From contig NZ_BAABED010000001.1 of the NCBI RefSeq assembly GCF_039539965.1, positions 2,108,001-2,172,000 on the forward strand: a DNA stretch of 64,000 nt, in the 5' to 3' direction. Of the stretch, positions 1 through 64,000 are shown piece by piece. Each line of letters begins with the position of its first letter. Positions within the stretch are counted from its first letter, which is position 1. Both the position numbers and the translations under genes were made by a program. The DNA is from Arthrobacter methylotrophus. Lineage in GTDB: Bacteria > Actinomycetota > Actinomycetes > Actinomycetales > Micrococcaceae. The notes below the pieces were generated by a model, which was not told the DNA's origin, searched no databases, and was given only the letters and a program-made list of their open reading frames with translations.

Positions 1-631
1 GGAGTGTGTTGAGGACTTCGCGCATGGGGAGGATGATCCGGCGCAGTTTGACGAGATTCTTGCGGAGCTCGAACGTTTTCCGCTGCAGCTCGTGGTCGGG
101 GGAGTGGTCTTCGAAAAGCGACTCTTCGAGGGCGTCGATGTATCCATCGAGTTCCTGGACGGCATCGAAGTGGCCGTCGACGATCATGTCCAGGAGTCCC
201 CAGAAGAGGAACGGTACCCCATGAGTGGTCAGGTCCGTCTCCGCGTCCCAGTAGGCCATGAGCCTTTCGGTGTCGAACTCGGGTCCGTGCACGGTTACCA
301 GGGCCTTGTGGGTCACGAAAGCCGAGATCTCGGCGACGGCGAGCTCGCTGCTGCCCGGCTGTAGCTTGGCTTGATAGGCCGCCAGGAACAAATGGTTCGG
401 GTACCGATCGAGCTTTGGCCGCTGAAAGTCATGGACCGCGTCCTCCACGGCCAGGCGATGCAGGCCAAACACCGTTTCGACGCCGAGCAGGTCATCCGCC
501 GTCGGGTTCGTGTAGTCGATCCACAGCACGACGTCGTCCTGGTGCGCCAGCGCCTCGATTTCAGGAGCGGTGACGTCATCACGTTCGAGTTTGCCCTCGC
601 GGTATAGCCGTATAAATACCATCCGCACCAT
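1..631 (-). CDS. corA: CorA-family divalent cation transporter, partial
   Basis: Minus-strand frame open from an ATG at 631 to the window edge; the C-terminal part is missing. The visible 210 residues match the cytoplasmic N-terminal domain of CorA magnesium/cobalt channels: VLWIDYTNPTADDLLGVE, the HRLAVEDAVHDFQRPKLD segment and the acidic helical stretch LDGYIDALEESLFEDHSP leading into the long stalk helix. The two membrane helices and the GMN signature that would prove the family lie outside the window. A second in-frame ATG at 622 is an alternative start, and neither has a strong ribosome binding site. Role: probably Mg2+ uptake across the cytoplasmic membrane as a homopentamer (family knowledge). 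Confidence 0.82.
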   Translation of the reverse strand, partial: MVRMVFIRLYREGKLERDDVTAPEIEALAHQDDVVLWIDYTNPTADDLLGVETVFGLHRLAVEDAVHDFQRPKLDRYPNHLFLAAYQAKLQPGSSELAVAEISAFVTHKALVTVHGPEFDTERLMAYWDAETDLTTHGVPFLFWGLLDMIVDGHFDAVQELDGYIDALEESLFEDHSPDHELQRKTFELRKNLVKLRRIILPMREVLNTL

Positions 632-695
632 GCTACGGGACCGTTGACACACCTCAGGACCTTGAGGAGACGTCGATGTTCAGCCGGGAAACAGC

Positions 696-1289
696 TCAGC
701 CCGGGATATCGGCCGTGACTCGCTCACCGTTGAAATACTCGAGCTCCCAGCCGTCGATGGAATGGTGGTGGGCCAAGTTGAGCACGGCGTTGTCGATGCT
801 TTGCAGGGTGCGGCCAATGGCACGGCTGAGGCTCAGCCGGATGAGCGTGCCGTGGGCCACCACTAGAACACGGTGGCCGGCGAACTCCTCGGCCAAGGCA
901 TGCAACGCACCCAAACCGCGGCTTGCCGCGTCGTCCTCGTCTTCGGCGCCGCGGAAGCCGCCGGGGATGCGCAAGGCATCCAGCTCGGGGCCGTCCTGCA
1001 ATCCTTCTGCGTGTCCGAAGCTACGCTCGGCGAGCTCCGGCACATGCCGGGTCACCCTGAGCCCCAGCCCTCCGGCGATCAGTTTGGCGGTTTCCACGGC
1101 GCGGCTCAGCGGGGAGCAGACCACCGCGTCCCATTCGTAAGCTGAAAGGACAGCGACGGCGTCGCGCGCCTGGTTGCGCCCGACGTCGTTCAGTGGAATG
1201 TCGGTGGACCCCTGGATCCGGCGCTGCGCATTCCAATCTGTCTGGCCATGGCGGACGAGGGCGAAGGTAGTGAGGTTCATACTGTCCAT
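696..1289 (-). CDS. Histidine phosphatase family protein
   Basis: A 197-residue protein with the histidine phosphatase (phosphoglycerate mutase-like) signature RHGQTDWN at residues 13-20, the expected second catalytic histidine in VVAHGTLIRL near residue 145, and the conserved SPLSRAVETA segment. The substrate cannot be read from sequence; relatives dephosphorylate sugar phosphates, nucleotides or cofactor precursors. It lies directly downstream of the acyl-CoA ligase on the same strand. Met4 (position 1280) sits in an ATGA overlap with the ligase stop codon, so translation probably starts there by coupling; the longer start at 1289 overlaps by 13 bases and has an AAGG just upstream. Length is normal for the family. 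Confidence 0.86.
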   Translation of the reverse strand: MDSMNLTTFALVRHGQTDWNAQRRIQGSTDIPLNDVGRNQARDAVAVLSAYEWDAVVCSPLSRAVETAKLIAGGLGLRVTRHVPELAERSFGHAEGLQDGPELDALRIPGGFRGAEDEDDAASRGLGALHALAEEFAGHRVLVVAHGTLIRLSLSRAIGRTLQSIDNAVLNLAHHHSIDGWELEYFNGERVTADIPG

Positions 1290-2899
1290 TCTGCCTTGGG
1301 GGCAGCCGCCGTCCGTGCGCGTAGCTCGCGCCGAAGGATCTTGCCTGACGCGGACTTGGGAATCACTTCAACGAACTCGACAGACCGGATGCGCTTGAAC
1401 GGCGCGACGCGTGCTGCAACGAATTCCATGACATCGTCGTCCCCGAGCTCGGCCGCCCCCTGCCGGACGACGAAAGCCTTCGGCACCTCTTCGCGGTCGT
1501 CCGTTCGGACTCCGATGACTGCAGCGTCCGCGATCCGTGGGTGGGTGAGGAGAAGGGCCTCGAGCTCTGCAGGGGCTATCTGGTAGCCCTTGTACTTGAT
1601 GAGTTCTTTGAGCCGATCGACGATCGTCACGACCCCGTCGGCCGTGACCGTCGCGATATCGCCTGTGCGGAGGAAGCCGTCCGGATCGATCATGGCGGCG
1701 GTCGCGTCCGGACGGTTCAGGTAGCCGAGCATGACCTGCGGTCCGCGCACCAGGAGCTGCCCGGGGGCGCTCGCCCCTTCGGCGGGAACCTCGATCTCCT
1801 CGTCGGTGGCAATGTCGAGGAGCTTGCACTGCGTGTTCGGCACGGTGTATCCGACTGAGTCGAGGGGGATGTTCCCGGAATCGTCACGCGGGATGGCATG
1901 GGACACGGGGCTCAGTTCGGTCATGCCGTAGCCCTGGAGTACCGTGCACCCGAGTCGGCTCGCGACGGCGTGCCCCAGCCCGCCGTCGAGCGGTGCCGCT
2001 CCGGAGAGCACAACGCGGACTGAGGACAGATCGTAGCGGTCCACCAGTGGATGCTTCGCGAGGGCGACGGCGATGGGCGGCGCGATAAAGAGGTACGTAC
2101 ATCGATGGTCCTGGGTAATGCGCAGAAACTCGGCGAGATCGAACTTCGGCATGGTAACGAGCCGGGCCCGCTCGCCGAGTGCAAGATTGAGCAGCACGGT
2201 CAGACCATAGATGTGGAAGAAGGGCAAGACGGCGAGCACCACGTCGTCGGGAGTCACACGGAAAAAGGCGCGGGCCTGCGCGACGTTCGCCACCAGGTTG
2301 TACTGACTGAGCATGACGCCTTTCGGCGTTCCACTCGTCCCCGATGAATAGGGGACGACGGCGGCCGCGTGCGGGTCGACGCTGAGCCTCGGCGCAGGAA
2401 GACCGGCCTGAAGCACGTCCGTGAGCGAAGGATGCCCCGCCGCTACAGCCGGATCGCCGCCGTCGAGCACCACTATCCGCCCGGCCGGGATGCCGGCCGC
2501 CTGAGCCGCGGCCTCTGCCCGTTTGAGGAACGGCGAGATCGTGAAGAGCCAGGTGGCACCCGAATCGGCGAGCTGACGGCCGACTTCTTCGGCGGTATAG
2601 AGCGCGTTGACGGTGGTAATGGCGGCGCCCGCGCGGAGGGTCCCGTGGAAGACGACGGCGAACGCAGGGATGTTGGGACAGAACAGTCCCAGCATTGTGT
2701 CTGGTCCGACGCCCTGCTCCGCGAGCCAGCCCGCGGTGGCATCGATCTGGCCAACGAGCTTGCCGTAGCTTGTCTCTTCGCCTGAGGCGCCGTCCACAAG
2801 CGCAACCCGGTCCAGGTCGTCGATGCTTAGCCCGCCGAACAGGTATTCATAGAGAGTGGTTTCGGGGATTTCGACATCGGCGTACGGGCTGGTGAACAT
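1277..2899 (-). CDS. AMP-dependent acyl-CoA synthetase, 4-coumarate-CoA ligase type
   Basis: A 540-residue ANL-superfamily enzyme that would activate a carboxylic acid with ATP to an acyl-adenylate and then form its CoA thioester. The phosphate-binding loop SSGTSGTPKGVML is at residues 185-197, the YGMTELSP motif follows about 140 residues later, then the adenylate-binding RTGD and the hinge region DRLKELIKYKGYQIAPAE. The C-terminal catalytic lysine lies in PKSASGKILRREL. Length and motif order fit the 4-coumarate/medium-chain ligase group, but substrate choice cannot be inferred. The stop overlaps the likely start of the histidine phosphatase, so the two form one transcription unit. A GGAG-type ribosome binding site precedes ATG 2899. 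Confidence 0.9.
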   Translation of the reverse strand: MFTSPYADVEIPETTLYEYLFGGLSIDDLDRVALVDGASGEETSYGKLVGQIDATAGWLAEQGVGPDTMLGLFCPNIPAFAVVFHGTLRAGAAITTVNALYTAEEVGRQLADSGATWLFTISPFLKRAEAAAQAAGIPAGRIVVLDGGDPAVAAGHPSLTDVLQAGLPAPRLSVDPHAAAVVPYSSGTSGTPKGVMLSQYNLVANVAQARAFFRVTPDDVVLAVLPFFHIYGLTVLLNLALGERARLVTMPKFDLAEFLRITQDHRCTYLFIAPPIAVALAKHPLVDRYDLSSVRVVLSGAAPLDGGLGHAVASRLGCTVLQGYGMTELSPVSHAIPRDDSGNIPLDSVGYTVPNTQCKLLDIATDEEIEVPAEGASAPGQLLVRGPQVMLGYLNRPDATAAMIDPDGFLRTGDIATVTADGVVTIVDRLKELIKYKGYQIAPAELEALLLTHPRIADAAVIGVRTDDREEVPKAFVVRQGAAELGDDDVMEFVAARVAPFKRIRSVEFVEVIPKSASGKILRRELRARTAAAPKAEWTV

Positions 2900-2930
2900 T
2901 GCGGCTCCTTCGGCGCACGACGCCAGGGAG

Positions 2931-3236
2931 TCAGACGGCCATCACGGCGTCAGCAGATGACCGGATCGAGAAGTTGACCTCTGATTGCCGGGAATCAGTC
3001 AGGTATGGAAGATGGTGGGATTGCGAACAGCGGCGGAGCGCTTCCATGGCGGAAGCGTCGACACTTGCACCGCTGACGTCGATTTCCAGGGATGCGCCCT
3101 GCATGAGTGTGTTGGCGCGGCTCACGACGCCGTAAAGCTCGTGAAGGCTGCGGGAGGTGAGGTGTCCCTGGGCAGTGATACGGATCTGGGCACTGTCGAT
3201 GTCCATTTTTACGAGAAGCCGGATTTTTTCGGTCAT
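2931..3236 (-). CDS. Small STAS-like protein of unknown function
   Basis: About 101 residues from ATG 3236, which has GAGGA a few bases upstream; a longer in-frame start exists at 3263. The protein alternates short strands and helices, and the segment ASLEIDVSGASVDASAMEAL resembles the central part of STAS (anti-sigma-factor antagonist) domains. That assignment is weak because no overall alignment can be made by eye. It stands alone, facing the acyl-CoA ligase gene downstream, with a CTAAG/CTTAG dyad about 75 bases upstream that recurs before other small genes in this window. A role in stress response regulation is possible but is inference only. Confidence 0.6.
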   Translation of the reverse strand: MTEKIRLLVKMDIDSAQIRITAQGHLTSRSLHELYGVVSRANTLMQGASLEIDVSGASVDASAMEALRRCSQSHHLPYLTDSRQSEVNFSIRSSADAVMAV

Positions 3237-3311
3237 GATTCCTCTTCCGATCAGGAACCGCAACGCTGCGGTCCGGAACCAGACTAAGCGGAGGATGTGA
3301 CACGGGCAACA

Positions 3312-3325
3312 CTAAGATCGCTTAG
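3312..3325 (-). promoter_or_regulatory. AAG-N4-CTTAGT dyad upstream of STAS-like gene
   Basis: The dyad CTAAG-ATCG-CTTAG lies 76 bases upstream of ATG 3236 and on the minus strand reads TAAGCGATCTTAGTG. It matches the AAG-N4-CTTAGT pattern found at 12685, 26997, 56285 and 56383, each before a small protein gene. Promoter element or operator cannot be distinguished by eye. Confidence 0.4.
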
Positions 3326-3343
3326 CTTACTTCGTCCTTGTCG

Positions 3344-3721
3344 CTAGGACGACACCTCGGCCAACCCCGCACAGGGTGCCTCCACCAAGGTTCCCGTGTG
3401 CCAGGTCCGGCCGGTTCGATCTCTTTGCGAGAGGGGATTATGGCGCCGAGGCGGGACGGGAAGCTGCGGCATGACGGAAGGACCGGCGTGCCGCATGGCG
3501 GGAACCGAAGGCGTGGGTGATGTTCCGCGGAGTGGAACTTCCGGGCAAAGATCGGTGATCAGGCCCATTCCGGCGTACTCGCGCACATCGCTGATCCCGC
3601 ATACCGCTGCGGGCTTGTCGGGAAAGGACCTGGAGATGGCTACCACTGTGCCGTCCGGCGCTTTGAGTCTGAATTTGAAGCTCGTGTCCTCGTCGATAAA
3701 GAGTTCAAACATCCCGGTCAT
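3344..3721 (-). CDS. DUF1508 (YegP-like) single-domain protein
   Basis: A 125-residue protein whose first 60 residues form one YegP/DUF1508 unit: MFELFIDEDTSFKFRLKAPD, then a spacer, then SDVREYAGMGLITDLCPE. The remaining half is Pro/Arg-rich and low in structure, with no recognisable domain. E. coli YegP has two such units; here there is one plus a tail. GGAGGA precedes ATG 3721 at good spacing. It is one of three DUF1508-type genes in this window (also near 27.1 kb and 56.0 kb). The family is poorly characterised and often linked to stress; no catalytic residues are known. It stands alone with a GC-rich hairpin in its leader. Confidence 0.72.
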   Translation of the reverse strand: MTGMFELFIDEDTSFKFRLKAPDGTVVAISRSFPDKPAAVCGISDVREYAGMGLITDLCPEVPLRGTSPTPSVPAMRHAGPSVMPQLPVPPRRHNPLSQRDRTGRTWHTGTLVEAPCAGLAEVSS

Positions 3722-3775
3722 GCGTATCCTCCTGAACAGCGGGCGGCTGGCGACGCCCGGTAGGTCTCGCCGGCG

Positions 3776-3799
3776 CCGGGGCGCGACGGTGCGCCCCGG
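3776..3799. terminator. GC-rich hairpin in the DUF1508 leader
   Basis: Perfect 9-base inverted repeat CCGGGGCGC/GCGCCCCGG with a 6-base loop, followed on the plus strand by TCCCTTTT. On the plus strand it looks like an intrinsic terminator, but no plus-strand gene ends here. On the minus strand it lies in the 5' leader of the DUF1508 gene and could fold in its mRNA. Confidence 0.4.
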
Positions 3800-3914
3800 T
3801 CCCTTTTAGTCCGGCAAATGGATCATCTGACTACCAGCGTGTGATGCTCGCCACGCGGTGTGTTAACCAACATACGGGGGAAGAGCCTTGACTGGCTAGT
3901 GCATGAGGGCAACA

Positions 3915-4799
3915 CTATGGCTGTCGCTGCTCGAGAATCCGGAGGGCTGCGTCTTGGGCGGCCAGCGCCTCGTCATCGACTATCTGGCCCGGCAAGTGTC
4001 CGGCGGCGGCGATAGCCTGCCGCAATTCCGCCACGGAACGAGGGGTACCCACGCCCAGGTGCGCCATCACGTGGCAGTTGCCGCACAGCGGTACGAGATC
4101 GGCTATCGGATCCAGCTGGTAGCCGCTGCCAAGTTGTGAAACCGGCACCACATGGTGGACGTGGACGAAGTCTTTGCCGATATCCCCGTACGTTATTTCG
4201 AAGGAGAAACCGCACACGGCGCAAGACATTCCGTGGAAAGCCAGGCAGATCCGGCGGGCTTCAAGGTTTCTCTCGTATCGGTTCGTTTCGATCCGGCTGA
4301 CGGCTTCTTCCGGATAGGTTCCGGGAACGGTCCCGCATGGCTCGGAAGCCGCTGGTCCGTGCTCGCGCCACACTCGCTGGAGGAGCGGTTCCGATTCCAA
4401 GGGGATAAGCCGTCCGGAGCCACGGAAGGTGTTCCAAGCCACGTCCGGCACTTCACTGGAGAGGACACTCGACGGTATCTGGCCGCCGAGGGGGAGCAGG
4501 GCATCGAAGGCCACGCTGACGTACCGCTCGGTACCGTTCGGTACGGAACTGTTCGGCGTGGGGCGCCTGGGTGCCTCATAGCTTTCGGACATGACGACGC
4601 CGTGTCCGATGAGCCCGTGTCCGTGGAGACCCCCGCCTTGCAGGAGAAGCCATGCTTGATTGCCTGGCTGGATCCTTCGGTGTACCCCGACGTTCCACCG
4701 GTCCAGGAACTGACCTGTTTCGGTGACCTGCTCGATCACCGCGTCGTAGTCCCAATCGTTCCCACGCCCTGGGTTCCATCCCAGGATGATGGCTACCAT
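3915..4799 (-). CDS. EVE-domain and HNH endonuclease (putative modified-DNA restriction enzyme)
   Basis: ATG 4799 is chosen because GGGAGGAG sits 5 bases upstream; an upstream start would overlap the YqeY gene. The protein has 294 residues. The N-terminal part (WNPGRGNDWDYDA ... QAWLLLQGGGLHGHGLIGHG) resembles EVE/PUA-like domains, which read modified bases. The C-terminal 90 residues are a clear HNH nuclease: CAVC, then HVHHVVPVS, then PLCGNCHVMAH, giving the metal-binding and catalytic His/Asn/His set plus two CxxC zinc pairs. By analogy with EVE-HNH enzymes it may cut DNA carrying modified cytosines. It is a solitary nuclease with no methylase beside it, as expected for a modification-dependent enzyme. 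Confidence 0.78.
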   Translation of the reverse strand: MVAIILGWNPGRGNDWDYDAVIEQVTETGQFLDRWNVGVHRRIQPGNQAWLLLQGGGLHGHGLIGHGVVMSESYEAPRRPTPNSSVPNGTERYVSVAFDALLPLGGQIPSSVLSSEVPDVAWNTFRGSGRLIPLESEPLLQRVWREHGPAASEPCGTVPGTYPEEAVSRIETNRYERNLEARRICLAFHGMSCAVCGFSFEITYGDIGKDFVHVHHVVPVSQLGSGYQLDPIADLVPLCGNCHVMAHLGVGTPRSVAELRQAIAAAGHLPGQIVDDEALAAQDAALRILEQRQP

Positions 4800-4827
4800 G
4801 GCTACTCCTCCCTGGGTGCCTGTGAAT

Positions 4828-5292
4828 CTATGCGAGTCGGGTCCGGACGATGTCGCTGACGGCTTTGCCGTCAAAGCGGCCGGCGACCTTCGCTGTGACC
4901 GGTTTCATCACGACGCCCATCTGCCTGATCGTGAGCTCCTGACCGCTGGCCTTCAGCGCTGCGATAGCTTCATCAACGATGGCCTCAACCTCGTCCGGGG
5001 TCAACATTTTGGGTAGGTATGCCTCGATCACCTCTGCTTCGGCGACTTCGGCTGCGGCGCGCTCCAGTTCGCCAGCCTCAGTGTAAATGCGGGCCGTGTC
5101 CCGGCGCTTGGCGGCTTCCTTCTGAAGCAACGCCGTCACCTGGGTGTCGTCCAGCTCGATGGGTGTCTTGCCCGACTTCTCACGCGTCTCGATTTCGCCC
5201 AAGACGTTGCGGACCGTCGTGAGCGCGGTCTTGTTACGGTCCTTCATGTGGACGACGACGTCGTCGTGCAGACGCTGCTTCAGGGTGCTCAT
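4828..5292 (-). CDS. GatB/YqeY domain-containing protein
   Basis: A 154-residue YqeY-family protein, full length: N-terminal helical bundle (MSTLKQRLHDDVVVHMKDRN, then KTALTTVRNVLGEIE) and the C-terminal tail domain with LPKMLTPDEVEAIVDEAIA and RQMGVVMKPVTAKVAGRFDG. This tail is homologous to the tRNA-binding domain of the GatB amidotransferase subunit. The free-standing form is common in actinobacteria and its biological role is not firmly known. It is divergent from clpC with about 170 bases between the two starts. The stop lies close to the EVE-HNH gene, which has its own strong ribosome binding site. Confidence 0.92.
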   Translation of the reverse strand: MSTLKQRLHDDVVVHMKDRNKTALTTVRNVLGEIETREKSGKTPIELDDTQVTALLQKEAAKRRDTARIYTEAGELERAAAEVAEAEVIEAYLPKMLTPDEVEAIVDEAIAALKASGQELTIRQMGVVMKPVTAKVAGRFDGKAVSDIVRTRLA

Positions 5293-5462
5293 GGTAGTTC
5301 CTTCGCCTTGGTGGTTGTTTCATTCTTCACGGTCTGGACCGTCTCCGCAGAAGAGCCATGCAGCCTGCCGGCCCGGTATCTAAAATTCTGCCTCGGGCGA
5401 TCCCCCAAGAAGGCCTTCGGCGACGTAGCATCAAGGTAAGCGGCAGCCAGGAGAGTGGCGAA

Positions 5463-7958
5463 ATGTTTGAGAGATTTACGGACCGTGCCCGTCGTGTTGT
5501 TGTGCTTGCCCAGGAAGAGGCACGCATGCTCAACCATAACTACATCGGTACCGAGCACATCCTTTTGGGTCTGATCCAGGAGGGTGAAGGCGTTGCCGCC
5601 AAAGCGCTTGAGTCCCTGAGTATTTCGCTTGAGGGAGTCCGCGAGCAAGTGCAGGAGATCATTGGCCAGGGCAGGCAAGCCCCGTCCGGTCACATCCCCT
5701 TTACCCCGCGCGCCAAGAAAGTGCTTGAGCTCGCGCTCCGGGAGGCCCTGCAGCTCGGCCACAACTACATCGGTACCGAGCACATCCTGCTTGGTCTCAT
5801 CCGGGAGGGCGAAGGCATTGCCGCGCAAGTCCTCGTCAAGCTTGGCGCCGACCTGGGCCGCGTCCGCCAGCAGGTCATCCAGCTGCTTTCCGGTTACGAG
5901 GGCAAGGACACCCCTGGCTCAGTTGCCGGACCGGGGCAAGCGGAGGTGGCCCCCGCTGGTTCGGTGGTGCTGGACCAGTTTGGCCGCAACCTGACCCAGG
6001 CTGCACGCGAAAACAAGCTCGATCCCGTGATCGGCCGCGAGAAGGAGATGGAACGCGTCATGCAGGTCCTTTCCCGCCGCACCAAGAACAACCCGGTGCT
6101 GATCGGTGAGCCCGGCGTCGGCAAGACCGCCGTCGTCGAAGGCCTCGCCCAGGCGATTGTCCGCGGTGACGTCCCGGCGAGCCTGAAGGACAAGCAGCTT
6201 TACACACTCGACTTGGGCTCGGTGGTGGCCGGGTCCCGCTACCGTGGTGATTTCGAGGAGCGGCTGAAGAAGGTCCTGAAGGAAATCCGCACCCGCGGGG
6301 ACATCATCCTCTTCATCGACGAGATCCACACCCTGGTGGGTGCCGGTGCTGCTGAGGGTGCCATCGATGCCGCATCGATCCTCAAGCCGTTGCTGGCCCG
6401 TGGTGAACTCCAGACTATCGGTGCCACCACCCTGGACGAGTACCGCAAGCACATCGAGAAGGATGCCGCTCTGGAGCGCCGCTTCCAGCCGATCCAGGTT
6501 CAGGAACCCTCAGTTGCCCACACCGTGGAGATCCTCAAAGGCCTGCGTGACCGCTACGAAGCGCACCACCGCGTGACCATCACGGATGGAGCGCTAGCGG
6601 CAGCGGCGAGCCTTTCGGAGCGCTACGTCTCGGACCGCTTCCTGCCGGACAAGGCGATCGACCTGATCGACGAGGCCGGTGCACGCCTGCGCATTCGCCG
6701 CATGACCCGTCCACCGGAGCTCAAAGCCATGGATGAGCGCATCGCCGAGGTCAAGATGGAGAAGGAATCGGCCATCGACGCCCAGGACTTCGAGGGTGCC
6801 GCCTCGCTGCGCGCGAAGGAGCAGAATCTTGTGGCCGAGCGCAGGGAAAAAGAGCTCCGATGGAAGTCCGGCGGCATGGGCGGCAATTCCGAGGTCGACG
6901 AGGAGCTGATCGCCGAGGTGTTGGCAAATTCAACCGGTATCCCGGTCTTCAAGCTCACCGAGGCAGAGTCGTCGCGTCTGCTGAAGATGGAAGAAGAACT
7001 GCACAAGCGGGTTGTTGGCCAGGATGAAGCAATTAGCTCAGTCTCGCGGGCCATCCGCCGCACCCGTGCAGGCCTGAAGGATCCCAAGCGGCCGGGTGGC
7101 TCGTTCATCTTCGCAGGGCCCACCGGCGTCGGCAAGACCGAGCTCGCCCGGGCCCTGGCTGAATTCCTTTTCGCCGACGAGGAGGCCCTTATCACGCTGG
7201 ACATGTCCGAGTACTCCGAGAAGCACTCGGTCTCGAGGTTGTTCGGTGCACCTCCGGGCTACGTGGGCTATGACGAGGGTGGCCAGCTGACGGAGAAGGT
7301 CCGCCGTCGTCCGTTCTCCGTGGTGCTGTTCGACGAAGTGGAGAAGGCACACTCCGACCTTTTCAACTCACTCCTGCAGATCCTCGAGGACGGGCGCCTG
7401 ACCGACTCCCATGGCCGGGTGGTGGACTTCAAGAACACGGTGATCATCATGACCACCAACCTGGGCACCCGGGATATTTCCAAGAGCGTGGCCACCGGCT
7501 TCCAGTCCGGCACGGACACCACCACTGGCTATAACCGGATGCGGGCGCGGGTTACCGAAGAGCTCAAGCAGCAATTCCGCCCCGAGTTCCTCAACCGCGT
7601 TGACGACATCATTGTCTTCCCTCAGCTCACGCAGGACGAGATCATCGAGATCGTGGACTTGATGATCGGACGGTTGGAGCAGCATCTGGCCGACAAGAAC
7701 ATGGGCATCGAGCTGACAGCCGCCGCCAAGGTTCTCCTGGCCACCCGCGGCTACAATCCCGCCATGGGTGCCCGGCCGCTCCGCCGCACCATCCAGCGCG
7801 AGATCGAGGACCAGCTCTCCGAGAAGATCCTCTTCGGCGAACTGCACCCGGGCGACATCGTGGTGGTGGACGTGGACGGCGAAGGCGACGACGCCAAGTT
7901 CACCTTCGCGGGCAACGCCAAGCCGCGCATCCCCGACGCGCTGCCCGCAGTGAGTTAA
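5463..7958 (+). CDS. clpC: ATP-dependent Clp protease ATP-binding subunit ClpC
   Basis: An 831-residue class I Hsp100 unfoldase that feeds proteins to the ClpP peptidase in the cytoplasm. From ATG 5463 ([20 protein letters not shown]) it has the duplicated Clp N domain (two [14 protein letters not shown] copies), the first AAA module with Walker A GEPGVGKT and Walker B FIDEIHTL, a UVR coiled segment in the middle region, and the second AAA module with GPTGVGKT, the [11 protein letters not shown]alker B and a C-terminal D2 domain with GARPLRR. Upstream in-frame codons are ignored because GGAGAG is placed correctly before 5463 and the protein begins exactly like known ClpC. Usually a housekeeping gene under heat or stress control; no CtsR gene is seen here. 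Confidence 0.97.
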
Positions 7959-8032
7959 CGCGAGTTAAGCACACGAGTCCGGCCGCCGTCGGGGTCGCTC
8001 AGCTTTAGGTGGCCCAGCTTGGGGTGGCTCGG

Positions 8033-8899
8033 TCAGACCGCATGGCCGAGGCCCGAGAGCAAGCGGGCGACGGCGTCCTCCCCGGTGGGCGGTGGGCCGA
8101 AGACCTCGCTTTGCCTGGCGGTATCCGCGACATAGCGGCCGGTTGCGAACCAGTCCATCATGGCCTTGAAGTCCTTCGCCATGGTGTTGCTCGTCCCGGG
8201 GATGGCCAGAACCTGTCTGCCGAGCAACCGGGCGGAGATCCCGGCGATTTCCTCCATGCTCACCGGCCGGTCCCAGCCGATGTCGATTCGTTGCCCGTCG
8301 ACGCCGTTTGCGTCCACTGCTGCTGCAAGGTATCCCGCAAGGTCACGGGTGAGTACGAAAGTCAGTGGAACGCTCACGGATCCGAACCACGTGAGTTGCC
8401 CTTTGCTGAAAGGGTCGCCACCAAAACGCGTGACCTGGTCAAGGAATGCGCCTGGCCGTAGGGCCACGAAAGGAACCCCGAGTTCTTCCAAGCGATCCTC
8501 GGCGAGTTTCTTGTGCCAGAAATGCGGCACGTCCGGGGTTTGATCGCACGTGAGGATGCTCGTCAGAACGAATCTCCGAATGTCTGCCTGGCTGGCCGCA
8601 TCGACGAGATTAATGTTGCCCACGGTGTCGATGAGGGGGCTGTCGCCCTCCCGGTGGCGGGTGTATCCCGCCGCCGAAGTGACCACGCTATCGACGCCGT
8701 CCATGGCCCGTAGGAGCGAGGCCGGCTCCATCATGTCGCCTCGCGCGATCGTGGCCCCAAGGGTTTCCAAGCGCGCCGCGTCCGAACCGTGGCGCACCAA
8801 GGCTCGGACTTGTTTGCCTCGCGCCAACAGCTCGGACACTACTTGGGCGCCCAGCAGCCCGGTGCCACCGACCACAAGCACTGGTCCGGGGCCAGCCAT
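8033..8899 (-). CDS. NmrA-like NAD(P)-binding protein (atypical SDR)
   Basis: A 288-residue Rossmann-fold protein with the N-terminal dinucleotide motif VVGGTGLLGAQVV (GGTGxxG type), followed by RHGSDAARLETLGATIARGD, the pattern of NmrA/atypical short-chain dehydrogenases that bind NADP. The classical YxxxK catalytic pair is not evident, so it may sense or bind nucleotide rather than catalyse. The ATG overlaps the stop of the SRPBCC gene by one base (TAATG), implying translational coupling. The downstream side faces clpC convergently. Specific substrate unknown. Confidence 0.85.
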   Translation of the reverse strand: MAGPGPVLVVGGTGLLGAQVVSELLARGKQVRALVRHGSDAARLETLGATIARGDMMEPASLLRAMDGVDSVVTSAAGYTRHREGDSPLIDTVGNINLVDAASQADIRRFVLTSILTCDQTPDVPHFWHKKLAEDRLEELGVPFVALRPGAFLDQVTRFGGDPFSKGQLTWFGSVSVPLTFVLTRDLAGYLAAAVDANGVDGQRIDIGWDRPVSMEEIAGISARLLGRQVLAIPGTSNTMAKDFKAMMDWFATGRYVADTARQSEVFGPPPTGEDAVARLLSGLGHAV

Positions 8900-9327
8900 T
8901 ATCGCCCTTCAATTCCACGAGACTCGATGAACTCCTTGAATTTGTTCAAGTCCGCCGTCACCTGCATCTCGTCAACTTGGAGCGCGGCTCCGGCCTTCTC
9001 CACGAGCGTTTCAGGTGCCCATTCGAAATGGACCTTGACGTGCGTGTGATTGGCGTCCAAGGGTGAAAACCTGATGATGCCTGCGTGCGACTTTCCATCA
9101 ATGCTCCGCCAGGCAATCCGGTCGTCGGGTTCCTGATCGACTATTTCCGTATCGAATTCCCGTTCCACGCCGCCGACCTTGGTGACCCAATGGTTGGTTG
9201 TGTCACTCAGCCGGGTAACGGATTCCACACCCGACATGAATCGGGGAAACGACTCGAACCGGGTCCACTGCTCGTAGGCCGCACGAACGGGTACAGCTAC
9301 GTCAATCGTCTCTTCAACCTTTTTCAT
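8899..9327 (-). CDS. SRPBCC family protein (polyketide cyclase-like)
   Basis: A 142-residue protein starting at ATG 9327, which has GGGAGG 8 bases upstream; a longer frame runs to 9414 but lacks such a site. It shows the START/SRPBCC helix-grip pattern: KVEETIDVAVPVRAAYEQWT at the start, SFPRFMSGVESV, then alternating strands and a long C-terminal helix ending KEFIESRGIEG. Members bind hydrophobic ligands in an internal cavity; some have cyclase or hydrolase activity. It is the first gene of a two-gene unit with the NmrA-like protein. A ligand cannot be proposed. Confidence 0.86.
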   Translation of the reverse strand: MKKVEETIDVAVPVRAAYEQWTRFESFPRFMSGVESVTRLSDTTNHWVTKVGGVEREFDTEIVDQEPDDRIAWRSIDGKSHAGIIRFSPLDANHTHVKVHFEWAPETLVEKAGAALQVDEMQVTADLNKFKEFIESRGIEGR

Positions 9328-9462
9328 TTTCCAACCTCCCTGGGACTTGCGTGAACTGGCCGCAGAGATTGCCCGTGGGGGCCGTCCTACGGGAAGCCAG
9401 CCACTCTTGAACATTAAGCCTGCCCATTATCCAAGTCCAGACCGGCCACCTCTTTGCCGTGA

Positions 9463-10533
9463 TCAGATATTTTCGCGGCTGTTGTGTTCGCTGAGTGCCT
9501 GCCCGCGGCGGATTTCCTCTTCATCCTGCTCCTGCAGCTTCTTGCTGCGCTTGGTTCCCCGCGGACGCAGTTGGATGGTTTCCTCCGCGTCGATTCCTGC
9601 CTGGAGTTCCCGTCCGCGTTCCATTTCGGCGTCGAACTCCGCACCGAAGAGGAGGGACATGTTCAGTATCCATAGCCACAGGAGCGCCACGATCACGCCG
9701 CCGATTGTCCCGTAGGTCTTGTTGTAGCTGCTGAAGTTGGCCACGTAGAAGGCGAAGGCCACGGAGGCCAGGACGAAGACCAGGAGGGCGATGAACGAGC
9801 CGATGCTCATCCAGCGGAACCTGGGCTGTTTCACGTTCGGCGTGGCGTAGTAGAGGACCGCGATGACCGAGATGACCAGCAGAATGATGACCGGCCATTT
9901 GGCGATGCTCCATACGGCGAGCAAGTCCCCGTCGAGTCCCAAGGCAGTGCCTGCGGCGTCCGCCACAGGTCCGCTCATGGCCAGCATGCCGGCGATCAGG
10001 GCGACGACGGCAATTCCCAGCACGGTGACTCCAAGCATGGTTGCGCGAAGCTTGAGGAACGCCCGTCCCTCGTCGACTTCGTAGACGCGGTTCATGGCCC
10101 GGCTGAAGGCCCCCACGTAGCCGGAGGCGGACCAGAGGGCCGTGGCAAGGCCGATGAGGAGGGCGAAGCCGGCCGATCCGGACGTGGTGAGTTCCTCAAT
10201 GGGCTGCCGGATGGCGTCCACCGTGGAGCCCGGCGCGATCTTTTGGACGACATCGAGGAGCGCCCCGGTGGTCCTTCCTGCCTGCCCAAAAAGTCCGAGG
10301 AGGGAGACGAGCGCGAGCAGTGCGGGGAAGAGCGAAAGCACCGCATAATAGGTCAAGCCGGCTGCGGCGTCAGGGCATTGGTCCTTGCCGAACTCGCGCA
10401 GGGTTCTTTTGGCGATATACGCCCAGGTCGGTTTGGCCACCTGGGTCGGGCTGGCCGGTTTTCGGGAATCATCGGCAGCGGGGGCCCTGTCCGCCTTGAC
10501 GGTGCTTGTCTGGGCGGGATGTTCCGTCGTCAT
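9463..10533 (-). CDS. YihY/virulence factor BrkB family membrane protein
   Basis: A 356-residue integral membrane protein of the YihY (formerly RNase BN/BrkB) family. After a polar N-terminus of about 35 residues comes the conserved DQCPDAAAGLTYYAVLSLFP motif at the first helix, then around six hydrophobic segments (for example TMLGVTVLGIAVVALIAGML and IVALLWLWILNMSLLFGAEF), ending in a charged, glutamate-rich cytoplasmic tail. The molecular function is unsettled; proposals include transport or envelope roles, and the old ribonuclease assignment was withdrawn. It lies downstream of the DUF3618/Holin-X envelope block on the same strand, separated by a strong hairpin. Confidence 0.9.
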   Translation of the reverse strand: MTTEHPAQTSTVKADRAPAADDSRKPASPTQVAKPTWAYIAKRTLREFGKDQCPDAAAGLTYYAVLSLFPALLALVSLLGLFGQAGRTTGALLDVVQKIAPGSTVDAIRQPIEELTTSGSAGFALLIGLATALWSASGYVGAFSRAMNRVYEVDEGRAFLKLRATMLGVTVLGIAVVALIAGMLAMSGPVADAAGTALGLDGDLLAVWSIAKWPVIILLVISVIAVLYYATPNVKQPRFRWMSIGSFIALLVFVLASVAFAFYVANFSSYNKTYGTIGGVIVALLWLWILNMSLLFGAEFDAEMERGRELQAGIDAEETIQLRPRGTKRSKKLQEQDEEEIRRGQALSEHNSRENI

Positions 10534-10564
10534 GGTTGTCCCTCCTTCCTATAAGGGTGGAGGA

Positions 10565-10612
10565 GTGCCGGCCCCGCTCCCGGGAATGTGGGAAGCGGGA
10601 GGGGGCCGGCAC
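10565..10612 (-). terminator. Strong hairpin between DUF3618 gene and yihY-type gene
   Basis: Perfect 11-base arms GTGCCGGCCCC/GGGGCCGGCAC with a second internal stem (CTCCCG/CGGGAG). No T-run follows on the minus strand, which is common for actinobacterial terminators. It probably ends the upstream envelope operon or partly attenuates read-through into the YihY-family gene. Confidence 0.55.
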
Positions 10613-10625
10613 GCCTTCGCCGGGA

Positions 10626-11201
10626 TCAGGACGGCTGGATCCTGTCCTTTGCTTCCGCCGCACTTTCCGTGACGTCGGAGACCGCGGCCTGACTCTCTTC
10701 CTTGACGTGGTCGGCCGCCTCGAATGCTGCATCCTTCACGTTGTCCACGGCTTCCTGGGCGGGCTCCTGAAGACCCTGCGCCACGTCCTTCGCAGCGTCG
10801 GCGAGTTCGGTGGTCAGCGGTTCCGCAGCTTCCTTGAGGGCGACGGCCGCTTCTTTTTCCTTTTCGCTGGCCGGGGCGAGGGAAGCCAACAGCATTCCGG
10901 CGCCAAAGGCTATCAGCCCGGCGGCCAGCGGATTTCCCTCGGTCTGTCTGCTCAGCCTGCGGGGAGCGTCGGCGATCGCCGTACCGGCGTCGTCGATTGC
11001 CGAGCGACCCCGATCAGCGACGTCGCCTGCAGCACCCATGACGTTCTCCCTGGCACCGAACACGGCGTCCCTGACCTTGTCGGTCTGGCGGCGGACGACG
11101 TGCGACGGCGTCACCTTGTCCGCCACGGCGTCGACATTGGTTCCGAGCCGCCTGCGGGTTTCTTCAATCTCTGCACGGATGTCGTCCGGGTTTTCACTCA
11201 T
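10626..11201 (-). CDS. DUF3618 domain-containing protein
   Basis: A 191-residue protein from ATG 11201 (GAGGA at good spacing). The N-terminus SENPDDIRAEIEETRRRLG is the DUF3618 signature, followed by an amphipathic region with many A/D/E/K residues, a single hydrophobic stretch (NPLAAGLIAFGAGMLLASLA) near residue 105 and a long Ala/Glu/Lys-rich tail resembling late-embryogenesis-abundant repeats. Probably membrane anchored with extended helical tails. ATG overlaps the Holin-X stop by four bases. This trio recurs in actinobacteria, and a role in envelope stability is inferred only. Confidence 0.88.
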   Translation of the reverse strand: MSENPDDIRAEIEETRRRLGTNVDAVADKVTPSHVVRRQTDKVRDAVFGARENVMGAAGDVADRGRSAIDDAGTAIADAPRRLSRQTEGNPLAAGLIAFGAGMLLASLAPASEKEKEAAVALKEAAEPLTTELADAAKDVAQGLQEPAQEAVDNVKDAAFEAADHVKEESQAAVSDVTESAAEAKDRIQPS

Positions 11202-11623
11202 CGTTGTTCCTCGCGTGGTTTGAGTGTTTCTGGGATTTCCTGGATTGTTTCGGCTGTCTGGGGCATGCCCTTGATGGATTTGAGCTCCGCTCGTCCCTTG
11301 GATGCCAGGACGGCGCCCACGATCGCCCACAAGACCGCCACAACGACGGCGGACCACCCCAGCCCCATCAGAACGCCCAATGCGTACCAAAGGGCCACCG
11401 ACAGGAAGAGGAGGACAAAATGCCCGGCAACGCCGGCACCCGCCAGCATCCCCGCTCCTCTTCCCGCCCGTGCGGTGGACTGTTTCAGTTCCACCTTCGC
11501 CAGCTCCACTTCCTGGCGTATCAGGGTGGAAATGTCCTGGCTGACTTCCCCCAGGAGGTCTCCGAGGGAGGTCGTGTCCGCCTTTGCTTGTGCCGGGGTC
11601 GGCGGGAATTCGCTATCGGTCAT
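11198..11623 (-). CDS. Phage holin family protein (actinobacterial Holin-X type)
   Basis: A 141-residue protein with a conserved N-terminal amphipathic segment (LGDLLGEVSQDISTLIRQEV) and two adjacent hydrophobic helices (AGMLAGAGVAGHFVLLFLSV and WSAVVVAVLWAIVGAVLASK), the layout of PF07332 proteins. Despite the family name there is no phage context here; chromosomal members sit with DUF3618 proteins and are thought to be envelope proteins. Start and stop codons overlap both neighbours by four bases, so the three genes are translated as one unit. Confidence 0.88.
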   Translation of the reverse strand: MTDSEFPPTPAQAKADTTSLGDLLGEVSQDISTLIRQEVELAKVELKQSTARAGRGAGMLAGAGVAGHFVLLFLSVALWYALGVLMGLGWSAVVVAVLWAIVGAVLASKGRAELKSIKGMPQTAETIQEIPETLKPREEQR

Positions 11624-12624
11624 CGTTGCCCACCGCGGTCCGTACCGGTTCCGAATAGTTGCCCTGCCTCATCCGGTTCCGCCCCGACGACCGGAACCTC
11701 GGCATGCAGACCCTTCGAGCGGTCGCGGGTAAGCGGTTCGTCGGTCAGGTCTTCCTCCGGTTGGAGCTGTTCCGTCCCCTCGCCGGCCCACGATTGCCCT
11801 TCCTGCGGGTTCCCGTAGACGGGGTCAGCGGGATAGGCGGTGGGTGCCTCCCGGGTGCGCTCATTAGAGGCGGCGAGCCTGCCGCCGTCGTTCACCGGGA
11901 CCTCCGTGGCGTCGAGGTAAGCAGCGTTTGTCACGCTCGGACCCGGGAGGTGGACAGGGGGAGGGGGAACCGAATTTCCGGCTGCGGGGGCGTATACCTC
12001 CGTTGCCCTGTCGCCGGGCCGCGGCGCGGTCACGCCGGTGCTCTGCGTGCGCGCAGGGGCGTCCCCGACGCCGCTGAGGCTCCGACCGAGCCTTCCGGCC
12101 AGGACGCCGGCGCCTGCTGCGAGCAGGAGGAACGCGCCCGGACGCCGCCGGGCGAAGGTCTTCACTTCGTCGACGATCGAGCCCGGCTCCCGGTCGTCCA
12201 ACCAGGTTGCCGCGGATGACGTCCGTTCCGCCGCTTGTCGCACCAGATCTGTGGCAACTCCGGGGTCATTCGCGGCCTCGGCCATGGAACGAAGCTCTTC
12301 CGAAATGGACCGAAGCCCGGCGGCGACCTTTTGCTGCTGTATGCCGGCTTGGTCGCTCAGCTCCAGTTTCGCCTGGCTGAGCAGGTCCTTCGCGTTCGCT
12401 TTCACTTCGGACGCAACGTTGGCCGCTTCGGCCTTTGTGGTGTCCACCACGGACGTCGCAGATTGTTTAGCCTGTTCCGCGGTGTTCCCGGCCTCGTCCT
12501 TGATGGCGTCCAAGGTAGATGTATCAGCGGCCGGATCCGGCATGGTGCCTCGTGTGTCCGGTGCTCGTTGAGTGGTCGGGGAGGAGGCGTAGCTCCCGTC
12601 CGTCGGCCATTGGTTCTCTGTCAT
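11620..12624 (-). CDS. Hypothetical envelope-associated protein, first gene of the DUF3618 operon
   Basis: A 334-residue protein, not a named family to my eye. Residues 40-130 are Ala/Lys/Glu-rich heptad-like helix (AEAANVASEVKANAKDLLSQ and similar). A conserved segment ELRSMAEAANDPGVATDLVR leads to a basic patch and one hydrophobic helix (RPGAFLLLAAGAGVLAGRLG) near residue 165, followed by a disordered, proline- and acid-rich tail of 150 residues. This topology (cytoplasmic helix, membrane anchor, exposed tail) matches its two coupled neighbours. An AAG-N4-CTTAGTAT element lies 61 bases upstream, suggesting the trio shares a stress-type promoter. Confidence 0.82.
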   Translation of the reverse strand: MTENQWPTDGSYASSPTTQRAPDTRGTMPDPAADTSTLDAIKDEAGNTAEQAKQSATSVVDTTKAEAANVASEVKANAKDLLSQAKLELSDQAGIQQQKVAAGLRSISEELRSMAEAANDPGVATDLVRQAAERTSSAATWLDDREPGSIVDEVKTFARRRPGAFLLLAAGAGVLAGRLGRSLSGVGDAPARTQSTGVTAPRPGDRATEVYAPAAGNSVPPPPVHLPGPSVTNAAYLDATEVPVNDGGRLAASNERTREAPTAYPADPVYGNPQEGQSWAGEGTEQLQPEEDLTDEPLTRDRSKGLHAEVPVVGAEPDEAGQLFGTGTDRGGQR

Positions 12625-12684
12625 CTTCGCTCTCTTTCCAAGAAGCTCTGCTGCGGATCAAGAACCAGAAGTACTGGCCTTTAG

Positions 12685-12699
12685 ATACTAAGCGTGCTT
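12685..12699 (-). promoter_or_regulatory. AAGCACGCTTAGTAT element upstream of DUF3618 operon
   Basis: Minus-strand AAGCACGCTTAGTAT, differing by one base from the element at 56285. It is 61 bases upstream of ATG 12624. TAGTAT could serve as a -10 hexamer; no convincing TTGACA lies 16-18 bases before it, so an alternative sigma factor or operator role is possible. Confidence 0.45.
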
Positions 12700-13190
12700 A
12701 CCTTTCTGGCGTAAGCCCCCAATCGTGGCAACTTCTGACCGGATGCGGATGCGAGCTAATTCTGCGCGCAGGCGCAGGCGTTGGCGGCCCGCCGCTCGGC
12801 TTTCAGCAGGCGCAGGCCGCCGGCCAGCACGCCCACATCGCTGAAAGCCTGAAGGCAGAGGCGTGCGCCGTTTCCCCATCGGACAGGGGCCGAGCCGCGG
12901 CATCCCCGCAACGGCGGGTCCTGCAACCTCATCGGGCGGCTGCGAGCCATCCAGCGCGTACATCACGTGCGGGATACCGTCCCGCTCAACGTTCGTCAGA
13001 ACCCAGGCAAGGAAGGTACACGGTTTGGTCCATGAGTTTCTTGCTTTCCGGATGCTGCCGGAGGCGGAACCGACCCGACCAGCGCAGGACCATAGTCAAT
13101 GTTTCTCCCGCGCGAAGCGTCACCGATAGGTCTCGCCGTTCCCGACCGCACGCTCCAGCCCGTGTTCCGTCGCTTGCGAGGGTGGTTTGC
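12700..13190. other. Intergenic stretch without a convincing gene
   Basis: About 490 bases between the DUF3618 operon promoter and the alcohol dehydrogenase stop. A minus-strand frame near 12960-13010 reads TNVERDGIPHVMYALDG, which looks protein-like, but no start, ribosome site or family could be supported. It may be a gene remnant. Confidence 0.4.
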
Positions 13191-14246
13191 CTAGGGGGTG
13201 AGCAGGACCTTGATGGCCCGCCGTTCGTCCATCGCGCGGTAGGCCTCGGGCGCTTCCTCGAGCGGCATCACAGTGTCGAAGACCCTGCCGGGATTGATCG
13301 TTCCATCGAGCACGTCAGCAAGCAGTTCCGGGATATAAGTCCGGGCTGGGGCCATTCCGCCGGCAACGGAAATATTCGTGTCGAAAAGGTAGCGCAGCGG
13401 GGCTTCGGCGCCACCGGTCGGGACGCCGACGAAACCAAGAGCGCCGCCAGGACGGACACTGTGCAGAGCCTGTTCCATGGATTCCTTGGTGCCGACGCAC
13501 TCCAGGACGGAATCCGCGAGGACGCCTCCGAGTAACTCGCGGACCTTCGCGACACCGTCCTCGCCACGCTCTGCAATGATATCTGTGGCTCCGAACTCGC
13601 GGGCTATCGCTTGGCGGTCCGCGTGCCTGGACATGGCAATGATCCGCTCGGCTCCGAGCCGCTTCGCCGCGAGCACGCCGCAGAGCCCCACCGCGCCGTC
13701 GCCGACAACGACGACCGTCCTACCCGGGCCGGCCTTCGCCGCAAGAGCCGCGTGGTGGCCGGTGGCCATCACGTCGGACAACGTCAGCAGGCTCGCCCGG
13801 AGGGCGTCGTCAGGTTCAGTCACGCCGGGAACCTTGACCAAGGTGGATTCGGCGAGCGGTACCCGCACTGCCTGACCTTGGCCGCCGTCGATCGCGTGGC
13901 CGCTGTCATCCTTTCCGCCCCAGCCTGCCAAATGATCGCAGGCCACCGTGACGCCGTCCAAGCACTGGGGACAACTGCCGCAGCTGACCACGAACGGAGC
14001 AATCACGAAGTCGCCGACTGCCAGGGTGGTGATGTCGTCGCCGATGCTCTCAACGGTGCCGATGAACTCGTGCCCGATCGCGGACGGCTGGTGCGTGGGC
14101 TTGACGCCGCGGTACGGCCAGAGGTCCGAACCGCAGACACAGGAGGCGGTGACTCTCACGATGACGTCGGTGGGCAGCTGGACCGTGGGGTAGTTACGGT
14201 CTTCAACACGGATGTCGCCGGGACCGTGGATGATGGTGGCGCGCAT
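13191..14246 (-). CDS. Zinc-dependent alcohol dehydrogenase family protein
   Basis: A 351-residue medium-chain dehydrogenase from ATG 14246, preceded by GAGGAG. Catalytic zinc ligands are visible as Cys in SCVCGSD, His-Glu in GHEFIGTVES, and the structural zinc site is reduced to CGSCPQCLDGVTVAC. The Rossmann motif GDGAVGLCGVLAAKRLG binds NAD(P). The TNISVAGGMAPA and C-terminal RRAIKVLLTP segments resemble the glutathione-independent formaldehyde/threonine-dehydrogenase-like subgroup that acts on alcohols of unknown identity. It is monocistronic, facing away from the ABC exporter pair. The shorter start is preferred over TTG 14258 because of the ribosome site. Confidence 0.88.
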   Translation of the reverse strand: MRATIIHGPGDIRVEDRNYPTVQLPTDVIVRVTASCVCGSDLWPYRGVKPTHQPSAIGHEFIGTVESIGDDITTLAVGDFVIAPFVVSCGSCPQCLDGVTVACDHLAGWGGKDDSGHAIDGGQGQAVRVPLAESTLVKVPGVTEPDDALRASLLTLSDVMATGHHAALAAKAGPGRTVVVVGDGAVGLCGVLAAKRLGAERIIAMSRHADRQAIAREFGATDIIAERGEDGVAKVRELLGGVLADSVLECVGTKESMEQALHSVRPGGALGFVGVPTGGAEAPLRYLFDTNISVAGGMAPARTYIPELLADVLDGTINPGRVFDTVMPLEEAPEAYRAMDERRAIKVLLTP

Positions 14247-14482
14247 GGGGCTCCTCAAATGGTGGTTGTTGGGCTTGAACCGAGTCTATCCCCGGGGCAC
14301 GGCTCGTCGCTTCCCCTGCGTCGAGCGAGCCGGCGCTGGCAGGGCCTCCACCTCCCGGACGAGGATGAGTCTGCTTCTCAGCCTGGCGTGCTAGTGTCCA
14401 CGCGAGCTTCCTCTTGTGGCTGGCGCTGCCGGGAATCCACCTGCCCGTCCGCCATCCGCACAAACAACCGAATGGAAACCGC

Positions 14483-15181
14483 ATGACCGTACCTATTTTG
14501 ACCGCTCGCGAGCTCACTAAGTCCTACGGACGTGGTCCCGATCGCTTCGACGCCCTGAAGGGCGTCTCGCTGGACATTGAGCCCGGGGAATCCGTAGCGA
14601 TCGTCGGGAAGAGCGGATCGGGCAAATCAACGCTGATGCACCTTCTTGCCCTCCTGGACACGCCGGGGAGTGGCACCATCACCGTGGACGGGACGGCGGC
14701 CCGGAGCTTGAACGGGCGCAAACTCAACGGGCTACGCAACGAGATGTTCGGATTCGTTTTCCAGCAGTTCTTCCTCAACCCGGCTGCGAGCGTGCTCGAG
14801 AACGTGGTGCTTCCCCTGAAAATCGCCGGTGTCGGGGCAAGGGAACGGCGCCGCCGCGGCATGGAAGTCCTGGAACAGCTCCAGATGGCAGACAAGGCCC
14901 GGAACAAGGCCGCCAATCTTTCCGGCGGACAGAAGCAACGTGTGGTGATCGCCCGCGCGTTGGTGAACAAGCCCCGGGTCTTGTTCGCCGATGAACCGAC
15001 GGGAAACCTCGACACCGCCACGGGGCGGATCGTCGAAGACATCCTGTTCGACTTGAACCAAAACCATGGCATCACCCTGATCGTGGTAACCCACGACCAC
15101 GAGCTGGCCGAGCGCTTCCAGCGCCGCCTGTACATCCGAGATGGCCTGCTGATCACTACCGACGAGGAGCACGCGGCATGA
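14483..15181 (+). CDS. ABC transporter ATP-binding protein (MacB/LolD type)
   Basis: A 232-residue ABC ATPase from ATG 14483. Walker A GKSGSGKST is near residue 45, the Q-loop in FGFVFQQFFL, signature LSGGQKQR near 145, Walker B VLFADEPTGNLD and the switch histidine in VVTHDHE. The NLD after Walker B is typical of MacB/LolD/FtsE-like ATPases that power mechanotransmission-type exporters. The stop overlaps the permease start (ATGA), so this is a two-gene exporter. No periplasmic adaptor gene is present, as usual in monoderm bacteria. The substrate is unknown; relatives expel antimicrobial peptides or lipids. Confidence 0.93.
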   Translation: MTVPILTARELTKSYGRGPDRFDALKGVSLDIEPGESVAIVGKSGSGKSTLMHLLALLDTPGSGTITVDGTAARSLNGRKLNGLRNEMFGFVFQQFFLNPAASVLENVVLPLKIAGVGARERRRRGMEVLEQLQMADKARNKAANLSGGQKQRVVIARALVNKPRVLFADEPTGNLDTATGRIVEDILFDLNQNHGITLIVVTHDHELAERFQRRLYIRDGLLITTDEEHAA

Positions 15182-16464
15182 AACCGCTCGAAATACTGAA
15201 GACCGCCATCGCGAACAGCTTCCGCAGCAAACTGCGCACTACGCTAACTGTCCTGGCGATCTTCGTCGGCGCATTCACGCTGACCATCACCAATGGGCTC
15301 GGCACCGGCATCTCCAACTATATCGACTTGCAGCTTGCCGCCGTGGGACCGGGCAACGCCTTCACGGTGTCCAAAACCGACACCAGCGGCAATCCGGGAA
15401 CCGGGCCCAAGAAATACGACCCCACCATCAAGCGCGTGGCTGCCAGCGGCAGGCCCGGGTCCTCGCAGCTCACCCTCGACCAATCTGACCTGGACAAAAT
15501 CGGGGCGGTACCTGGCATCACTGGAGTTGCGCCCGTCACCAGGATCAACCCGGAATACATCCAGTGGAGCACTCACGACAAGTACCAACTCTCCGTCAGC
15601 GCACTTGCCGGAGCCCAGCCCCAACTAGCTTCGGGCACCAATCTGGATGACACCAACAGCCAGGCCCAGCTTCTTTTGCCGGTGGGCTACATCGCCCCGC
15701 TCGGATTCTCCGACAACAACCAGGCGATCGGCCAAGTCGTCACTATCGGGATCACCGACGCCACTGGCACGATGCACACGGTGGCTGGGAGCGTCGCCGG
15801 CGTAGAGCAGGACAGCCTGCTCAGCAGCTCCGGTATAGCCGTGAACAAATCCCTCTCCGCTGCCCTGAGCCAAGCCCAGGCTACCGGTGCCGTTGCCGCA
15901 GTTGCCAGCACCTGGACGGACGCGACCGCGAGCTTCGCGTCGTCGTCGTCGGCCCAAGTGAGCGACATGAAATCCAAGCTCTCCGCCGCCGGTTACACCG
16001 CCCAGACACTTGACGACAGGATTGGCACGGTCAAGACCGTGATCAGCGGGATCATCGGGGTCCTGGACGCCTTCGCCGTCATCGCCCTTCTGGCCGCGGG
16101 ATTCGGCATCGTCAATACCCTGCTCATGTCCGTCCAGGAACGTACCCGCGAAATCGGTCTCATGAAAGCCATGGGCATGGGAAGCGGTTCCGTGTTTGCG
16201 CTTTTCAGCACGGAGGCGGCGTTCATCGGCTTGCTGGGGAGTGTGATCGGTTCAGCCGCAGCCATCGGCCTCGGGACCGCAGTGAGCGGCGCTCTCGCCC
16301 GCGGTCCGCTGAGCGACCTTGCAGGACTACGCATCCTTGCTTTCGCACCGGGACCCGTGGGGGCCGTTGTCCTCCTCGTCATGGTGATCGCGTTCATCGC
16401 AGGCACGCTGCCGGCGTGGCGGGCAGCACGGCAGAACCCCATTGATTCGCTGCGCTACGAATAG
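15178..16464 (+). CDS. ABC transporter permease, MacB/FtsX type
   Basis: A 428-residue permease: first membrane helix at residues 15-40 after the conserved KTAIANSFRSKLRTTLTVLA, a large extracellular MacB periplasmic-core-like domain (about 230 residues, Ser/Thr/Ala-rich), then three C-terminal helices of the FtsX domain including GFGIVNTLLMSVQERTREIG and GLMKAMGMGS. It ends ARQNPIDSLRYE, the typical MacB-family tail. It works with the coupled ATPase to move a substrate at the outer face of the membrane by a mechanotransmission mechanism (family knowledge). Confidence 0.93.
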   Translation: MKPLEILKTAIANSFRSKLRTTLTVLAIFVGAFTLTITNGLGTGISNYIDLQLAAVGPGNAFTVSKTDTSGNPGTGPKKYDPTIKRVAASGRPGSSQLTLDQSDLDKIGAVPGITGVAPVTRINPEYIQWSTHDKYQLSVSALAGAQPQLASGTNLDDTNSQAQLLLPVGYIAPLGFSDNNQAIGQVVTIGITDATGTMHTVAGSVAGVEQDSLLSSSGIAVNKSLSAALSQAQATGAVAAVASTWTDATASFASSSSAQVSDMKSKLSAAGYTAQTLDDRIGTVKTVISGIIGVLDAFAVIALLAAGFGIVNTLLMSVQERTREIGLMKAMGMGSGSVFALFSTEAAFIGLLGSVIGSAAAIGLGTAVSGALARGPLSDLAGLRILAFAPGPVGAVVLLVMVIAFIAGTLPAWRAARQNPIDSLRYE

Positions 16465-16574
16465 GGGATGGTGCTCGAACGCGCGTCATGGTGGAACGTC
16501 AGCCTTGAAACCGGGACCCGTGCAGTGGGTTCCCAGCCGATCATCACCGGGCTACTATCGTCCTCTGAGACCGC

Positions 16575-16590
16575 TGTGACCTAGGTCATG
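16575..16590 (+). promoter_or_regulatory. Palindromic CRP-like site upstream of the formate dehydrogenase operon
   Basis: TGTGACCTAGGTCATG contains the perfect palindrome TGACCTAGGTCA and matches the TGTGA-N6-TCACA consensus of CRP/GlxR-type regulators at eight of ten fixed positions. It is 32 bases before ATG 16622 and about 17 bases after a possible -10 hexamer (TACTAT, 16553). That position would fit a repressor site or a site in the transcribed leader. Confidence 0.45.
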
Positions 16591-16621
16591 CGGCGGCAGT
16601 CCGACGAACTGGAGGCGCCCG

Positions 16622-19600
16622 ATGGTGAATCCCTTGCAATGGCCCGTTCTGCGTGAGCTCCTTGAACACGACCCCACCGGCAGACATCATGCTGCCAAGT
16701 CACCCGCGACTGAACGGCTCACCGCCCGGATTGCGACGGCCGACCGGGTTGTCCCGTCGGTCTGCCCGTTCTGTGCGGTGGGCTGTGCGCAGAACGTCTA
16801 CGTCAAAGACGAAAAGGTCATCCAGATCGAGGGCAACCCGGATTCGCCCATCAGCAGGGGACGTCTGTGCCCCAAAGGCTCCGCGTCGCTGCAATTGACC
16901 ACGGGGGAATCACGCGAGAAGCATGTGCTGTATCGCCGTCCCTACGGCACCGACTGGGAACGACTCGATCTCGACACGGCGATGGACATGGTCGCCCGGC
17001 GGGTCGTGGACACCCGGCGTCGGACGTGGGAGTGGGAGAAAGAAGGCGTCCGGACCCGGCGGACACTCGGCATCGCGAGCCTGGGCGGGGCGACGCTGGA
17101 CAATGAGGAGAACTACCTCATCAAGAAGTTGTTCACCTCGCTCGGAATCGTCCAAGTGGAAAATCAGGCCCGGGTGTGCCACAGCTCCACCGTGGCCGGC
17201 CTCGGCACGAGCTTCGGCCGCGGCGGGTCGACGACCTACCTGCAGGACCTCCAGCGGGCGGACTGCATCATTATCCAGGGTTCCAACTTCGCCGAAGCAC
17301 ACCCCGTCGGCTTCCAGTGGGTGATGGAGGCCAAGGAACGCGGGGCGAAGATCATCCACGTTGACCCGAGGTTCTCCCGCACCAGCGCCCTGGCCGACAC
17401 CTTCGTGCCGATCCGGGCCGGCACCGACATCGCGTTCCTTGGCGGCCTGATCAACTGGGTCCTCACCCATGAGGCCTATTTCCGCGAGTACGTCGTCAAC
17501 TACACCAATGCAGCCACCATCCTGCGGGACGATTTCCGCGACACCGAAGACCTTGACGGCCTGTTTTCCGGATTCAATCCCGAGGGACCCTCCTACGATC
17601 CTGAGAGTTGGCAATACGAGGGAGCCAACGTTGCCGCTTCCTCCGGGGAGCGCGAGTCGCAGGCGCACGAGGAGGGAAGCACGCTGGGGGAGTCCGGTCA
17701 CGCCCACTCCCATGGTTCCGGCGGCCCGTCGCTCCGCGGCCATTGGCACCGGGACGAAACGCTGCAGGACCCGCGGTGCGTGTTCCAGACGCTGCGTCGC
17801 CACTACGCCAGGTACACCCCGGAGATGGTCGAACAAATCTGCGGCGTGCCGCAGGAGCTGTTCAACGAGGTAGCGGAAGCAATCACCGCGAACTCCGGCC
17901 GCGAGCGCACCACCGCGTTCGCCTACGCCGTCGGATGGACCCAGCACACCACCGGCGTGCAATACATCCGGGCCGCCTCGGTCCTGCAACTGCTGCTCGG
18001 GAACATCGGCCGGCCCGGCGGCGGGATCATGGCCCTCCGCGGCCACGCGAGCATCCAAGGCTCCAGCGACATTCCGACGCTTTTCGACCTCTTGCCCGGA
18101 TACCTGCCGATGCCGCACGCCGAGCAGCATACCGACCTGGACGGATACATCGCGGCCGACGCGGCGGAGCGCGGCTTCTGGGCAAACATGCGTGCCTACA
18201 CGGTCAGCCTGCTCAAGGCCTGGTGGGGAGACGCCGCCACTCCGGAGAACGATTTCTGCTTCGACTACCTGCCCCGGATCACGGGGAGCCACAGCACCTA
18301 TGACACTGTCGCGGCCCAGCTTGACGGAAGCTGCAAGGGATATTTCCTCATGGGCGAGAATCCCGCCGTCGGCTCGGCCAACGCACATTTGCAACGCGCG
18401 GGCATGGCCGAGCTCGAGTGGCTCGTGGTGCGCGACTTCTCCTTGATTGAAAGCGCTACGTGGTGGAAAGACGGCCCGGAGATCGCCACGGGACAGATGC
18501 GGACGGAGGACCTTGCCACCGAGGTGTTCTTCTTCCCGGCTGCCGCCCACACCGAAAAGGCCGGCAGCTTTACCAACACCAACCGGCTGCTCCAGTGGCG
18601 CGAGCAGGCCATCGAGCCCGAGGCGGACCGCCGCAGCGATCTGTGGTTCATGTGGCACCTCGGGAATCGAATCCGCGGCCTCCTTGCGGGATCGAGCGAC
18701 CCGGCCGACCAGCCGGTGCTGGATCTGACCTGGGATTATCCGACCGTCGGAAACCAGGCGGAGCCGGACTCGGACGCCGTCTTCGCTGAGATCAACGGCA
18801 CGAAGGCCGACGGTACGCCCCTTTCGGCGTACACCGAGTTGAAAGACGACGGATCGACGTCGTGCGGCTGCTGGATCTACTGCGGTTGCCGGGCCGACGG
18901 CATCAACCAGGCTGCGCGCCGCAAGCCCCACACCGAGCAGGGCATCTCGAGTCGCGAATGGGGTTGGGCCTGGCCGGCAAACCGCCGGGAACTCTACAAC
19001 CGGGCCTCCGCGGACCCGGAGGGGCGCCCGTGGAGCGAGCGGAAGAAGCTCATCTGGTGGGACGAGGAAGCCGGGAAATGGACCGGCGACGACGTACCGG
19101 ACTTCGAGCCGACGAAGCCGCCGTCCTATCGCCCCGATAAGGATGCGATGGGCACGGAGGCGATCTCCGGCGTCGACCCTTTCATCATGCAGGCAGACGG
19201 GAAAGGCTGGCTCTACACCCCCTCGGGTCTAGTCGACGGACCAATGCCGGCCCATTACGAACCGCAAGAGTCCCCGTTCGAGAACATGCTGTATGGCCAA
19301 CAGCGGAACCCGGTGCGCAAGCTCATGCCCCGGGAAGGAAACCGGTACCACCCCAGCGGGCGGGACCCTGGGGCGGAGGTATTCCCTTATGTGCTGACCA
19401 CCTACCGGCTCACCGAGCACTTCACCGCAGGGGCCATGACCCGCTGGCTGCCGTACCTGGCGGAACTCCAGCCGGAGTCCTTCTGCGAAGTCTCGCCCGA
19501 GTTGGCCGAAGCACGTGGCCTGACGCACAAGGGCTGGGCAACGCTCATCTCGGCCCGGGGCGCCATCGAAGCCCGTGTCTTGGTAACGCACCGTATGAAG

Positions 19601-19867
19601 CCGCTCATGGTACAGGGGCGTGTTGTCCACCAGATTGGAATGCCTTACCACTGGGGGCCAAACGGCCTGTCAAAGGGAGACGCCATGAACGAGCTCTCTT
19701 CCATCGCTATGGATCCGAACGTCCACATCCAGGAGGTCAAGGCGCTGACCGTAGACATACGTCCCGGGAGGAGGCCCCGGGGGCAAGCCCTGTTGTCTCT
19801 GGTCAAGGATTACCGCTTGCGGGCCGCCATTGACGAGAACACCGGAGTTGAAGGAGCGAAGGCATGA
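16622..19867 (+). CDS. fdh: Formate dehydrogenase catalytic subunit (molybdopterin, Cys type)
   Basis: A 1081-residue molybdopterin oxidoreductase oxidising formate to CO2. The N-terminal [4Fe-4S] cysteines are C48, C51, C55 and C83. The active-site position equivalent to selenocysteine in FdnG is Cys186 (NQARVCHSSTVAGLG), followed by the conserved histidine and the FGRG motif. EAHPVGF and the C-terminal dinucleotide-binding domain (EHFTAGAMTRWLPYLAELQP) complete the family pattern. There is no twin-arginine leader, so it is predicted to be cytoplasmic, unlike E. coli FdnG. Two insertions stand out: a His-rich stretch (HAHSHG ... HWH) near residue 360 and a Cys-rich CGCWIYCGC near 750. GGAGG precedes ATG 16622. 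It heads a ten-gene operon. Confidence 0.94.
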   Translation: MVNPLQWPVLRELLEHDPTGRHHAAKSPATERLTARIATADRVVPSVCPFCAVGCAQNVYVKDEKVIQIEGNPDSPISRGRLCPKGSASLQLTTGESREKHVLYRRPYGTDWERLDLDTAMDMVARRVVDTRRRTWEWEKEGVRTRRTLGIASLGGATLDNEENYLIKKLFTSLGIVQVENQARVCHSSTVAGLGTSFGRGGSTTYLQDLQRADCIIIQGSNFAEAHPVGFQWVMEAKERGAKIIHVDPRFSRTSALADTFVPIRAGTDIAFLGGLINWVLTHEAYFREYVVNYTNAATILRDDFRDTEDLDGLFSGFNPEGPSYDPESWQYEGANVAASSGERESQAHEEGSTLGESGHAHSHGSGGPSLRGHWHRDETLQDPRCVFQTLRRHYARYTPEMVEQICGVPQELFNEVAEAITANSGRERTTAFAYAVGWTQHTTGVQYIRAASVLQLLLGNIGRPGGGIMALRGHASIQGSSDIPTLFDLLPGYLPMPHAEQHTDLDGYIAADAAERGFWANMRAYTVSLLKAWWGDAATPENDFCFDYLPRITGSHSTYDTVAAQLDGSCKGYFLMGENPAVGSANAHLQRAGMAELEWLVVRDFSLIESATWWKDGPEIATGQMRTEDLATEVFFFPAAAHTEKAGSFTNTNRLLQWREQAIEPEADRRSDLWFMWHLGNRIRGLLAGSSDPADQPVLDLTWDYPTVGNQAEPDSDAVFAEINGTKADGTPLSAYTELKDDGSTSCGCWIYCGCRADGINQAARRKPHTEQGISSREWGWAWPANRRELYNRASADPEGRPWSERKKLIWWDEEAGKWTGDDVPDFEPTKPPSYRPDKDAMGTEAISGVDPFIMQADGKGWLYTPSGLVDGPMPAHYEPQESPFENMLYGQQRNPVRKLMPREGNRYHPSGRDPGAEVFPYVLTTYRLTEHFTAGAMTRWLPYLAELQPESFCEVSPELAEARGLTHKGWATLISARGAIEARVLVTHRMKPLMVQGRVVHQIGMPYHWGPNGLSKGDAMNELSSIAMDPNVHIQEVKALTVDIRPGRRPRGQALLSLVKDYRLRAAIDENTGVEGAKA

Positions 19868-20682
19868 GTGTCACGCAATTGGGAATGCCGTCGATCGGAG
19901 TGCCGCGCAAGGGTTTCTTCACCGACACGAGCCTGTGCATCGGCTGCAAAGCGTGCGAGGTGGCGTGCAAGGAGTGGAACTCCGTGCCGGCGGACACCGC
20001 GCTCGAACTGAGCGGTGAATCGTTCGACAATACCTCCGCCTTGGGCGCGAATTCATGGCGGCACGTCGCGTTCATCGAGCAAAAAGTCCCCGCCGCCGAT
20101 CCTTCCGCGAACGACGGCGTCAAGTGGCTGATGTCCTCGGACGTCTGCAAGCACTGCACCCACGCCGCGTGCCTGGACGTTTGCCCCACCGGTGCGCTGT
20201 TCCGCACCGAGCACGGCACCGTCGTCGTACAACAGGACATCTGCAACGGGTGCGGCTATTGCGTTTCCGCGTGCCCTTACGGAGTGATCGACCAGCGCCC
20301 GGAGGATGGCCGGGTATTCAAATGCACGATGTGCTACGACCGGCTCGGTGCCGGCGAGGAGCCCGCCTGCGCGAAGGCCTGCCCCACCAAGTCCATCCAG
20401 TACGGCGAACTCGACGAGCTACGCGAACGGGCGGATGCCCGCGTGGCCGAGTTGCACGAACGCGGCGAAGAAGGCGCCAGGCTGTACGGGCACAACCCGG
20501 AAGACGGGGTCGGCGGGGACGGCGCGTTCTTCCTGCTGCTGGACGAGCCCGAGACGTACGGCCTGCCCCCGGACCCAGTGGTGACCACGAAGGACCTGCC
20601 GGTGATGTGGAAGCGCGCCGCGGGCGCCGCAGCCGGACTTCTGCTCGGCGCCGTCGCCGTTTTCTGGGGAGCCAAAAATTGA
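19864..20682 (+). CDS. Formate dehydrogenase iron-sulfur subunit (four-cluster ferredoxin)
   Basis: A 272-residue electron-transfer subunit with sixteen cysteines in four groups: CIGCKACEVAC, CKHCTHAACLDVC, CNGCGYCVSAC and CTMC...CAKAC, the layout of FdnH/FdhB and DmsB proteins. It carries electrons from the catalytic subunit toward the membrane. The C-terminus has one hydrophobic segment (AAGAAAGLLLGAVAVFWGAK) that would anchor it to the inner face of the membrane, as in FdnH but with the opposite context given the lack of a Tat signal. Overlaps the catalytic gene (ATGA) and the next gene (TTGA). Confidence 0.93.
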   Translation: MSVTQLGMPSIGVPRKGFFTDTSLCIGCKACEVACKEWNSVPADTALELSGESFDNTSALGANSWRHVAFIEQKVPAADPSANDGVKWLMSSDVCKHCTHAACLDVCPTGALFRTEHGTVVVQQDICNGCGYCVSACPYGVIDQRPEDGRVFKCTMCYDRLGAGEEPACAKACPTKSIQYGELDELRERADARVAELHERGEEGARLYGHNPEDGVGGDGAFFLLLDEPETYGLPPDPVVTTKDLPVMWKRAAGAAAGLLLGAVAVFWGAKN

Positions 20683-21611
20683 GCCCGCGCCGGAAGCATC
20701 CCGAGGAGTTCACTTCCTACTACGGCCGGCCGATTCTCAAGAAGCCGACATGGAGCGCGGTAGACATCGCGGGCTACATCTTTGCCGGTGGATTGGCAGG
20801 GGCGAGCTCCATGCTGGCGGCCGGAGCACAGCACAGCGGCAGGCCGTCGCTCGAGCGGCGCTCCAAGGTCTTGGCCCTGACCGCGATTTCAGCCTCTGCG
20901 GTGGCCCTCGTGCATGACCTTGGGCGCCCGGAACGGTTCCTCAATATGCTGCGCATGGCCAAGCCGACGTCGCCGATGAGTATGGGTTCCTGGATCCTTT
21001 CCATTTATGGCCCGCTGGCCGGGGCGAGTGCCGCATCCAACGTACTTGGCATCCTGCCGCGTGCCGGCCGTGCCTGCGGAGTCGGCGCAGCCGTGGCCGG
21101 GGCTGCCGTTGCCACCTACACGGGCGTGCTGCTCGCCGATACCGCAGTGCCCACGTGGCACGACGCCCACGAAGTGCTGCCGTTCGTCTTCGCCGGGTCC
21201 GCGGCGGCCTCGGCCGGGGGCATCGGCGCCGCCCTTGCTCCGCTCGCCGAGGCCGCTCCCGCACGCCGCATGGCGGTGGGCGGGGCAGTGGTGGAAACGC
21301 TCATGAGCTTCAAGATGGAGCGCAGCGGCCAGCTATCCACCGAGACCCTGCACCAGGGCCGCGCCGGGACGCTCTTGCGGCTCTCGAAGGCTTTCACCGT
21401 CGGAGGGGCCGTCGCACTCGCCTTGGGCGGACGCCAGTCGCGCCTCCTCAGCACGATGGGTGGCCTTTCCGTCGCCGCCGGCTCGGCGCTGCTGCGGTTC
21501 GGAGTGTTTGAAGCCGGCGTCGCCTCGACGCTCGATCCCAAGTACGTCGTCGTGCCGCAACGCCAACGCGTCGACGCTGCCGCGCAGAAGACGGATTCGG
21601 TGGGTGTGTAG
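20679..21611 (+). CDS. NrfD/PsrC-type membrane subunit
   Basis: About 310 residues from TTG 20679, in a TTGA overlap with the ferredoxin gene. An apparent longer frame starting at 20055 is only read-through of an overlapping frame. It begins with a conserved soluble segment EEFTSYYGRPILKKPTWSAV and has about eight hydrophobic helices (for example DIAGYIFAGGLAGASSMLAA). HDLGRPERFLNMLR is the hallmark NrfD loop. Family members exchange electrons with quinones or move protons without binding a redox cofactor. Here it would link the iron-sulfur subunit to the membrane, and because the Mrp-type genes follow directly it is the likely interface to the ion-translocating module. Confidence 0.86.
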   Translation: MSPRRKHPEEFTSYYGRPILKKPTWSAVDIAGYIFAGGLAGASSMLAAGAQHSGRPSLERRSKVLALTAISASAVALVHDLGRPERFLNMLRMAKPTSPMSMGSWILSIYGPLAGASAASNVLGILPRAGRACGVGAAVAGAAVATYTGVLLADTAVPTWHDAHEVLPFVFAGSAAASAGGIGAALAPLAEAAPARRMAVGGAVVETLMSFKMERSGQLSTETLHQGRAGTLLRLSKAFTVGGAVALALGGRQSRLLSTMGGLSVAAGSALLRFGVFEAGVASTLDPKYVVVPQRQRVDAAAQKTDSVGV

Positions 21612-21612
21612 C

Positions 21613-22146
21613 GTGAAGGCGAACCGGGAGCGAACCGGACCCGTACGCAGGTTTTTCGGTCTCCCCACCGCACGCGGAGTCTCCGGAGCGCTCGGGGAGC
21701 TTGCTTTATGGTGGCTGGCGGGAACGCTCTCGTGGCTCGTCACGGTAAGCACTGTGACGGTCCCGGAAACGGTGACGGCCGTGTCGACTGCGCTGCTCGG
21801 CGCAATGCTTGCCCGTATGGCCAGGCGGGCCATGGGGTTCCAGGCCGCAGCGCAGGGTATCTGGCTACGCTGGGCTGCCTTGGTCCCGCTCGCGGCCGTG
21901 ACCGACACGGTCCGCCTGGCAGGCTGGCTTACGGGCCCGCAGGAGGAAACCCTGAGCGAGCAGCCGATGCCGGGAACCCGGCAACCCCGGGGAAGAGGAT
22001 GGCGGGCAGGCGCCATGATCGCACTGTCGGCAACCCCCGGATCCGTGGTGTTCTCTTCCGACCCGGTCATGAACCGGATCCGTGTTCACGTCCTGGCCTC
22101 CGGGTGGCCGGACCTTGAACGGCACATCGCGTCAGGCACCGGTTAA
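21613..22146 (+). CDS. mrpE: Mrp-type antiporter subunit E-like protein
   Basis: 177 residues from GTG 21613, one base after the preceding stop. Two or three hydrophobic segments near the N-terminus (LALWWLAGTLSWLVTVSTVT, TAVSTALLGAMLARMARRAM) and a soluble C-terminal part ending with HVLASGWPDLERHIASGTG, consistent with the MnhE/MrpE family (PF01899), although the sequence is divergent. First of seven Mrp-type genes. In Mrp and Mbh complexes this subunit packs at the edge of the membrane arm. The identification rests partly on its position before clear MrpF and MrpG proteins. Confidence 0.72.
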   Translation: MKANRERTGPVRRFFGLPTARGVSGALGELALWWLAGTLSWLVTVSTVTVPETVTAVSTALLGAMLARMARRAMGFQAAAQGIWLRWAALVPLAAVTDTVRLAGWLTGPQEETLSEQPMPGTRQPRGRGWRAGAMIALSATPGSVVFSSDPVMNRIRVHVLASGWPDLERHIASGTG

Positions 22147-22155
22147 GGGCCATGA

Positions 22156-22446
22156 ATGGATGTCACAATCGTGTGGTCGGCCGCGACCTTGGCGCTACTG
22201 CTCTTCGGGGTCGCGCCTAGCCTCTTCCTGGCTGCTCGCGGAAGCAACGTCCAGCGACTGGTGGGACTCCAGCTCCTTACCGGCTCCGGCGTCATGGTGC
22301 TCATCGGCCTCTCGATCATCGCCGGTCAGTCCTCGTACCTGATCGTCCCCCTTGCGCTCGCCGCCCTTGCCGCTACTGGAACGCTTGTGTACACCAGGCT
22401 CTTGAAACCGGGCATTGACGGACAACCAACAGTGGAGGAAGAATGA
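22156..22446 (+). CDS. mrpF: Mrp-type antiporter subunit F-like protein
   Basis: A 96-residue membrane protein with three hydrophobic helices: near the start (IVWSAATLALLLFGVAPSLF), then RLVGLQLLTGSGVMVLIGLS, then YLIVPLALAALAATGTLVYT. Length and three-helix topology fit MrpF/MnhF (PF04066), which in E-F-G order forms the small-subunit end of the complex. AAGGG precedes ATG 22156 and the stop overlaps the next ATG. Confidence 0.82.
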   Translation: MDVTIVWSAATLALLLFGVAPSLFLAARGSNVQRLVGLQLLTGSGVMVLIGLSIIAGQSSYLIVPLALAALAATGTLVYTRLLKPGIDGQPTVEEE

Positions 22447-22748
22447 CTGCCGCCTTCTTTGAAGCGATTTTCGCAGGACTGGGCGTCCTGGCAGCCGCTT
22501 TCGGCTGTGTCGGCGCGGCAATGGCGCGCGAGCCCCTCGCGAGGCTGCACTTCCTGGCTCCCGTGACGACGCTCGCCGTCCCGCTTTTCTCGATCGCCGC
22601 GGTGGGCTACTTCGGCTTCTCCCTGGGAAGCGCCACCATCATCCTCATTGCCCTGGTAGTCGCTTTCAGCGGGCCCGCAGTGACGATCGCGGTCGGAAGG
22701 ACGCTCGCCGACGAGCGGGGACTGGACGTAGGGAGGTCTCCCGAATGA
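22443..22748 (+). CDS. mrpG: Mrp-type antiporter subunit G-like protein
   Basis: A 101-residue protein with three hydrophobic helices and the MrpG/PhaG pattern: a helix, the short loop MAREPLARLHFLAPVTTLAV resembling the family hallmark (RLHA-type) loop, then two more helices and GPAVTIAVGRTLADERGLDV at the end. It completes the E-F-G set, starts in an ATGA overlap with MrpF and overlaps the DUF4040 gene at its end. Confidence 0.86.
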   Translation: MTAAFFEAIFAGLGVLAAAFGCVGAAMAREPLARLHFLAPVTTLAVPLFSIAAVGYFGFSLGSATIILIALVVAFSGPAVTIAVGRTLADERGLDVGRSPE

Positions 22749-23035
22749 ACGAGGGAATCCTCAGTAATGTCTTGATTGCCGTCAGCCTCACCCTCGTGCT
22801 CGCCGGGGCCGCGGCCGTCGTATTCACGCGCCATCCTTCAAAGCAAGCCGTGGTCCTGTCGTACTACGGGCTGCTGCTCACCATCTTGTTTGTCGTCCTC
22901 CAAGCACCCGATGTGGCCCTCAGCCAAGTGGCGATAGGGACAGCGGTGGTTCCCTTGATCGTGGTCCTCTCGATCCGGAAGGTCTCGGCCATCCGCGCGG
23001 ACCACCACCTGGAGGAGGGAGAGGAGGGTACATGA
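22745..23035 (+). CDS. DUF4040 protein, equivalent of the MrpA C-terminal (MbhD-like) region
   Basis: A 96-residue protein with three hydrophobic helices and the conserved core YGLLLTILFVVLQAPDVALS followed by QVAIGTAVVPLIVVLSIRKV. This is the DUF4040 / MbhD signature that in full Mrp antiporters sits near the end of the large MrpA protein. Here it is a separate gene, as in membrane-bound hydrogenases, and no full-length MrpA (NuoL-like) gene is present in the operon. Overlaps both neighbours by four bases. Confidence 0.9.
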   Translation: MNEGILSNVLIAVSLTLVLAGAAAVVFTRHPSKQAVVLSYYGLLLTILFVVLQAPDVALSQVAIGTAVVPLIVVLSIRKVSAIRADHHLEEGEEGT

Positions 23036-23820
23036 CACGGCGGATCCGCCTCATCGTTCTCGGCGTCGGCATCGCTGCGTTCTCGGCGGCGATGTTGCTC
23101 GCGTTCACCGGCATGCCCCGATTCGGCGGAGACGTCCACGCTTATCGCGACGCGGCCGTCGCAGCAAGCTACGGACATGACACCGCCAACGCCGTCTCGA
23201 GCATCAACTTCGACCAACGGGGTTTCGACACTTTCGGGGAGGAGACCATCCTCTTCTGCGCCGTCGTCGGCGTCGCGGCGCTGCTGAGGCCAGTCCACCG
23301 CGAACGACGGCGGGAGGTCAGCGATGCGGGCCACGTGCTGGAGTCGACGGGCCTCCTTGTCTACGTACTTTTTCCTCTGACAGTCGTGCTTGCCGTGAAC
23401 GTGGTCGCCCACGGAGCCGTCACCCCGGGCGGCGGATTCCAGGGCGGCGTCATCCTCTCAACCGGAATCCACTTGCTCTATGTCGGCGGCCGCTACTCCC
23501 TCCTGCGCAAGCTCCGGCCCCTGGGGTGGTTCCAGCAAGGCGAGGCGCTCGGCGTCGTCCTGTTCGGCGCGCTCGGAATCGCCGGCGCGGCACTCGGCTC
23601 GGCCCTGTTCGCGAACGTCATCCCGCAAGGCCAGCTCAGCGATTTCATCTCGGCGGGAACGGTACCCCTCTTCAACGTCGCCGTGGGGATGACCGTCTGC
23701 AGCAGCGTCGTCGTCCTGCTGGCCAGCTTCCTGGACCAGGCGCTCGCGATCCGAGCCGAGCGGGGGAACGGTTCCGGGCCCGACCCGCGCTCCGGACCAG
23801 AGGAGGGCACAGCCTCGTGA
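23032..23820 (+). CDS. mrpB: MbhE/MnhB-domain Mrp-type membrane protein
   Basis: A 262-residue protein that appears to combine two subunits. Residues 1-90 (with FTGMPRFGGDVHAY and NFDQRGFDTFGEETILFCAV) correspond to the MbhE-type end of MrpA. The rest is an MnhB domain (PF04039) with VVAHGAVTPGGGFQGGVILS and four more helices. In archaeal Mbh these are two adjacent genes, MbhE and MbhF, so this is a fusion. The hydrophilic tail after residue 240 is Arg/Gly/Glu-rich. It is translationally coupled on both sides. Confidence 0.88.
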   Translation: MTRRIRLIVLGVGIAAFSAAMLLAFTGMPRFGGDVHAYRDAAVAASYGHDTANAVSSINFDQRGFDTFGEETILFCAVVGVAALLRPVHRERRREVSDAGHVLESTGLLVYVLFPLTVVLAVNVVAHGAVTPGGGFQGGVILSTGIHLLYVGGRYSLLRKLRPLGWFQQGEALGVVLFGALGIAGAALGSALFANVIPQGQLSDFISAGTVPLFNVAVGMTVCSSVVVLLASFLDQALAIRAERGNGSGPDPRSGPEEGTAS

Positions 23821-24164
23821 ACCACTACGCATACTTTGTATCGGTGGGCGTCATGCTCCTTGGCGTGGCGGGGATCGCCACGAGCCGCAATCTGGTCCAC
23901 ACCGTTGTTTGCCTTTCCGTCGCCCAATCGGGCACGTATGTGCTGCTCATCGCCGTCGGCTTCCAATACGGCGGAGTGGCGCCTATTTTCGGCGGCCAGG
24001 TCGGCAGTCGCACGCCGGTGGTCGATCCGGTGGTCCAAGCACTGACGCTGACGGACATTGTGGTCTCGGCCGCGGTCACCTCGATGCTGCTCGCGCTCGT
24101 GATTCAGATCGCCAAGCGCCATCGGGCGATCGATCCTGACCGACTCGGTCGACTGGAGGGCTGA
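23817..24164 (+). CDS. mrpC: Mrp-type antiporter subunit C (NuoK-like)
   Basis: 115 residues from GTG 23817 (GTGA overlap). Three helices with the MrpC/NuoK pattern: [40 protein letters not shown] and [20 protein letters not shown]. The last contains the conserved DPxxQALxLTDIVV motif of MrpC. The homologous NuoK of complex I is part of the proton path. A longer frame starting upstream is shadow. Confidence 0.92.
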
Positions 24165-24168
24165 GCGG

Positions 24169-26004
24169 GTGCTGCCCGGGACCGTCGCCGCATCGCTCAT
24201 GCCCACGGTCGTGATCGTCCTTATCCTAGCCGCGTGCGGCCTGATGTCCCTGGGTCCCCACCTGCCCCGGCGCTTCGCGGATGTCGTCTCCTTGGCCGCC
24301 GCCGTGGCCGCGTTGACGCTCGAGGCGCTCATGGTGGTGCCGGCCGGCAGCGCCCGCCTCGTCTACTGGATGGCCGCGTGGCAGCCCGAGGGCGGGCGCG
24401 CCGTCGGAATCGCCCTGGTCGGAGACCAGTTCAGCATCGGGATCGCCCTCTTGGCGGCAGGGCTCATGATCGCTTCCCTCGTCTTCTCGTGGCGGTACTT
24501 CGAGTCGGACACCGTCCATTTTCACGGACTAATGGTGCCCTTCCTGGCCGGCATGACAGGGTTCGCGTTTGCCGGTGATGTCTTCACCATGTTCGTGTTC
24601 TTCGAGCTGATGGGGGTCGCGGCCTACGCCTTGACCGGGCTCAAGAGCGAAGATCCCTCCGCTGTACACGGCGCCATCAACTTCGGCATCGTGAACTCGC
24701 TGGCCGCCTACTTTTCGCTTATGGGTGTCGGCCTCCTCTATGCCCGTACCGGAAGCCTGAATCTTGCAGCCATCTCCCAAGAGCTGCTTGGCGACCGGAG
24801 CCCGCTGATTGCGATCGCGTTTGTCCTGTTGTGCGCAGGGTTCCTCGTCAAGGCCGCGATCGTGCCGTTCCATTTCTGGCTCGACGATGCCCACGCAGTC
24901 GCTCCCTCGCCCGTATGCGTGCTGTTCTCGGGAGTGATGGTCGAATTGGGACTCTACGGCGTGGCCCGGATCTACTGGGAAGGCTTCAGCGGCACCCCGA
25001 TCGCATCCGCGGCACAGGTCCTTTTCGCCGTGCTGGGCATCCTGACCGCCGTCGTCGGCAGCACCATGTGCTTCCTCCAAAGGCACGTCAAGAGACTGCT
25101 CGCCTACTCGACCATCGCCCACATGGGTGTCTTCCTCGTTGTCCTCGGACTCGCTTCCGCGGATGCGTTGGGAGGAGTCGCGGTCTATGTCCTCGGCCAC
25201 GCCGCAGTCAAAGGCTCCTTGTTCCTGTTGAGCGGACTCACGCTGAACAGGTACGGCAGCGTCGACGAATACACCCTCCAGGGGCACGGGAAGGACTCCA
25301 AAGTTCTGGGGATCACCTTCCTGGTGGCCGGCGCCGCACTGGCTGGAGCGCCGCCGTTCGCCGTCGGGCTCGGCAAGGGCATCGCCGAACACGCGTCATC
25401 AAGCGCAGGACAGTTCGGGGTCACGGTGCTCATGATCGGAGTCTCGGCCGTGACGGCCGGCGCCGTCTTGCGCGTTGGCGCCCGGATATTCCTAGGCATC
25501 GGCGGACGCCCAGCCGGGGTCGAGGCAGAGGGGATGAGCGGTGACGAGGAACGCATCGAAGTGCCGATCGGACAGCGGCATATTCCGCCGTCGATGGGGG
25601 CGCCGCCCTTGGGACTGCTGGCGTGCGCGCTTGTCTTGGGGGTCCTTCCTTCGGTCGGCGGTGCCGCCCAACAGGCTGCCGCCCGGTTCATGGACCGGGC
25701 AGGCTACGTGACGGCAGTGCTTGACATCCCCGGCCCGTATCTGTTGCACGTCGCCGCGGGCGCGGTCTGGGAGCCGACGAACATCGCGCTGGGATTACTC
25801 ACGACGGCGCTCGCCGTCGGAATTGCCGGCGCGGCGCTTCACGGCCGGCGTCTGCCTTCCGCGCTGCGGCGCCCCTCGGAAGCGGCCCAGCCGACCTTGC
25901 GAATCTTCCGGCGCTTGCACTCCGGGCGCGTCGGCGACTATGTCGTGTGGCTGCTTGTGGGCCTGGCGGCGGGGTGGGCACTGCTGATCGGCCAAGGCGC
26001 GTGA
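24169..26004 (+). CDS. mrpD: Mrp-type antiporter subunit D (proton-conducting, NuoN/NuoM-like)
   Basis: A 611-residue protein from GTG 24169 with about fourteen hydrophobic helices. It carries the conserved proton-transporter core: the [20 protein letters not shown] glutamate on helix 5, the [20 protein letters not shown] lysine helix and the [20 protein letters not shown] helix found in NuoL/M/N and MrpD. It is longer than a typical MrpD (about 500) because of a C-terminal extension with an extra helix. It is the only large channel-type subunit in the operon and the last gene. It would translocate H+ or Na+ driven by formate oxidation if the complex model is right. Confidence 0.93.
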
Positions 26005-26079
26005 GTATAGCCCCCGACCGCCGGCACACTTGCGAACCACGCCGCTACGCGGAGGTTTTCAATGAGTCAACGCGGGTGG

Positions 26080-26108
26080 TTGACAAGGGCAACCGGGGCC
26101 CTTAAATT
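26080..26108 (+). promoter_or_regulatory. Consensus-like sigma-70 promoter
   Basis: TTGACA (26080-26085), a 17-base spacer, then TAAATT (26103-26108). It reads toward the small gene at 26205, leaving a leader of about 90 bases that is AT-richer than its surroundings. One of the best promoter matches in the window. Confidence 0.55.
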
Positions 26109-26204
26109 TCTGACTATTCAGGGAGATTTCTGGTTTTTGGTTCAGATTGTTAGCTCTAGCGACGACGATTCAGCAGTTAAGCTGCCAAAGCACAGGGAGT
26201 CACG

Positions 26205-26591
26205 ATGTCGAAAATACCATTGGACAACTTCCTCAATGAGTGCGTCTGCACGGATTCGGAAGCGGACGGCCTGAGCCTCGAAGAGCTGTATGGGCTCTAC
26301 CTCAGTTGGTGCCAGCTGAGAGATTCGGAACCCGTCGATGCCAGGACGTTGCGGGCAAGCCTCCGCGCTGCCGGTGTCGCTCCGAGCCATCGCGGGAAAG
26401 CGTGCCCGGGATTGGTGATGGTGGGACCGGCGGCGTGCGACTACATCGTCCACCGCGAGCTTCCACTTGCGACCTTGGACACGCAGGACGAGGGCGCTCC
26501 ACAAATCCGGTCCCGGCGTACCGGTGCTCATCCGATCCCACTCCAAGACCGGGAATCCGCGAACGAGCGGGATGCGGCGCCGGCTGCTTGA
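26205..26591 (+). CDS. Hypothetical protein with a primase/D5-C-like winged-helix pattern
   Basis: A 128-residue protein from ATG 26205 with CAGGGAG before the start. Residues 8-75 (FLNECVCTDSEADGLSLEEL, then YGLYLSWCQLRDSEPVDART and LRASLRAAGV) follow the helix pattern of the DNA-binding winged helix found after D5-type phage or plasmid primases: LY..Y..WC...... then L...L...G. The rest is disordered. It is freestanding with its own consensus promoter and no phage genes around it, so it may be a domesticated DNA-binding protein. The relationship is my reading and needs a profile search. Confidence 0.55.
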   Translation: MSKIPLDNFLNECVCTDSEADGLSLEELYGLYLSWCQLRDSEPVDARTLRASLRAAGVAPSHRGKACPGLVMVGPAACDYIVHRELPLATLDTQDEGAPQIRSRRTGAHPIPLQDRESANERDAAPAA

Positions 26592-26670
26592 GGGGACGGC
26601 TTGAGGTCGCGCTCTTAGGCGCGGGCGAGCCCGCCTGATTCGCTGATTCGCTGGAACCGGGCGGGCTGCT

Positions 26671-26865
26671 TCATTCAGGTAATTTCTCCCGAGCCTCGCG
26701 CTGTTGCCGCTCGAGCTTGGCTTCCGCATCGGTTCGCCTCTGGCCCACGATGCGCATCTGGTGGGTGGTCGGGTGTTCGTATTCCTCCACGAGAGAGCCC
26801 CTGTCCCTGAGAGGGTCGCGGTCGACTGCGGGGGACGGGAACTTTTCGTCTCGATGTTCGTCCAT
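26671..26865 (-). CDS. Small hydrophilic protein, unknown
   Basis: A 64-residue protein, highly charged (MDEHRDEKFPSPAVDRDPLR at the start), ending in a predicted helix RRTDAEAKLERQQREAREKL. No domain is recognised. A minus-strand CTCAGTTTCCTTAGTATC element lies about 130 bases upstream, related to the element before other small genes of the window, which mildly supports expression. Could still be non-coding. Confidence 0.4.
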   Translation of the reverse strand: MDEHRDEKFPSPAVDRDPLRDRGSLVEEYEHPTTHQMRIVGQRRTDAEAKLERQQREAREKLPE

Positions 26866-26996
26866 ACAAGAAATGGTCCCACCACACAGCAGTCTCCAAA
26901 AGAGGTCTGCCGCGGAGCGCGCGCCTGCATTGTTCGGCTCCGGAGTGCGGCGGTCCGGCGCGGCCAGGTTCGTGGGGCGGGATGGTCGGGAGCCAA

Positions 26997-27014
26997 GATA
27001 CTAAGGAAACTGAG
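26997..27014 (-). promoter_or_regulatory. AG-N4-CTTAGTAT element
   Basis: Minus-strand CTCAGTTTCCTTAGTATC between the 64-residue gene and the DUF1508-like gene at 27056. It matches the shared AAG-N4-CTTAGTAT pattern except for the first base. Confidence 0.35.
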
Positions 27015-27055
27015 TAGATTATTTTCCCAAGGGTGTCGAATAGGAGGTAACGATC

Positions 27056-27328
27056 ATGGCAGGCCATCTGGAATTGATGGATGCCCCGGAAGGTGGCTAC
27101 CGGGTGGCATTGGTGGATAAGGATGATTTTCTTGTGGCGATGTCCGTGACGTTCTCAGATGGCGGTGCCGCCGCCAGGGGTATCGCCAGCATTCGGGAAA
27201 TCGCCGGGACGCCCACCGTCAGGGACCGCAGGCACGGACACGACGAGATGGCCTCTGCCCGGAACCGCCGTGCGTCGTCTTCGCCTGCGGACGCCGAAGA
27301 AAGATACGGGCAAGCAGCCGGGGGTTGA
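27056..27328 (+). CDS. DUF1508-like small protein
   Basis: A 90-residue protein from ATG 27056 with an excellent ribosome site (AGGAGGT, 6-base spacing). Residues 1-50 follow the YegP/DUF1508 pattern of the other two copies in the window: LELMDAPEGGYRVALVDKDD, then VAMSVTFSDGGAAARGIASI and REIAG. The match is weaker and lacks the MGLITDL end. The C-terminal 35 residues are polar and probably disordered. Interpretation as a diverged paralogue is based on the strand pattern and the REIAG/VREYAG correspondence. Confidence 0.6.
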   Translation: MAGHLELMDAPEGGYRVALVDKDDFLVAMSVTFSDGGAAARGIASIREIAGTPTVRDRRHGHDEMASARNRRASSSPADAEERYGQAAGG

Positions 27329-27371
27329 TTTGAACTTGTAGCAGGCAGGCAGGCTGGACGTGCGTGGGCTA

Positions 27372-27596
27372 CTACATTAGCCATTGCACGGTGATGTTCA
27401 TGGCGAGCAAAGCATTTGTCAGGGGGGCGATGACCAAAGAGTCAGCCTCCATGCGATGTAGCGTGTCGAGGAATTCGTCCATCTGGACAGTGGTGAATCC
27501 GCCGTCCCGAAGTTGCTGGATGGCGAGGTCTTTGTTCTGATTCCTGGTGTTGCTGAACCGGGGGTTAACCTCCAGCGGCATCGGTTCGGTATCCAT
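27372..27596 (-). CDS. Small hypothetical protein
   Basis: A 74-residue protein from ATG 27596 with GGGGACGAG upstream. Mostly helical: NKDLAIQQLRDGGFTTVQMD, FLDTLHRMEADSLVIAPLTN, with a hydrophobic end ALLAMNITVQWLM. No family is recognised. Codon usage is less biased than the neighbouring operons. It may be real because the start region is well formed and the reading frame is on the less GC-favoured strand. Confidence 0.5.
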   Translation of the reverse strand: MDTEPMPLEVNPRFSNTRNQNKDLAIQQLRDGGFTTVQMDEFLDTLHRMEADSLVIAPLTNALLAMNITVQWLM

Positions 27597-28035
27597 GGTC
27601 TTTACTCGTCCCCTGGTTCCATGCGGAAGAAAGCCCAGCGCCTCCGTAATTATTGTTGCATGCCGAATGCTACTATCCGGAGATCTGCGGGGCAGCTAGA
27701 AAAGCCCCCCCACCGCGCGCACGCCCGCCGGATACCGAGCGCCGCCGAAGGCAGGACGACCATGCCCCTACAACCAATAGCACTGGGCCATGAGGGAAGA
27801 GTCGTCAGCTCCGCGTGAGATAGCCAAGGAAGCGGCCAGTGATCCTCGCCGGGTGCACTGGATGGAACTCTTTTTTCGACCTTGTGTTTGTTGCCTTTGT
27901 TGGGAACTGGTGCGGGAGATTCACGGGGAATCGCCAGCTCGATCGCGACCGAGCCCCAACTGGCTGACAGTTGTTGTCGTTCTGGGGGCTCAGAACGACA
28001 ACAACTGCGAGCTAGTTGGGCTGAATCGCGCGTGC
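27597..28035. other. Gene-poor interval containing a long palindrome
   Basis: No supported gene in about 440 bases. The plus-strand frame from 27790 that continues through the aldehyde dehydrogenase is an antisense shadow. The notable content is the long inverted repeat at 27955-28020. Confidence 0.5.
27968..28007. repeat. Perfect 17-base inverted repeat, loop of six
   Basis: Arms CAGTTGTTGTCGTTCTG (27968-27984) and CAGAACGACAACAACTG (27991-28007) separated by GGGGCT. The pairing continues imperfectly outward (CCCAACTGGCT / AGCTAGTTGGG), giving a stem of about 30 base pairs. It begins 28 bases downstream of the aldehyde dehydrogenase stop on the minus strand, so it may act as its terminator. 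The extended, nearly perfect stem without a T-run also fits a dispersed palindromic repeat. Confidence 0.7.
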
Positions 28036-29445
28036 TTAGCCGTTGATGATCTGCGGCACGCCGAGGGCTTTGAGGCCTTCGACGCCGAATTCGAGGCCGT
28101 AGCCGGATTGCTTCGCGCCGCCGAACGGGATGCGGGGGTCCACTGCGCCGTGCTTGTTGATCCACACGGTTCCGGCTTGCAGGCGGGCGGCGACGTTCCG
28201 GGCCTCGTCGAGGTTGGAGGACCAGACGGAGGCGCCGAGTCCGACGTCGAGCGCGTTCGCTTTGGCGATCGCGTCATCGATCGTGCTGTAGCGGATGATG
28301 GGCAGGGCGGGGCCGAACTGTTCCTCGGCTACGAGGGGGTTGTTGTTGTCGATGTCGGCCACGAGGGTGGTGGGGTAGAAGTTGCCGGGTTGGCCGTCGT
28401 CGGGGTTTCCGCCGAGCAGGATTGTGGCGCCGGATTCGCGGGCTGCGTCCACAAGCCGGGTGACGATGTCGAACTGTTGCCGGTTCTGCAGCGGGCCGAG
28501 CACGTTGGCCTCATCCAGTCCGTTGCCCATGGGCATTGCCGCGGCAACCTTGGTGAGTTCGGTGCACACGGCTTCATAGAGCGAGTCGTGGACGTAGAGG
28601 CGCTTGAGTGCCGCGCAGGTCTGGCCGGTGTTGATGAACGCGCCCCAGAAGAGGCCTTCGGCGATCGCTTTCGGGTCGGCGTCGGGCAGGACGATGCCGG
28701 CGTCGTTGCCGCCGAGCTCCAGGGTGAGGCGTTTGACCGTGTCCGCCGAGGAGCGGATGATCGCTTTGCCGGTGGCGGTGGAGCCGGTGAACATGACCTT
28801 GCCGATGGCGGGGTGTTCGGCCAGGCGGGCGCCGACCTCGCGGCCGCCGGAGACCACCGTGAGCAGGCCTTCGGGGAGTTCCTCGTTGATGATTTTCGCC
28901 AGGGCGAGGACGGACAGCGGGGTGTATTCGGAGGGTTTGACCACCACGGCGTTGCCCATGCGCAGGGCGGGGGCGATCTGCCAGACGGTGATCATCATGG
29001 GCCAGTTCCAGGGACCGATCGCGCCCACGACGCCGATGGGCCGGTAGTGCAGTTCGGCGCGGGTTTCGCCGTCGTCCACCACGGTTTCCGCCTCCAGCGG
29101 CGTGGCGGCGGTGGCGCGCAGCCACGCGGCGCAGGCGCCGACTTCGAAGCGGGCGTTGGGGCCGTTCAGCGGCTTGCCCTGCTCGCGGGAGAGCAGCCGG
29201 GCGAGTTCTTCGGAGGAGCGTTCGACGGCGTCGGCGGCCCTCATGAGCGCGGCGGACCGGGCGTCGTGGCCCAGCGCAGCCCACGCGGGCTGGGCGGCGG
29301 CAGCGGCAGCGATCGCGGCCTCGAGGTCCGCAACGGTGTGGACTGGGGCCTCGCCGACGGCGGTGCCCGTGGCGGGATCGAGGATGGTCCGGGTTTCTCC
29401 GGTGGTCGGGGTGATTGAAGCCAGGAGGGCGTCGTAGCTTTCCAA
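28036..29445 (-). CDS. Aldehyde dehydrogenase family protein (amine catabolic operon)
   Basis: A 469-residue NAD(P)-dependent aldehyde dehydrogenase from TTG 29445 (GGAG, 7-base spacing). Visible: GPWNWPMMITVW near residue 145, cofactor loop FTGSTATGKAI, catalytic glutamate in LTLELGGNDAG and catalytic cysteine in NTGQTCAALKR, followed by the EEQFGPALPI and IPFGGAKQSGYG motifs. As the last gene of the operon with a copper amine oxidase and an amine/amino-acid permease, it would oxidise the aldehyde made by the oxidase (for phenylethylamine, phenylacetaldehyde to phenylacetate). Substrate is inferred from context. Confidence 0.9.
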   Translation of the reverse strand: MESYDALLASITPTTGETRTILDPATGTAVGEAPVHTVADLEAAIAAAAAAQPAWAALGHDARSAALMRAADAVERSSEELARLLSREQGKPLNGPNARFEVGACAAWLRATAATPLEAETVVDDGETRAELHYRPIGVVGAIGPWNWPMMITVWQIAPALRMGNAVVVKPSEYTPLSVLALAKIINEELPEGLLTVVSGGREVGARLAEHPAIGKVMFTGSTATGKAIIRSSADTVKRLTLELGGNDAGIVLPDADPKAIAEGLFWGAFINTGQTCAALKRLYVHDSLYEAVCTELTKVAAAMPMGNGLDEANVLGPLQNRQQFDIVTRLVDAARESGATILLGGNPDDGQPGNFYPTTLVADIDNNNPLVAEEQFGPALPIIRYSTIDDAIAKANALDVGLGASVWSSNLDEARNVAARLQAGTVWINKHGAVDPRIPFGGAKQSGYGLEFGVEGLKALGVPQIING

Positions 29446-29496
29446 GGGTTTACTCCACTCTGAGTTGGTTGGGTTTCTAAGGAGAACGGTTGAGGG

Positions 29497-30033
29497 TCAG
29501 ACGGCCATCACGATCATCGCGCCCAGGGCACCCGCCGAAGACAGGGCCTCAAGCGATGCAGACGCGTGACGACGGTGTGCGCGCCCGTTTGGCCGGACTG
29601 TTTGGGTCGACACGACGATTGAATACGCGATGACCGCTGCGGCAAGGACTAACGCAAGCACCGGATTCGCTCCACCAAGCCCTGAATGCGAATGTGCCTG
29701 GTGCACTGAACTGGACGGGGCTGTGGGAAGGGTTGTGACGAGAATGGCGAACATTGCCACGATTGACATGGAGCGGTGAATTTCCATGCCGTTGCGGCGA
29801 TTCTTGGGCAGGAGCACCAGCGGGAGTGGGGAGCTCAGGAGCAAGAGAAGGCCCCACACGACGTCCGGAAGAATGCCCGGCCCCATGGTGCTGTCCGCCA
29901 TCGCTACGAGCATGAGCGCCATCGGCCCCCACTGGCTAAGGTTCCTGACCGGGCCTTCGCGCATCGGGCTCCAGATTCCGACGGCGCAACAGGCCAGCAT
30001 GATGATCGAAAGTGTTGTGTGCATGGTGTTCAC
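29497..30033 (-). CDS. Small multi-pass membrane protein of the amine oxidase operon
   Basis: A 178-residue protein with about five hydrophobic helices (LSIIMLACCAVGIWSP, PDVVWGLLLLLSSPLPLVLL, RSMSIVAMFAILVTTLPTAP, VLALVLAAAVIAYSIVVSTQ, and a C-terminal one) and a His-containing loop HQAHSHSG that could bind copper. No family name can be given with confidence; the layout resembles DUF5134-type metal-handling membrane proteins. It lies 17 bases after the permease in the operon. A role in supplying copper to the amine oxidase is an attractive but untested inference. GTG 30033 or ATG 30024 could be the start. Confidence 0.68.
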   Translation of the reverse strand: MNTMHTTLSIIMLACCAVGIWSPMREGPVRNLSQWGPMALMLVAMADSTMGPGILPDVVWGLLLLLSSPLPLVLLPKNRRNGMEIHRSMSIVAMFAILVTTLPTAPSSSVHQAHSHSGLGGANPVLALVLAAAVIAYSIVVSTQTVRPNGRAHRRHASASLEALSSAGALGAMIVMAV

Positions 30034-30050
30034 CGGTCATCAGTCCCGCG

Positions 30051-31565
30051 CTACAGGTCTTCTTCGTCCCCAAGGTGGACGGCTGCCGGACCCTCTTCGC
30101 CGTGCCCGATCCGCCGGTACACGGCGGGATTGCTCCGGCGGAGGCGGAGGCCCCAGACGATTCCCACCAAGCCGGGCACGATGATCGCGGCCGGCAGGAT
30201 GAACGTCAGCACATTGCTCTCGTTTTGCCCCAGCAGGACGTTGAAGTTGACCACGATCAGAACGAAAATCACGGCAAGGAGGAGGAAACCCAAGGCAGGG
30301 GCGATTGCCCGGGTCCAGATTCCGGCGTCATGCCTGTTCTTGCGGAAAAACCCAATGACCGCCAGCGAAACAACGGTCATCAGGAGGACAAGCCCCATGG
30401 CGCCGTCATTCGTCAGCCACGTGAACATGGTCAGGACCGGGTAGAGGTCACCCAGCGTTGATCCGGTTCCCGCGATGGCGAAGGCCACCGTGACCACGAC
30501 GGCGATAACCGTCTGGGCGATCGAGCCGGCGTAGGGTGCGCCGCTGTGCCGCCGTACTGCACCCAGCCTTCGGGGAAGGACCTGCTCCCGGCCAAGCGAG
30601 AAGAAGTAGCGGGCCGCGGCGTTGTGGAAGCTGACGAGGGCTGCAAAGAGGCTGGTGACGAAGAGCAGGCGGGCCAGGTCGGCGAGAAGGACGCCGGCGT
30701 GGTCGCTGAGGAAGCCGAACATCAGGTCCGGTCCTTGTTTTGCGGAAGCATCGACCACCGCGGACGGTCCTGTGCCAACGGCCATGGCCCAGGAGGAAAC
30801 AGCGTAGAACAGGGCGATGATGGCGACGGCCGTGTATGTGGCCCGGGCGACAGTGTGCTTTGGGTCCTTGCTTTCCTCACTGTAGATCGCGGCCGACTCG
30901 AATCCCATGAACGCCGCGATACCGAAGGACAAGACGGCCCCGACGCCTGGTACAAACAGGCTCTGCGGAGTGAGCGGCGCTCCGCTGACTCCCTCCGGTG
31001 CCACGACGAAGGAGACGACGTCGTAGACGATGACTACGAGGAACTCCAGACCGACGAGCACCCCGAGGACCTTTGCCGACAGGTCCACCCGGTTCACGCC
31101 GAGGAATGCGACGACCGCGATGCACAGTAGCACCGGAATCCACCAAGGGACTGTCACGCCGAAGCGTTCGTTGATCAGGCTCGAGACGGTAAAGCCGAAG
31201 AGCCCGTAGATGCCGACTTGCATCAGGTTGTAGGCCATCAGCGCCACCATGGAAACCCCGACGCCGACGGGCCGGGAGATGCCCTGCGCCACGTAGGAAT
31301 AAAAAGCGCCGGCATTCACGACGTACCTGCTCATCGCCGCGTATCCGACCGCGAAAACCGCGAGGGTTCCGCCGAGCAGGAGGAAGGACAGCGGTACGCC
31401 GGTGACCCCGGTGACGGCGAACGTCGTCGTGACTCCGCCAGCGAGGACGGTGAGCGGTGCCGATGCTGCGATGATCATGAAGGTCACCGCCGGGACGCCG
31501 AGACGGCGTCGATGGTGATGCGGGTGACCCACCTCAGTGGTCTCTTTCCCGGTTGTTAAACTCAT
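30051..31565 (-). CDS. APC family amino acid/amine permease
   Basis: A 504-residue transporter with about twelve hydrophobic helices. The first carries the APC-superfamily pattern [20 protein letters not shown], and helix 6 lies in [20 protein letters not shown] (GFE motif). The tail is hydrophilic and acidic. It starts in an ATGA overlap with the copper amine oxidase stop, so the two are made together. It is the likely importer of the primary amine that the oxidase consumes, although the substrate is inferred from the operon rather than from sequence. Confidence 0.9.
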
Positions 31566-33511
31566 TTCTGGGCCTCCATGTGGCAGTGGCCGCCTTTAGA
31601 GGGCTTCGACGCGGGGACGTCGAGGACGGGGCTCCGATCGAAGAAACCCTCAGGGCGCAATTTGAATCCCACCGTGTCGACCGGCATGATCGGCCAGTCC
31701 TCGGGGCGGGGAAAGTGGGTCAGCCCGAAGGTATGCCACACGACGATGTCTTGTCCGTCGATATCCCGGTCATCGGAAATGTAGGACGGCAAACCGGCTC
31801 CTCCGGAGTGCTGGTTGACGAAGTCGCCGCTGGGGTAGCGTTCTTTCTCGTCGTAGCGGGTCACCCACAGGTCCTTCGTGGCGAATGCTGCACGCCGGGC
31901 GATGGATGATTCGGGATCAGCCAGCAGCATGGGATGCCCTTGTCCGTGGAGTTTGTACCCCACGGGGTCGCCCAAGCGGTTGAGTGATTCGGGATTCGAG
32001 ATGACCCAGGCGCGCCCGGCTGCCATGTCTGACTCCCGAACAGCCTCGGATTCGCGCTTGAGTACAGTCCGACGGCGCGCGAAGGCGTTGCCGCGTTCGT
32101 TGCCTTCTCCCATGGGTACGCGAACGGCGTCCTCTTCCTCCACCCGGTTCGTCAAGCCGTCGATGGCGAAGTCCAGGCGGGCACTGAAAAGGTGCTGGTG
32201 GAAGGGAGCCCCAAGCCCAGGGGCAAGCTCCGAGGCGTAAGGGTAGCCCTTTCCGGGATGGGCGCTGGTGAAGACGACGCCCGTGGCCTTGGCTTCGAAC
32301 TCGATGGTGCCGTCGAGGTAGAGATACCAGTAGAAGCCGTAATCGTAGTTGCCGATAGTGGTGAAGAAACTGATGACGAGCCTGCGGTTCCTGCGCGTGT
32401 AGTTCACGCCGCTCCAGAGGTCGCTGTGCTTGGCGAGGATGCTCCAATCCTCCTCGTGCATGCAGATTCCATTGCGTATCTCGCGCGGCCGGCCGAACGC
32501 ATCGCTGACCACCGGGCTGAGATAGGTGATTTCGCCCAGGCAGTCGCAACCGAGTTCCAGGGAGTTTGCGTACTGGCCCACGAGGTACTCGCCGGTGTCA
32601 AAGTAGTTCTGCCAGGAGCGCACAGGAGAGGGGTCGCCGTACGGCACTACCATTTCGGCGATGGAGGCCCGCTTGAGGATACTGCGGCGGCGATCGCCGT
32701 CGTCGAACGCTATATTGTGGAGAACTACGCCTTCCCGGACATCGAAACCGATGTCCAGGCTCCACTTTTCCCATTCGACGTGGTTGCCGTTTTGGACGGT
32801 AAAGCTGGGCCCTTCCGGCTGGGTGATGTGGATCGGCTTCTGGGTGGTGCGCAGCGGTCCGGTCAGCTCCGGGTCCGTGAAGTTGCCGTGCTCGGCAGGG
32901 ACCGGAACGATCCCGAAATCCAGGACCTGATCAACGGTCTTGCTGACGACGTCGACGTAGGCAACCAGCCCGTCCACCGGGTGGGCCCAGGCGCTGTCCT
33001 CTGGGAAGTCCTGAACGAAAGCCAGACCGCGGAGGATGCGGCGGCCCTTCTCTTCGGGGTATTCGAAGACCCCGGCGGAGAGGGGAGCAACCCTCACTTT
33101 GCTGACATCGAGATTGCGGTCAGCCAGGGCCTTGAGCCATCGTGCATCCTGGGCGAGGATCTCCTCCACCACTTCGAATTCTTCTTCGATGACCGGAAGT
33201 TCGCCTGTCACGGACGTGTCCGGCTCTACTTTTGTGACGACTTCCTTGTGCGTCACGGAAACGACCACGTCCTGTGCCGCTCCGGATGAAACGTCGTGCA
33301 GGAAAGCTCTGAATCTGCGGTCCACGGCTACCGCTTCTCGCGAGGGGTCAAGCAGTCCCAGGTACGCCACGCGGGTGGTGTCGTCGAAAAGCCCGGCCTC
33401 GGCAAGGATTGCCCTGACCGCCGCGATGTCCTCGGCGCTGGTCATTGCGTAAGGAGACAGCCCGGCATCCGCGGCCGTGTCGGTGATTTCTGGAGAGGAA
33501 GTTGTGCTCAT
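31562..33511 (-). CDS. Copper-containing primary-amine oxidase (phenylethylamine oxidase type)
   Basis: A 649-residue enzyme oxidising primary amines to aldehydes with release of H2O2 and ammonia. The self-processed cofactor tyrosine is Tyr389 in the NYDY consensus ([17 protein letters not shown]), the catalytic base aspartate lies in [12 protein letters not shown], and copper histidines lie in [10 protein letters not shown] and [16 protein letters not shown]. Long stretches match what I recall of the Arthrobacter globiformis phenylethylamine oxidase (for example [20 protein letters not shown]), so an aromatic monoamine is the likely substrate. No signal peptide, so cytoplasmic. First gene of the operon, divergent from the TetR gene. 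Confidence 0.96.
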
Positions 33512-33535
33512 GGAAGGCCTTTGTGAGTGGCGATT

Positions 33536-33559
33536 TATTTTCTATGTATGTAGAGAATA
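33536..33559. promoter_or_regulatory. Candidate TetR operator
   Basis: TATTTTCTATGTATGTAGAGAATA is an imperfect inverted repeat (outer TATTyTCT/AGArAATA) in the 100-base divergent region between the amine oxidase and TetR genes. It is AT-rich against a GC-rich background and well placed for control of both genes. Confidence 0.5.
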
Positions 33560-33611
33560 GCATCGTGTAATCTAAGTCACAACGGTTGTAGAAAAAAGAT
33601 TTGGGGAACGC

Positions 33612-34247
33612 GTGCCAAAGATCGTAGACCACGACAAGCGCCGGGTTGAGCTGGTCGAAGCCACGTGGCGGATCATCGCCGCACGGGGGATCGAAGGTGC
33701 CACCATGCGCGAAATAGCCACGGAGGCCGGCTTTGCCAACGGTGCATTGAAACCGTATTTCCCGAGCAAGGACGATCTGCTGACGTTTGCTTTCGCCCAC
33801 GTTTTCAACCAGACGAACGCCCGCATGGGCAGCTCAACTGCCCATCTGCACGGACTGTCGGCGTTGCGTAGCTATTGCCATGAAATCCTGCCGCTCGATG
33901 CTGAGAGGCTCAACGAGGCGCGGATCGCTATCGCCTTCTGGCAGCGTGCATTGACAGACCCGGCGAAGGCTGCCTTGCATGATTCCTCGATGGAACAATG
34001 GCGCGAGCGGCTCTTCGCGAAGCTCCGTGAAGCCAGGGATCTTGGCGAGCTGAAGGAGGGACTGAACGACGACGACATTGTCGGCGGGATCATGACGTTC
34101 GCCCTCGGTGCCCAGATCACTGCCACACTGACGCCCGAGCATCACTCTCCGGAACAGTTGAAGTCCCAGTTGGAGGCTTATATCTCACTCATTTCATCCG
34201 AGAGTGGCGCGCTTGTGGAGACCGGTGGCTCGAAGGGTTCCGCCTAG
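33612..34247 (+). CDS. TetR family transcriptional regulator
   Basis: A 211-residue regulator from GTG 33612. The N-terminal helix-turn-helix is clear: RRVELVEATWRIIAARGIEG, then TMREIATEAGFANGALKPYF and PSKDDLLTFAF. The C-terminal 150 residues form the ligand and dimer domain, with the AcrR/BetI-like LNEARIAIAFWQRALTDP segment. It is divergent from the phenylethylamine-type operon across a palindromic site, so it probably represses that operon until the amine or its aldehyde is present. This is inference from position. Confidence 0.9.
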   Translation: MPKIVDHDKRRVELVEATWRIIAARGIEGATMREIATEAGFANGALKPYFPSKDDLLTFAFAHVFNQTNARMGSSTAHLHGLSALRSYCHEILPLDAERLNEARIAIAFWQRALTDPAKAALHDSSMEQWRERLFAKLREARDLGELKEGLNDDDIVGGIMTFALGAQITATLTPEHHSPEQLKSQLEAYISLISSESGALVETGGSKGSA

Positions 34248-34333
34248 CGATAACGCCTGTTGTCCCATAGCGCCCCTCGCTAGACTTAAGTGGCGCCGAA
34301 TTGACGCAAAGTTGATGCGGGAAAGGCACGATC

Positions 34334-34762
34334 ATGACCGACAGCAGCAGCGGCGTCGACGAACCCACTGAAGACGAGAAGGGCGGAGTTTCCGGGGAGC
34401 CGGAGCTCCGGGGCCGGTACGTCGAGGGCGACTACGGAAAAACAGGGACGCAGCCCGGCCGGCATTCGGAAGACGAAGAAGGCCAATACAGCGAAGGCGA
34501 CTACGGCACCGCTGGCACCGAAGGCGGCTTGCCCGAACCCTTGGGCAGCAAAGCCGAGGAATCCGGCCGTTACGCAAGAGCCGATCTGGGCGACGCCGGA
34601 ACAATTCCGGGACGTACGGCGGGATCGGAAATCGGACAATACGCCGAGGGGGACTACGGTGCGGACGGAGCCGTGGGTCCACTTCGCAAATCAGCCGACA
34701 ACCCTGCGCCACTGGATAAACCAGCTCCCTCGGATGACTCGGATGAAGAGGGCGGCACCTGA
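34334..34762 (+). CDS. Acidic repeat protein with YxEGDYG repeats
   Basis: A 142-residue, very acidic and glycine-rich protein lacking hydrophobic segments or a signal peptide. It has four imperfect copies of G(R/Q)YxxGDYGxxGT at about residues 27, 47, 78 and 101: RYVEGDYGKTGT, QYSEGDYGTAGT, RYARADLGDAGT, QYAEGDYGADGA, spaced irregularly by 20-31 residues. It ends in a Pro/Asp tail. Likely an intrinsically disordered stress protein. It has its own promoter region and no operon partners. No named family is recognised. Confidence 0.7.
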   Translation: MTDSSSGVDEPTEDEKGGVSGEPELRGRYVEGDYGKTGTQPGRHSEDEEGQYSEGDYGTAGTEGGLPEPLGSKAEESGRYARADLGDAGTIPGRTAGSEIGQYAEGDYGADGAVGPLRKSADNPAPLDKPAPSDDSDEEGGT

Positions 34763-34782
34763 CAGCAACGCCGTCCCGTCGG

Positions 34783-35007
34783 CTACTTCGGCCGGACCGC
34801 TCCCTCAGCCTTGGCCCGGATGAAGCTGAGATCCTCGGGGGACAGGCTGACCTGGCTGTGCTGATCGGAGTCCGGAGTAATGCCGGTTTCCTGGTGGATT
34901 ATTTCCGCCATGGTGCGGGGCAGGACGACGCATCCGGGATTGTCGGTGAGCCAATGCCGCGTTGCGGGGCTGAGCCTGTCCCAGTTCTCCCTGATGTTCA
35001 TCTGCAT
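34783..35007 (-). CDS. Small hypothetical protein
   Basis: A 74-residue soluble protein: RENWDRLSPATRHWLTDNPG, VVLPRTMAEIIHQETGITPD, then LSPEDLSFIRAKAEGAVRPK. Mixed helical composition without cysteines and no family recognised. Met3 (35001) is an alternative start. It faces the repeat-protein gene convergently. The ordered composition and conserved-looking ends suggest a real gene. Confidence 0.55.
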   Translation of the reverse strand: MQMNIRENWDRLSPATRHWLTDNPGCVVLPRTMAEIIHQETGITPDSDQHSQVSLSPEDLSFIRAKAEGAVRPK

Positions 35008-35037
35008 GGTTGAGGCCTAACTGAGTGGGGTGCCGAC

Positions 35038-35071
35038 AAAGATGCCGGACGAGGGAAAGATGCCGGACGAG
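35038..35071. repeat. Short direct repeat
   Basis: Two copies of AAAGATGCCGGACGAG, starting at 35038 and 35056, followed by a degenerate GCCGTTGCCGGTGCCGG run. It lies upstream of the MFS gene; function unknown, possibly simple slippage. Confidence 0.5.
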
Positions 35072-35228
35072 AGGGTGCCGTTGCCGGTGCCGGAGACTTA
35101 ATCAGGATACGTCGCGGCATGGACGAATGACAGTCTCCCAAGGTCCCTTGCCTCCCGTTCGAGGAACTCTCCAGGGAACTGCGGGATGTGGCCAGGCAAG
35201 GGGACTACGCGAAGAGGTGGTAGTTGTG

Positions 35229-35258
35229 ATGAGCGTTCCAATCAAGACCACGAAATGA
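35229..35258 (+). CDS. Possible 9-residue leader peptide
   Basis: ATG 35229 opens MSVPIKTTK and stops in an ATGA overlap with the MFS transporter start at 35255. A GAAGAGGTGG stretch lies upstream at a plausible distance. Such a short coupled frame could deliver ribosomes to the transporter gene, which has no strong site of its own. It has no regulatory signature. Confidence 0.25.
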   Translation: MSVPIKTTK

Positions 35259-36730
35259 CAACTCCAAGCGAAGGAGTAGGCTTCCGTTCCAAGCGTGGCC
35301 CGGTTCTCATAGCGCTGATGCTGTCGAGCGGCCTCGTCGCGATCGACGCCACCATTGTGGCGACCGCCGTGCCTTCGATAGTGCACGACATCGGCGGGTT
35401 CTCATCGTTCCCTTGGCTCTTCTCTGCGTACTTGCTCGCGCAGGCAGTGTCGGTTCCGGTGTACGCGAAACTCTCCGATATGGCAGGCCGCAAACCGATC
35501 ATTCTCACGGGCATCGGACTCTTCCTGCTCGGATCGATCCTCTGCGGGCTAGCGTGGAGCATGCCTACGCTCATCGCCTTCCGCGTCGTGCAGGGCTTGG
35601 GTGCCGGCGCGGTCCTGCCCGTTGCCATCACCATCGCCGGTGATATCTACTCCTTGGCAGAGCGCGCGAAGGTGCAGGGGTATCTCGCCAGCGTGTGGGC
35701 TGCCTCGTCAGTGGTAGGGCCGACCCTCGGCGGGGTGTTCTCTTCGCTCGGCATCTGGCGCGGAATCTTCTTTGTCAACATTCCCCTATGCTGTGTGGCT
35801 GCGTGGATGCTGCTCCAACGGTTCCACGAGACCATCGAGCGAATAAAGCACCGTGTCGACTACTTGGGATCGGCTCTTCTCACGGTCTGTTTGACCTTGG
35901 TTATCCTCGGCGCCCTGGAGGGTGGGCAGGCCTGGGCCTGGGATTCCCCGACCAGCATTGCCGTGTTCGCCATTGGTTCAGTCCTGCTGGGTGTCTTCGT
36001 CCTGGTTGAGAGACGGGCGGCCGAACCTGTCCTTCCACCGTGGGTCGTGTCAAGGCGCCTTCTCATCACCACGGCACTCATCTCCTTCGGCGCAGGGGCA
36101 ATCGTGCTTGGACTTACCTCCTACGTTCCCACTTTCCTGCAAGGCGCGCTTTCGGTCTCGCCGGTTCTGGCGGGCCTGTCCCTCGCGGCCCTGACCATTG
36201 GCTGGCCTATCAGCGCCTCACAATCGGGACGTTTCTATCTTCGAATCGGGTTCCGGGCGACAGCCATCATCGGTATCACGGTCACTGTCCTCGGTTCGGC
36301 AGCCCTCGCCGTCACCGCCTATACGCCGAACGTGGTGCTGGTGGCAGCCAGCTGCTTTGTCGCCGGGCTCGGCCTCGGGCTCCTCGCCACGCCGAGCCTG
36401 ATCGCAGCCCAGTCCAGCGTCGATTGGAACGAGCGCGGCGTAGTGACGGGCACGAACCTCTTCGCCCGGTCCATTGGCAGCTCCCTGGGCGTGGCCGTCT
36501 ATGGAGCCGTGGCAAATGCGATCTACGCCGGAAGCCCGGGCGGCGGGAAGGATCCGCAGGCGATCGTATCCGCCTCTGCGGCGATCTTCTTTGCCGTCCT
36601 GGTGAGCGCCGCGCTCACCGTCGCCGCTGTCCTCGCCATGCCCTCCACAGCGCTTGAAGCTGCCGCTTCGCAGGGCATGGCCCCGGGTTCGCAACTCCAA
36701 AAAGCCCGGCCACCCGAAGATGGCCCCTAG
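35255..36730 (+). CDS. MFS transporter, DHA2 (14-helix drug exporter) type
   Basis: A 491-residue major facilitator protein from ATG 35255. Motif A is seen as KLSDMAGRKPIILTG and motif C as AASSVVGPTLGGVFSSLGIW in helix 5. The DHA2-type first-helix motif is LIALMLSSGLVAIDATIVAT, with the characteristic D-A-T-I triad. About fourteen hydrophobic helices fit proton-coupled export of drugs or toxic metabolites. It sits alone, with no regulator next to it. A longer frame from 35186 has no proper start signal. Confidence 0.92.
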   Translation: MTTPSEGVGFRSKRGPVLIALMLSSGLVAIDATIVATAVPSIVHDIGGFSSFPWLFSAYLLAQAVSVPVYAKLSDMAGRKPIILTGIGLFLLGSILCGLAWSMPTLIAFRVVQGLGAGAVLPVAITIAGDIYSLAERAKVQGYLASVWAASSVVGPTLGGVFSSLGIWRGIFFVNIPLCCVAAWMLLQRFHETIERIKHRVDYLGSALLTVCLTLVILGALEGGQAWAWDSPTSIAVFAIGSVLLGVFVLVERRAAEPVLPPWVVSRRLLITTALISFGAGAIVLGLTSYVPTFLQGALSVSPVLAGLSLAALTIGWPISASQSGRFYLRIGFRATAIIGITVTVLGSAALAVTAYTPNVVLVAASCFVAGLGLGLLATPSLIAAQSSVDWNERGVVTGTNLFARSIGSSLGVAVYGAVANAIYAGSPGGGKDPQAIVSASAAIFFAVLVSAALTVAAVLAMPSTALEAAASQGMAPGSQLQKARPPEDGP

Positions 36731-36740
36731 CGTTGCCTGC

Positions 36741-37202
36741 TTAGGTGACGTAGTTCTCTGGATCTTCCGGAGACCGACGTGCTTCGTTGCTACCCGTACG
36801 GACCACTCGTACTTTCGTTGTCGGGGGCTCGGACTGTTCGGGGACCCGGATACGGATTTCGAGGACCCCATCCTCGTAGGTCGCAAGGATGCCGTCCTGG
36901 CTTATCCCGCGGGGCAGCGGGAGGCTTCGGGACCGTTCGCCGTAGCGCAGCTCGCTGCGGTAGCCCTTCTTATCCAGGTGTTCGGCATTTTCCTCGCGCC
37001 GCGCCTGGATGTGCAGGGTGTCATCGGCGACGCTGATGTCGACGTCCGCCTCGGGATCGATTCCCGGCAGGTCGACCCTGACGACCAGCGTGTCCCCCTC
37101 TTGGTATTGCTCGATGCGAAGGGAAGGATCCGATTCGCCTTGAAGGAATCGCCGGACGGGTTCAGGGACTTCGAGTCCGCCGCGTCGGAGAAAGTTGTCC
37201 AT
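36741..37202 (-). CDS. Hsp20/alpha-crystallin small heat shock protein
   Basis: A 153-residue small heat shock protein. The alpha-crystallin domain spans about residues 35-135: YQEGDTLVVRVDLPGIDPEA, then DDTLHIQARREEN and the hallmark ILATYEDGVLEIRIRVPE (A-x-x-x-n-GVL type). It forms oligomers that hold unfolding proteins. AGGAGG is 5 bases before Met at 37202 and only 2 before an upstream Met at 37205, so the second is chosen. It is convergent with the MFS gene. Confidence 0.93.
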   Translation of the reverse strand: MDNFLRRGGLEVPEPVRRFLQGESDPSLRIEQYQEGDTLVVRVDLPGIDPEADVDISVADDTLHIQARREENAEHLDKKGYRSELRYGERSRSLPLPRGISQDGILATYEDGVLEIRIRVPEQSEPPTTKVRVVRTGSNEARRSPEDPENYVT

Positions 37203-37375
37203 CATGACCTCCTGGTAGTTGCCGACTGCCAGCCGATTCAGGTTTGTCGGGATGAGAAAAAGCTACGCCTAGCGTGCCCGCGTGGGTAGTCCCGGAATCT
37301 CCGGGTAGGCCTGCTGGCCACAGCCCCGCGACCAACATTGACGTCAGGTTCGCTCTATCGGCTCATCCACGAGTG

Positions 37376-38059
37376 TCAGCTTTGATGGAAGTCCGGAGCT
37401 TTCGGAGCGTTGAGCATCCCGGCGATCTTCTCTTCGAGGGCCGCGATGGTCGCTTCAGGGAGGACAATCAACCCATCCAGTTCGCGGCGGGCCCGCTTGT
37501 ACGCTATCTGCCGCTCTGCCGAAGTCGCGGCGCTGTCCGAAGCGATCCTGAGCAGCTTCCTGGCGGTTTCGAGCCGCTGACGCTCGGGTACCGAAAAATT
37601 GCTGTCCTTGATGCGCCTGGCTTCGCGCTCTGCCACGTCGAATGCCAGTTCGAAGCTGCGGACGGCTGCGCGATACTCCGCCAAGCGGGCCGCCGTCGTG
37701 ATTTCTCGCGGGTCCGCGGGACGCAAGCCGTCGGCCTCGCGCTTTGCTCGCAAGAAGGCCACCGTGAGCGGCTCGCGCACATCCGACATAACCGGAAAGT
37801 CGATGAGTTTTCCGATGTCAAGCTCGTATTCGAGCCATCGCTGGTTCACTGCGTCGTGAGCCTCCTGCAGCCGCAGTATCTCGGCCTGGCTGGCTTGCTC
37901 CACCTCCGCCGCGTGGTTCTTGAGTCGATAGAGTTCAACCCGACGGCGGTGCCGGCGTTCACTGGCTCTCGACCAGGAACGGGCCCATCCGCCAGCTAGA
38001 CCGCTCAAGGGAAAGACCAGCCACCAGTTGTGGCTGACAAACTCGAAGAAGGGGTTCAC
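37376..38059 (-). CDS. Hypothetical membrane-anchored coiled-coil protein
   Basis: About 227 residues from GTG 38059; longer in-frame starts exist up to 38206, but their extra sequence is Pro/Arg/Cys-rich and looks non-coding. It starts with one membrane helix (SHNWWLVFPLSGLAGGWARS), then a basic patch and a long charged helical region with heptads (AAEVEQASQAEILRLQEAHD and further), a conserved LIDFPVMSDVREPLTVAFLR segment, and a C-terminal helix ending KIAGMLNAPKAPD. No named family is recognised. It stands alone upstream of the SnoaL-type gene on the other strand. Confidence 0.68.
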   Translation of the reverse strand: MNPFFEFVSHNWWLVFPLSGLAGGWARSWSRASERRHRRRVELYRLKNHAAEVEQASQAEILRLQEAHDAVNQRWLEYELDIGKLIDFPVMSDVREPLTVAFLRAKREADGLRPADPREITTAARLAEYRAAVRSFELAFDVAEREARRIKDSNFSVPERQRLETARKLLRIASDSAATSAERQIAYKRARRELDGLIVLPEATIAALEEKIAGMLNAPKAPDFHQS

Positions 38060-38274
38060 CGCTTCATCGTCCCACCGGTCCGGAGCTGCCTCAAGGGGCG
38101 CCCGTGCCCATGGCATTTGAGCTTGAGCCGTGCCATGGTTGCAGCATGGAACGGCAGCCAACGTGGTCGGGCGTGGTTGGTTATGGGGTACTTCCCCCAT
38201 CGACACGCCCCCGGCCCGGGAATAGCCTTAAGCCGTCCCATTTGACCGACAAGGATGACGGAGAGGTATCCGAC

Positions 38275-38667
38275 ATGGGAGCTACGGAAAACGCCGAATT
38301 AGTCCGGCGTGGCTATGAGGCGTTCAATGCAGGGGATTTGGCGACACTCAGCGAATTGTTCGCGGAGGACGCAGTCTGGTACGCCGCGGGAAACGGCGTA
38401 CTGTCCGGGACCAAGCAAGGACGGGACGCCGTCCTGGCCTACTTCGGCGAACTGGGAGCGCGTTCCCAGGGCTCCTTCAAAGCCACCGTGCAGGACGTGG
38501 TCGGTGGAGAGGACCACACAGTAGGGATCCAGCAAACCCACGCCGAGAACAACGGAAAGACCCTCGACATGGCCACCGCAATCGTGTTCGTTCTCCGTGA
38601 TGGAAAGGTCGTCGAAGGCCGGGAGTTCTTCGAGGACACGGCCAAGGCGGACGACTTCTGGACCTGA
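38275..38667 (+). CDS. SnoaL-like nuclear transport factor 2 family protein
   Basis: A 130-residue alpha+beta cone protein of the SnoaL/NTF2 group from ATG 38275 with GGAGAGG upstream. Pattern: NAELVRRGYEAFNAGDLATL, SELFAEDAVWY, then GRDAVLAYFGELGARSQGSF and the closing strands VFVLRDGKVVEGREFFED. The function could be a small-ligand hydrolase or isomerase or a stress-binding protein; the family is broad. It may be cotranscribed with the next two small genes, spaced by 48 and 78 bases. Confidence 0.85.
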   Translation: MGATENAELVRRGYEAFNAGDLATLSELFAEDAVWYAAGNGVLSGTKQGRDAVLAYFGELGARSQGSFKATVQDVVGGEDHTVGIQQTHAENNGKTLDMATAIVFVLRDGKVVEGREFFEDTAKADDFWT

Positions 38668-38715
38668 TTCCTCGCATTTAGACCCCAACACATCCACACC
38701 AACCAAGGAGTACTC

Positions 38716-39012
38716 ATGGAAGCCACCCCATTCGGAGTCGTACATTTCTTCCCAGGAGGAACCCAAGAGCAATACGAGGCCTCAATCGCCGCCGTCCACC
38801 CGGGCGAAGGGCTCCTGCCTGAGGGCCAGACCTTCCATGCCGCAGGCCCTTCGGCCGGCGGTTGGACGATCATGGCCGTGCATGAGTCGAAGGAGAGCTG
38901 GGAGAAGTTCCGCGATGACATTCTCATGCCCCGCATGCAGGCGGGCATCGAGGGTGGATTCGCATCGCCCCCGGAGGAAACCGGCGTCGACCTCTACAAG
39001 GTCCTGCCCTAA
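38716..39012 (+). CDS. Hypothetical small protein, dimeric alpha-beta barrel-like
   Basis: A 98-residue protein: VVHFFPGGTQEQYEASIAAV, then SAGGWTIMAVHESKESWEKF and RDDILMPRMQAGIEGG. The strand-helix-strand-strand-helix order resembles ferredoxin-like dimeric barrels (ABM or EthD-like) that are often annotated only as hypothetical. AAGGAG precedes ATG 38716. It lies between the SnoaL-type and VOC genes. No catalytic residues stand out. Confidence 0.72.
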   Translation: MEATPFGVVHFFPGGTQEQYEASIAAVHPGEGLLPEGQTFHAAGPSAGGWTIMAVHESKESWEKFRDDILMPRMQAGIEGGFASPPEETGVDLYKVLP

Positions 39013-39090
39013 CGGTACGGGAGGCCCCCGTCGCGCTCCGGCGGGCGGCCTCCCACCACTCGCAGCGGAAGGGAAACGGAAGGAACAACG

Positions 39091-39438
39091 ATGGACCCGG
39101 TGGTGGACTACTTCGAAGTCGGCTCGCCCGATCCGGAGGCCGCGCGCACCTTCTACGGCGCGCTTTTTGACTGGACCTTTGGTGAGCCCTCGCCCGCGGG
39201 CTACCAGATGGTGAACGGAGACAAGGGTGGGCTGTGGAACACTACCTCCCTGGGCGGAACCTCCTGGGCCATTTTCTACGTCCAAGTCGACGATGTGCAG
39301 GCAGCGATCGCCCGGGCCGAGTCACTCGGCGCTGGTGTCGCTCTCCCCTTCGTCGACAACGGCGCCATCGAGTTCGCGCACCTCTTGGATCCGCACGGCA
39401 ACCGTTTCGGCGTGTGGCATGCCAAACAACCGGCCTGA
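39091..39438 (+). CDS. VOC family protein (glyoxalase/dioxygenase fold)
   Basis: A 115-residue vicinal-oxygen-chelate protein: VDYFEVGSPDPEAARTFYGA, LFDWTF, then TSWAIFYVQVDDVQAAIARA and the end LLDPHGNRFGVWHAK, typical of glyoxalase-like family members with the DP.GN motif. Metal ligands of true glyoxalase I are not obvious. GGAAGGAAC precedes ATG 39091. Its substrate is unknown. Confidence 0.9.
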   Translation: MDPVVDYFEVGSPDPEAARTFYGALFDWTFGEPSPAGYQMVNGDKGGLWNTTSLGGTSWAIFYVQVDDVQAAIARAESLGAGVALPFVDNGAIEFAHLLDPHGNRFGVWHAKQPA

Positions 39439-39472
39439 AGCAACGGCCACAGGCGCCCACTTGCCGGGCTCG

Positions 39473-40519
39473 ATGAAAGGACTGATTGCCTTGGCACTCG
39501 ATACATTGCCAGTACTCGATTTCGCACGTTTGAATGCCGGACCGGACGAGGCCGCCGGGTTCCGCGAGGAGCTGCGCGATGCCATGCATGAGGTCGGGTT
39601 TGTGTACTTGGCAGGCCACGGCATCCCGCAGTTGTTGACGGACGCCATCCTCGACGTGTCGCGCCGCTTCTTCGAGCTGCCGGAAGAAGAAAAGCTCGCG
39701 ATCGAAAACGTCCACAGCCCCCAGTTCCGCGGCTACACCCGAGTCGGCGGAGAGCTCACGGACGGCGGGATCGACTGGCGCGAGCAGATCGACATCGGCG
39801 TCGAGCGTGACACTGTTGAGCCCGGTCCGGGAGTCGCGGACTATTGGCGCCTTGAGGGGCCCAACCTCTGGCCGCGTGCCCTGCCGGAAATGCGGCAGAT
39901 CGTCTCGGAATGGACCGAGAGGCTGAGCACCATCTCGCTAGCCTTGCTGCGGGCCCTGGCAGTATCCCTCGGAGCGCCCGAGGATACCTTCGACGCGGCA
40001 TTCGCCGCACGGGCTTTCCCGGTGCTCAAGATTGTCCGGTACCCGGGGGAGTCCGACCCGGAGCCCAAGCAGGGCGTCGGGTCGCACCGGGACGGGGGAG
40101 TGCTGACGCTACTCCTGGTCGAGCCCGGGAAGGGTGGCCTTCAAGTCGAGTACCAGGGAAAATGGATTGACGCACCGCAAGTGCCGGGAACATTCGTCGT
40201 CAACATCGGCGAGATGCTGGAACTGGCCACGAACGGCTACCTCAAGGCGACGCTGCACCGCGTGATCTCGCCCCTTCGAGGCACGGACCGGATATCGCTG
40301 CCCTTCTTCTACAACCCCGCCCTTGACGCGACGATGCCCCAGCTTGCCGTGAGCCCGGCGTTCCAAGCCAAGGCCCGCGGCTTGTCGGTCGACCCGACGA
40401 ACAGTCCGATTCTGGAAACCTACGGGGATAACGCCCTCCGCTACCGGCTTCGGGCCCACCCGAACGTCGTCGAGGAGCACCACGCGGACCTGCTGAATGG
40501 GTCGGAAGCGGGCGGATAA
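39473..40519 (+). CDS. Isopenicillin N synthase family iron/2-oxoglutarate-type dioxygenase
   Basis: A 348-residue protein from ATG 39473, with a TTG a few codons later as an alternative. The N-terminal non-haem dioxygenase region has LPVLDFARLN and GFVYLAGHGIPQLLTDAILD. The catalytic facial triad is His/Asp in GSHRDGGVLTLLLV and the distal His in KATLHRVISP, followed by R-I-S in GTDRISLPFFYNP, which anchors the co-substrate. Actinobacterial relatives hydroxylate or desaturate small molecules; the exact substrate is unknown. It is followed 7 bases later by a thioredoxin-fold gene. Confidence 0.9.
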   Translation: MKGLIALALDTLPVLDFARLNAGPDEAAGFREELRDAMHEVGFVYLAGHGIPQLLTDAILDVSRRFFELPEEEKLAIENVHSPQFRGYTRVGGELTDGGIDWREQIDIGVERDTVEPGPGVADYWRLEGPNLWPRALPEMRQIVSEWTERLSTISLALLRALAVSLGAPEDTFDAAFAARAFPVLKIVRYPGESDPEPKQGVGSHRDGGVLTLLLVEPGKGGLQVEYQGKWIDAPQVPGTFVVNIGEMLELATNGYLKATLHRVISPLRGTDRISLPFFYNPALDATMPQLAVSPAFQAKARGLSVDPTNSPILETYGDNALRYRLRAHPNVVEEHHADLLNGSEAGG

Positions 40520-40526
40520 TTGAGGC

Positions 40527-40838
40527 ATGGACTTCGAATTGCTCACCATCCAGGACTGTCCGCACGGATCCACGGCCCGGGAACTGTTCTCCCGGGCCGT
40601 GGAACTGGAAGGGAACAACCCGGCGTTGATTGCCGTCAGACAGATCATGACCGACGAAGAGGCCGATGCCTCCGGATTCCACGGATCCCCGACATTCATG
40701 GTGGACGGAATTGACCTCTTCCCGTCGACAGCCGAACCAGCCATGACGTGTCGGGTCTACCGTACGGCCGGGGGACTCTCGGGCCTGCCCAGCCTGGAAT
40801 CACTTCGACAGGCGATCCAGGCCAGGCTGGCCGCTTAG
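40527..40838 (+). CDS. Thioredoxin-fold protein with a single-cysteine DCPHGS motif
   Basis: A 103-residue protein: MDFELLTIQDCPHGSTAREL at the start, with the redox-type cysteine after the first strand; the second cysteine of CxxC is replaced. Then FHGSPTFMVDGIDLFPSTAE (cis-proline loop) and CRVYRTAGGLSGLPSLESLR. The pattern is that of the DF-type thioredoxin-like small (seleno)proteins seen near alkylmercury-lyase-like genes. Likely a thiol oxidoreductase or sensor. Immediately downstream of the dioxygenase. Confidence 0.75.
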   Translation: MDFELLTIQDCPHGSTARELFSRAVELEGNNPALIAVRQIMTDEEADASGFHGSPTFMVDGIDLFPSTAEPAMTCRVYRTAGGLSGLPSLESLRQAIQARLAA

Positions 40839-41096
40839 CCTGAAATCCGACGTTGCCGCTGTCCGTGCGGCGTGCCCCGGCGGGTGCTTGTGCGCGGATC
40901 GCTGGACGATCACGCCGCGGTTGGGATGCTCACGCTCGGCCCGGGCCATTACGGCCGCAAGCTCCTCGACCCAATGATCGATCTCGGCCTCGGAGACCTC
41001 CCGTCCGTGCATCCTACGTTCCATGAGGACAGTCGTATTACGAATGTTCCGCCGTGACCAGGGGGACTCGATGTTACCCGCAAGGGGATCGCTCAC
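40800..41096 (-). CDS. Possible small hypothetical protein
   Basis: A 98-residue frame overlapping the end of the thioredoxin-fold gene by 39 bases. The middle (GREVSEAEIDHWVEELAAVM, ARAEREHPNRGVIVQRS) looks like a real helical protein, whereas both ends look random. Met25 at 41024 may be the true start. Low certainty. Confidence 0.35.
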   Translation of the reverse strand: MSDPLAGNIESPWSRRNIRNTTVLMERRMHGREVSEAEIDHWVEELAAVMARAEREHPNRGVIVQRSAHKHPPGHAARTAATSDFRLSGQPGLDRLSK

Positions 41097-41419
41097 CGGA
41101 CGGAATCGTTGATGGAGGCAGATTGCGTGTCATGTACCTAGGCCTCGGGCAACGGTTCACTGCAGCGCTAGAGCGATCTGCTGACATGCGCGACGTAGAT
41201 TCGTATGCGGTCCGGCCTCCAACGGAATCCGGATGGTTCGCATCGCTAGCCCCATCGATCCAAAATGTCATGCGGATCGGTTGTGTCGACGTCGAGCGCG
41301 GCGCAGGAGCCGGGCCCGGGCAGAGTTTTGCAGACGGCATTGACTCTTGCAACGCCGCGCAACGGTTGCCGACTGGCGGTGTAGTCGAGGTCCAGCTTCA
41401 GTCAAGATGGGTGGAACAC
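41097..41419. other. Intergenic stretch, no gene seen
   Basis: About 320 bases without a frame that resembles a protein on either strand. Plus-strand frames here read into the antisense of the following epimerase gene. Confidence 0.45.
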
Positions 41420-42352
41420 CTACTTGCCCGATGTCGGCTCGCGGTAGCTGTTCACCGCGATCCGCAGTGCTTCGTCCCACGGTGTGGCCGAGACGCCGAG
41501 CATCCGTTGCGTTTCCATGGCGTCGATCACGAAGGGCACCCTGAATTGGTAGCTTGACGCGGAGACCTCGCGCATGATGGGAATGACGGTACCGAGGGCT
41601 TTGAGCAACCATTGCGGGATCGGCGCGACCCGACCTTTGACGTCCCAGCTCTCATTGACTTGCCGGGCGATTTCAACGCGCGAGAGGGAGGTGCTTGGCA
41701 CGTGCCAGGCGCGCCCCCATTCGCCGGTGTGGTCCGCGGCTGCGATGAGTGTTGTGGCGATGTCCGGTAGGAAGCTCCAACTGTGTTCAAGGTCGGGTTC
41801 GCCGACGACGCGCGCCGTTTTGGATGCCAGGAGTGGTTCGAAGAAGCTGCCGCCGAGGTGCGTTGACCTGCCTGCGGCTCCTGGGCCGAAGTAGTCGCTG
41901 GCCCGAACCTCAGTGACCCGGAGTTCACCACGTTCGTGCGCGGCTAGTGCTTTCTCCCAACCCGCCTTTCGAACAAGGCCTTTTTTCTCGGACGTTGCGA
42001 GCTGGGAGTGCTCGGTCATAGGTCCGGCCGGGGGCCCGTACGCGTAGAGGTTTCCCATGAGCACGAGCGCGGCCCCGGAGTCACGGGCTGCAGTGATCAC
42101 GGCGTCGAAGATCGGTGGCCAGTCTGTGGCCCAGTCGGTGTACGGCGGGTTGGTGCAGACGAAAATTGTGTCAGCTCCGCGTGCAGCCTGCGTGACGGCG
42201 GCCGGGTTGCTTGCGTCGATCTTCAGGGCAGTCGCACCTGGCACCGTGGAGCCGCGCCGGGTGCCGAGCGTGACCTGGTCGCCGCGCGCGGCGAGCCGCC
42301 TCGCGACCGTCCCTCCGATGAGCCCCGCGCCGAGGACGAGTTGGCTTGCCAC
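41420..42352 (-). CDS. NAD-dependent epimerase/dehydratase family protein
   Basis: 310 residues from GTG 42352, which has AGGAG 7 bases upstream; the longer frame to 42403 lacks a site. The N-terminal Rossmann motif LVLGAGLIGGTVARRLAARG is followed by TLGTRRGS, and later VLMGNLYAYGPPAGPMTEHS and KKGLVRKAGWEKAL, which resemble extended SDR enzymes acting on sugar nucleotides or similar. The canonical YxxxK catalytic pair is not clear, so it may be atypical. It is monocistronic. Confidence 0.87.
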   Translation of the reverse strand: MASQLVLGAGLIGGTVARRLAARGDQVTLGTRRGSTVPGATALKIDASNPAAVTQAARGADTIFVCTNPPYTDWATDWPPIFDAVITAARDSGAALVLMGNLYAYGPPAGPMTEHSQLATSEKKGLVRKAGWEKALAAHERGELRVTEVRASDYFGPGAAGRSTHLGGSFFEPLLASKTARVVGEPDLEHSWSFLPDIATTLIAAADHTGEWGRAWHVPSTSLSRVEIARQVNESWDVKGRVAPIPQWLLKALGTVIPIMREVSASSYQFRVPFVIDAMETQRMLGVSATPWDEALRIAVNSYREPTSGK

Positions 42353-42635
42353 GATGGTTCTCCTGAGCTGTTCGGCCGTACACGTTACTGGGTGACATCG
42401 CATACCCTACAACACGGAAATGATGCCCCGGCCAACCCTGTCTCGTCCGACGACCACACCGTCGTCTGGACAGCTCCCGTCCGATGGCGGAACTGTCAAT
42501 GACACCATCCATTGAGCTGGGTCCGATGCACGCCGGAATCGGTATCGGGGTATCAAAGATATGCATGATCGTGGCGGAGAGGGAAGCCGGTACGTCAGGC
42601 GCTCGCCCCGCCCGAGCGAAACGGAGCATCACCTC

Positions 42636-42854
42636 ATGAGAGCCCAAGCTTTGATCCACACGATCAGCGGCGACACCGCCGCCGGAGCCTGGCCATACAT
42701 CATCTTTGCCGTCGCCCGCACTCGGGACAGGAACGGGGAACTGTTCGGCTACGGCACCTGCGTCGAAGGCGACACCTCCACACATTGGTTCAGGTCCCAG
42801 GACGCCTGCTTTTCAGGCGGCCGGCGTACGGATCCGGCGTCAGGCACAAGGTGA
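42636..42854 (+). CDS. Possible small hypothetical protein
   Basis: About 72 residues from ATG 42636 (ACGGAG upstream): AQALIHTISGDTAAGAWPYI, IFAVARTRDRNGELFGYGTC, then a tail that looks random. May be a fragment of a longer gene whose 3' part has decayed. Confidence 0.3.
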   Translation: MRAQALIHTISGDTAAGAWPYIIFAVARTRDRNGELFGYGTCVEGDTSTHWFRSQDACFSGGRRTDPASGTR

Positions 42855-43323
42855 CGAACGGAAACTGCTGTGAGGGTGCTGGGCTCCAGCTGTTCGATGA
42901 CGTTGACGGCAGCCGCCAGCTTGCCAGCCTCCCCGATGCACTTCCATCAGCATGAGGCCGATGTTGGGCGTCGGGGTCCTGGACTTCGCAGAGTTCATTT
43001 ACCCTGATATCGGCGCTTGGCCCTCGTCTGTGCCTGACTTCTCGGGCGCATGGTTCCTGGGCATGAGCTGGCCTTCACGGGAGTCGACACTCCGAGAAAT
43101 GCCCTGCCGGTCACCTTCATGGACTGCGAGTGGCCACATCCCCGCGCAACGTGTTTTGGACAGCCGGGCATCCACGACCTGCGTTTCTACTCGTAAGACG
43201 TTTTCCCCTGGTTCATTTGCAGTCGCCAATGCCCGCAGTGCGTCCTACCGGAGCGCCCCCACATCGGCCTCGTCGACACGATGCGGGAGCGCTCAGGAAT
43301 CTCGCTTTACGCGGTCCAAGTGG
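42855..43323. other. Gene-free, probably decayed stretch
   Basis: No supportable gene in about 470 bases; frames on both strands are short or random in composition. It borders a frameshifted nuclease gene and continues the decayed zone. Confidence 0.45.
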
Positions 43324-44414
43324 TCACAGGTAGCTATTAACGCTCGCGCGCAGGGCCTCGGTGTGCTCGTAGATTTCTTCAAGGGAATCGATGGGAACCC
43401 GGGTTTCCTCTTTGTCGGCGCCGAACAGCCCGATATATTTCTGGGTGCGGTTGAAGTGCAGCCGAGCGATCGGTTTGCGGTTGTTGTCGTCCAGCAGTAC
43501 CGCGAAGTACGACTTGGAATCTCGCTTGGCAACGCGGGAGGGCTTCACCTCGCTGCATACGATGGCGCGGACGATCCGATAGCCCTCGAGCTCCTCCAGC
43601 GTGGTCTCGATGCCGTCGTCTGCCGCCAGGTCGGCCTCGGCGACCGGCGCGCTGGTGACCGCCGCCGCGAGAGAAGCTTCATCATTTTGTGGAAAAGTGG
43701 GAGCCCCAAGAGCCTTCTTGAGGCGCTCGTTGACCTGGTCGTTCAGGAACTGCGTCTTCGCCTTGGTTACCAGTGTGGTGAACTGTTCGCGCACCTTTGG
43801 GTGTACGCCCCGGAGTACACGCGGGCCGTCAGAAACTTAACCCATTCGTCTTCCGGTTCATGGAACTGGGCGGCCAGAGTCCTCTTGATTTCGCCGATGT
43901 ACTTTAGTTCTCCGGCGGCGCTGATGATGGAGTCGAGGTCGAAGACGTCCTTGGAAAGTTTCTGCAGCTCCGGGATCAGCGAGTCGTCGATGTCGTTCAC
44001 GTCAAGAACCAGGAACGGTTTCGCGTCCATTTTATTGGGAGCGTCAAGATCGGTAAAGAACTGGTAGATCTCGCCGTTGGTGAGGATTGCGATCCGGGCG
44101 TTGGTCACCGCAAAGTAGCGGAAAAGCTGGGAAGCGTGTTCGATCTTCACCGGCTCCGTCGACTTCTTACACTCGATCAGGATTTGTATCTCGCCGTCTT
44201 TGACGATGGCGTGGTCAACCTTTTCGCCCTTCTTGAGCCCCACATCCGCGATGAACTCCGGAACGACTTCCATCGGGTTGAAGGCGTCATAGCCAAGGAT
44301 GGTAGAAATGAACGGCATAACGAAGGCGTTCATGGGCGCCTCTTCGGTTTGAATCCCCCCGCGCTGCTGGCGCACCTTTGCTGCCAAAGCTGAGAGTTTT
44401 TCTGCAAATTCCAT
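43324..44414 (-). pseudogene. Restriction-type nuclease (type I HsdR N-terminal-like), frameshifted
   Basis: Two overlapping minus-strand frames make one protein of about 360 residues. Part one runs from ATG 44414 (MEFAEKLSALAAKVRQQRGG) and contains PD-(D/E)xK nuclease features: KVDHAIVKDGEIQILIECKK (D ... ExK), then EHASQLFRYFAVTNARIAIL. It breaks at about 43795 in a short A-run (CCCAAAGGTG), reading random residues to a stop, while the adjacent frame continues as VREQFTTLVTKAKTQFLND to 43324. One missing A would restore it. A similar layout is annotated as type I restriction endonuclease or restriction-like nuclease; no methylase or specificity gene is adjacent. Confidence 0.75.
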
Positions 44415-45496
44415 GCGTCCGCCTAGAAAACCGATTGTTCTGCCAACCGTAGCCGAGCCGTGCGACAACGCTATGGAACCAGTTCGTGTCAGCGACTGTA
44501 TTAACAGGCAAATCTGGCTCATCGTAGAGGAGAGAGCGGAGGCCGGCGCATCGGGGGTCGGCTCGACGCGGTGGCCGGTGACGCGCTTGACCGGCGCCCC
44601 CAACACGTCCGACAGGCCATAACCGGCCATCGAGGCCGACCCGCTCTACAGCATCCACAGGGTGCGAGGCACCGGCGCCAGCCTGCCCACCGACCGCCAA
44701 TGATCCCGCCTGAGCTCGACGTTCGCCAGCGATGCTCACATCCAGGTCGAAGCGACTTAGGGCATCTACTAACGGATCGGGGCCGCGTTTGGACCCCCCG
44801 GTCAGGCTATAGCCCAGCCGGACGTCAGGGCACGGGCGAGTGTTCAGGAGCACTCGTGACAGGCTGGGGTCACCTTCCTGTTTTCTTGACACCCGACGCT
44901 GACGGTCTAAGGGCGCAAGCTGACTCTATTCCTTAGGCATGGATCATGGCCGGGCATGCCCGGGCAGACTGTCAGGACCGGTCACGACAGGCCCTGTTCC
45001 TTCGCCATCCTGACCAGTTCGCGGGCAGCGTCGGCCTCGGAAATTTGAGTCTTCTTCTCCGCGATTTTCGTACTCGGCACAGACTCAAGTGTGCGGCCAT
45101 ATCGGGCTCCTCCCCGCCAGGCCTATCGCCCTGTGTGTCGAGCCAGATACACCGCTATTTCCACGATCCAGCCTCCGCTGCTGTCCCTGATGCGGAGTGC
45201 CCGGCCGTCCCGTTTTGCTCACCCAAACTCCCGCCGGGCAGTGCCAGGGTGGAGGGCATTGTGGTGACGACCCGGGCACTCGTGGCCTGGACCGGCGGGG
45301 CAAGGCCCGCCGGCAGCCCTGTCCAGGCCCCTGATTGAGCTGGGCGTCATTGATGCCTTCCAACACCTGCCGACTGCCCGACAACCCGGCGGCGGAACAT
45401 AGTTCCGTATTTACACGCGGGGCCTGCACGGATGCAGTGGAAGATCAGAACGACGACGGCAATGGCCAAAAGCCGGTGAATTCTTACGGGGACCCC
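44415..45496. other. Gene-poor zone with a transposase remnant
   Basis: Over 1 kb without an intact gene between the broken nuclease and the ferredoxin. Its only recognisable content is the IS256-type transposase fragment at 44962-45080. Confidence 0.5.
44962..45080 (-). mobile_element. Remnant of an IS256-family transposase N-terminus
   Basis: From GTG 45080 the frame reads AEKKTQISEADAARELVRMA then KEQGLS and a stop at 44982. Skipping one missing base, the next frame continues L-T-G-P-D-S-L, as expected for the N-terminus of IS256-group transposases (EADAARELV... GLxLTGPDGL). No downstream DDE catalytic domain is present, so this is a decayed end fragment. The terminal inverted repeat could not be defined. 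Confidence 0.55.
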
Positions 45497-45814
45497 TTAT
45501 ATCGAGACGTGCGCCTCCGCAATCACCGGGTGGTCCCGCCCGAGGTTCCCGAGCGCCGCGGCCCCTTGCGGCGAGCCGAGGTCCTCGAAGAACTCCACGT
45601 TGGCCCGGACGTAGTCGGCCCACTCGTCCGGGACGTCGTCGGAGTAGTAGATCGCCTCGACCGGGCAGACGGGATCGCAAGCACCGCAATCCACGCACTC
45701 TGATGGGTGGATGTACAGCGAGCGCTCGCCTTCGTAGATGCAATCCACCGGGCATTCGTCGATGCAGGCTTTGTCCTTGACGTCGACGCAGGGCTGCGCG
45801 ATCACGTACGTCAT
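45497..45814 (-). CDS. fdxA: Ferredoxin, 7Fe type
   Basis: A 105-residue ferredoxin. The first cluster is a 3Fe-4S type with C9, C17 (KACIDECPVDC) where the middle cysteine is displaced, and the second is the standard 4Fe-4S motif CVDCGACDPVCPVEA; the C-terminal acidic tail is usual for actinobacterial FdxA. It carries low-potential electrons. It lies 6 bases after the aldehyde dehydrogenase stop, so it belongs to the catabolic operon and may serve its oxidoreductases. Confidence 0.94.
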   Translation of the reverse strand: MTYVIAQPCVDVKDKACIDECPVDCIYEGERSLYIHPSECVDCGACDPVCPVEAIYYSDDVPDEWADYVRANVEFFEDLGSPQGAAALGNLGRDHPVIAEAHVSI

Positions 45815-45820
45815 GGCGCG

Positions 45821-47296
45821 CTACACACCCGTGTAGACGGTCTTGCCCCAGGTGAAGAAGTCCAGCGCGGACCTGCCCTGTTCGCGGAAGGTGTTGGTGG
45901 AGGAGTCCTTCACTCCACCGAACGGCACGTTGAGGTCCAGGCCCGCCGTGGGACGGTTGACCTTGATGACCCCTGCCTGGGCCCGCGCGGAGAAGTCCGT
46001 GGCCAAGGCCAAGGAATCGGTGCAGATGCCTGCGGTGAGGCCGTACCTGGAATCGTTGATCGCGGCGAGGCCAGCCTCGTAGTCGGCAACCTCCAGGACC
46101 GCAACTACGGGGCCGAAGATTTCCTCGGTCACGGCAGCGTCGTCGAACGGTAGCTCGGTGAGTACCGCGGCAGGGAAGAAGAGCGCCCCGGAGGACTCGC
46201 CGTCGTACTCTCCGTGCAGGAGGGTGGCCCCGCGTTCGACGGCGGTGCGCACCGCCGCCTGGTCCTGCTCGAACTGCTGGCTGCTCACCACAGCGCCCAT
46301 TTTGGCGCCGTCGAGCCCGTCACCGGCGGTGTACTTGGCCGCCTCGGCGACGAGCGCGTCGAGGAAGGCGTCGCGGATCCCCGGCGTGACATAGACGCGG
46401 GACGTCGCCGTGCATGCCTGGCCGGTGAGTCCGAACGCGCCGGCCGCGACCACCGCAGCGGCCTTGTGCGGATCGGCGTCGTCGAGGACCAGCACACCGT
46501 TCTTGCCGCCCATCTCCAGTTGGACGCGCGCACGGCGGCCGTTCAGGATTTCCTGGAGGCCAAGCCCCACTGTGGTGGAACCGGTGAAGGACAGGCCGGC
46601 GATGCGTGGATCGCGGGCCAAAGCGTCACCGACCACGCGGCCTTTTCCGTGGACCACGTTGAATACTCCGGCGGGGAGCCCGGCATCCTGGAGGGCGTGC
46701 GCAAGGTGCGTCGCGGAGAGTGGAGTGAGTTCGGCCGGCTTGATGACCACGGCGTTACCGCTGATGAGTGCGGGGGCGGCCTTCCATGCCGGGATGGCGA
46801 TGGGGAAGTTCCAGGGGGTGATGAGCCCGACCACGCCGAGCGGTTCGCGCCGAGTGGTGATGGTCGTGTCCGGCAGGCCGCTGGGAAGTACCTCGCCGCT
46901 GGCGGACCACCCGAGGGAGCCGAAAAAGCGCAGCACGTCCGAGGCGCGTTTGACCTCTCCCATGGCTTCGGCAAGGGTCTTGCCTTCTTCCCGGACGAGG
47001 TCTTCGGCAATAGCGCTTTGGCGCTCCGCGAGAAGGTTGCCTGCAGTCATGAGGATGGCGCCACGGGCAGGGGCGGGCAGGGCAGCCCAAGCCGGCTGGG
47101 CGGCGGCAGCGGCTGTGATGGCCGCGTCGACGTCGTCCGCGGTACCTCGCGGGGAGAGCGCAGCCAGTTCGTCGGGACGGGCGGGATTGATGCGCTGGAT
47201 CTCGGGCTCGCCGGACCATTCTCCGTTGATCAGATGCTGCGCTATCGCGACGTCCCGGTGGGTGGAGGTTGCGGTTTCGGCGGCGGTGGAAGTCAT
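45821..47296 (-). CDS. Aldehyde dehydrogenase family protein (catabolic island)
   Basis: A 491-residue NAD(P)-dependent dehydrogenase with GLITPWNFPIAIPAWKAAPA near residue 160, cofactor loop SFTGSTTVGLGLQ, catalytic glutamate in VQLEMGGKNGVL and catalytic cysteine in LTGQACTATSRVY. C-terminal motifs EEIFGPVVAVLE and VPFGGVKDSS are intact. The sequence most resembles 2,5-dioxovalerate/semialdehyde dehydrogenases, suggesting oxidation of a dicarboxylic semialdehyde released by the DapA-like lyase of the same operon; this is inference. ATG 47296 follows AAGG. Confidence 0.9.
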   Translation of the reverse strand: MTSTAAETATSTHRDVAIAQHLINGEWSGEPEIQRINPARPDELAALSPRGTADDVDAAITAAAAAQPAWAALPAPARGAILMTAGNLLAERQSAIAEDLVREEGKTLAEAMGEVKRASDVLRFFGSLGWSASGEVLPSGLPDTTITTRREPLGVVGLITPWNFPIAIPAWKAAPALISGNAVVIKPAELTPLSATHLAHALQDAGLPAGVFNVVHGKGRVVGDALARDPRIAGLSFTGSTTVGLGLQEILNGRRARVQLEMGGKNGVLVLDDADPHKAAAVVAAGAFGLTGQACTATSRVYVTPGIRDAFLDALVAEAAKYTAGDGLDGAKMGAVVSSQQFEQDQAAVRTAVERGATLLHGEYDGESSGALFFPAAVLTELPFDDAAVTEEIFGPVVAVLEVADYEAGLAAINDSRYGLTAGICTDSLALATDFSARAQAGVIKVNRPTAGLDLNVPFGGVKDSSTNTFREQGRSALDFFTWGKTVYTGV

Positions 47297-47359
47297 TGGT
47301 AGTCCTTCGGCTTGGCGGTTTGGATTGGAAGAGAGGGCTGTCTGGGTGGAGTCCAGGGT

Positions 47360-48145
47360 CTAGAGGCTCCGGATCAGGCCGCCGTCGCAACGCAGTGCGA
47401 CGCCGGTGATGTACGACGCGGGGGCGCTGCAGAGGAAGGCTCCGGCGGCACCGAATTCCTCCGGTTCTCCATAGCGCCGGGCAGGGATGGTCTTGCGGGA
47501 TTCGAGTTGGATTTCCTCCGGTGTGGTGCCGCGGCGTTTCGCTGCGGCCCGGTCCAGTTCGGCGACGCGGTCCGTGGCGATGCGTCCGGGCAAGAGCATG
47601 TTGACGGTGACGGCGTCGAGGGCCACTTCTGCCGCGAGAGTTTTGAGGTAGCCGGTCAACGCCGCACGGCCGGTGTTGGAGACGGCGAGGTTGGGCAGGG
47701 GGGCCACGATTCCGCTGGATCCGATGGCCAGGATGCGTCCCCAGCGCCGCTCACGCATGCCCGGCAGGATTTTCGAGACGAGCGCATGGTGCGGTTTCAC
47801 GAGCAGTTCGAACGCTGCAGCGATGTCGTCGGCTCCCAGACTGGCGGCTGCCCCGGGCTTGGGGCCGGGGCCGTTGAGCACGAGGATGTCGATGGGGCCG
47901 AGCATGTCCACAGCGCGTTCGACGGCGGCGGACACGCCGCCCGGGGTGCTGAGGTCCGCCTCGACAGCCACGGCGCTGTGGCCGTCAGCCTGGAGCTCGG
48001 CCGCGATCTTTTCTGCCAGTTCGCCACGGCGGCCGGTGATGGCCACCCGGACGCCCTCGGCGGCGAGGCCACGGGCGACCGCGAGTCCCAGGCCTCCGGT
48101 GGACGCCGCGACGAAGGCGGTCTTTCCGCTGATTCCGAGGTCCAT
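47360..48145 (-). CDS. SDR family oxidoreductase lacking the canonical YxxxK
   Basis: A 261-residue short-chain dehydrogenase. The cofactor motif is ASTGGLGLAVARGLAAEGVR with the NNAG equivalent changed to LNGPGPKPG. The usual catalytic Ser is in GSSGIVAPLPNLAVSN, but the Tyr and Lys positions are replaced (SNTGRAALTGYLK). This Tyr/Lys-less pattern occurs in a subfamily still annotated as SDR; activity may be altered or the protein may bind a cofactor only. The ATG overlaps the DapA-like stop by one base (TGATG). Confidence 0.88.
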   Translation of the reverse strand: MDLGISGKTAFVAASTGGLGLAVARGLAAEGVRVAITGRRGELAEKIAAELQADGHSAVAVEADLSTPGGVSAAVERAVDMLGPIDILVLNGPGPKPGAAASLGADDIAAAFELLVKPHHALVSKILPGMRERRWGRILAIGSSGIVAPLPNLAVSNTGRAALTGYLKTLAAEVALDAVTVNMLLPGRIATDRVAELDRAAAKRRGTTPEEIQLESRKTIPARRYGEPEEFGAAGAFLCSAPASYITGVALRCDGGLIRSL

Positions 48146-49071
48146 CAGACCCTTTCTGAGGTGGTGGGGACGGGGAAGGCTTCCAAGGCGCGGGCAGCTT
48201 CAGCCAGGTGCGTCAGCATTCCTTGCCGCAACACGCTGGGGAAAGGCGCCGCAGGCGGCCGGACCCCGGAGTCCTTGATGAGGCCCCGTTCGCGGAAGCA
48301 CTCCTTCCGGATGGCCAGGGCGATCCGGGCTTGCTGCTCGAAGTTGATAAGCGGCAGGTAGGGCAGAAGCGCGTCCCGGGCTGCGTCGTAGCCGCTGGAT
48401 TGCCATGCGCGGACGCACGCCACCAGCGCTTCGGGGTACGAGAACCCCGTCATGGCGCCGGCGGCGCCGGCCACCAGTTCGTCCAGCAGTCCTAGACCAC
48501 CCAATCCGCCGAAGACTGAAACCTCGACGGCGGCCGTCAACTGGGCGATCGCCACGCTGGTCGGTGGGGCTTCAGCCTTGACCGCGACAACGAACCTGCA
48601 GGTCTGGACGATGTAGATCAGTGCTTCCGTGCTGATGCTGACTCCGCTGGCCACGGGGTAGTCCTGGAGGACCACCTTGGCGCCGGTGGATTGGTGGATG
48701 GCGTTCAAGTGCGCGATGACTACCTCCGGCCGCGCCGAATTGGCTTGCACCATGACTGCCGCGAGCCGGTTTCCGGTCACGGCCTGGGCAGCGCGGATTT
48801 CCTCGACGGCGGTTCGGGTGAAGAGCGAGGTCACACCCACCACGAGGGGCAATCGGGTTTCCTCGACCACCACTTCCAGTGCCAGGCTGCGCTCCGCTGC
48901 GGTCAGGGCGGCAGCTTCACCGAAGACACCCAAGACAGTCAGCCCCGTGGCGCCGATGGTTTCGTAGTGCTCCACCAACTGGGCCAGGCTGTCGGTATCC
49001 AGATCGAGGGTGTTGCCCTGGAATGGTGTGGCGACGACGCCCCACACTCCCGGGGCTAGTGATTCCCGCAT
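48145..49071 (-). CDS. Dihydrodipicolinate synthase (DapA) family lyase
   Basis: 308 residues from ATG 49071, which has GGAAGGA upstream; a longer frame to 49128 has no site. TIM-barrel class I aldolase family: N-terminal GVWGVVATPFQGNTLDLDTD and GLTVLGVFGEAAALTAAERS (phosphate/carboxylate loop), and the Schiff-base lysine in FVVAVKAEAPPTS. The DapA pyruvate-site tyrosine appears in VVLQDYPVASGVS. Members cleave or form 2-keto acids; the lysine biosynthetic enzyme itself is unlikely because of the catabolic operon. The substrate is unknown. Confidence 0.88.
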   Translation of the reverse strand: MRESLAPGVWGVVATPFQGNTLDLDTDSLAQLVEHYETIGATGLTVLGVFGEAAALTAAERSLALEVVVEETRLPLVVGVTSLFTRTAVEEIRAAQAVTGNRLAAVMVQANSARPEVVIAHLNAIHQSTGAKVVLQDYPVASGVSISTEALIYIVQTCRFVVAVKAEAPPTSVAIAQLTAAVEVSVFGGLGGLGLLDELVAGAAGAMTGFSYPEALVACVRAWQSSGYDAARDALLPYLPLINFEQQARIALAIRKECFRERGLIKDSGVRPPAAPFPSVLRQGMLTHLAEAARALEAFPVPTTSERV

Positions 49072-49128
49072 TGGATTGTCCTTCCGTTCGTCCTGAAATT
49101 CGGTGCCTTGCAGCGGTTCGTGCTGCAT

Positions 49129-49950
49129 CTAGCGGCCCGGCCAGACTGGTGGGCGCTTTTCCTGGAAGGCGCGCACACCTTCGGCGGAGTCTTCGCTGTC
49201 CAGTGCGGCCATGAGGGCCGGCAGCCTGAGGCCGCGGGCTTCCGCGGCAGTGAGATGGCTGGTCCTGCTGACCATTTGCTTGACAGCCCGGACGGAGCTG
49301 GGCGCACAGGCGAGGATCTGGTCCACCCAGCGCTGCACCGCGGCGTCGAGCTCGTCTGCCGGAACCACCTCGTTGACGAGGCCCATCGCCTGCATCTCGG
49401 CGGCGTCCGCCTTGCGGCCTGTGAGGAGCATGCCCATCGCTTGGGTGTAAGGGACACGGCGCACCAGCTGGTGGATGCCGCCGTCGAGCGCCAGACGGCC
49501 GACGCGTGGTTCGGTGAGGCCGAAGCGGGCCGTGTCCGCGGCCACGACGATGTCCGCGCCGAGCACGATCTCCATCCCGCCGCCGAGCGCATAGCCGTTC
49601 ACCCGGGCGATGACAGGCACGTCGAGACTGGTGCGCAGGCTCAGCCCGCCGAAGCCGTGTGGGTCGAGCTCGGCCCAGTACTGCAGGCCTGTCTTGTCCA
49701 CGGCAGAGGCGGACATGTCCGCCCCGACGCAGAACGCCCGCGTGCCGGCGCCCGTGATGACGACGGCGCGCACGTCAGGATCGGCTTCGATCTGGTTCCA
49801 GATCCCGTTGAGCCGGGCCTGGGCGCTGCCGTCCACGGCGTTGAGCACGTGCTGGCGATCGATGACCACCGTGGCCACATGGTTCTCGATGGTCAAGGTG
49901 ACCTCGTCAACCAATTCCTGTCCGGGCCTCTCCTTGGTTGAAACAGTCAC
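49129..49950 (-). CDS. Enoyl-CoA hydratase/isomerase family protein
   Basis: A 273-residue crotonase-fold enzyme from GTG 49950 in a four-base overlap with the CoA-transferase stop. The oxyanion-hole segments are GAGTRAFCVGADMSA and VNGYALGGGMEIVLGADIVV; the catalytic region FGLTEPRVGRLALDGGIHQL has the usual glutamate pattern. It would hydrate or rearrange an enoyl-CoA made after the coupled CoA-transferase step. The final strands end RAFQEKRPPVWPGR, as in typical family members. Confidence 0.92.
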   Translation of the reverse strand: MTVSTKERPGQELVDEVTLTIENHVATVVIDRQHVLNAVDGSAQARLNGIWNQIEADPDVRAVVITGAGTRAFCVGADMSASAVDKTGLQYWAELDPHGFGGLSLRTSLDVPVIARVNGYALGGGMEIVLGADIVVAADTARFGLTEPRVGRLALDGGIHQLVRRVPYTQAMGMLLTGRKADAAEMQAMGLVNEVVPADELDAAVQRWVDQILACAPSSVRAVKQMVSRTSHLTAAEARGLRLPALMAALDSEDSAEGVRAFQEKRPPVWPGR

Positions 49951-51239
49951 CGGAGTACCCCCAACTTTTGCAGGCGTTCGATGGTTTCGGCGTCGAAGCC
50001 GTTCTCCAGCAGCACCTCCACATTGTGCTCGCCGAGCCGCGGCGCCACGCGTCGGATGGAAGGCGGGGTCGCAGACAGGCGAATGGGGGCATTGAGCATC
50101 TTCACGGTGCCGACGCCCGGGTGCTCAGCCTCCACGATCATGCCGTTGGCCTCAGTCTGGGCATCGGCCAACGCCTGTTCCAGCGTGTGGACGGGCGCGT
50201 TGAGCAGACCTTGGCTCTCCAGCTGGTTGGTCCAGTACTCGGTGGTGTTCGTAGCGATGCGCTCCCGGAAAATCGCCTGCAAGGCCGGCTTGTGCTTGAA
50301 CTGCTGTTCCAGGTTGGCGAACTCCGGCCGCTGGGTAAGGTCTTCGTCCAGGCCCAACGCTTGGGAAATCCGGGCCAGCGGGTCGGGGGTGAAGCCGCCG
50401 ACCATGCAGACGGCGCCGTCGGTGGTTTCAAAGACGCCGCTCAACGGCATGGCGCCCCAGTTGACTTCGTAGCCGCGGTTGAGCTGCATGCAGGCCTCCT
50501 GCATCTGCAGGTGGAGCATCGAGTCGTACATCGTCACCTCGACCTTTTGCCCGACACCGGATGCCTCACGGGCGCGCAGTGCCAGCAGGATGCCCTGCAT
50601 GAGGTGCATGCCCGTGATGTAGTCGCACAGCGTGGTCGGGTAGATGGAAGGCTTCATGTCGTCCGACTCGCGCCGCCACATCACCCCCGAGTACGCTTGC
50701 GCGATTGCGTCCTGGCCACCCTTGTGCGAATAGGGACCAACCGGGCCGAAGCCCGTGCCGGAGGCCCAGATGATCCCCGGATTCTCCGCCTTGAGTTCCT
50801 CGTAACCGAAGCCCATCCGTTCCATCACTCCGGAGCGGAAATTGCTGACCACCACGTCGGCGTCGGCCATGACCCGGCGGAGGACTGCCTTGCCCTCGTC
50901 GGTGCGGGTGTCCACGGAAACGCTGCGCTTGTTGCGGTTGATGGAAAGGAAGATCGGGTTGTCCTGGCCGTCCTTGTCCGGGAAGGAGTTGCGCGAGATG
51001 TCGCCGGCGCCCGGACGTTCCACCTTGATGATGTCCGCGCCGTAGTCGCCCAGCAGCTGGGTGCAGGACGGTCCCATGAACACCTGGGTGAAATCGACGA
51101 TCTTGATTCCCTCGAGCGGGAGCGGGGTACCAGCGGGGAGCGGGATGCCGATGGGCTTGGCAGCGTCGGCGGGCGCCGAGGCGGACGCTGCGGCTGTGCC
51201 GCTCAGGACGCTCTCATCGAGAAGGGTCTCGGTGCTCAT
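49947..51239 (-). CDS. CaiB/BaiF (class III) CoA-transferase
   Basis: A 430-residue class III transferase moving CoA between carboxylic acids. Characteristic: GIKIVDFTQVFMGPSCTQLL, GADIIKVERPGAGD, RNKRSVSVDTRTDEGK and the catalytic aspartate in SHKGGQDAIAQAYSGVM. The C-terminus (EAEHPGVGTVKMLNAPIRLS, then APRLGEHNVEVLLENGF) is the usual lid domain. It probably activates the operon's acid substrate. ATG overlaps the FAD oxidoreductase stop. Confidence 0.93.
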   Translation of the reverse strand: MSTETLLDESVLSGTAAASASAPADAAKPIGIPLPAGTPLPLEGIKIVDFTQVFMGPSCTQLLGDYGADIIKVERPGAGDISRNSFPDKDGQDNPIFLSINRNKRSVSVDTRTDEGKAVLRRVMADADVVVSNFRSGVMERMGFGYEELKAENPGIIWASGTGFGPVGPYSHKGGQDAIAQAYSGVMWRRESDDMKPSIYPTTLCDYITGMHLMQGILLALRAREASGVGQKVEVTMYDSMLHLQMQEACMQLNRGYEVNWGAMPLSGVFETTDGAVCMVGGFTPDPLARISQALGLDEDLTQRPEFANLEQQFKHKPALQAIFRERIATNTTEYWTNQLESQGLLNAPVHTLEQALADAQTEANGMIVEAEHPGVGTVKMLNAPIRLSATPPSIRRVAPRLGEHNVEVLLENGFDAETIERLQKLGVLR

Positions 51240-52618
51240 GCTCCCACCACCGCTTCGGCGTCGACGGTAGCGTTCGACGACGGGACGTCGCCCGGGTCGG
51301 CGCCGTGCCGGCGCATGCCCTGCTGGATGTCCTGCGCGGACACCTCGCGGACGAGGGTACCGTTCTGGACCGCCAGCGCGGCCGCGATGCCCACTGCCTG
51401 GCCCATTGCCATGCAGGGCGGGATCTCCCGGGACATTTTCTGGGCCTCGGGGGTAGCCGAGTAGTGGCGGCCGGCGACGAGCAGCTGGTCCACTTCCTTG
51501 GGAAGCAGCGAGCGGTACGGGTAGTAGTAGTCACGGCCGCGGGCCACGGTGTCCGCGAAGTGGCGGCGGGAGGTGACATCCTCCTTCGTCATGACGTACT
51601 CGCCCTCGAGCAGGCGGGTCTGGCGGACGCCCATCTGGGACGCGACGTCGAGCATGTAGCAGTTCTCGAAGCCCGGCAGGTGCGCACGCACGTATTCCAC
51701 GGCCTCGGTGATCCGGTCCCGTGCGGCGAACTCAGCGGCGGTCATGTCCGCAGGGTTCACGCCGTCGTATCCGGTCATGTGGGGAGCGTTGCACCAGACC
51801 ACGCCGTCGATGGGTGTCTTGAGCCACCACAGTTCCCAGGCACCGCCCAGAAGCCGCTTAATGGTGCGGTTGATGGCGCGTGCTTCCTTCGGGTTGGCCT
51901 GTTCGAAGGCTTCCGCGGCCGCAGTGTCTACGTTGCCGAGGCGGAAGACGAGGGTGGTGAGGTAGCTGTCCTTGATGTGGCTGGCGCCGGCACGGGAGGC
52001 GACGTCGATGTCGCCGGTCGTGTCGATGACGATGTCCGCCGTGAAGGCTTGCGGCCCGGACTTGGTTTCGCAGATGACGCCCTTGATCACGCCGTTGTCA
52101 ACGATCGGGCGGGAGAACCAGGAGTGGAGGCGGAGGTTGACGCCGGCTTCGCGGACGAGGTCGTTGGAGACTCGCTTCCAGCCGTCGGGGTCGAAGGCTG
52201 CGGCGTAGCAGATGGGCTTGGGGTTCGTGTGGGAGTGGAAGTCGAAGGTGCCGTAGCGGCCCCACTTGTTCCAGAGTTCCTCGGAGGTTTTGCGGTCATC
52301 GGCAGGCGGCACGATTGCCAGGCCGAGCTTCTGCAGGCGTTCCACGTACTCGGAAACGATGCCGGTAACCGTGATTTCCTGGCCGTTGATCATGTCATCG
52401 AGAACCAGGACCATGCCCCCGGAGGCCAGGCCGCCGAGGGAAGAGTAGCGCTCCAGGAGGGTGACGGATGCGCCGGACCGTGCTGCGGTGACCGCGGCGG
52501 CCACGCCGGCGGGCCCACCGCCGACCACGAGCACATCGGAGCGGGAGATGACGGGCGCGGTGAGATCCGCCGTCGTCGTACTGAGTTCCAGTGACGATGT
52601 GGTGGCAAAGGGGTTCAT
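51236..52618 (-). CDS. FAD-dependent oxidoreductase (FAD_oxidored family)
   Basis: A 460-residue flavoprotein, first gene of the operon. N-terminal FAD motif DVLVVGGGPAGVAAAVTAAR with LERYSSLGGLASGGMVLVLD, and the FAD_oxidored feature DIVIDTTGDIDVASRAGASH. The C-terminal closing FAD contact is LLVAGRHYSATPEAQ ... CMAMGQAVGIAAALAVQNGT. It fits PF12831-type enzymes that oxidise C-H or C-N bonds in small acids. It would carry out the first oxidation of the unknown substrate, possibly passing electrons to the operon ferredoxin. GGATCC-type ribosome site only. Confidence 0.88.
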   Translation of the reverse strand: MNPFATTSSLELSTTTADLTAPVISRSDVLVVGGGPAGVAAAVTAARSGASVTLLERYSSLGGLASGGMVLVLDDMINGQEITVTGIVSEYVERLQKLGLAIVPPADDRKTSEELWNKWGRYGTFDFHSHTNPKPICYAAAFDPDGWKRVSNDLVREAGVNLRLHSWFSRPIVDNGVIKGVICETKSGPQAFTADIVIDTTGDIDVASRAGASHIKDSYLTTLVFRLGNVDTAAAEAFEQANPKEARAINRTIKRLLGGAWELWWLKTPIDGVVWCNAPHMTGYDGVNPADMTAAEFAARDRITEAVEYVRAHLPGFENCYMLDVASQMGVRQTRLLEGEYVMTKEDVTSRRHFADTVARGRDYYYPYRSLLPKEVDQLLVAGRHYSATPEAQKMSREIPPCMAMGQAVGIAAALAVQNGTLVREVSAQDIQQGMRRHGADPGDVPSSNATVDAEAVVGA

Positions 52619-52787
52619 GGTGGAGGATCCTTACTTCCCGGCGGGCATGCCGTTGGAACGGTTGCCGGGGTATAGACGAGGTGCTCAGGAGGAGCTCGCG
52701 GCGGTGCACGCAGCGAACCAGCCTGGCGGAGGGCATGACGAGTAGAGGTCCCCGGGGACGTGGACACGGAAATGGAGATGTTTACGA

Positions 52788-52806
52788 ACGGACCTCCAGG
52801 GTCCGT
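52788..52806 (-). terminator. Hairpin after the XRE-cupin gene
   Basis: ACGGACC/GGTCCGT perfect 7-base arms with a 5-base loop, about 40 bases after the regulator stop. A second palindrome GTCCCCGGGGAC is 30 bases further. Together they probably separate the regulator from the catabolic operon. Confidence 0.45.
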
Positions 52807-52843
52807 GCGTGTGTGGGATCGAGCGGCGGTTAGCGCCGGCTGA

Positions 52844-53452
52844 TCACCACACGTGAGGGGCGTTGACCCAGATCGCTACGCATACCTCTTCGTAGCTGTT
52901 TTTGTACCAGTGGGGCGTATCCGACGAGAAAGTAATCGAATCGCCGGCTTCAAGCGTGTAGCACTCACCGTCGAGGAAGATGTCTTTCCTTCCCGAGAGG
53001 ATGATGCCGAATTCCTCGCCGCTATGGCGGAACGGAGTGGCGCTGGTGTCGTGGCCTGGCGGACTCACGATCCATTGGGCCTCCAAGGCACCGTTGAGAT
53101 CCGGAGTCAGGAGCTCGTAGACTGCCTCTCCCACGGACTTTTTGGTGACGCCTTTGAGGTTTCGCCGCTCGGACTTGCGGACAACCGGCGACCTGGTTTC
53201 TTCCTGGCCGAGGAAGAACTTCCCTACGGGAATGTCCAGGCCGTGAGCCAGCTGTGCCAAGGTGGTGAATGACGGATTGGCCAGCCCACGTTCGATCTGG
53301 CTGACGATCGCCGGGCTGAGACCGGTGATTTCCGAGAGTTTGGACAGGGTCATCCCCTTGTCCTTGCGCATCGTGCGGACCTTGTTGCCGACAGTTGCCA
53401 GAAGCGCGCTCGTGCCGGCCGGTGAGGATGCCGTGATGATCTCGTTGGTCAT
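52844..53452 (-). CDS. XRE-family regulator with C-terminal cupin sensor domain
   Basis: A 202-residue PuuR/MadR-like regulator. Residues 20-75 form the helix-turn-helix: NKVRTMRKDKGMTLSKLSEI, then TGLSPAIVSQIERGLANPSF and LAHGLDIPVGKFF. Residues 125-195 are a cupin barrel (SGEEFGIILSGRKDIFLDGE ... PHWYKNSYEEVCVAIWVNAP) that would sense a small acid. It lies between the catabolic operon and the importer. A box in its own -10 region is repeated before the importer side, pointing to autoregulation and co-control. Confidence 0.93.
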   Translation of the reverse strand: MTNEIITASSPAGTSALLATVGNKVRTMRKDKGMTLSKLSEITGLSPAIVSQIERGLANPSFTTLAQLAHGLDIPVGKFFLGQEETRSPVVRKSERRNLKGVTKKSVGEAVYELLTPDLNGALEAQWIVSPPGHDTSATPFRHSGEEFGIILSGRKDIFLDGECYTLEAGDSITFSSDTPHWYKNSYEEVCVAIWVNAPHVW

Positions 53453-53478
53453 GATCCAGCTTTCTCTCGGTGAGCTGC

Positions 53479-53514
53479 CTCACATAACTATAGTGAAAAA
53501 TTTTAGCGAATCAA
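53479..53514 (-). promoter_or_regulatory. Promoter and operator box of the XRE-cupin gene
   Basis: Minus strand: TTGATT (53509-53514), 16-base spacer, TATAGT (53487-53492), with the box TATAGTTATGTGAG (53479-53492) overlapping the -10. It is 27 bases from ATG 53452. The box is nearly identical to the one at 53639 on the other strand. Confidence 0.6.
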
Positions 53515-53616
53515 TGGTTTGGTCAAATTTTTCTTCTTGACCGCGCTCAGCCGCGGCCTCGTGGTGGGGAACTCTTCAATGCTGGCGCGGCAGTAGGGGC
53601 TATTTATCAAAAAGCA

Positions 53617-53652
53617 TTGACCTGGTGAATATCTTCAATATAGTTAAGTGAG
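53617..53652 (+). promoter_or_regulatory. Promoter and operator box facing the importer gene
   Basis: TTGACC (53617-53622), 16-base spacer, TATAGT (53639-53644), with the box TATAGTTAAGTGAG (53639-53652). Same architecture and box as the regulator promoter. Expected to start a transcript through the importer at 54003 with a leader of about 350 bases. Confidence 0.6.
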
Positions 53653-54002
53653 TCGCATCACGTCGGGAAGTTTGCAACACGAACAGAGACGCGGGCGCTA
53701 TAGCCTTCTGGCGGAAGGCCCAGCCCAGCCCCATGTCCACCCTCGTGTTCCCATGCTGATCCTGCGGCATCCAAGCAAGCCATCCACGTTCCTTGTTTAC
53801 GGACTGGGTGTCCCCGTTTGCTTCAAAGCGCTACGAAGAGGCACGCGTAGCTATCTGGGCTAACTCGCTTCCCATGAGGTGAGTTGGTACGGCCTCGCCG
53901 AACCAAGCCAAAATGATAGTTTCGATCACCGTCCATACCCCTGGATGTCAACGGTGATCCGTACCCTCACGCACCGCCAAGGTGCGGAGGAAGGAAAGAA
54001 TC
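53653..54002 (+). other. Long leader of the importer gene, with an inverted repeat
   Basis: About 350 bases without a convincing gene; a 71-residue frame at 53648 looks random. An inverted repeat GATCACCGT/ACGGTGATC (53924-53932 and 53951-53959, 18-base spacing) lies 44 bases before the importer start and could be an operator or leader structure. Confidence 0.45.
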
Positions 54003-55307
54003 ATGACTGACACTGTCGTCAAGAATGGCCCGGAGAGCGCCCGGAAATCCCGGCTCTCTCCGGAAATCCGCCGCGGGCTGCTGGGCCTCGGACTCGGGAA
54101 CACCCTTGAGTGGTATGACTGGATGGTCTTCGGACTCCTGTCTGCCTTCATCGGGCCAAAGTTCTTCCCCTCGCAGGACCCTACCGCGGCGACCCTTAAC
54201 GCCCTGGCGGTCTTCGCCGTCGGCTTCGCGTTCCGTCCGCTGGGCGGCGTCCTCCTCGGTACTTTCGCGGACAGAATCGGCCGTCGAAAGGTGATGCTGT
54301 GGTCCATCATGATGATGGCAATCACCACGTTGGTCATTGCCTTGTGCCCGACATACCAGCAGATCGGCGGCGCTGCCGGCGCCATCCTCCTGGTCTGCCG
54401 CATCGTGCAGGGAATCTCGACCGGTGTTGAAGCTCCGCTTTCCACCGCACACGCCGTCGAACTGGTTCCCGTGGGACGCGAAGGCTTCGTCGCCGGGATC
54501 ATCTCCTTCTTCGTCAACTCGGGCATTCTCCTCGCCTCGCTAGTCAGCTACCTGTGCAGCCTGATGCTGAGCGGGGCTGTCATGGCCGATTGGGGTTGGC
54601 GCGTTCCTTTCATCGTGGGCGCAATCTTCGGCTTCGTCGTGGTCTACCTTCGCCGGACCCTCCCGGAAACCATGCGGCCCGAGGAGCTTGCCGAGAACTC
54701 CTCGAAGGCTGTTTGGGGCGGGGTGCGCAAGCATTGGCTGAGCGTGCTGGCCATCACCTTCGTCGTTGGGGCGGCGCAAGCCTACAACTACGCCTGGAAT
54801 ACGGGACTGCCCACCGCGGCCCGCAGCGGCTTCAAAGAAGACGCGACCGCGGTCTTCGCCCTCACCACCATTCTTGGCGTGGTGTTGGTTGTCGGCAGCC
54901 TGGTGGTCGGCAAATTCGCCGATGGCAAGTCGATTTCCAAGTGGTTCCTGATCACCCGCGCCCTGTCCATTCCGTCGGTCTTCCTTATGCTGATGTACTT
55001 CCGTCCGGGCATCGGCGGATTCGCCGCGGTCCTTCTGGGCGGCTCGGTCGTCCTGGTGCTGAACATGACCCTGTACAACGTCGTGACCAGTTCCCTGATG
55101 CCCAAATCCTGCCGCGGCGCCGGGACTTCCCTCGGTTACGGAATCGGCGTCGCGATCTTCGGTGGCACGGCCTCTTACCTTCTGGTCTGGCTCCAGTCCA
55201 TGAATGCATCGTGGATCTTCCCGGTTTACGTCGCAGTGCTGTCTGTGTTGAGCATCGTGTTCTACCTGCTGGCACGGCGGAAGAGCGGCATCTTCATTGG
55301 AAGCTAG
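54003..55307 (+). CDS. MFS transporter, metabolite:H+ symporter (MHS) type
   Basis: A 434-residue importer from ATG 54003 (GGAAGGAAAG upstream). It has MHS/ProP-type features: GLGLGNTLEWYDWMVFGLLS at helix 1, motif A GTFADRIGRRKVMLWSIMMM and GISTGVEAPLSTAHAVELVP in helix 4-5. Twelve hydrophobic helices. This subfamily takes up organic acids and similar solutes with protons (shikimate, proline/betaine, citrate and others). It is opposite the catabolic operon and probably brings in its substrate. Confidence 0.91.
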   Translation: MTDTVVKNGPESARKSRLSPEIRRGLLGLGLGNTLEWYDWMVFGLLSAFIGPKFFPSQDPTAATLNALAVFAVGFAFRPLGGVLLGTFADRIGRRKVMLWSIMMMAITTLVIALCPTYQQIGGAAGAILLVCRIVQGISTGVEAPLSTAHAVELVPVGREGFVAGIISFFVNSGILLASLVSYLCSLMLSGAVMADWGWRVPFIVGAIFGFVVVYLRRTLPETMRPEELAENSSKAVWGGVRKHWLSVLAITFVVGAAQAYNYAWNTGLPTAARSGFKEDATAVFALTTILGVVLVVGSLVVGKFADGKSISKWFLITRALSIPSVFLMLMYFRPGIGGFAAVLLGGSVVLVLNMTLYNVVTSSLMPKSCRGAGTSLGYGIGVAIFGGTASYLLVWLQSMNASWIFPVYVAVLSVLSIVFYLLARRKSGIFIGS

Positions 55308-55358
55308 GAATGCGCCCGGATACGTTCGGCCCAGACCATTGTGGTTCCGGAGGTGCCC

Positions 55359-55811
55359 GTGATCTCGTTTGACCTCAGTCCGTCCGATGTGGAGCTCTAC
55401 ACCGCGGCCCGTCAACTGCTCCTTACGGCCCATCACGGCGAGAACCATCGTGTGGCCGCCGCCATGCGGGGCGCCTCAGGGGCGATCTACCTTGGCCTTC
55501 ATGTCGGTTCCAAACGAATCAACGTGTGCGCCGAATCCAGCGCCCTCGCCAACGCCCGCATTGCACAGGAAGCCTCCATTAAGTCGACCGTTGCGGTCAG
55601 CATGGACGAACGCGGCGAGCCCCAGGTCACCAATCCTTGTGGCGTTTGCCGGGAGCTGCTTCGGAACTATGGGGCCCAGACGACTGTTCTGGTTGATGCC
55701 GGGGGAGAAGTGGGAACAGTCAACCTGGAGGAACTCCTGCCGTATCCCTGGATGCGGGCCACCGAGACCGAATGGACCACCCAGCCGCCAGAAGCCATGA
55801 AGACCCACTAA
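55359..55811 (+). CDS. Cytidine deaminase-fold protein
   Basis: About 150 residues from GTG 55359, with GGAGG 5 bases upstream; a longer GTG at 55341 has none. The zinc-dependent deaminase core is visible: the first ligand and catalytic glutamate in NVCAESSALANARI and the second pair in NPCGVCRELLRNYG (C-A-E ... P-C-x-x-C). Overall similarity is to cytidine/blasticidin-S deaminase-like proteins. It follows the importer by about 50 bases in the same direction, so it probably acts on the imported compound, removing an amino group from a ring. The nucleoside-salvage alternative cannot be excluded. Confidence 0.86.
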   Translation: MISFDLSPSDVELYTAARQLLLTAHHGENHRVAAAMRGASGAIYLGLHVGSKRINVCAESSALANARIAQEASIKSTVAVSMDERGEPQVTNPCGVCRELLRNYGAQTTVLVDAGGEVGTVNLEELLPYPWMRATETEWTTQPPEAMKTH

Positions 55812-55817
55812 GCGCGA

Positions 55818-55857
55818 CGGAAATGGCCGGCACTCTTTTGAGTCCCGGCCATTTCCG
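55818..55857. terminator. Bidirectional terminator-like hairpin
   Basis: Perfect 13-base arms CGGAAATGGCCGG/CCGGCCATTTCCG, with an inner stem ACTC-TTTT-GAGT. It lies just after the deaminase stop and before the DUF1508 gene stop on the other strand, so it can serve both. Confidence 0.7.
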
Positions 55858-55897
55858 AAGTTCGCCACTATTTGTTGCCGCTATTTGACCAGTTCAG

Positions 55898-56221
55898 CTA
55901 TCGCTTGGACGTCAGCATTTTGTGGCCACGTTTACGAACGATGGAGGTGCGGCCCAGCCAATTCCGGACCCGGATCGGCTCTGCCTCGGCAGGGGCTGGG
56001 GCGGAGATTCCCGGTACTGGTCCGGATGCCGCCCGACGGTTCGGACACAAGTCCGTGATCAGACCCATTCCCGCACATGCCCGCACTTCGCGGATTCCCA
56101 GCACTGCATCGCGCTTGGTCTCAAACTCCTTCGAGACCGCCATGACAGTCCCGTCGGCTGCCTTCAACCGGAACCTGTAGCGTTCCCGGGCATCGACAAA
56201 CAATTCAAACTTACCTGCCAT
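55898..56221 (-). CDS. DUF1508 (YegP-like) single-domain protein
   Basis: 107 residues from ATG 56221 (GGGGAGG, 7-base spacing). One DUF1508 unit at residues 4-60: FELFVDARERYRFRLKAADG, VMAVSKEFETKRDAVLGIRE, VRACAGMGLITDLCPN. The tail is basic (RKRGHKMLTSKR). It is clearly a paralogue of the protein at 3344-3721, sharing the RFRLKA.DGTV and AGMGLITDLCP strings. Confidence 0.8.
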   Translation of the reverse strand: MAGKFELFVDARERYRFRLKAADGTVMAVSKEFETKRDAVLGIREVRACAGMGLITDLCPNRRAASGPVPGISAPAPAEAEPIRVRNWLGRTSIVRKRGHKMLTSKR

Positions 56222-56284
56222 TCGTTGACCTCCCCAATAGACATATGGTCCTAATGGACCGTACCCGGCGGTCACGAAAATGCA

Positions 56285-56299
56285 AAGCACCCTTAGTAT
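56285..56299 (+). promoter_or_regulatory. AAGCACCCTTAGTAT element
   Basis: Differs by one base from the element at 12685. It is in the divergent region between the DUF1508 gene and the DUF6458 gene, on the plus strand. Confidence 0.45.
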
Positions 56300-56382
56300 T
56301 TTTAGTGGTGTGCCGCGCAGATGCCGGATTCCGCGGCTTGTGGTTGCCGTATGTGGCGACGCCGTGTAACTTTGGCGATGCG

Positions 56383-56398
56383 AAGTAACCTTAGTAAT
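56383..56398 (+). promoter_or_regulatory. AAGTAACCTTAGTAAT element before the DUF6458 gene
   Basis: Follows the AAG-N4-CTTAGTA pattern and ends 42 bases upstream of GTG 56441, a typical promoter distance. It is the second copy in this short region. Confidence 0.5.
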
Positions 56399-56440
56399 AC
56401 CCGCCACCGCCGGGTCCGCGGTTCAGCAGGAGGTACAGCA

Positions 56441-56698
56441 GTGGGTATCGGATCATCCATCTTTCTTATCGCCATAGGCGCCATTCTGGCCTTCGCCATC
56501 CCCGGGGATGTCGTTTCATTCATTGACCTCCACATGGTCGGCTACATCCTCATGGTCGTCGGCGTCATCGGCCTGATCGTTTCGCTCTTCGTTTTCGGCC
56601 CGCGCCGGACCCGCCGGATCAGCGAAAGCCGCTCCACTGTGGACCCGGTCACGGGGGACCGCATCGTGACCCGGGATACCCGCGACGGCGGAATCTAG
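56441..56698 (+). CDS. DUF6458 family small membrane protein
   Basis: 85 residues from GTG 56441 with AGGAGG upstream. Two hydrophobic helices (SSIFLIAIGAILAFAI and GYILMVVGVIGLIVSLFVF) separated by a short VSFIDLHM loop, followed by a polar tail starting PRRTRRISESRSTVDPVTGD, the pattern of the actinobacterial DUF6458 family. Likely an inner-membrane stress protein; no further function is known. Confidence 0.85.
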   Translation: MGIGSSIFLIAIGAILAFAIPGDVVSFIDLHMVGYILMVVGVIGLIVSLFVFGPRRTRRISESRSTVDPVTGDRIVTRDTRDGGI

Positions 56699-56780
56699 CA
56701 AGAGCACAGGCTGGCTCAACCCCGGCACGGCAAACAAACACACCATTGCTGTCCGGGCCGCCCGCGGGGGACCATCGAGC

Positions 56781-57119
56781 ATGACAAAATATCTCATCTC
56801 CTTCCCGAGTGAAGCCATGGTGCTCACCGACAAGGAGCTCCCCATCGTCTCCGCCGAAGCCCACACTGTGATCGAGGAGGCGAAGGCCGCAGGCGTGTAC
56901 GTCTTCGGCGGTGGGATCGAGGAGGGAGTCGATCCCGTGGTGGTTTCCGCCGACGGCTCGGTGAGCACCGATATCTATCCGGGCTCCGAGATTAAAGGTG
57001 CGTTTACCGTGCTGGAGCTGCCGACGCGCGGGGACGCGGTCGAGTGGGCAAAGAAGATGGCGGCGGCCTGCCGCTGCCCTCAGGAACTCCGCGAGTTCCT
57101 GTACGACCCGGCAAGCTAG
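56781..57119 (+). CDS. YCII-related (YciI family) protein
   Basis: A 112-residue dimeric alpha-beta barrel protein: KYLISFPSEAMVLTDKELPI, then VYVFGGGIEEGVDPVVVSAD and FTVLELPTRGDAVEWAKKMA. YCII proteins are often small enzymes or ligand-binding proteins, with a His/Asp pair in catalytic members that is not visible here. The stop overlaps the stop of the truncated GNAT gene on the other strand. Confidence 0.88.
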   Translation: MTKYLISFPSEAMVLTDKELPIVSAEAHTVIEEAKAAGVYVFGGGIEEGVDPVVVSADGSVSTDIYPGSEIKGAFTVLELPTRGDAVEWAKKMAAACRCPQELREFLYDPAS

Positions 57120-57361
57120 CTGCCCTCGGCTCCGGCGTCGATTAACCCAAAAGGGAATCCTGCCCCGGCATCAGCCGCAACAAGGCGACTCGCGATATCC
57201 GCAGCCTGCCATTTCTCGGTGTAGTACTCATCGGGACGCACCGGCTCCCAGGAAGAAAGGTATGCACGGTTGCGCACATACGCGGCGGCCAGCGCTGACG
57301 CATCACTCGAGCGCAATGTGCGCATACTGACATTTTCACTTAGCTGACGCGGTCCAAACAC
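57116..57361 (-). pseudogene. Truncated RimJ-type GNAT acetyltransferase
   Basis: 81 residues corresponding to the first half of a RimJ/RimL-like acetyltransferase: SMRTLRSSDASALAAAYVRN, RAYLSSWEPVRPDEYYTEKW. The acetyl-CoA-binding R/Q-x-x-G-x-A motif and the whole C-terminal half are missing; the frame ends in a TAG shared with the YCII stop. Probably cut off by a past deletion. Confidence 0.65.
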
Positions 57362-57465
57362 CAGTCAACTGTACTCACGGTCTACCCTCAAATGAGGTCC
57401 CCGGTTAGCGTTCGCCTAATGGCCACAAATCAAAGAGTGGCTCGACTCCCCAATACGCTGTATCC

Positions 57466-57916
57466 ATGCAGATTCGTGAAACGACTGTGGATGACTTGGG
57501 ACATGTGAATGCGGTTTGTGATGCCAGCGACCGCGCACGCTGGACAAAAGAGCTGATCGCGCCGAATAACGACCGAGTCGTTTTCGTGGCCGTCACCGCA
57601 GGCGAGGTCGTGGGCGCAGCCAAGACGCATTTCCACCCAGACCCCGAGGGGCGCGCCCCCGCAGGCCACTATCTAGGGGGAGTCGTTGTTGCTCCAGGGT
57701 TCCGACTGCGGGGAGTCGGTTCCGCACTCACCCAGGCGAGAATGGATCTGGTCTCGGGCTTCGAGCGCCTACTATTTCGCGAACGAGTACAACACGGCAT
57801 CCATCAGAATGCACAAGGCGCTGGGCTTCCTGGCCGTCGCCCGATTCGCCGAGATTCACCGCGTGACAGCTGACGACGGCCGGTCAGAGCTCATCCTCTT
57901 CGAAGCGTCCCGGTAA
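57466..57916 (+). pseudogene. GNAT acetyltransferase split by a frameshift
   Basis: The first frame (57466) gives IRETTVDDLGHVNAVCDASD and the acetyl-CoA loop VVVAPGFRLRGVGSALTQAR, then degenerates after VSGFERLL. The overlapping frame one base further along continues as AYYFANEYNTASIRMHKALG and FLAVARF to a stop at 57916, exactly the expected C-terminal half. A one-base insertion or two-base loss near 57755-57775 explains it. Could be a true pseudogene or an assembly error. Confidence 0.75.
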
Positions 57917-58031
57917 ACGATGCTGAACGGTCAAGGGTGCCACATCGAGCGATCGCAGGATGCCGCCACCGCTTCAGCAGCAGCACAGCAGTGGCCGGCG
58001 GCTTGCCCCACCGGCCACCCTTGCTAATCGG

Positions 58032-59285
58032 CTACTTGGGGTTGCTGTCTGTGAAGTAGATGTCAGCCGTCTGGTAGGTCACTTGGCTCATTGCATCGCC
58101 GGCCGTGCGATAGACCACGAAATCGGTCTGCTTCTGCCAGATCAGCACGCGGTCCGCTACCACCAGGTTGAGTGACAACGTTTCGGATGCCTGGGTGTCG
58201 GTGCCCGAGCTGATGCTGCCGCTCAGTTGCATCTCGTCGGTGTAGCTGACGGAGACCTTCGCGCTGACGGGGCCCGCTTCAATACCCACCTCAGCACCGA
58301 CCGTCAGCGACGTGGTGTGCTGAAAGCCGCTGGAGGACTCCTGACTGGTTCCGATGAGGAAACTCTCGGTGTAGGTGCCTCCCGCCGGCGACGGGAAGCT
58401 TCTGGTGCAGAACCACTCTGGCTCCGCCGCCAGATAGTAGAACGGGCTGCTGTCGGAGGCAGGGTCGTCGATCAAGGTGGCGGGAAGAACTGCGACCTTG
58501 TCCAGGCCGGGGGACGTCTTTGTGCCCTCCCCATACCCGGGCTCGTAGTCGGGGTACGGTGTGCTGGCTCCGGAGACCGGAAGCAGGAGTTTGTCCAGTG
58601 CAAGGCACCAGGAAGTGTTCTGCAGATTTCCGTGTTCGTTGCTCAGCATCGTGGTCGGGGCGAGCAGGATTTCCTGGTCCTGCACACCGACGCCGGACAG
58701 CGAAGGTGCACTGAGGCTGCCGTCGTGGCTCGTCCAGTGGGACCCTGCGTCACTCCAGAAATCCTGGGTCGGGGCGCTTTGGAGATACTCGGTTTTCACA
58801 CACCAGTAGTTTTCGGCATCCGGACCCTGTCCGTTGAATCCGACGCAGATACCAAGGGCTTGGTAGCCGTCCGGTGCCGTGGGCCAGAAGTAGTCGATGT
58901 CGTTGGGGTTGCCTGAGCCTTTATCATCAAGGATCCAGGTAAACCCGGCCGGGTGGACCAAAGCGTCCTCGTGTCCAGGCATGGGCGCCAGCAGCAGGAT
59001 GGGTGTCTTTGCGACCGGGGTGTTGTTGACTGCGGCAAAGTCGCCCAGCGGCAGGAAGGTACTGGAATTGCCTTTGTAACCGCCGTAAAACGAGATCGGG
59101 TTGCCCCTCTCTGCCGTCCAGGCGTTGACGAAGTTTGCGGGGTCCGCAAACTTGATCAGGAACGGGGCGAAGGGGGCTCCGTTGTTGCCGTAGTCCGCCG
59201 CGGCGATGGCGGCGGCGACGAGTTCGCCCGGGCCGGCTTGGTCCGCGCTAAGTCCGGGTGTCGTGACTTTGGTGGTCGTGTTCAT
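58032..59285 (-). CDS. VPS62-like protein with a Ser/Thr-rich beta region (possible pore former)
   Basis: A 417-residue protein. Residues 95-260 carry the VPS62/VPS13-adaptor-type repeat pattern: TWILDDKGSGNPNDIDYFWP, then PDGYQALGICVG (W.D.GSG...D...W.P....GY.ALG). Residues 300-385 are an alternating polar/hydrophobic, Ser/Thr-rich stretch (SFLIGTSQESSSGFQHTTSL, TVGAEVGIEAGPVSAKVSVS, SGSISSGTDTQASETLSLNL) resembling the insertion region of aerolysin/ETX-type pore formers. There is no signal peptide and no membrane helix. It is monocistronic. Function unknown; a toxin or membrane-remodelling role is inference from the fold pattern. Confidence 0.7.
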   Translation of the reverse strand: MNTTTKVTTPGLSADQAGPGELVAAAIAAADYGNNGAPFAPFLIKFADPANFVNAWTAERGNPISFYGGYKGNSSTFLPLGDFAAVNNTPVAKTPILLLAPMPGHEDALVHPAGFTWILDDKGSGNPNDIDYFWPTAPDGYQALGICVGFNGQGPDAENYWCVKTEYLQSAPTQDFWSDAGSHWTSHDGSLSAPSLSGVGVQDQEILLAPTTMLSNEHGNLQNTSWCLALDKLLLPVSGASTPYPDYEPGYGEGTKTSPGLDKVAVLPATLIDDPASDSSPFYYLAAEPEWFCTRSFPSPAGGTYTESFLIGTSQESSSGFQHTTSLTVGAEVGIEAGPVSAKVSVSYTDEMQLSGSISSGTDTQASETLSLNLVVADRVLIWQKQTDFVVYRTAGDAMSQVTYQTADIYFTDSNPK

Positions 59286-59958
59286 TTGTTCCCCAGTGTT
59301 TGAGTGTCGTCGTCCGGTCGAGAGGCCGGCCGTTGTCCTGAATCGTCAGGAAATGAGACCAATGGCGTACACGCAGTCCCATATCAGGCCCGTTGACGAG
59401 GCCGCCATCGGCGTTTGTAAAGCACACGGGCAGAGCCTTCAGGGCCCTGCGAAAGGGGTTAATCATGGGCAGCTACAACGAATCGCTATGAGCCACGACG
59501 GCTGGGAATCACCCAAGAAAAGGGGACAAAAGAAAGCACGGAGGTTGCGCAACCACCGGCCCTACGGTTTGAAAATTCATTGCGGCACCTAAGCGCCGAC
59601 CCCCATCAAACAACGAAGCTCCCAGCCACAATCGATTGATAGGACACAGCGTAGCGCCGCATTTGTCCAATGAATAGAGCTAGCACGAGCATCATGCGTG
59701 ACCGGCGAGGTCGAAGACAACATCGTGCGCGGGCTGTCCACATCCACACTCACCAAGCATGGCCCGTAAGCATCGATCCCTTTGCGTGCAGTGCATCGGC
59801 GGCAGCCAGATTCATGCCGAAGTCCGACAGCCCTGCTACTGAAGCATCGACTCGCTGACTATATTGAGCAAGGTGAACACATCCAGCGATGTGACGAAGA
59901 CTCTAGCCGGAGGCCGCCGCAGTGTTCCGTTGCTGCGCCGTCCGGAAAGGAAGACAGC
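59286..59958. other. Intergenic stretch, no gene seen
   Basis: About 670 bases between the VPS62-like start and the small membrane protein. Frames are short and random in composition, with lower GC than neighbouring operons. Confidence 0.45.
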
Positions 59959-60372
59959 GTGAGCGCGCAGAACCATGCGGGGGCATTCGAGGCTGGCGAG
60001 GCATTTCGGCGTCAGAGCGATGAGGAAGTACGATATCGGCACGATCACGCGGTGGCAAACGGTGAGAAGCGCATTCTCGCCCGGACCGTTGAGGGCGGTC
60101 TATACAGCTATCACTCCGATGAAATCACGTTGGCTAAACAGGGGTTTTCAGTCGCAGTAGCATCCACTTGGCAAATGCTCGTCTTCGCAGGAGCGATGGC
60201 TGCCGTGTCCATGTTCGGCCTCGTCCTAACAGTCTTCGCGGCAGTGTCCGACGGCATCTGGGTCAGGCTGCTCCTGCCTGGCTTCAGCGGACTCTTCACC
60301 TGGCTTCTCTTCCACTGGGGGGATGCAGAACGTTCGGGCGAGAAATATGCGCAAGGAACGTGGCGTTCCTGA
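59959..60372 (+). CDS. Hypothetical membrane protein with two C-terminal helices
   Basis: 137 residues from GTG 59959 with AAAGGAAG upstream. A charged N-terminal half (AFRRQSDEEVRYRHDHAVAN, GLYSYHSDEITLAKQGF) is followed by two hydrophobic helices (STWQMLVFAGAMAAVSMFGL and VRLLLPGFSGLFTWLLFHWG) and a short tail. No family is recognised. It is near the subtilase/ATPase locus but on the opposite strand. Confidence 0.55.
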   Translation: MSAQNHAGAFEAGEAFRRQSDEEVRYRHDHAVANGEKRILARTVEGGLYSYHSDEITLAKQGFSVAVASTWQMLVFAGAMAAVSMFGLVLTVFAAVSDGIWVRLLLPGFSGLFTWLLFHWGDAERSGEKYAQGTWRS

Positions 60373-60678
60373 GCCATTGCCGTACAAAGCCCCAGTGTCG
60401 ATCAATCTTCGAGGGGTCTCGCACTTCTAATCGCGCTTCGGTGCCCGCTTGGAACACGTCCGGCGCAGGGCAATCTCACTGATTGGCTGACCCATAGCCG
60501 GCGAGCAGCCATGGTCCACTCTCTCCAACTGTCAGACGACATTTCGCGATCACAGAACCGCGCCATTCAGCGCTGTGATTCGGAGATTGAATATTCGCTC
60601 GGGTCCGGGGTCCGAGCCCACGATTTGCGCCACCCCGAGCCATGCTGGAACAGAGAGCAGGGCACCGTTTCCCTAGGC
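60373..60678. other. Intergenic stretch, no gene seen
   Basis: About 300 bases between convergent genes without a supportable frame or a clear terminator. Confidence 0.4.
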
Positions 60679-63021
60679 TTATAGATCCAACAGCAATTGA
60701 CCGGATGGCAGTTCGACTTCGAGCGACGGTGGGATGGCCAGCCCGAGGCCGTTGGAAATATTGGAATACAAGTCCACCTCGGCTCCAAGCGTTCGTAGAG
60801 TGACTATCAGGCTGTAAGGCACATCCAAGGCGCACCTGTCTGTTCGGCGATGCAACTTCCACCAGCCCGTCAAGGGAACCACGGCAACTTCGTCGACGTC
60901 GAGAAGCTTGTATGCGGCACCCCGCCACATGTCGCTGCGCAGCGATCCGCGATCTCGATTCTTTGTGCCGGCGACCCAGCCAGAACCCGCTGAAAACATC
61001 TGCGCGCCGGACTTATCGTCGTCATCCTCCGCCTCGGCTATGTCCTTGCGGAACTCGTCACTGCTCTGCGTTCCGGACTTGATGAGGAACTGCAAGCCAT
61101 GAGAGGGATATGTGGAATGGTGGTTTGCCCCTCGTTTCCCAGGATTGGGCTCAACGAAGTATGACAGTGTCACTCGAAGTTCGACAGGACTGCTACCTAG
61201 TTGTTCGATGATGTTTCTGGACCATGGAAGCTTGTAGAACTTGACTTCACCTAGCTTTGGGTCCCGCTGCCCGTCGAAGGGCTTTAGCCGATCCTGAACG
61301 ACCATAGTTACATCTGAAGCCTCGCTATTTAGAAGGTGCTTTTCGCGAGGAACCCCCCAGCCATACATGCGGAGAATAGTCTTGTCGAACACTCCCTTGG
61401 TTAGGGTGGTCCCATTCCGGGGACCATGGATTCCGGCGGCCATGTGCTCGGTCCACTCGGCGCGGTGAACCATCAGGCCTCTGACTGTCTCGGGGCGATA
61501 GTCCGGGTACCGAGATTGAATTATGGCAGCAAGTCTCGCAGCCTGGGCGGTCCCCGAGCTGGTGGCAAATGTAGGAGTCAGAGGGGCGGCACTGTCGGTC
61601 GAAGTCGTTATGACAGATACAGCGGATGGATAGTCCAGGGCGCCGCTGGGTGATCGAAGTAAGTTTCCGCCCTCAAGGACGATGTCGGGAACAGCACCAT
61701 GGTTCTTATTCGCCAACACGCCCGTGCGAGAGTGCGGAGACAAGCCGCCCTTCACAGAAAGCGGCTGCCATCCTTCATAGTGTGCGGATGAAGGTACCTC
61801 GTCGAGCTCGGTATACGCGCCAATGCGCAATACGTTCCAAGCCTGAGACGGATCCTCGGCAATCTTCGTCATATTGGTTGAAGGGAAAGCCGACGGTAGA
61901 CCCAATGCGTCGAAATCCTCATTTCGAACATTGCCAATCGAGACGCAGAAAAGCCGTTGTGCCCCCGGCTCCGGTTGGCCGACCTTGACCTTTTCAGAGC
62001 CAACTTCGACCATGCACCCCATCGCCAAAGCATCCAGGGCCGTCGACCATGTCGTGGGAAGCGCTTGGCGATGTTCCGTGCCGCTTCGGTTTGTCATCGT
62101 CTGAGCAAGCAGAAAAACACGTCTGTTCTTAGGGCGTCTTATTTCGGCTTCAGCCACAGCGTTGACCATGAGGATTCCGGGCGTGTGGTGGCTTTCATGG
62201 ACGTCATTCTTACGCCGGAGGACCCGAACGGCTCCAAGCCCATGTGTCAGTTCGAGGCGCTCCCCATTTTTTATGTCGAGGTGGTCCCTGAGATCGCCGA
62301 ATAGAGCAACTCCCGCCATTTGAATTCCGTGCCGGCTGAACATGTCATCACCGGGATGCCCATCAATGACACTCCACACTCTCTCGCGCAGGGAAGGCGA
62401 AAGAAGGGGGTGACTTGCTTTTACCCCATTGTCCAGCACGGTGACGACGGGTGCGTCCAGGGGTGCTGGATCAACGAGGCCTGCGAAGTCCTGGACCCAG
62501 TCCTCGACAAAGTCTTGGCCTAAGGTCTCAAGCTCCTCCATGAAGCTAGGCCGACGAATCTCTACTGGCATGGCGCGCGTGTTGAGCAGCATCTCCACGC
62601 TGTGTTTCGTCCCGACGACCACGCAGGAGATGTATTCGCCTAACTGTAGAACAGGGTGTTCTACAGTTAGGTCTAGTTGCGCACCAAATCGATCCAAAAG
62701 TGGGTACGACGATGTCTCCAAACCATTGTCATCGTGATACCAAAGCTCCCAATAGGTTTCGATTTCATCTGACGGAAGATCTGATTCTTCTCGCCAGAGG
62801 TCCGTCAGTGTGACCGGTTCAAAGGCAGCGATATTGGCCACGAGAGCTTGATATCGAGGTTTGCCATCTCTGGTGTCGTCCGCGAAGTTGGCGATGTCGG
62901 CGCTTAGCTTCGTCAATTGTTCGTTTGTCAACCACAAGACCGCCCGCTCGGCGGGTGCAATGGGTCTTTGGTCTTCCGGGGGTGCCCCATCAGTTTGTTC
63001 GGATGCCGAATGAAACTGCAA
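60679..63021 (-). CDS. S8 (subtilisin-like) serine peptidase, IetS-like
   Basis: 780 residues from TTG 63021; the true protein probably begins upstream in another frame (see 63048-63323). Subtilase motifs: catalytic Asp in VVTVLDNGVKASHPLL near residue 195, catalytic His in SRHGIQMAGVALFGDL, oxyanion and Ser region FATSSGTAQAARLAAI near 500, then RPETVRGLMVHRAEWTEHM. A large C-terminal region follows with RVTLSYFVEPNP, as in the two-gene AAA-ATPase/subtilase systems. No signal peptide, so cytoplasmic. With its ATPase partner it resembles IetAS, an anti-phage defence system. GC content is visibly lower than that of neighbours, suggesting transfer. Confidence 0.82.
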   Translation of the reverse strand: MQFHSASEQTDGAPPEDQRPIAPAERAVLWLTNEQLTKLSADIANFADDTRDGKPRYQALVANIAAFEPVTLTDLWREESDLPSDEIETYWELWYHDDNGLETSSYPLLDRFGAQLDLTVEHPVLQLGEYISCVVVGTKHSVEMLLNTRAMPVEIRRPSFMEELETLGQDFVEDWVQDFAGLVDPAPLDAPVVTVLDNGVKASHPLLSPSLRERVWSVIDGHPGDDMFSRHGIQMAGVALFGDLRDHLDIKNGERLELTHGLGAVRVLRRKNDVHESHHTPGILMVNAVAEAEIRRPKNRRVFLLAQTMTNRSGTEHRQALPTTWSTALDALAMGCMVEVGSEKVKVGQPEPGAQRLFCVSIGNVRNEDFDALGLPSAFPSTNMTKIAEDPSQAWNVLRIGAYTELDEVPSSAHYEGWQPLSVKGGLSPHSRTGVLANKNHGAVPDIVLEGGNLLRSPSGALDYPSAVSVITTSTDSAAPLTPTFATSSGTAQAARLAAIIQSRYPDYRPETVRGLMVHRAEWTEHMAAGIHGPRNGTTLTKGVFDKTILRMYGWGVPREKHLLNSEASDVTMVVQDRLKPFDGQRDPKLGEVKFYKLPWSRNIIEQLGSSPVELRVTLSYFVEPNPGKRGANHHSTYPSHGLQFLIKSGTQSSDEFRKDIAEAEDDDDKSGAQMFSAGSGWVAGTKNRDRGSLRSDMWRGAAYKLLDVDEVAVVPLTGWWKLHRRTDRCALDVPYSLIVTLRTLGAEVDLYSNISNGLGLAIPPSLEVELPSGQLLLDL

Positions 63022-63047
63022 GAGTTCTGCCCGCGCTTTCAGTTCTG

Positions 63048-63323
63048 CTAGCTGCAGGCGGTGCGAGCTGTCGACTGAACAGCAACAGCCGAGAACCCGT
63101 CTGGGCGAAGTTCTCCCGGTACCTTCGAGCGCGCATGCATGGCCGCGTTTTGGGCGTTTGCTAGCGACTGATTCAGATGCTTTGCGTGTGCACCCCGGCT
63201 TGGGCCATGGTCAAGATACTCGGGACTGAATTTCGGGCTCGCGGGCGGATTCTTCCGGCTACTGGTCTCCTGAGAGGGCATCGCGATGTGATCTAGCGGG
63301 ATGTGCGGGAAGTTCTCAGTCAA
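63048..63323 (-). CDS. N-terminal piece of the S8 peptidase in a shifted frame
   Basis: 91 residues from ATG 63323, which overlaps the ATPase stop by eight bases. The start MTENFPHIPLDHIAMPSQET and the LNQSLANAQNAAMHARSKVP and PDGFSAVAVQS segments look like the N-terminus of IetS-like subtilases. After AVAVQS this frame becomes random and stops at 63048, while one base earlier the other frame reads VDSSHRLQLAELKARAELLQ into the main peptidase frame. A one-base loss near 63070-63085 probably split the gene. Confidence 0.6.
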   Translation of the reverse strand: MTENFPHIPLDHIAMPSQETSSRKNPPASPKFSPEYLDHGPSRGAHAKHLNQSLANAQNAAMHARSKVPGELRPDGFSAVAVQSTARTACS

Positions 63324-64000
63324 TGCTGGGCTTTCTTCTCGCGGCTAACGCGCTGAGGAGAAGCGGAGTGTCGATGGTTGAACCGCCCGCCAAGATAGCG
63401 TCTTTAGCCGCGCGTTCGGCAGCCTTGACTAGATCCGCGTGAGATAGATCGTGTGTTTCGCTGGCGACCGCATTCCAGTTGATCTGGGAGGAGTCCATGG
63501 AGGCCAGCCGACGTCGGATCACGGACACAGCTTGTGCCCTTCCTGGAAGCGCATACCTGACTAAGGCATCGAATCGTCTGAACAAAGCAGGATCCAACAG
63601 GCTCATGTGGTTAGTCGCCGCGATCAGGACGCTTTCGGACGGTGCTTCATCAAGGAATAGGAGGAATGAGTTAAGTATCCGCCGGGCCTCACCGATGTCG
63701 TTAGTCGCGCCGCGGTCACTTCCGAGCGCATCGAATTCGTCGAAGAGATAGACGGCGCGACGCCGAGCCACCTCGTCAAAGATCAGTCGTAGCTTTGACG
63801 CACTCTCGCCTAGGAAGCGGCTCATTACTCCGTCCAGTCTGATGGTCATGAGTGGCAGGGAGAGCTCGTGGGCTAAGGCTGCTGCTGTCAAGCTCTTGCC
63901 CGTCCCTGGCGACCCCGTCAAAAGTAAACGATGGGCCGGAACGAAGCCATGACGGAGTAGTTGATCACTTTGGCGTTGTTCGTGTATGACTCGACCCAAA
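63316..64000 (-). CDS. AAA ATPase, IetA-like, partial at window edge
   Basis: The last 228 residues or so of an AAA+ ATPase; the N-terminus lies beyond the window. Walker A is LLTGSPGTGKSLTAAALAHE, Walker B VYLFDEFDALGSDRG, sensor 1 AATNHMS, and arginine finger region DPALFRRFDALVRYALPGR. The RLDGVMSRFLGESASKLRLI segment matches FtsH/26S-like ATPases of IetA type. Stop overlaps the start of the peptidase N-terminal frame, so the two are coupled. In such pairs the ATPase is thought to control the protease during phage infection. Confidence 0.85.
   Translation of the reverse strand, partial: LGRVIHEQRQSDQLLRHGFVPAHRLLLTGSPGTGKSLTAAALAHELSLPLMTIRLDGVMSRFLGESASKLRLIFDEVARRRAVYLFDEFDALGSDRGATNDIGEARRILNSFLLFLDEAPSESVLIAATNHMSLLDPALFRRFDALVRYALPGRAQAVSVIRRRLASMDSSQINWNAVASETHDLSHADLVKAAERAAKDAILAGGSTIDTPLLLSALAARRKPSID

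Follow-up and report, generated by a model that had tools for sequence, protein, structure and literature searches.

A run of ten same-strand open reading frames (ORFs) lies at positions 16622..26004 (+) of the window, the whole 64,000-nucleotide stretch of DNA analysed here from the soil actinobacterium Arthrobacter methylotrophus (genome G000). By their coordinates, neighbouring ORFs overlap by four bases at six of the nine junctions and are separated by gaps of 1, 9 and 4 bases at the remaining three. The gene positions, the ten-gene content and the prevalence of four-base overlaps given in a preliminary description of this DNA were all confirmed by the ORFs and their Pfam and NCBIfam matches, and the ten genes are probably carried on one transcript. 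An assembly artefact was ruled out, as the operon recurs in genomes G373 (locus L001) and G359. A tRNA scan and an Rfam scan at gathering threshold returned no matches in the window, and promoter-like (2 versus 1.0 in shuffles) and terminator-like matches (8 versus 5.9) were at about chance level.

The first gene, fdhA (fqoA, 16622..19867), encodes a predicted Mo-bisPGD formate dehydrogenase (FDH) catalytic subunit of 1081 residues, scoring 2021.5 bits against the NCBIfam model NF041513 (formate_DH_Act; cut-off 1400). Its Cys186 aligns with the X (Sec) of 1h0h_A, in agreement with the Cys-type subunit first described. Across 97 FdhA loci, a set containing the copy in the window and two or more duplicate genomes, this position is an in-frame TGA in 54 and Cys in 43. 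A search of the leading 45 aligned residues at each of the 97 loci gave no RRx[FILM][ILM] pattern, the distant loci aligning from residue 5-9 with the extreme N-terminus partly outside view. In hydropathy analysis, no segment of 19 residues at the FdhA N-terminus exceeded the helix threshold. The claim of a catalytic subunit without a Tat signal therefore holds, in the sense of pattern absence among the aligned loci. The second gene, fdhB (fqoB, 19864..20682), encodes a predicted 4Fe-4S electron-transfer subunit that matches Fer4_11 and, below that model's cut-off, the FDH-beta model TIGR01582, with a single hydrophobic segment at its C-terminus (about 252-270). The third, nrfD (fqoC, 20679..21611, TTG start), encodes a PsrC/NrfD-type membrane subunit with the PsrC fold, which probably reduces quinone. 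By sequence, these three genes are the actinobacterial formate:quinone oxidoreductase FqoABC, a known but uncharacterised complex, and formate:quinone oxidoreductase activity is predicted for FdhAB-NrfD.

The seven later genes match an Mrp module of the membrane-bound hydrogenase (MBH)/MBS type without hydrogenase and without the N-terminal part of MrpA. An mrpE-like gene in the MbhA position (21613..22146, GTG start) has no Pfam match of its own and was named through its orthologue (L104:9925-10386), which shares 32% identity with the window protein and matches PF01899 MNHE (1.5e-9). It is followed by mrpF (MbhB, 22156..22446, PF04066), mrpG (MbhC, 22443..22748, PF03334), mbhD, corresponding to the DUF4040 C-terminal part of MrpA (22745..23035, PF13244, 60.5 bits), an mbhE-mnhB fusion (23032..23820; PF04039, 71 bits; PF20501, 26.3 bits against a cut-off of 27), mrpC (MbhG, 23817..24164, GTG start, PF00420) and a gene for an mrpD/mbhH-like antiporter subunit (24169..26004, GTG start, PF00361). 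The gene identities and the MBH-like order proposed earlier were thus upheld, with E and F fused. Among solved chains, MrpC is closest to 6u8y_G of MBS and 6cfw_G of MBH, and the best relative of the antiporter subunit is 6cfw_H (155.8 bits). Predicted folds were obtained for two subunits. In the 611-residue antiporter subunit (AlphaFold2 model, pLDDT 90.9), an MrpD/MbhH-like part extends from residue 1 to about 518 and is followed by a NuoL/MrpA/MbhI-like tail (about 519-611), so that its earlier label of MrpD fits the antiporter part and needs widening for the tail. The modelled tail aligns structurally with NuoL up to model residue 590-594; its sequence match to the MbhI chain 6cfw_I is weak (E 1.2, 12.7 bits), a designed protein scoring better (E 0.58). 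An MbhI-like element thus seems to have been fused onto the antiporter subunit, as the model suggests and the sequence weakly indicates.

Pfam searches identified no hydrogenase catalytic or NuoB/C/D/H/I family among the ten genes, as originally reported; of MrpA, the operon has only the MbhD and MbhE parts and not the N-terminal antiporter unit. The statement that no full MrpA is present is accordingly correct for the operon but not for the genome, which carries a separate canonical Mrp operon with a full-length MrpA at about 4.844-4.850 Mb of contig C1; the window Mrp proteins share 23-34% identity with their matches there.

Residues of the putative ion paths were surveyed in 44 loci of the class. 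In the antiporter subunit, E146 and K228 are present in 44 of 44 loci and K403 in 41; we take these to be the Glu of TM5, the Lys of TM7 and the Lys of TM12 of MrpD, the helices being assigned by homology. Gln61 of MbhD occupies the position of the sodium-site Glu of MBH and MBS (aligned to 6cfw_D and 6u8y_D) in 43 of 44 loci, the exception being the FDH-linked L107, which retains Glu. MrpC has Gln37 and Tyr41 in all 44, at positions where MBH/MBS carry Asp/Glu and His/Asn. The sodium-site acids described for MBH, MbhD Glu69 and MbhG Asp37 (PMC7419157), are thus replaced by Gln61 and Gln37. In MrpF, Gln33 and Gln39 stand where 6cfw_B and 6u8y_B carry Asp, in a weak alignment (E 0.05 to 2.1); these are the equivalents of MrpF Asp29/Asp35, and with Gly65 at the equivalent of MrpA Glu706, these acids are not retained either. 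MrpC Asp80 is family-specific and absent from the solved chains, and the MbhE-MnhB fusion retains Asp66 and Glu70 in 44 of 44 loci. Judged from these alignments, most acids of the sodium path known from MBH and Mrp have given way to amides, and the proton-path residues are conserved. Loss of the sodium-path acids speaks against Na+ pumping along the known route, though MrpC D80 and MbhE D66/E70 leave room for a remodelled sodium path. Of the H+ or Na+ pumping suggested at the outset, the proton alternative is therefore consistent with the residues kept, but Na+ by the known route is not favoured.

The retained proton-path residues would equally suit an ordinary stand-alone Na+(K+)/H+ Mrp antiporter serving pH or salt balance and lying near FDH through a common accessory gene set, and in several genomes the module does form a separate operon beside unrelated neighbours. 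We regard this explanation as distinctly unlikely, as the operon lacks the MrpA N-terminal antiporter unit, the sodium-path acids are mostly replaced, a canonical Mrp operon is present elsewhere in the genome, and the module co-occurs strongly with FDH in Streptomyces.

Among 199 Streptomyces genomes, 37 carry both FDH and the Mrp module, 24 Mrp only, 18 FDH only and 120 neither (odds ratio 10.3, Fisher p 1.9e-11, kinship ignored). The two lie within 14 kb of each other in 7 of the 37 genomes having both, against about 0.1 linked genomes that we calculate would be expected by chance at a genome size of 9 Mb. No TGA was seen in six of the seven linked FDH copies, the remaining one matching only in part and stopping short of residue 186; a restriction of linkage to Cys-type FDH was nevertheless ruled out, L045 and G086 being linked yet TGA-bearing. 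The MrpD tree requires 7 changes in linkage (5 or more of them forced by supported branches) and the FdhA tree 6, and the linked loci show several relative orientations. In L105, a single stretch holds the Mrp module together with FDH, an ABC importer, FdhD and MoaE. Antiporter-like matches near FDH in L017, L024 and L029 have 25-27% identity and probably belong to another type. Of 49 named genomes with near FdhA relatives, 32 carry the module (E 1e-50), the other 17 having the FDH core alone; in the class at large, a sample drawn differently, 15 of 296 genomes have it (E 1e-60).

A chance neighbourhood, in which two independent operons were joined once in this lineage, would fit the rarity of the exact ten-gene order, which is limited to three (G000, G373 and G359) of the 150 genomes from the genus and, among the 80 nearest FdhA loci, to L001. 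In seven of these 80 loci the module falls inside the 10 kb flank or at its edge, the flank being stopped by a contig end in 22. Class-wide, the association likewise falls short of significance: FDH occurs in 6 of 15 genomes with Mrp and in 76 of 281 without it (p 0.21). The recurrent linkage in Streptomyces, far above expectation, and the repeated changes on both trees in several orientations largely refute this explanation, which we consider highly unlikely. The FDH-Mrp link exceeds chance, with recurrent pairing in relatives, and the functional connection proposed from the window is supported by the Streptomyces co-occurrence and the repeated linkage on trees.

How tight the connection is can be judged from genomes in which the modules are apart. 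FDH and Mrp genes are separate in most relatives among the 80 nearest FdhA loci, an outcome that the preliminary description had named as refuting its proposal. The module occurs without this FDH in 9 of the 15 module-bearing genomes of the class, this NrfD having no relative in any of the nine at E 1e-5, and in 24 of the 61 Mrp-bearing Streptomyces genomes. The ten proteins immediately flanking five FDH-less modules include no shared redox partner; one of the ten is a pyridine-nucleotide-disulphide oxidoreductase. In G345, the linked FDH genes have been deleted, leaving only scraps of fdhA and nrfD, and the seven Mrp genes remain open. Purifying selection on its Mrp genes is unchanged: their branch dN/dS is 0.143, compared with 0.152 and 0.139 on the G359 and window branches, the G345 value covering the whole branch, along which the deletion may have fallen at any point. 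G345 retains a further FDH, which bears the TGA and comes with a separate NrfD, and the arm may therefore serve that enzyme.

These observations bear on the view that all ten products form one physical complex, likened to complex I with NrfD in NuoH's place, in which NrfD would dock on the MbhI-like tail and formate:menaquinone electron transfer would drive H+ (or Na+) pumping. About 0.35 V for two electrons is sufficient energy for such a machine. The single overlapping operon in three genomes, the apparent fusion of the MbhH-adjacent element of MBH to the antiporter subunit, and the co-occurrence with repeated linkage are consistent with it. Against it, the arm occurs in genomes that lack this FDH, in nine class genomes that also lack this NrfD, and in G345 after the linked FDH was deleted, and FDH cores without the arm are common (17 of 49). 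No NrfD residue convincingly follows arm presence (best p 7e-4 among 454 tests); FdhB positions 146 and 151 gave p 1.7e-4 in 223 tests with kinship ignored. We therefore consider one complex possible but unlikely. In its obligate form, as an FDH-NrfD-Mrp complex, it is unsupported and was rejected: arm without FDH/NrfD, FDH core without arm, the rare gene order and the G345 deletion all argue against it. As each module also exists alone, they are better viewed as partners than as fixed pieces of one machine.

Our preferred reading, to which we give about an even chance, is that an MBH-like, proton-translocating arm partners facultatively with an FDH facing the cytoplasm. The locus would then comprise two modules, probably in one transcript. 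FqoABC would oxidise formate in the cytoplasm at its Mo/Cys site and pass electrons via iron-sulfur clusters to the PsrC-type subunit, reducing menaquinone. The seven-gene arm, with one antiporter-like subunit, is most likely a proton mover whose sodium coupling site has been disabled or rebuilt. It may be retained with FDH where formate serves as fuel and appears inheritable alone; therefore, we infer that the coupling is mainly via the common proton gradient or via non-obligatory docking.

In complex I and membrane-bound hydrogenases, the ancestral ion-moving part is considered to be an arm of the Mrp type, and the redox-driven versions described in PMC7419157 use a hydrogenase-derived redox unit. 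Our search of the open-access PMC literature listed no paper recognisably about FDH-Mrp pairing in actinobacteria. The recurrent pairing of the arm with an NrfD-type FDH in these aerobic bacteria is a setting for studying how redox enzymes come to acquire ion-pumping arms and whether such an arm still pumps protons when the sodium site is gone, with G345, whose arm outlasted the linked FDH genes, as a natural control. That a molybdoenzyme-NrfD complex drives, by contact with the MbhH-I fusion, a proton-only MBH-type arm whose sodium-site acids have become amides is unlikely; if true, this respiratory FDH pump would join two unrelated traditions and resemble complex I while containing no module derived from a hydrogenase.

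Among known systems, the genes at 16622-21611 fit FqoABC, a tentative formate:quinone oxidoreductase for which 59 actinobacterial species are named (Calisto and Pereira 2021, PMC8076601) and which combines FdnGH-like FdhA and FdhB with an eight-helix NrfD-like subunit. Unlike there, seven Mrp-type genes follow in the window operon; 'Mrp' and 'antiporter' are absent from the main text of that article as far as consulted. The NrfD-anchored FDH of Rhodococcus equi shares the three-subunit core, for which an AlphaFold3 trimer with ipTM 0.88 is reported, and reportedly lacks a signal peptide according to SignalP, but differs in its in-frame TGA and adjoining selenocysteine genes, and the same two words are absent from the main text of its report in the parts consulted (PMC13332983). 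Compared with FDH-N (FdnGHI), FdhA has no Tat pattern and NrfD replaces the cytochrome b anchor FdnI.

The membrane module follows archaeal MBH (6cfw) and MBS (6u8y) in the order MbhA-B-C-D-E/F-G-H, MbhA-H being what we take to be the MBH gene order, and its MrpC, MbhD and antiporter subunit are closest to these among solved chains. It differs in the lack of hydrogenase/MBS redox subunits and of the NuoH-like MbhM from the operon, the MbhE-MnhB fusion, the replaced sodium-site acids and the extended antiporter subunit. With canonical Mrp/Mnh antiporters (6z16, 7qru, 7d3u) it shares homologous E, F, G, B, C and D subunits and conserved proton residues, but the operon has no MrpA N-terminal unit. 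Like E. coli formate hydrogenlyase (PMC9474812) and the proposed FDH-Ehr clusters (PMC6349859), as described in the excerpts consulted, the locus combines FDH with antiporter-like membrane subunits. Those systems use a hydrogenase or hydrogenase-related module, whereas the window operon has no hydrogenase-like large subunit and NrfD is its only membrane redox subunit.

Within the fetched flanks of the 80 loci with the nearest FdhA relatives, 22 of which end at contig ends, the Mrp-type module was found in only seven: L001 (same operon), L032, L045, L046, L056, L072 and L070, where it crosses the locus end. Together with further genomes (G-numbers), these loci showed varied arrangements, with FDH and module in the same operon in the window, L001 and G359, divergent in G086, L046 and L072, convergent in L032, L056, L070 and G036, and with the module upstream of FDH on the same strand in L045. 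In G036, a 16 kb stretch (L105, G036:C70:96001-116000) holds FdhA-B-NrfD, an ABC importer including an SBP_bac_11 protein, FdhD, MoaE and the Mrp module; we infer that the importer serves molybdate uptake. G054, the sister of G036, carries the module without an FDH of the window's family. Of the 47 rows of the MrpD tree (quick search), 13 bear the linked label, among them the remnant in G345 and the row of G058, in which FdhB alone flanks the module. The label needs seven changes there, at least five of them forced by supported branches, and six on the FdhA tree (50 rows). A hemerythrin-domain gene adjoins the module in two FDH-linked loci (L104:10493-11056, with a Pfam score under the cut-off, and L107:7252-7830).

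Across 296 genomes of Actinomycetes, the module was found in 15 (E 1e-60), FDH in 82 (E 1e-200) and both in six, which is not significant (p = 0.21). When FDH holders were split at 69% identity, a cut picked after the data were seen, the module occurred in 5/26 close versus 1/56 distant holders (p = 0.011, or 0.007 if two partial matches at 69% are counted as distant). Of 49 named genomes drawn from the 80 loci above, 32 carry own-type MrpD (E 1e-50). In the window's genus, 35 of 150 genomes had FDH and four the module, all four having FDH (p = 0.0026). Among 199 Streptomyces genomes, 37 had both, 24 the module only, 18 FDH only and 120 neither (odds ratio 10.3, p = 1.9e-11, uncorrected for kinship), and the two lay within 13.4 kb in seven of the 37. 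The genus was recognised from G591, whose match coordinates equal those of G460, the Streptomyces anandii genome that contains L020. Together, these counts support functional pairing between a formate:menaquinone oxidoreductase and an MBH-like arm, most clearly in Streptomyces. Three Streptomyces genomes (G591, G631, G627) have two MrpD matches each, the second in G627 being just 35% identical. In Streptomyces cavernae (L044), MrpE, MrpF and MrpD pieces at 21066-22239, about 6 kb behind NrfD, look like a decayed module; own-type MrpD was not found in this genome at E 1e-50. In Streptosporangium pseudovulgare (L017, 19080-22387), FDH-NrfD is followed after about 4 kb by two tandem antiporter-like genes (27% identity).

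The two parts also occur apart. In nine of the 15 module-bearing class genomes, neither FDH of the window's family (E 1e-100) nor a relative of the window NrfD (E 1e-5) was found. A phylum search placed 12 of 14 matches outside the class, with FDH in six of the 12, always on another contig than the module. In 11 stretches around out-of-class modules, some of them short contigs, no FDH gene appeared. In G345, of the window's genus, the whole seven-gene module is intact, and directly before its mrpE lie what is left of the fdhA start and nrfD scraps (L121, G345:C1:474001-494000, 11905-12580). This is a naturally occurring loss of the FDH genes in which both the upstream region and the Mrp genes survived. 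The branch dN/dS of the module was 0.143 in G345, versus 0.152 in G359 and 0.139 in the window. Elsewhere in its genome, G345 has another FDH, which bears the TGA and comes with an NrfD of its own, and therefore a possible partner for the arm remains there. The preliminary description had proposed one FDH-NrfD-Mrp complex; with the module in 7/80 FdhA flanks, absence of FDH from 9/15 module-bearing class genomes and retention of the module after FDH deletion in G345, such a complex is unsupported as an obligate unit. In the window, two modules appear to have been joined locally into the ten-gene operon; its relatives Paenarthrobacter DKR-5 and two strains of Sinomonas have FDH and module on separate contigs. 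Elsewhere in the window are an amino-acid permease-like gene and a primary-amine oxidase gene that overlap (30051-33511, minus strand; oxidase PRK11504, 862.6 bits), a ClpC/ClpB-type AAA+ unfoldase gene (5358-7958, plus strand; Clp_N, AAA_2, ClpB_D2-small) and, at 60001-64000 where G+C drops to 0.569, a subtilase-family gene (780 aa).

The MBH-like gene order described earlier is upheld: the module order in the window is E-F-G-MbhD-(MbhE+B)-C-D, which is that of MbhA-H. Among solved chains, the antiporter subunit is closest in sequence to MbhH (155.8 bits), followed by MBS (133) and Mrp D (121); for MrpC the order is MBS (59.1), MBH (53.9) and Mrp (41.4), and for MbhD it is MBS (29.8), MBH (25.0) and Mrp (24.0). 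A second, canonical Mrp operon (MrpA 1016 aa) lies elsewhere in the genome. The antiporter subunit, at 611 aa, exceeds MrpD and MbhH in length, and its AlphaFold2 model (pLDDT 90.9, pTM 0.93) has three extra helices, 536-557, 564-583 (strongly amphipathic) and 588-610. Structurally, the model is matched by Mrp D and MbhH chains to about 518-520 and by NuoL chains to 590-594, the last helix being scarcely covered by any chain; against the MrpA of the same genome, the profile alignment extends to residue 562. A tail profile (residues 500-611, ten sequences) had two matches only among PDB sequences (E limit 10): a designed protein (E 0.58) and, from MBH, MbhI (12.7 bits, E 1.2), with which it shares the motif HxGxxxDY. 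Though weak by E-value, the latter match is worth noting because MbhI is a small subunit of the same complex. Arm-NrfD contact in the window would be plausible by analogy, because the MBH redox unit lies, according to PMC7419157, on the MbhH side of the arm, where the MbhI-like tail would also lie.

No twin-arginine pattern was found in the FdhA N-termini of 97 loci, distant ones being aligned without their first few residues, which agrees with the earlier claim of a catalytic subunit lacking a Tat signal. As reported in PMC13332983, SignalP gives no signal for the R. equi FDH, DeepTMHMM gives one, and certain residues may form a degenerate Tat motif. On this evidence, the window FdhA is likely on the cytoplasmic side. 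The R. equi enzyme is reported to share the window's core and to have an in-frame TGA, whereas the window has Cys186. At this position, TGA, probably encoding Sec, and Cys forms alternate among actinobacteria, 54/97 versus 43/97 loci; these totals include L098, which is the window itself, and repeated loci such as L129/L001 and L132/L005. Within the genus of the window, Cys marks the close clade of full-length sequences (at least 86% identity) and TGA the 63-65% clade.

Our search of open-access literature on FDH, Mrp, NrfD and actinobacteria found no description of FDH-module pairing; the single parts are already known, and as far as our searches show, their combination, the tail fusion and the exchange of acids for amides are undescribed. 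In 44 distinct class loci, antiporter E146 and K228 are invariant, as are MbhE Asp66/Glu70 and MrpC Asp80, and K403 is kept in 41 (His in L160, L162 and L169). Gln61 replaces the MBH/MBS Glu of MbhD in 43/44 (Glu kept in L107), and MbhG Asp37/His41 are Gln37/Tyr41 in MrpC in 44/44. The window MrpF has Gln33/Gln39 at the places of Asp29/35; across 17 matches the first place is mostly Arg, His, Gln or Ser and the second Asn, Gln or Glu, with one Asp overall. This picture holds in part in 11 loci outside the class, where MbhD has Gln in 7/9 with a reading, MrpC has Gln37 in 7/10 and His in 3/10 (L189-L191), E146 and K228 are kept in 10/11 (the exception, L186, is a poorly aligned 3.9 kb contig), His344 is replaced in six and K403 is Arg in L185. 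Of the H+ or Na+ pumping first proposed, proton movement by the MBH-like arm is probable judging from these residues, and a rebuilt sodium path is possible. Compared with the Mrp and MBH sodium path as PMC7419157 describes it, that of the window module is altered, and sodium coupling by the known route is unlikely in the window.
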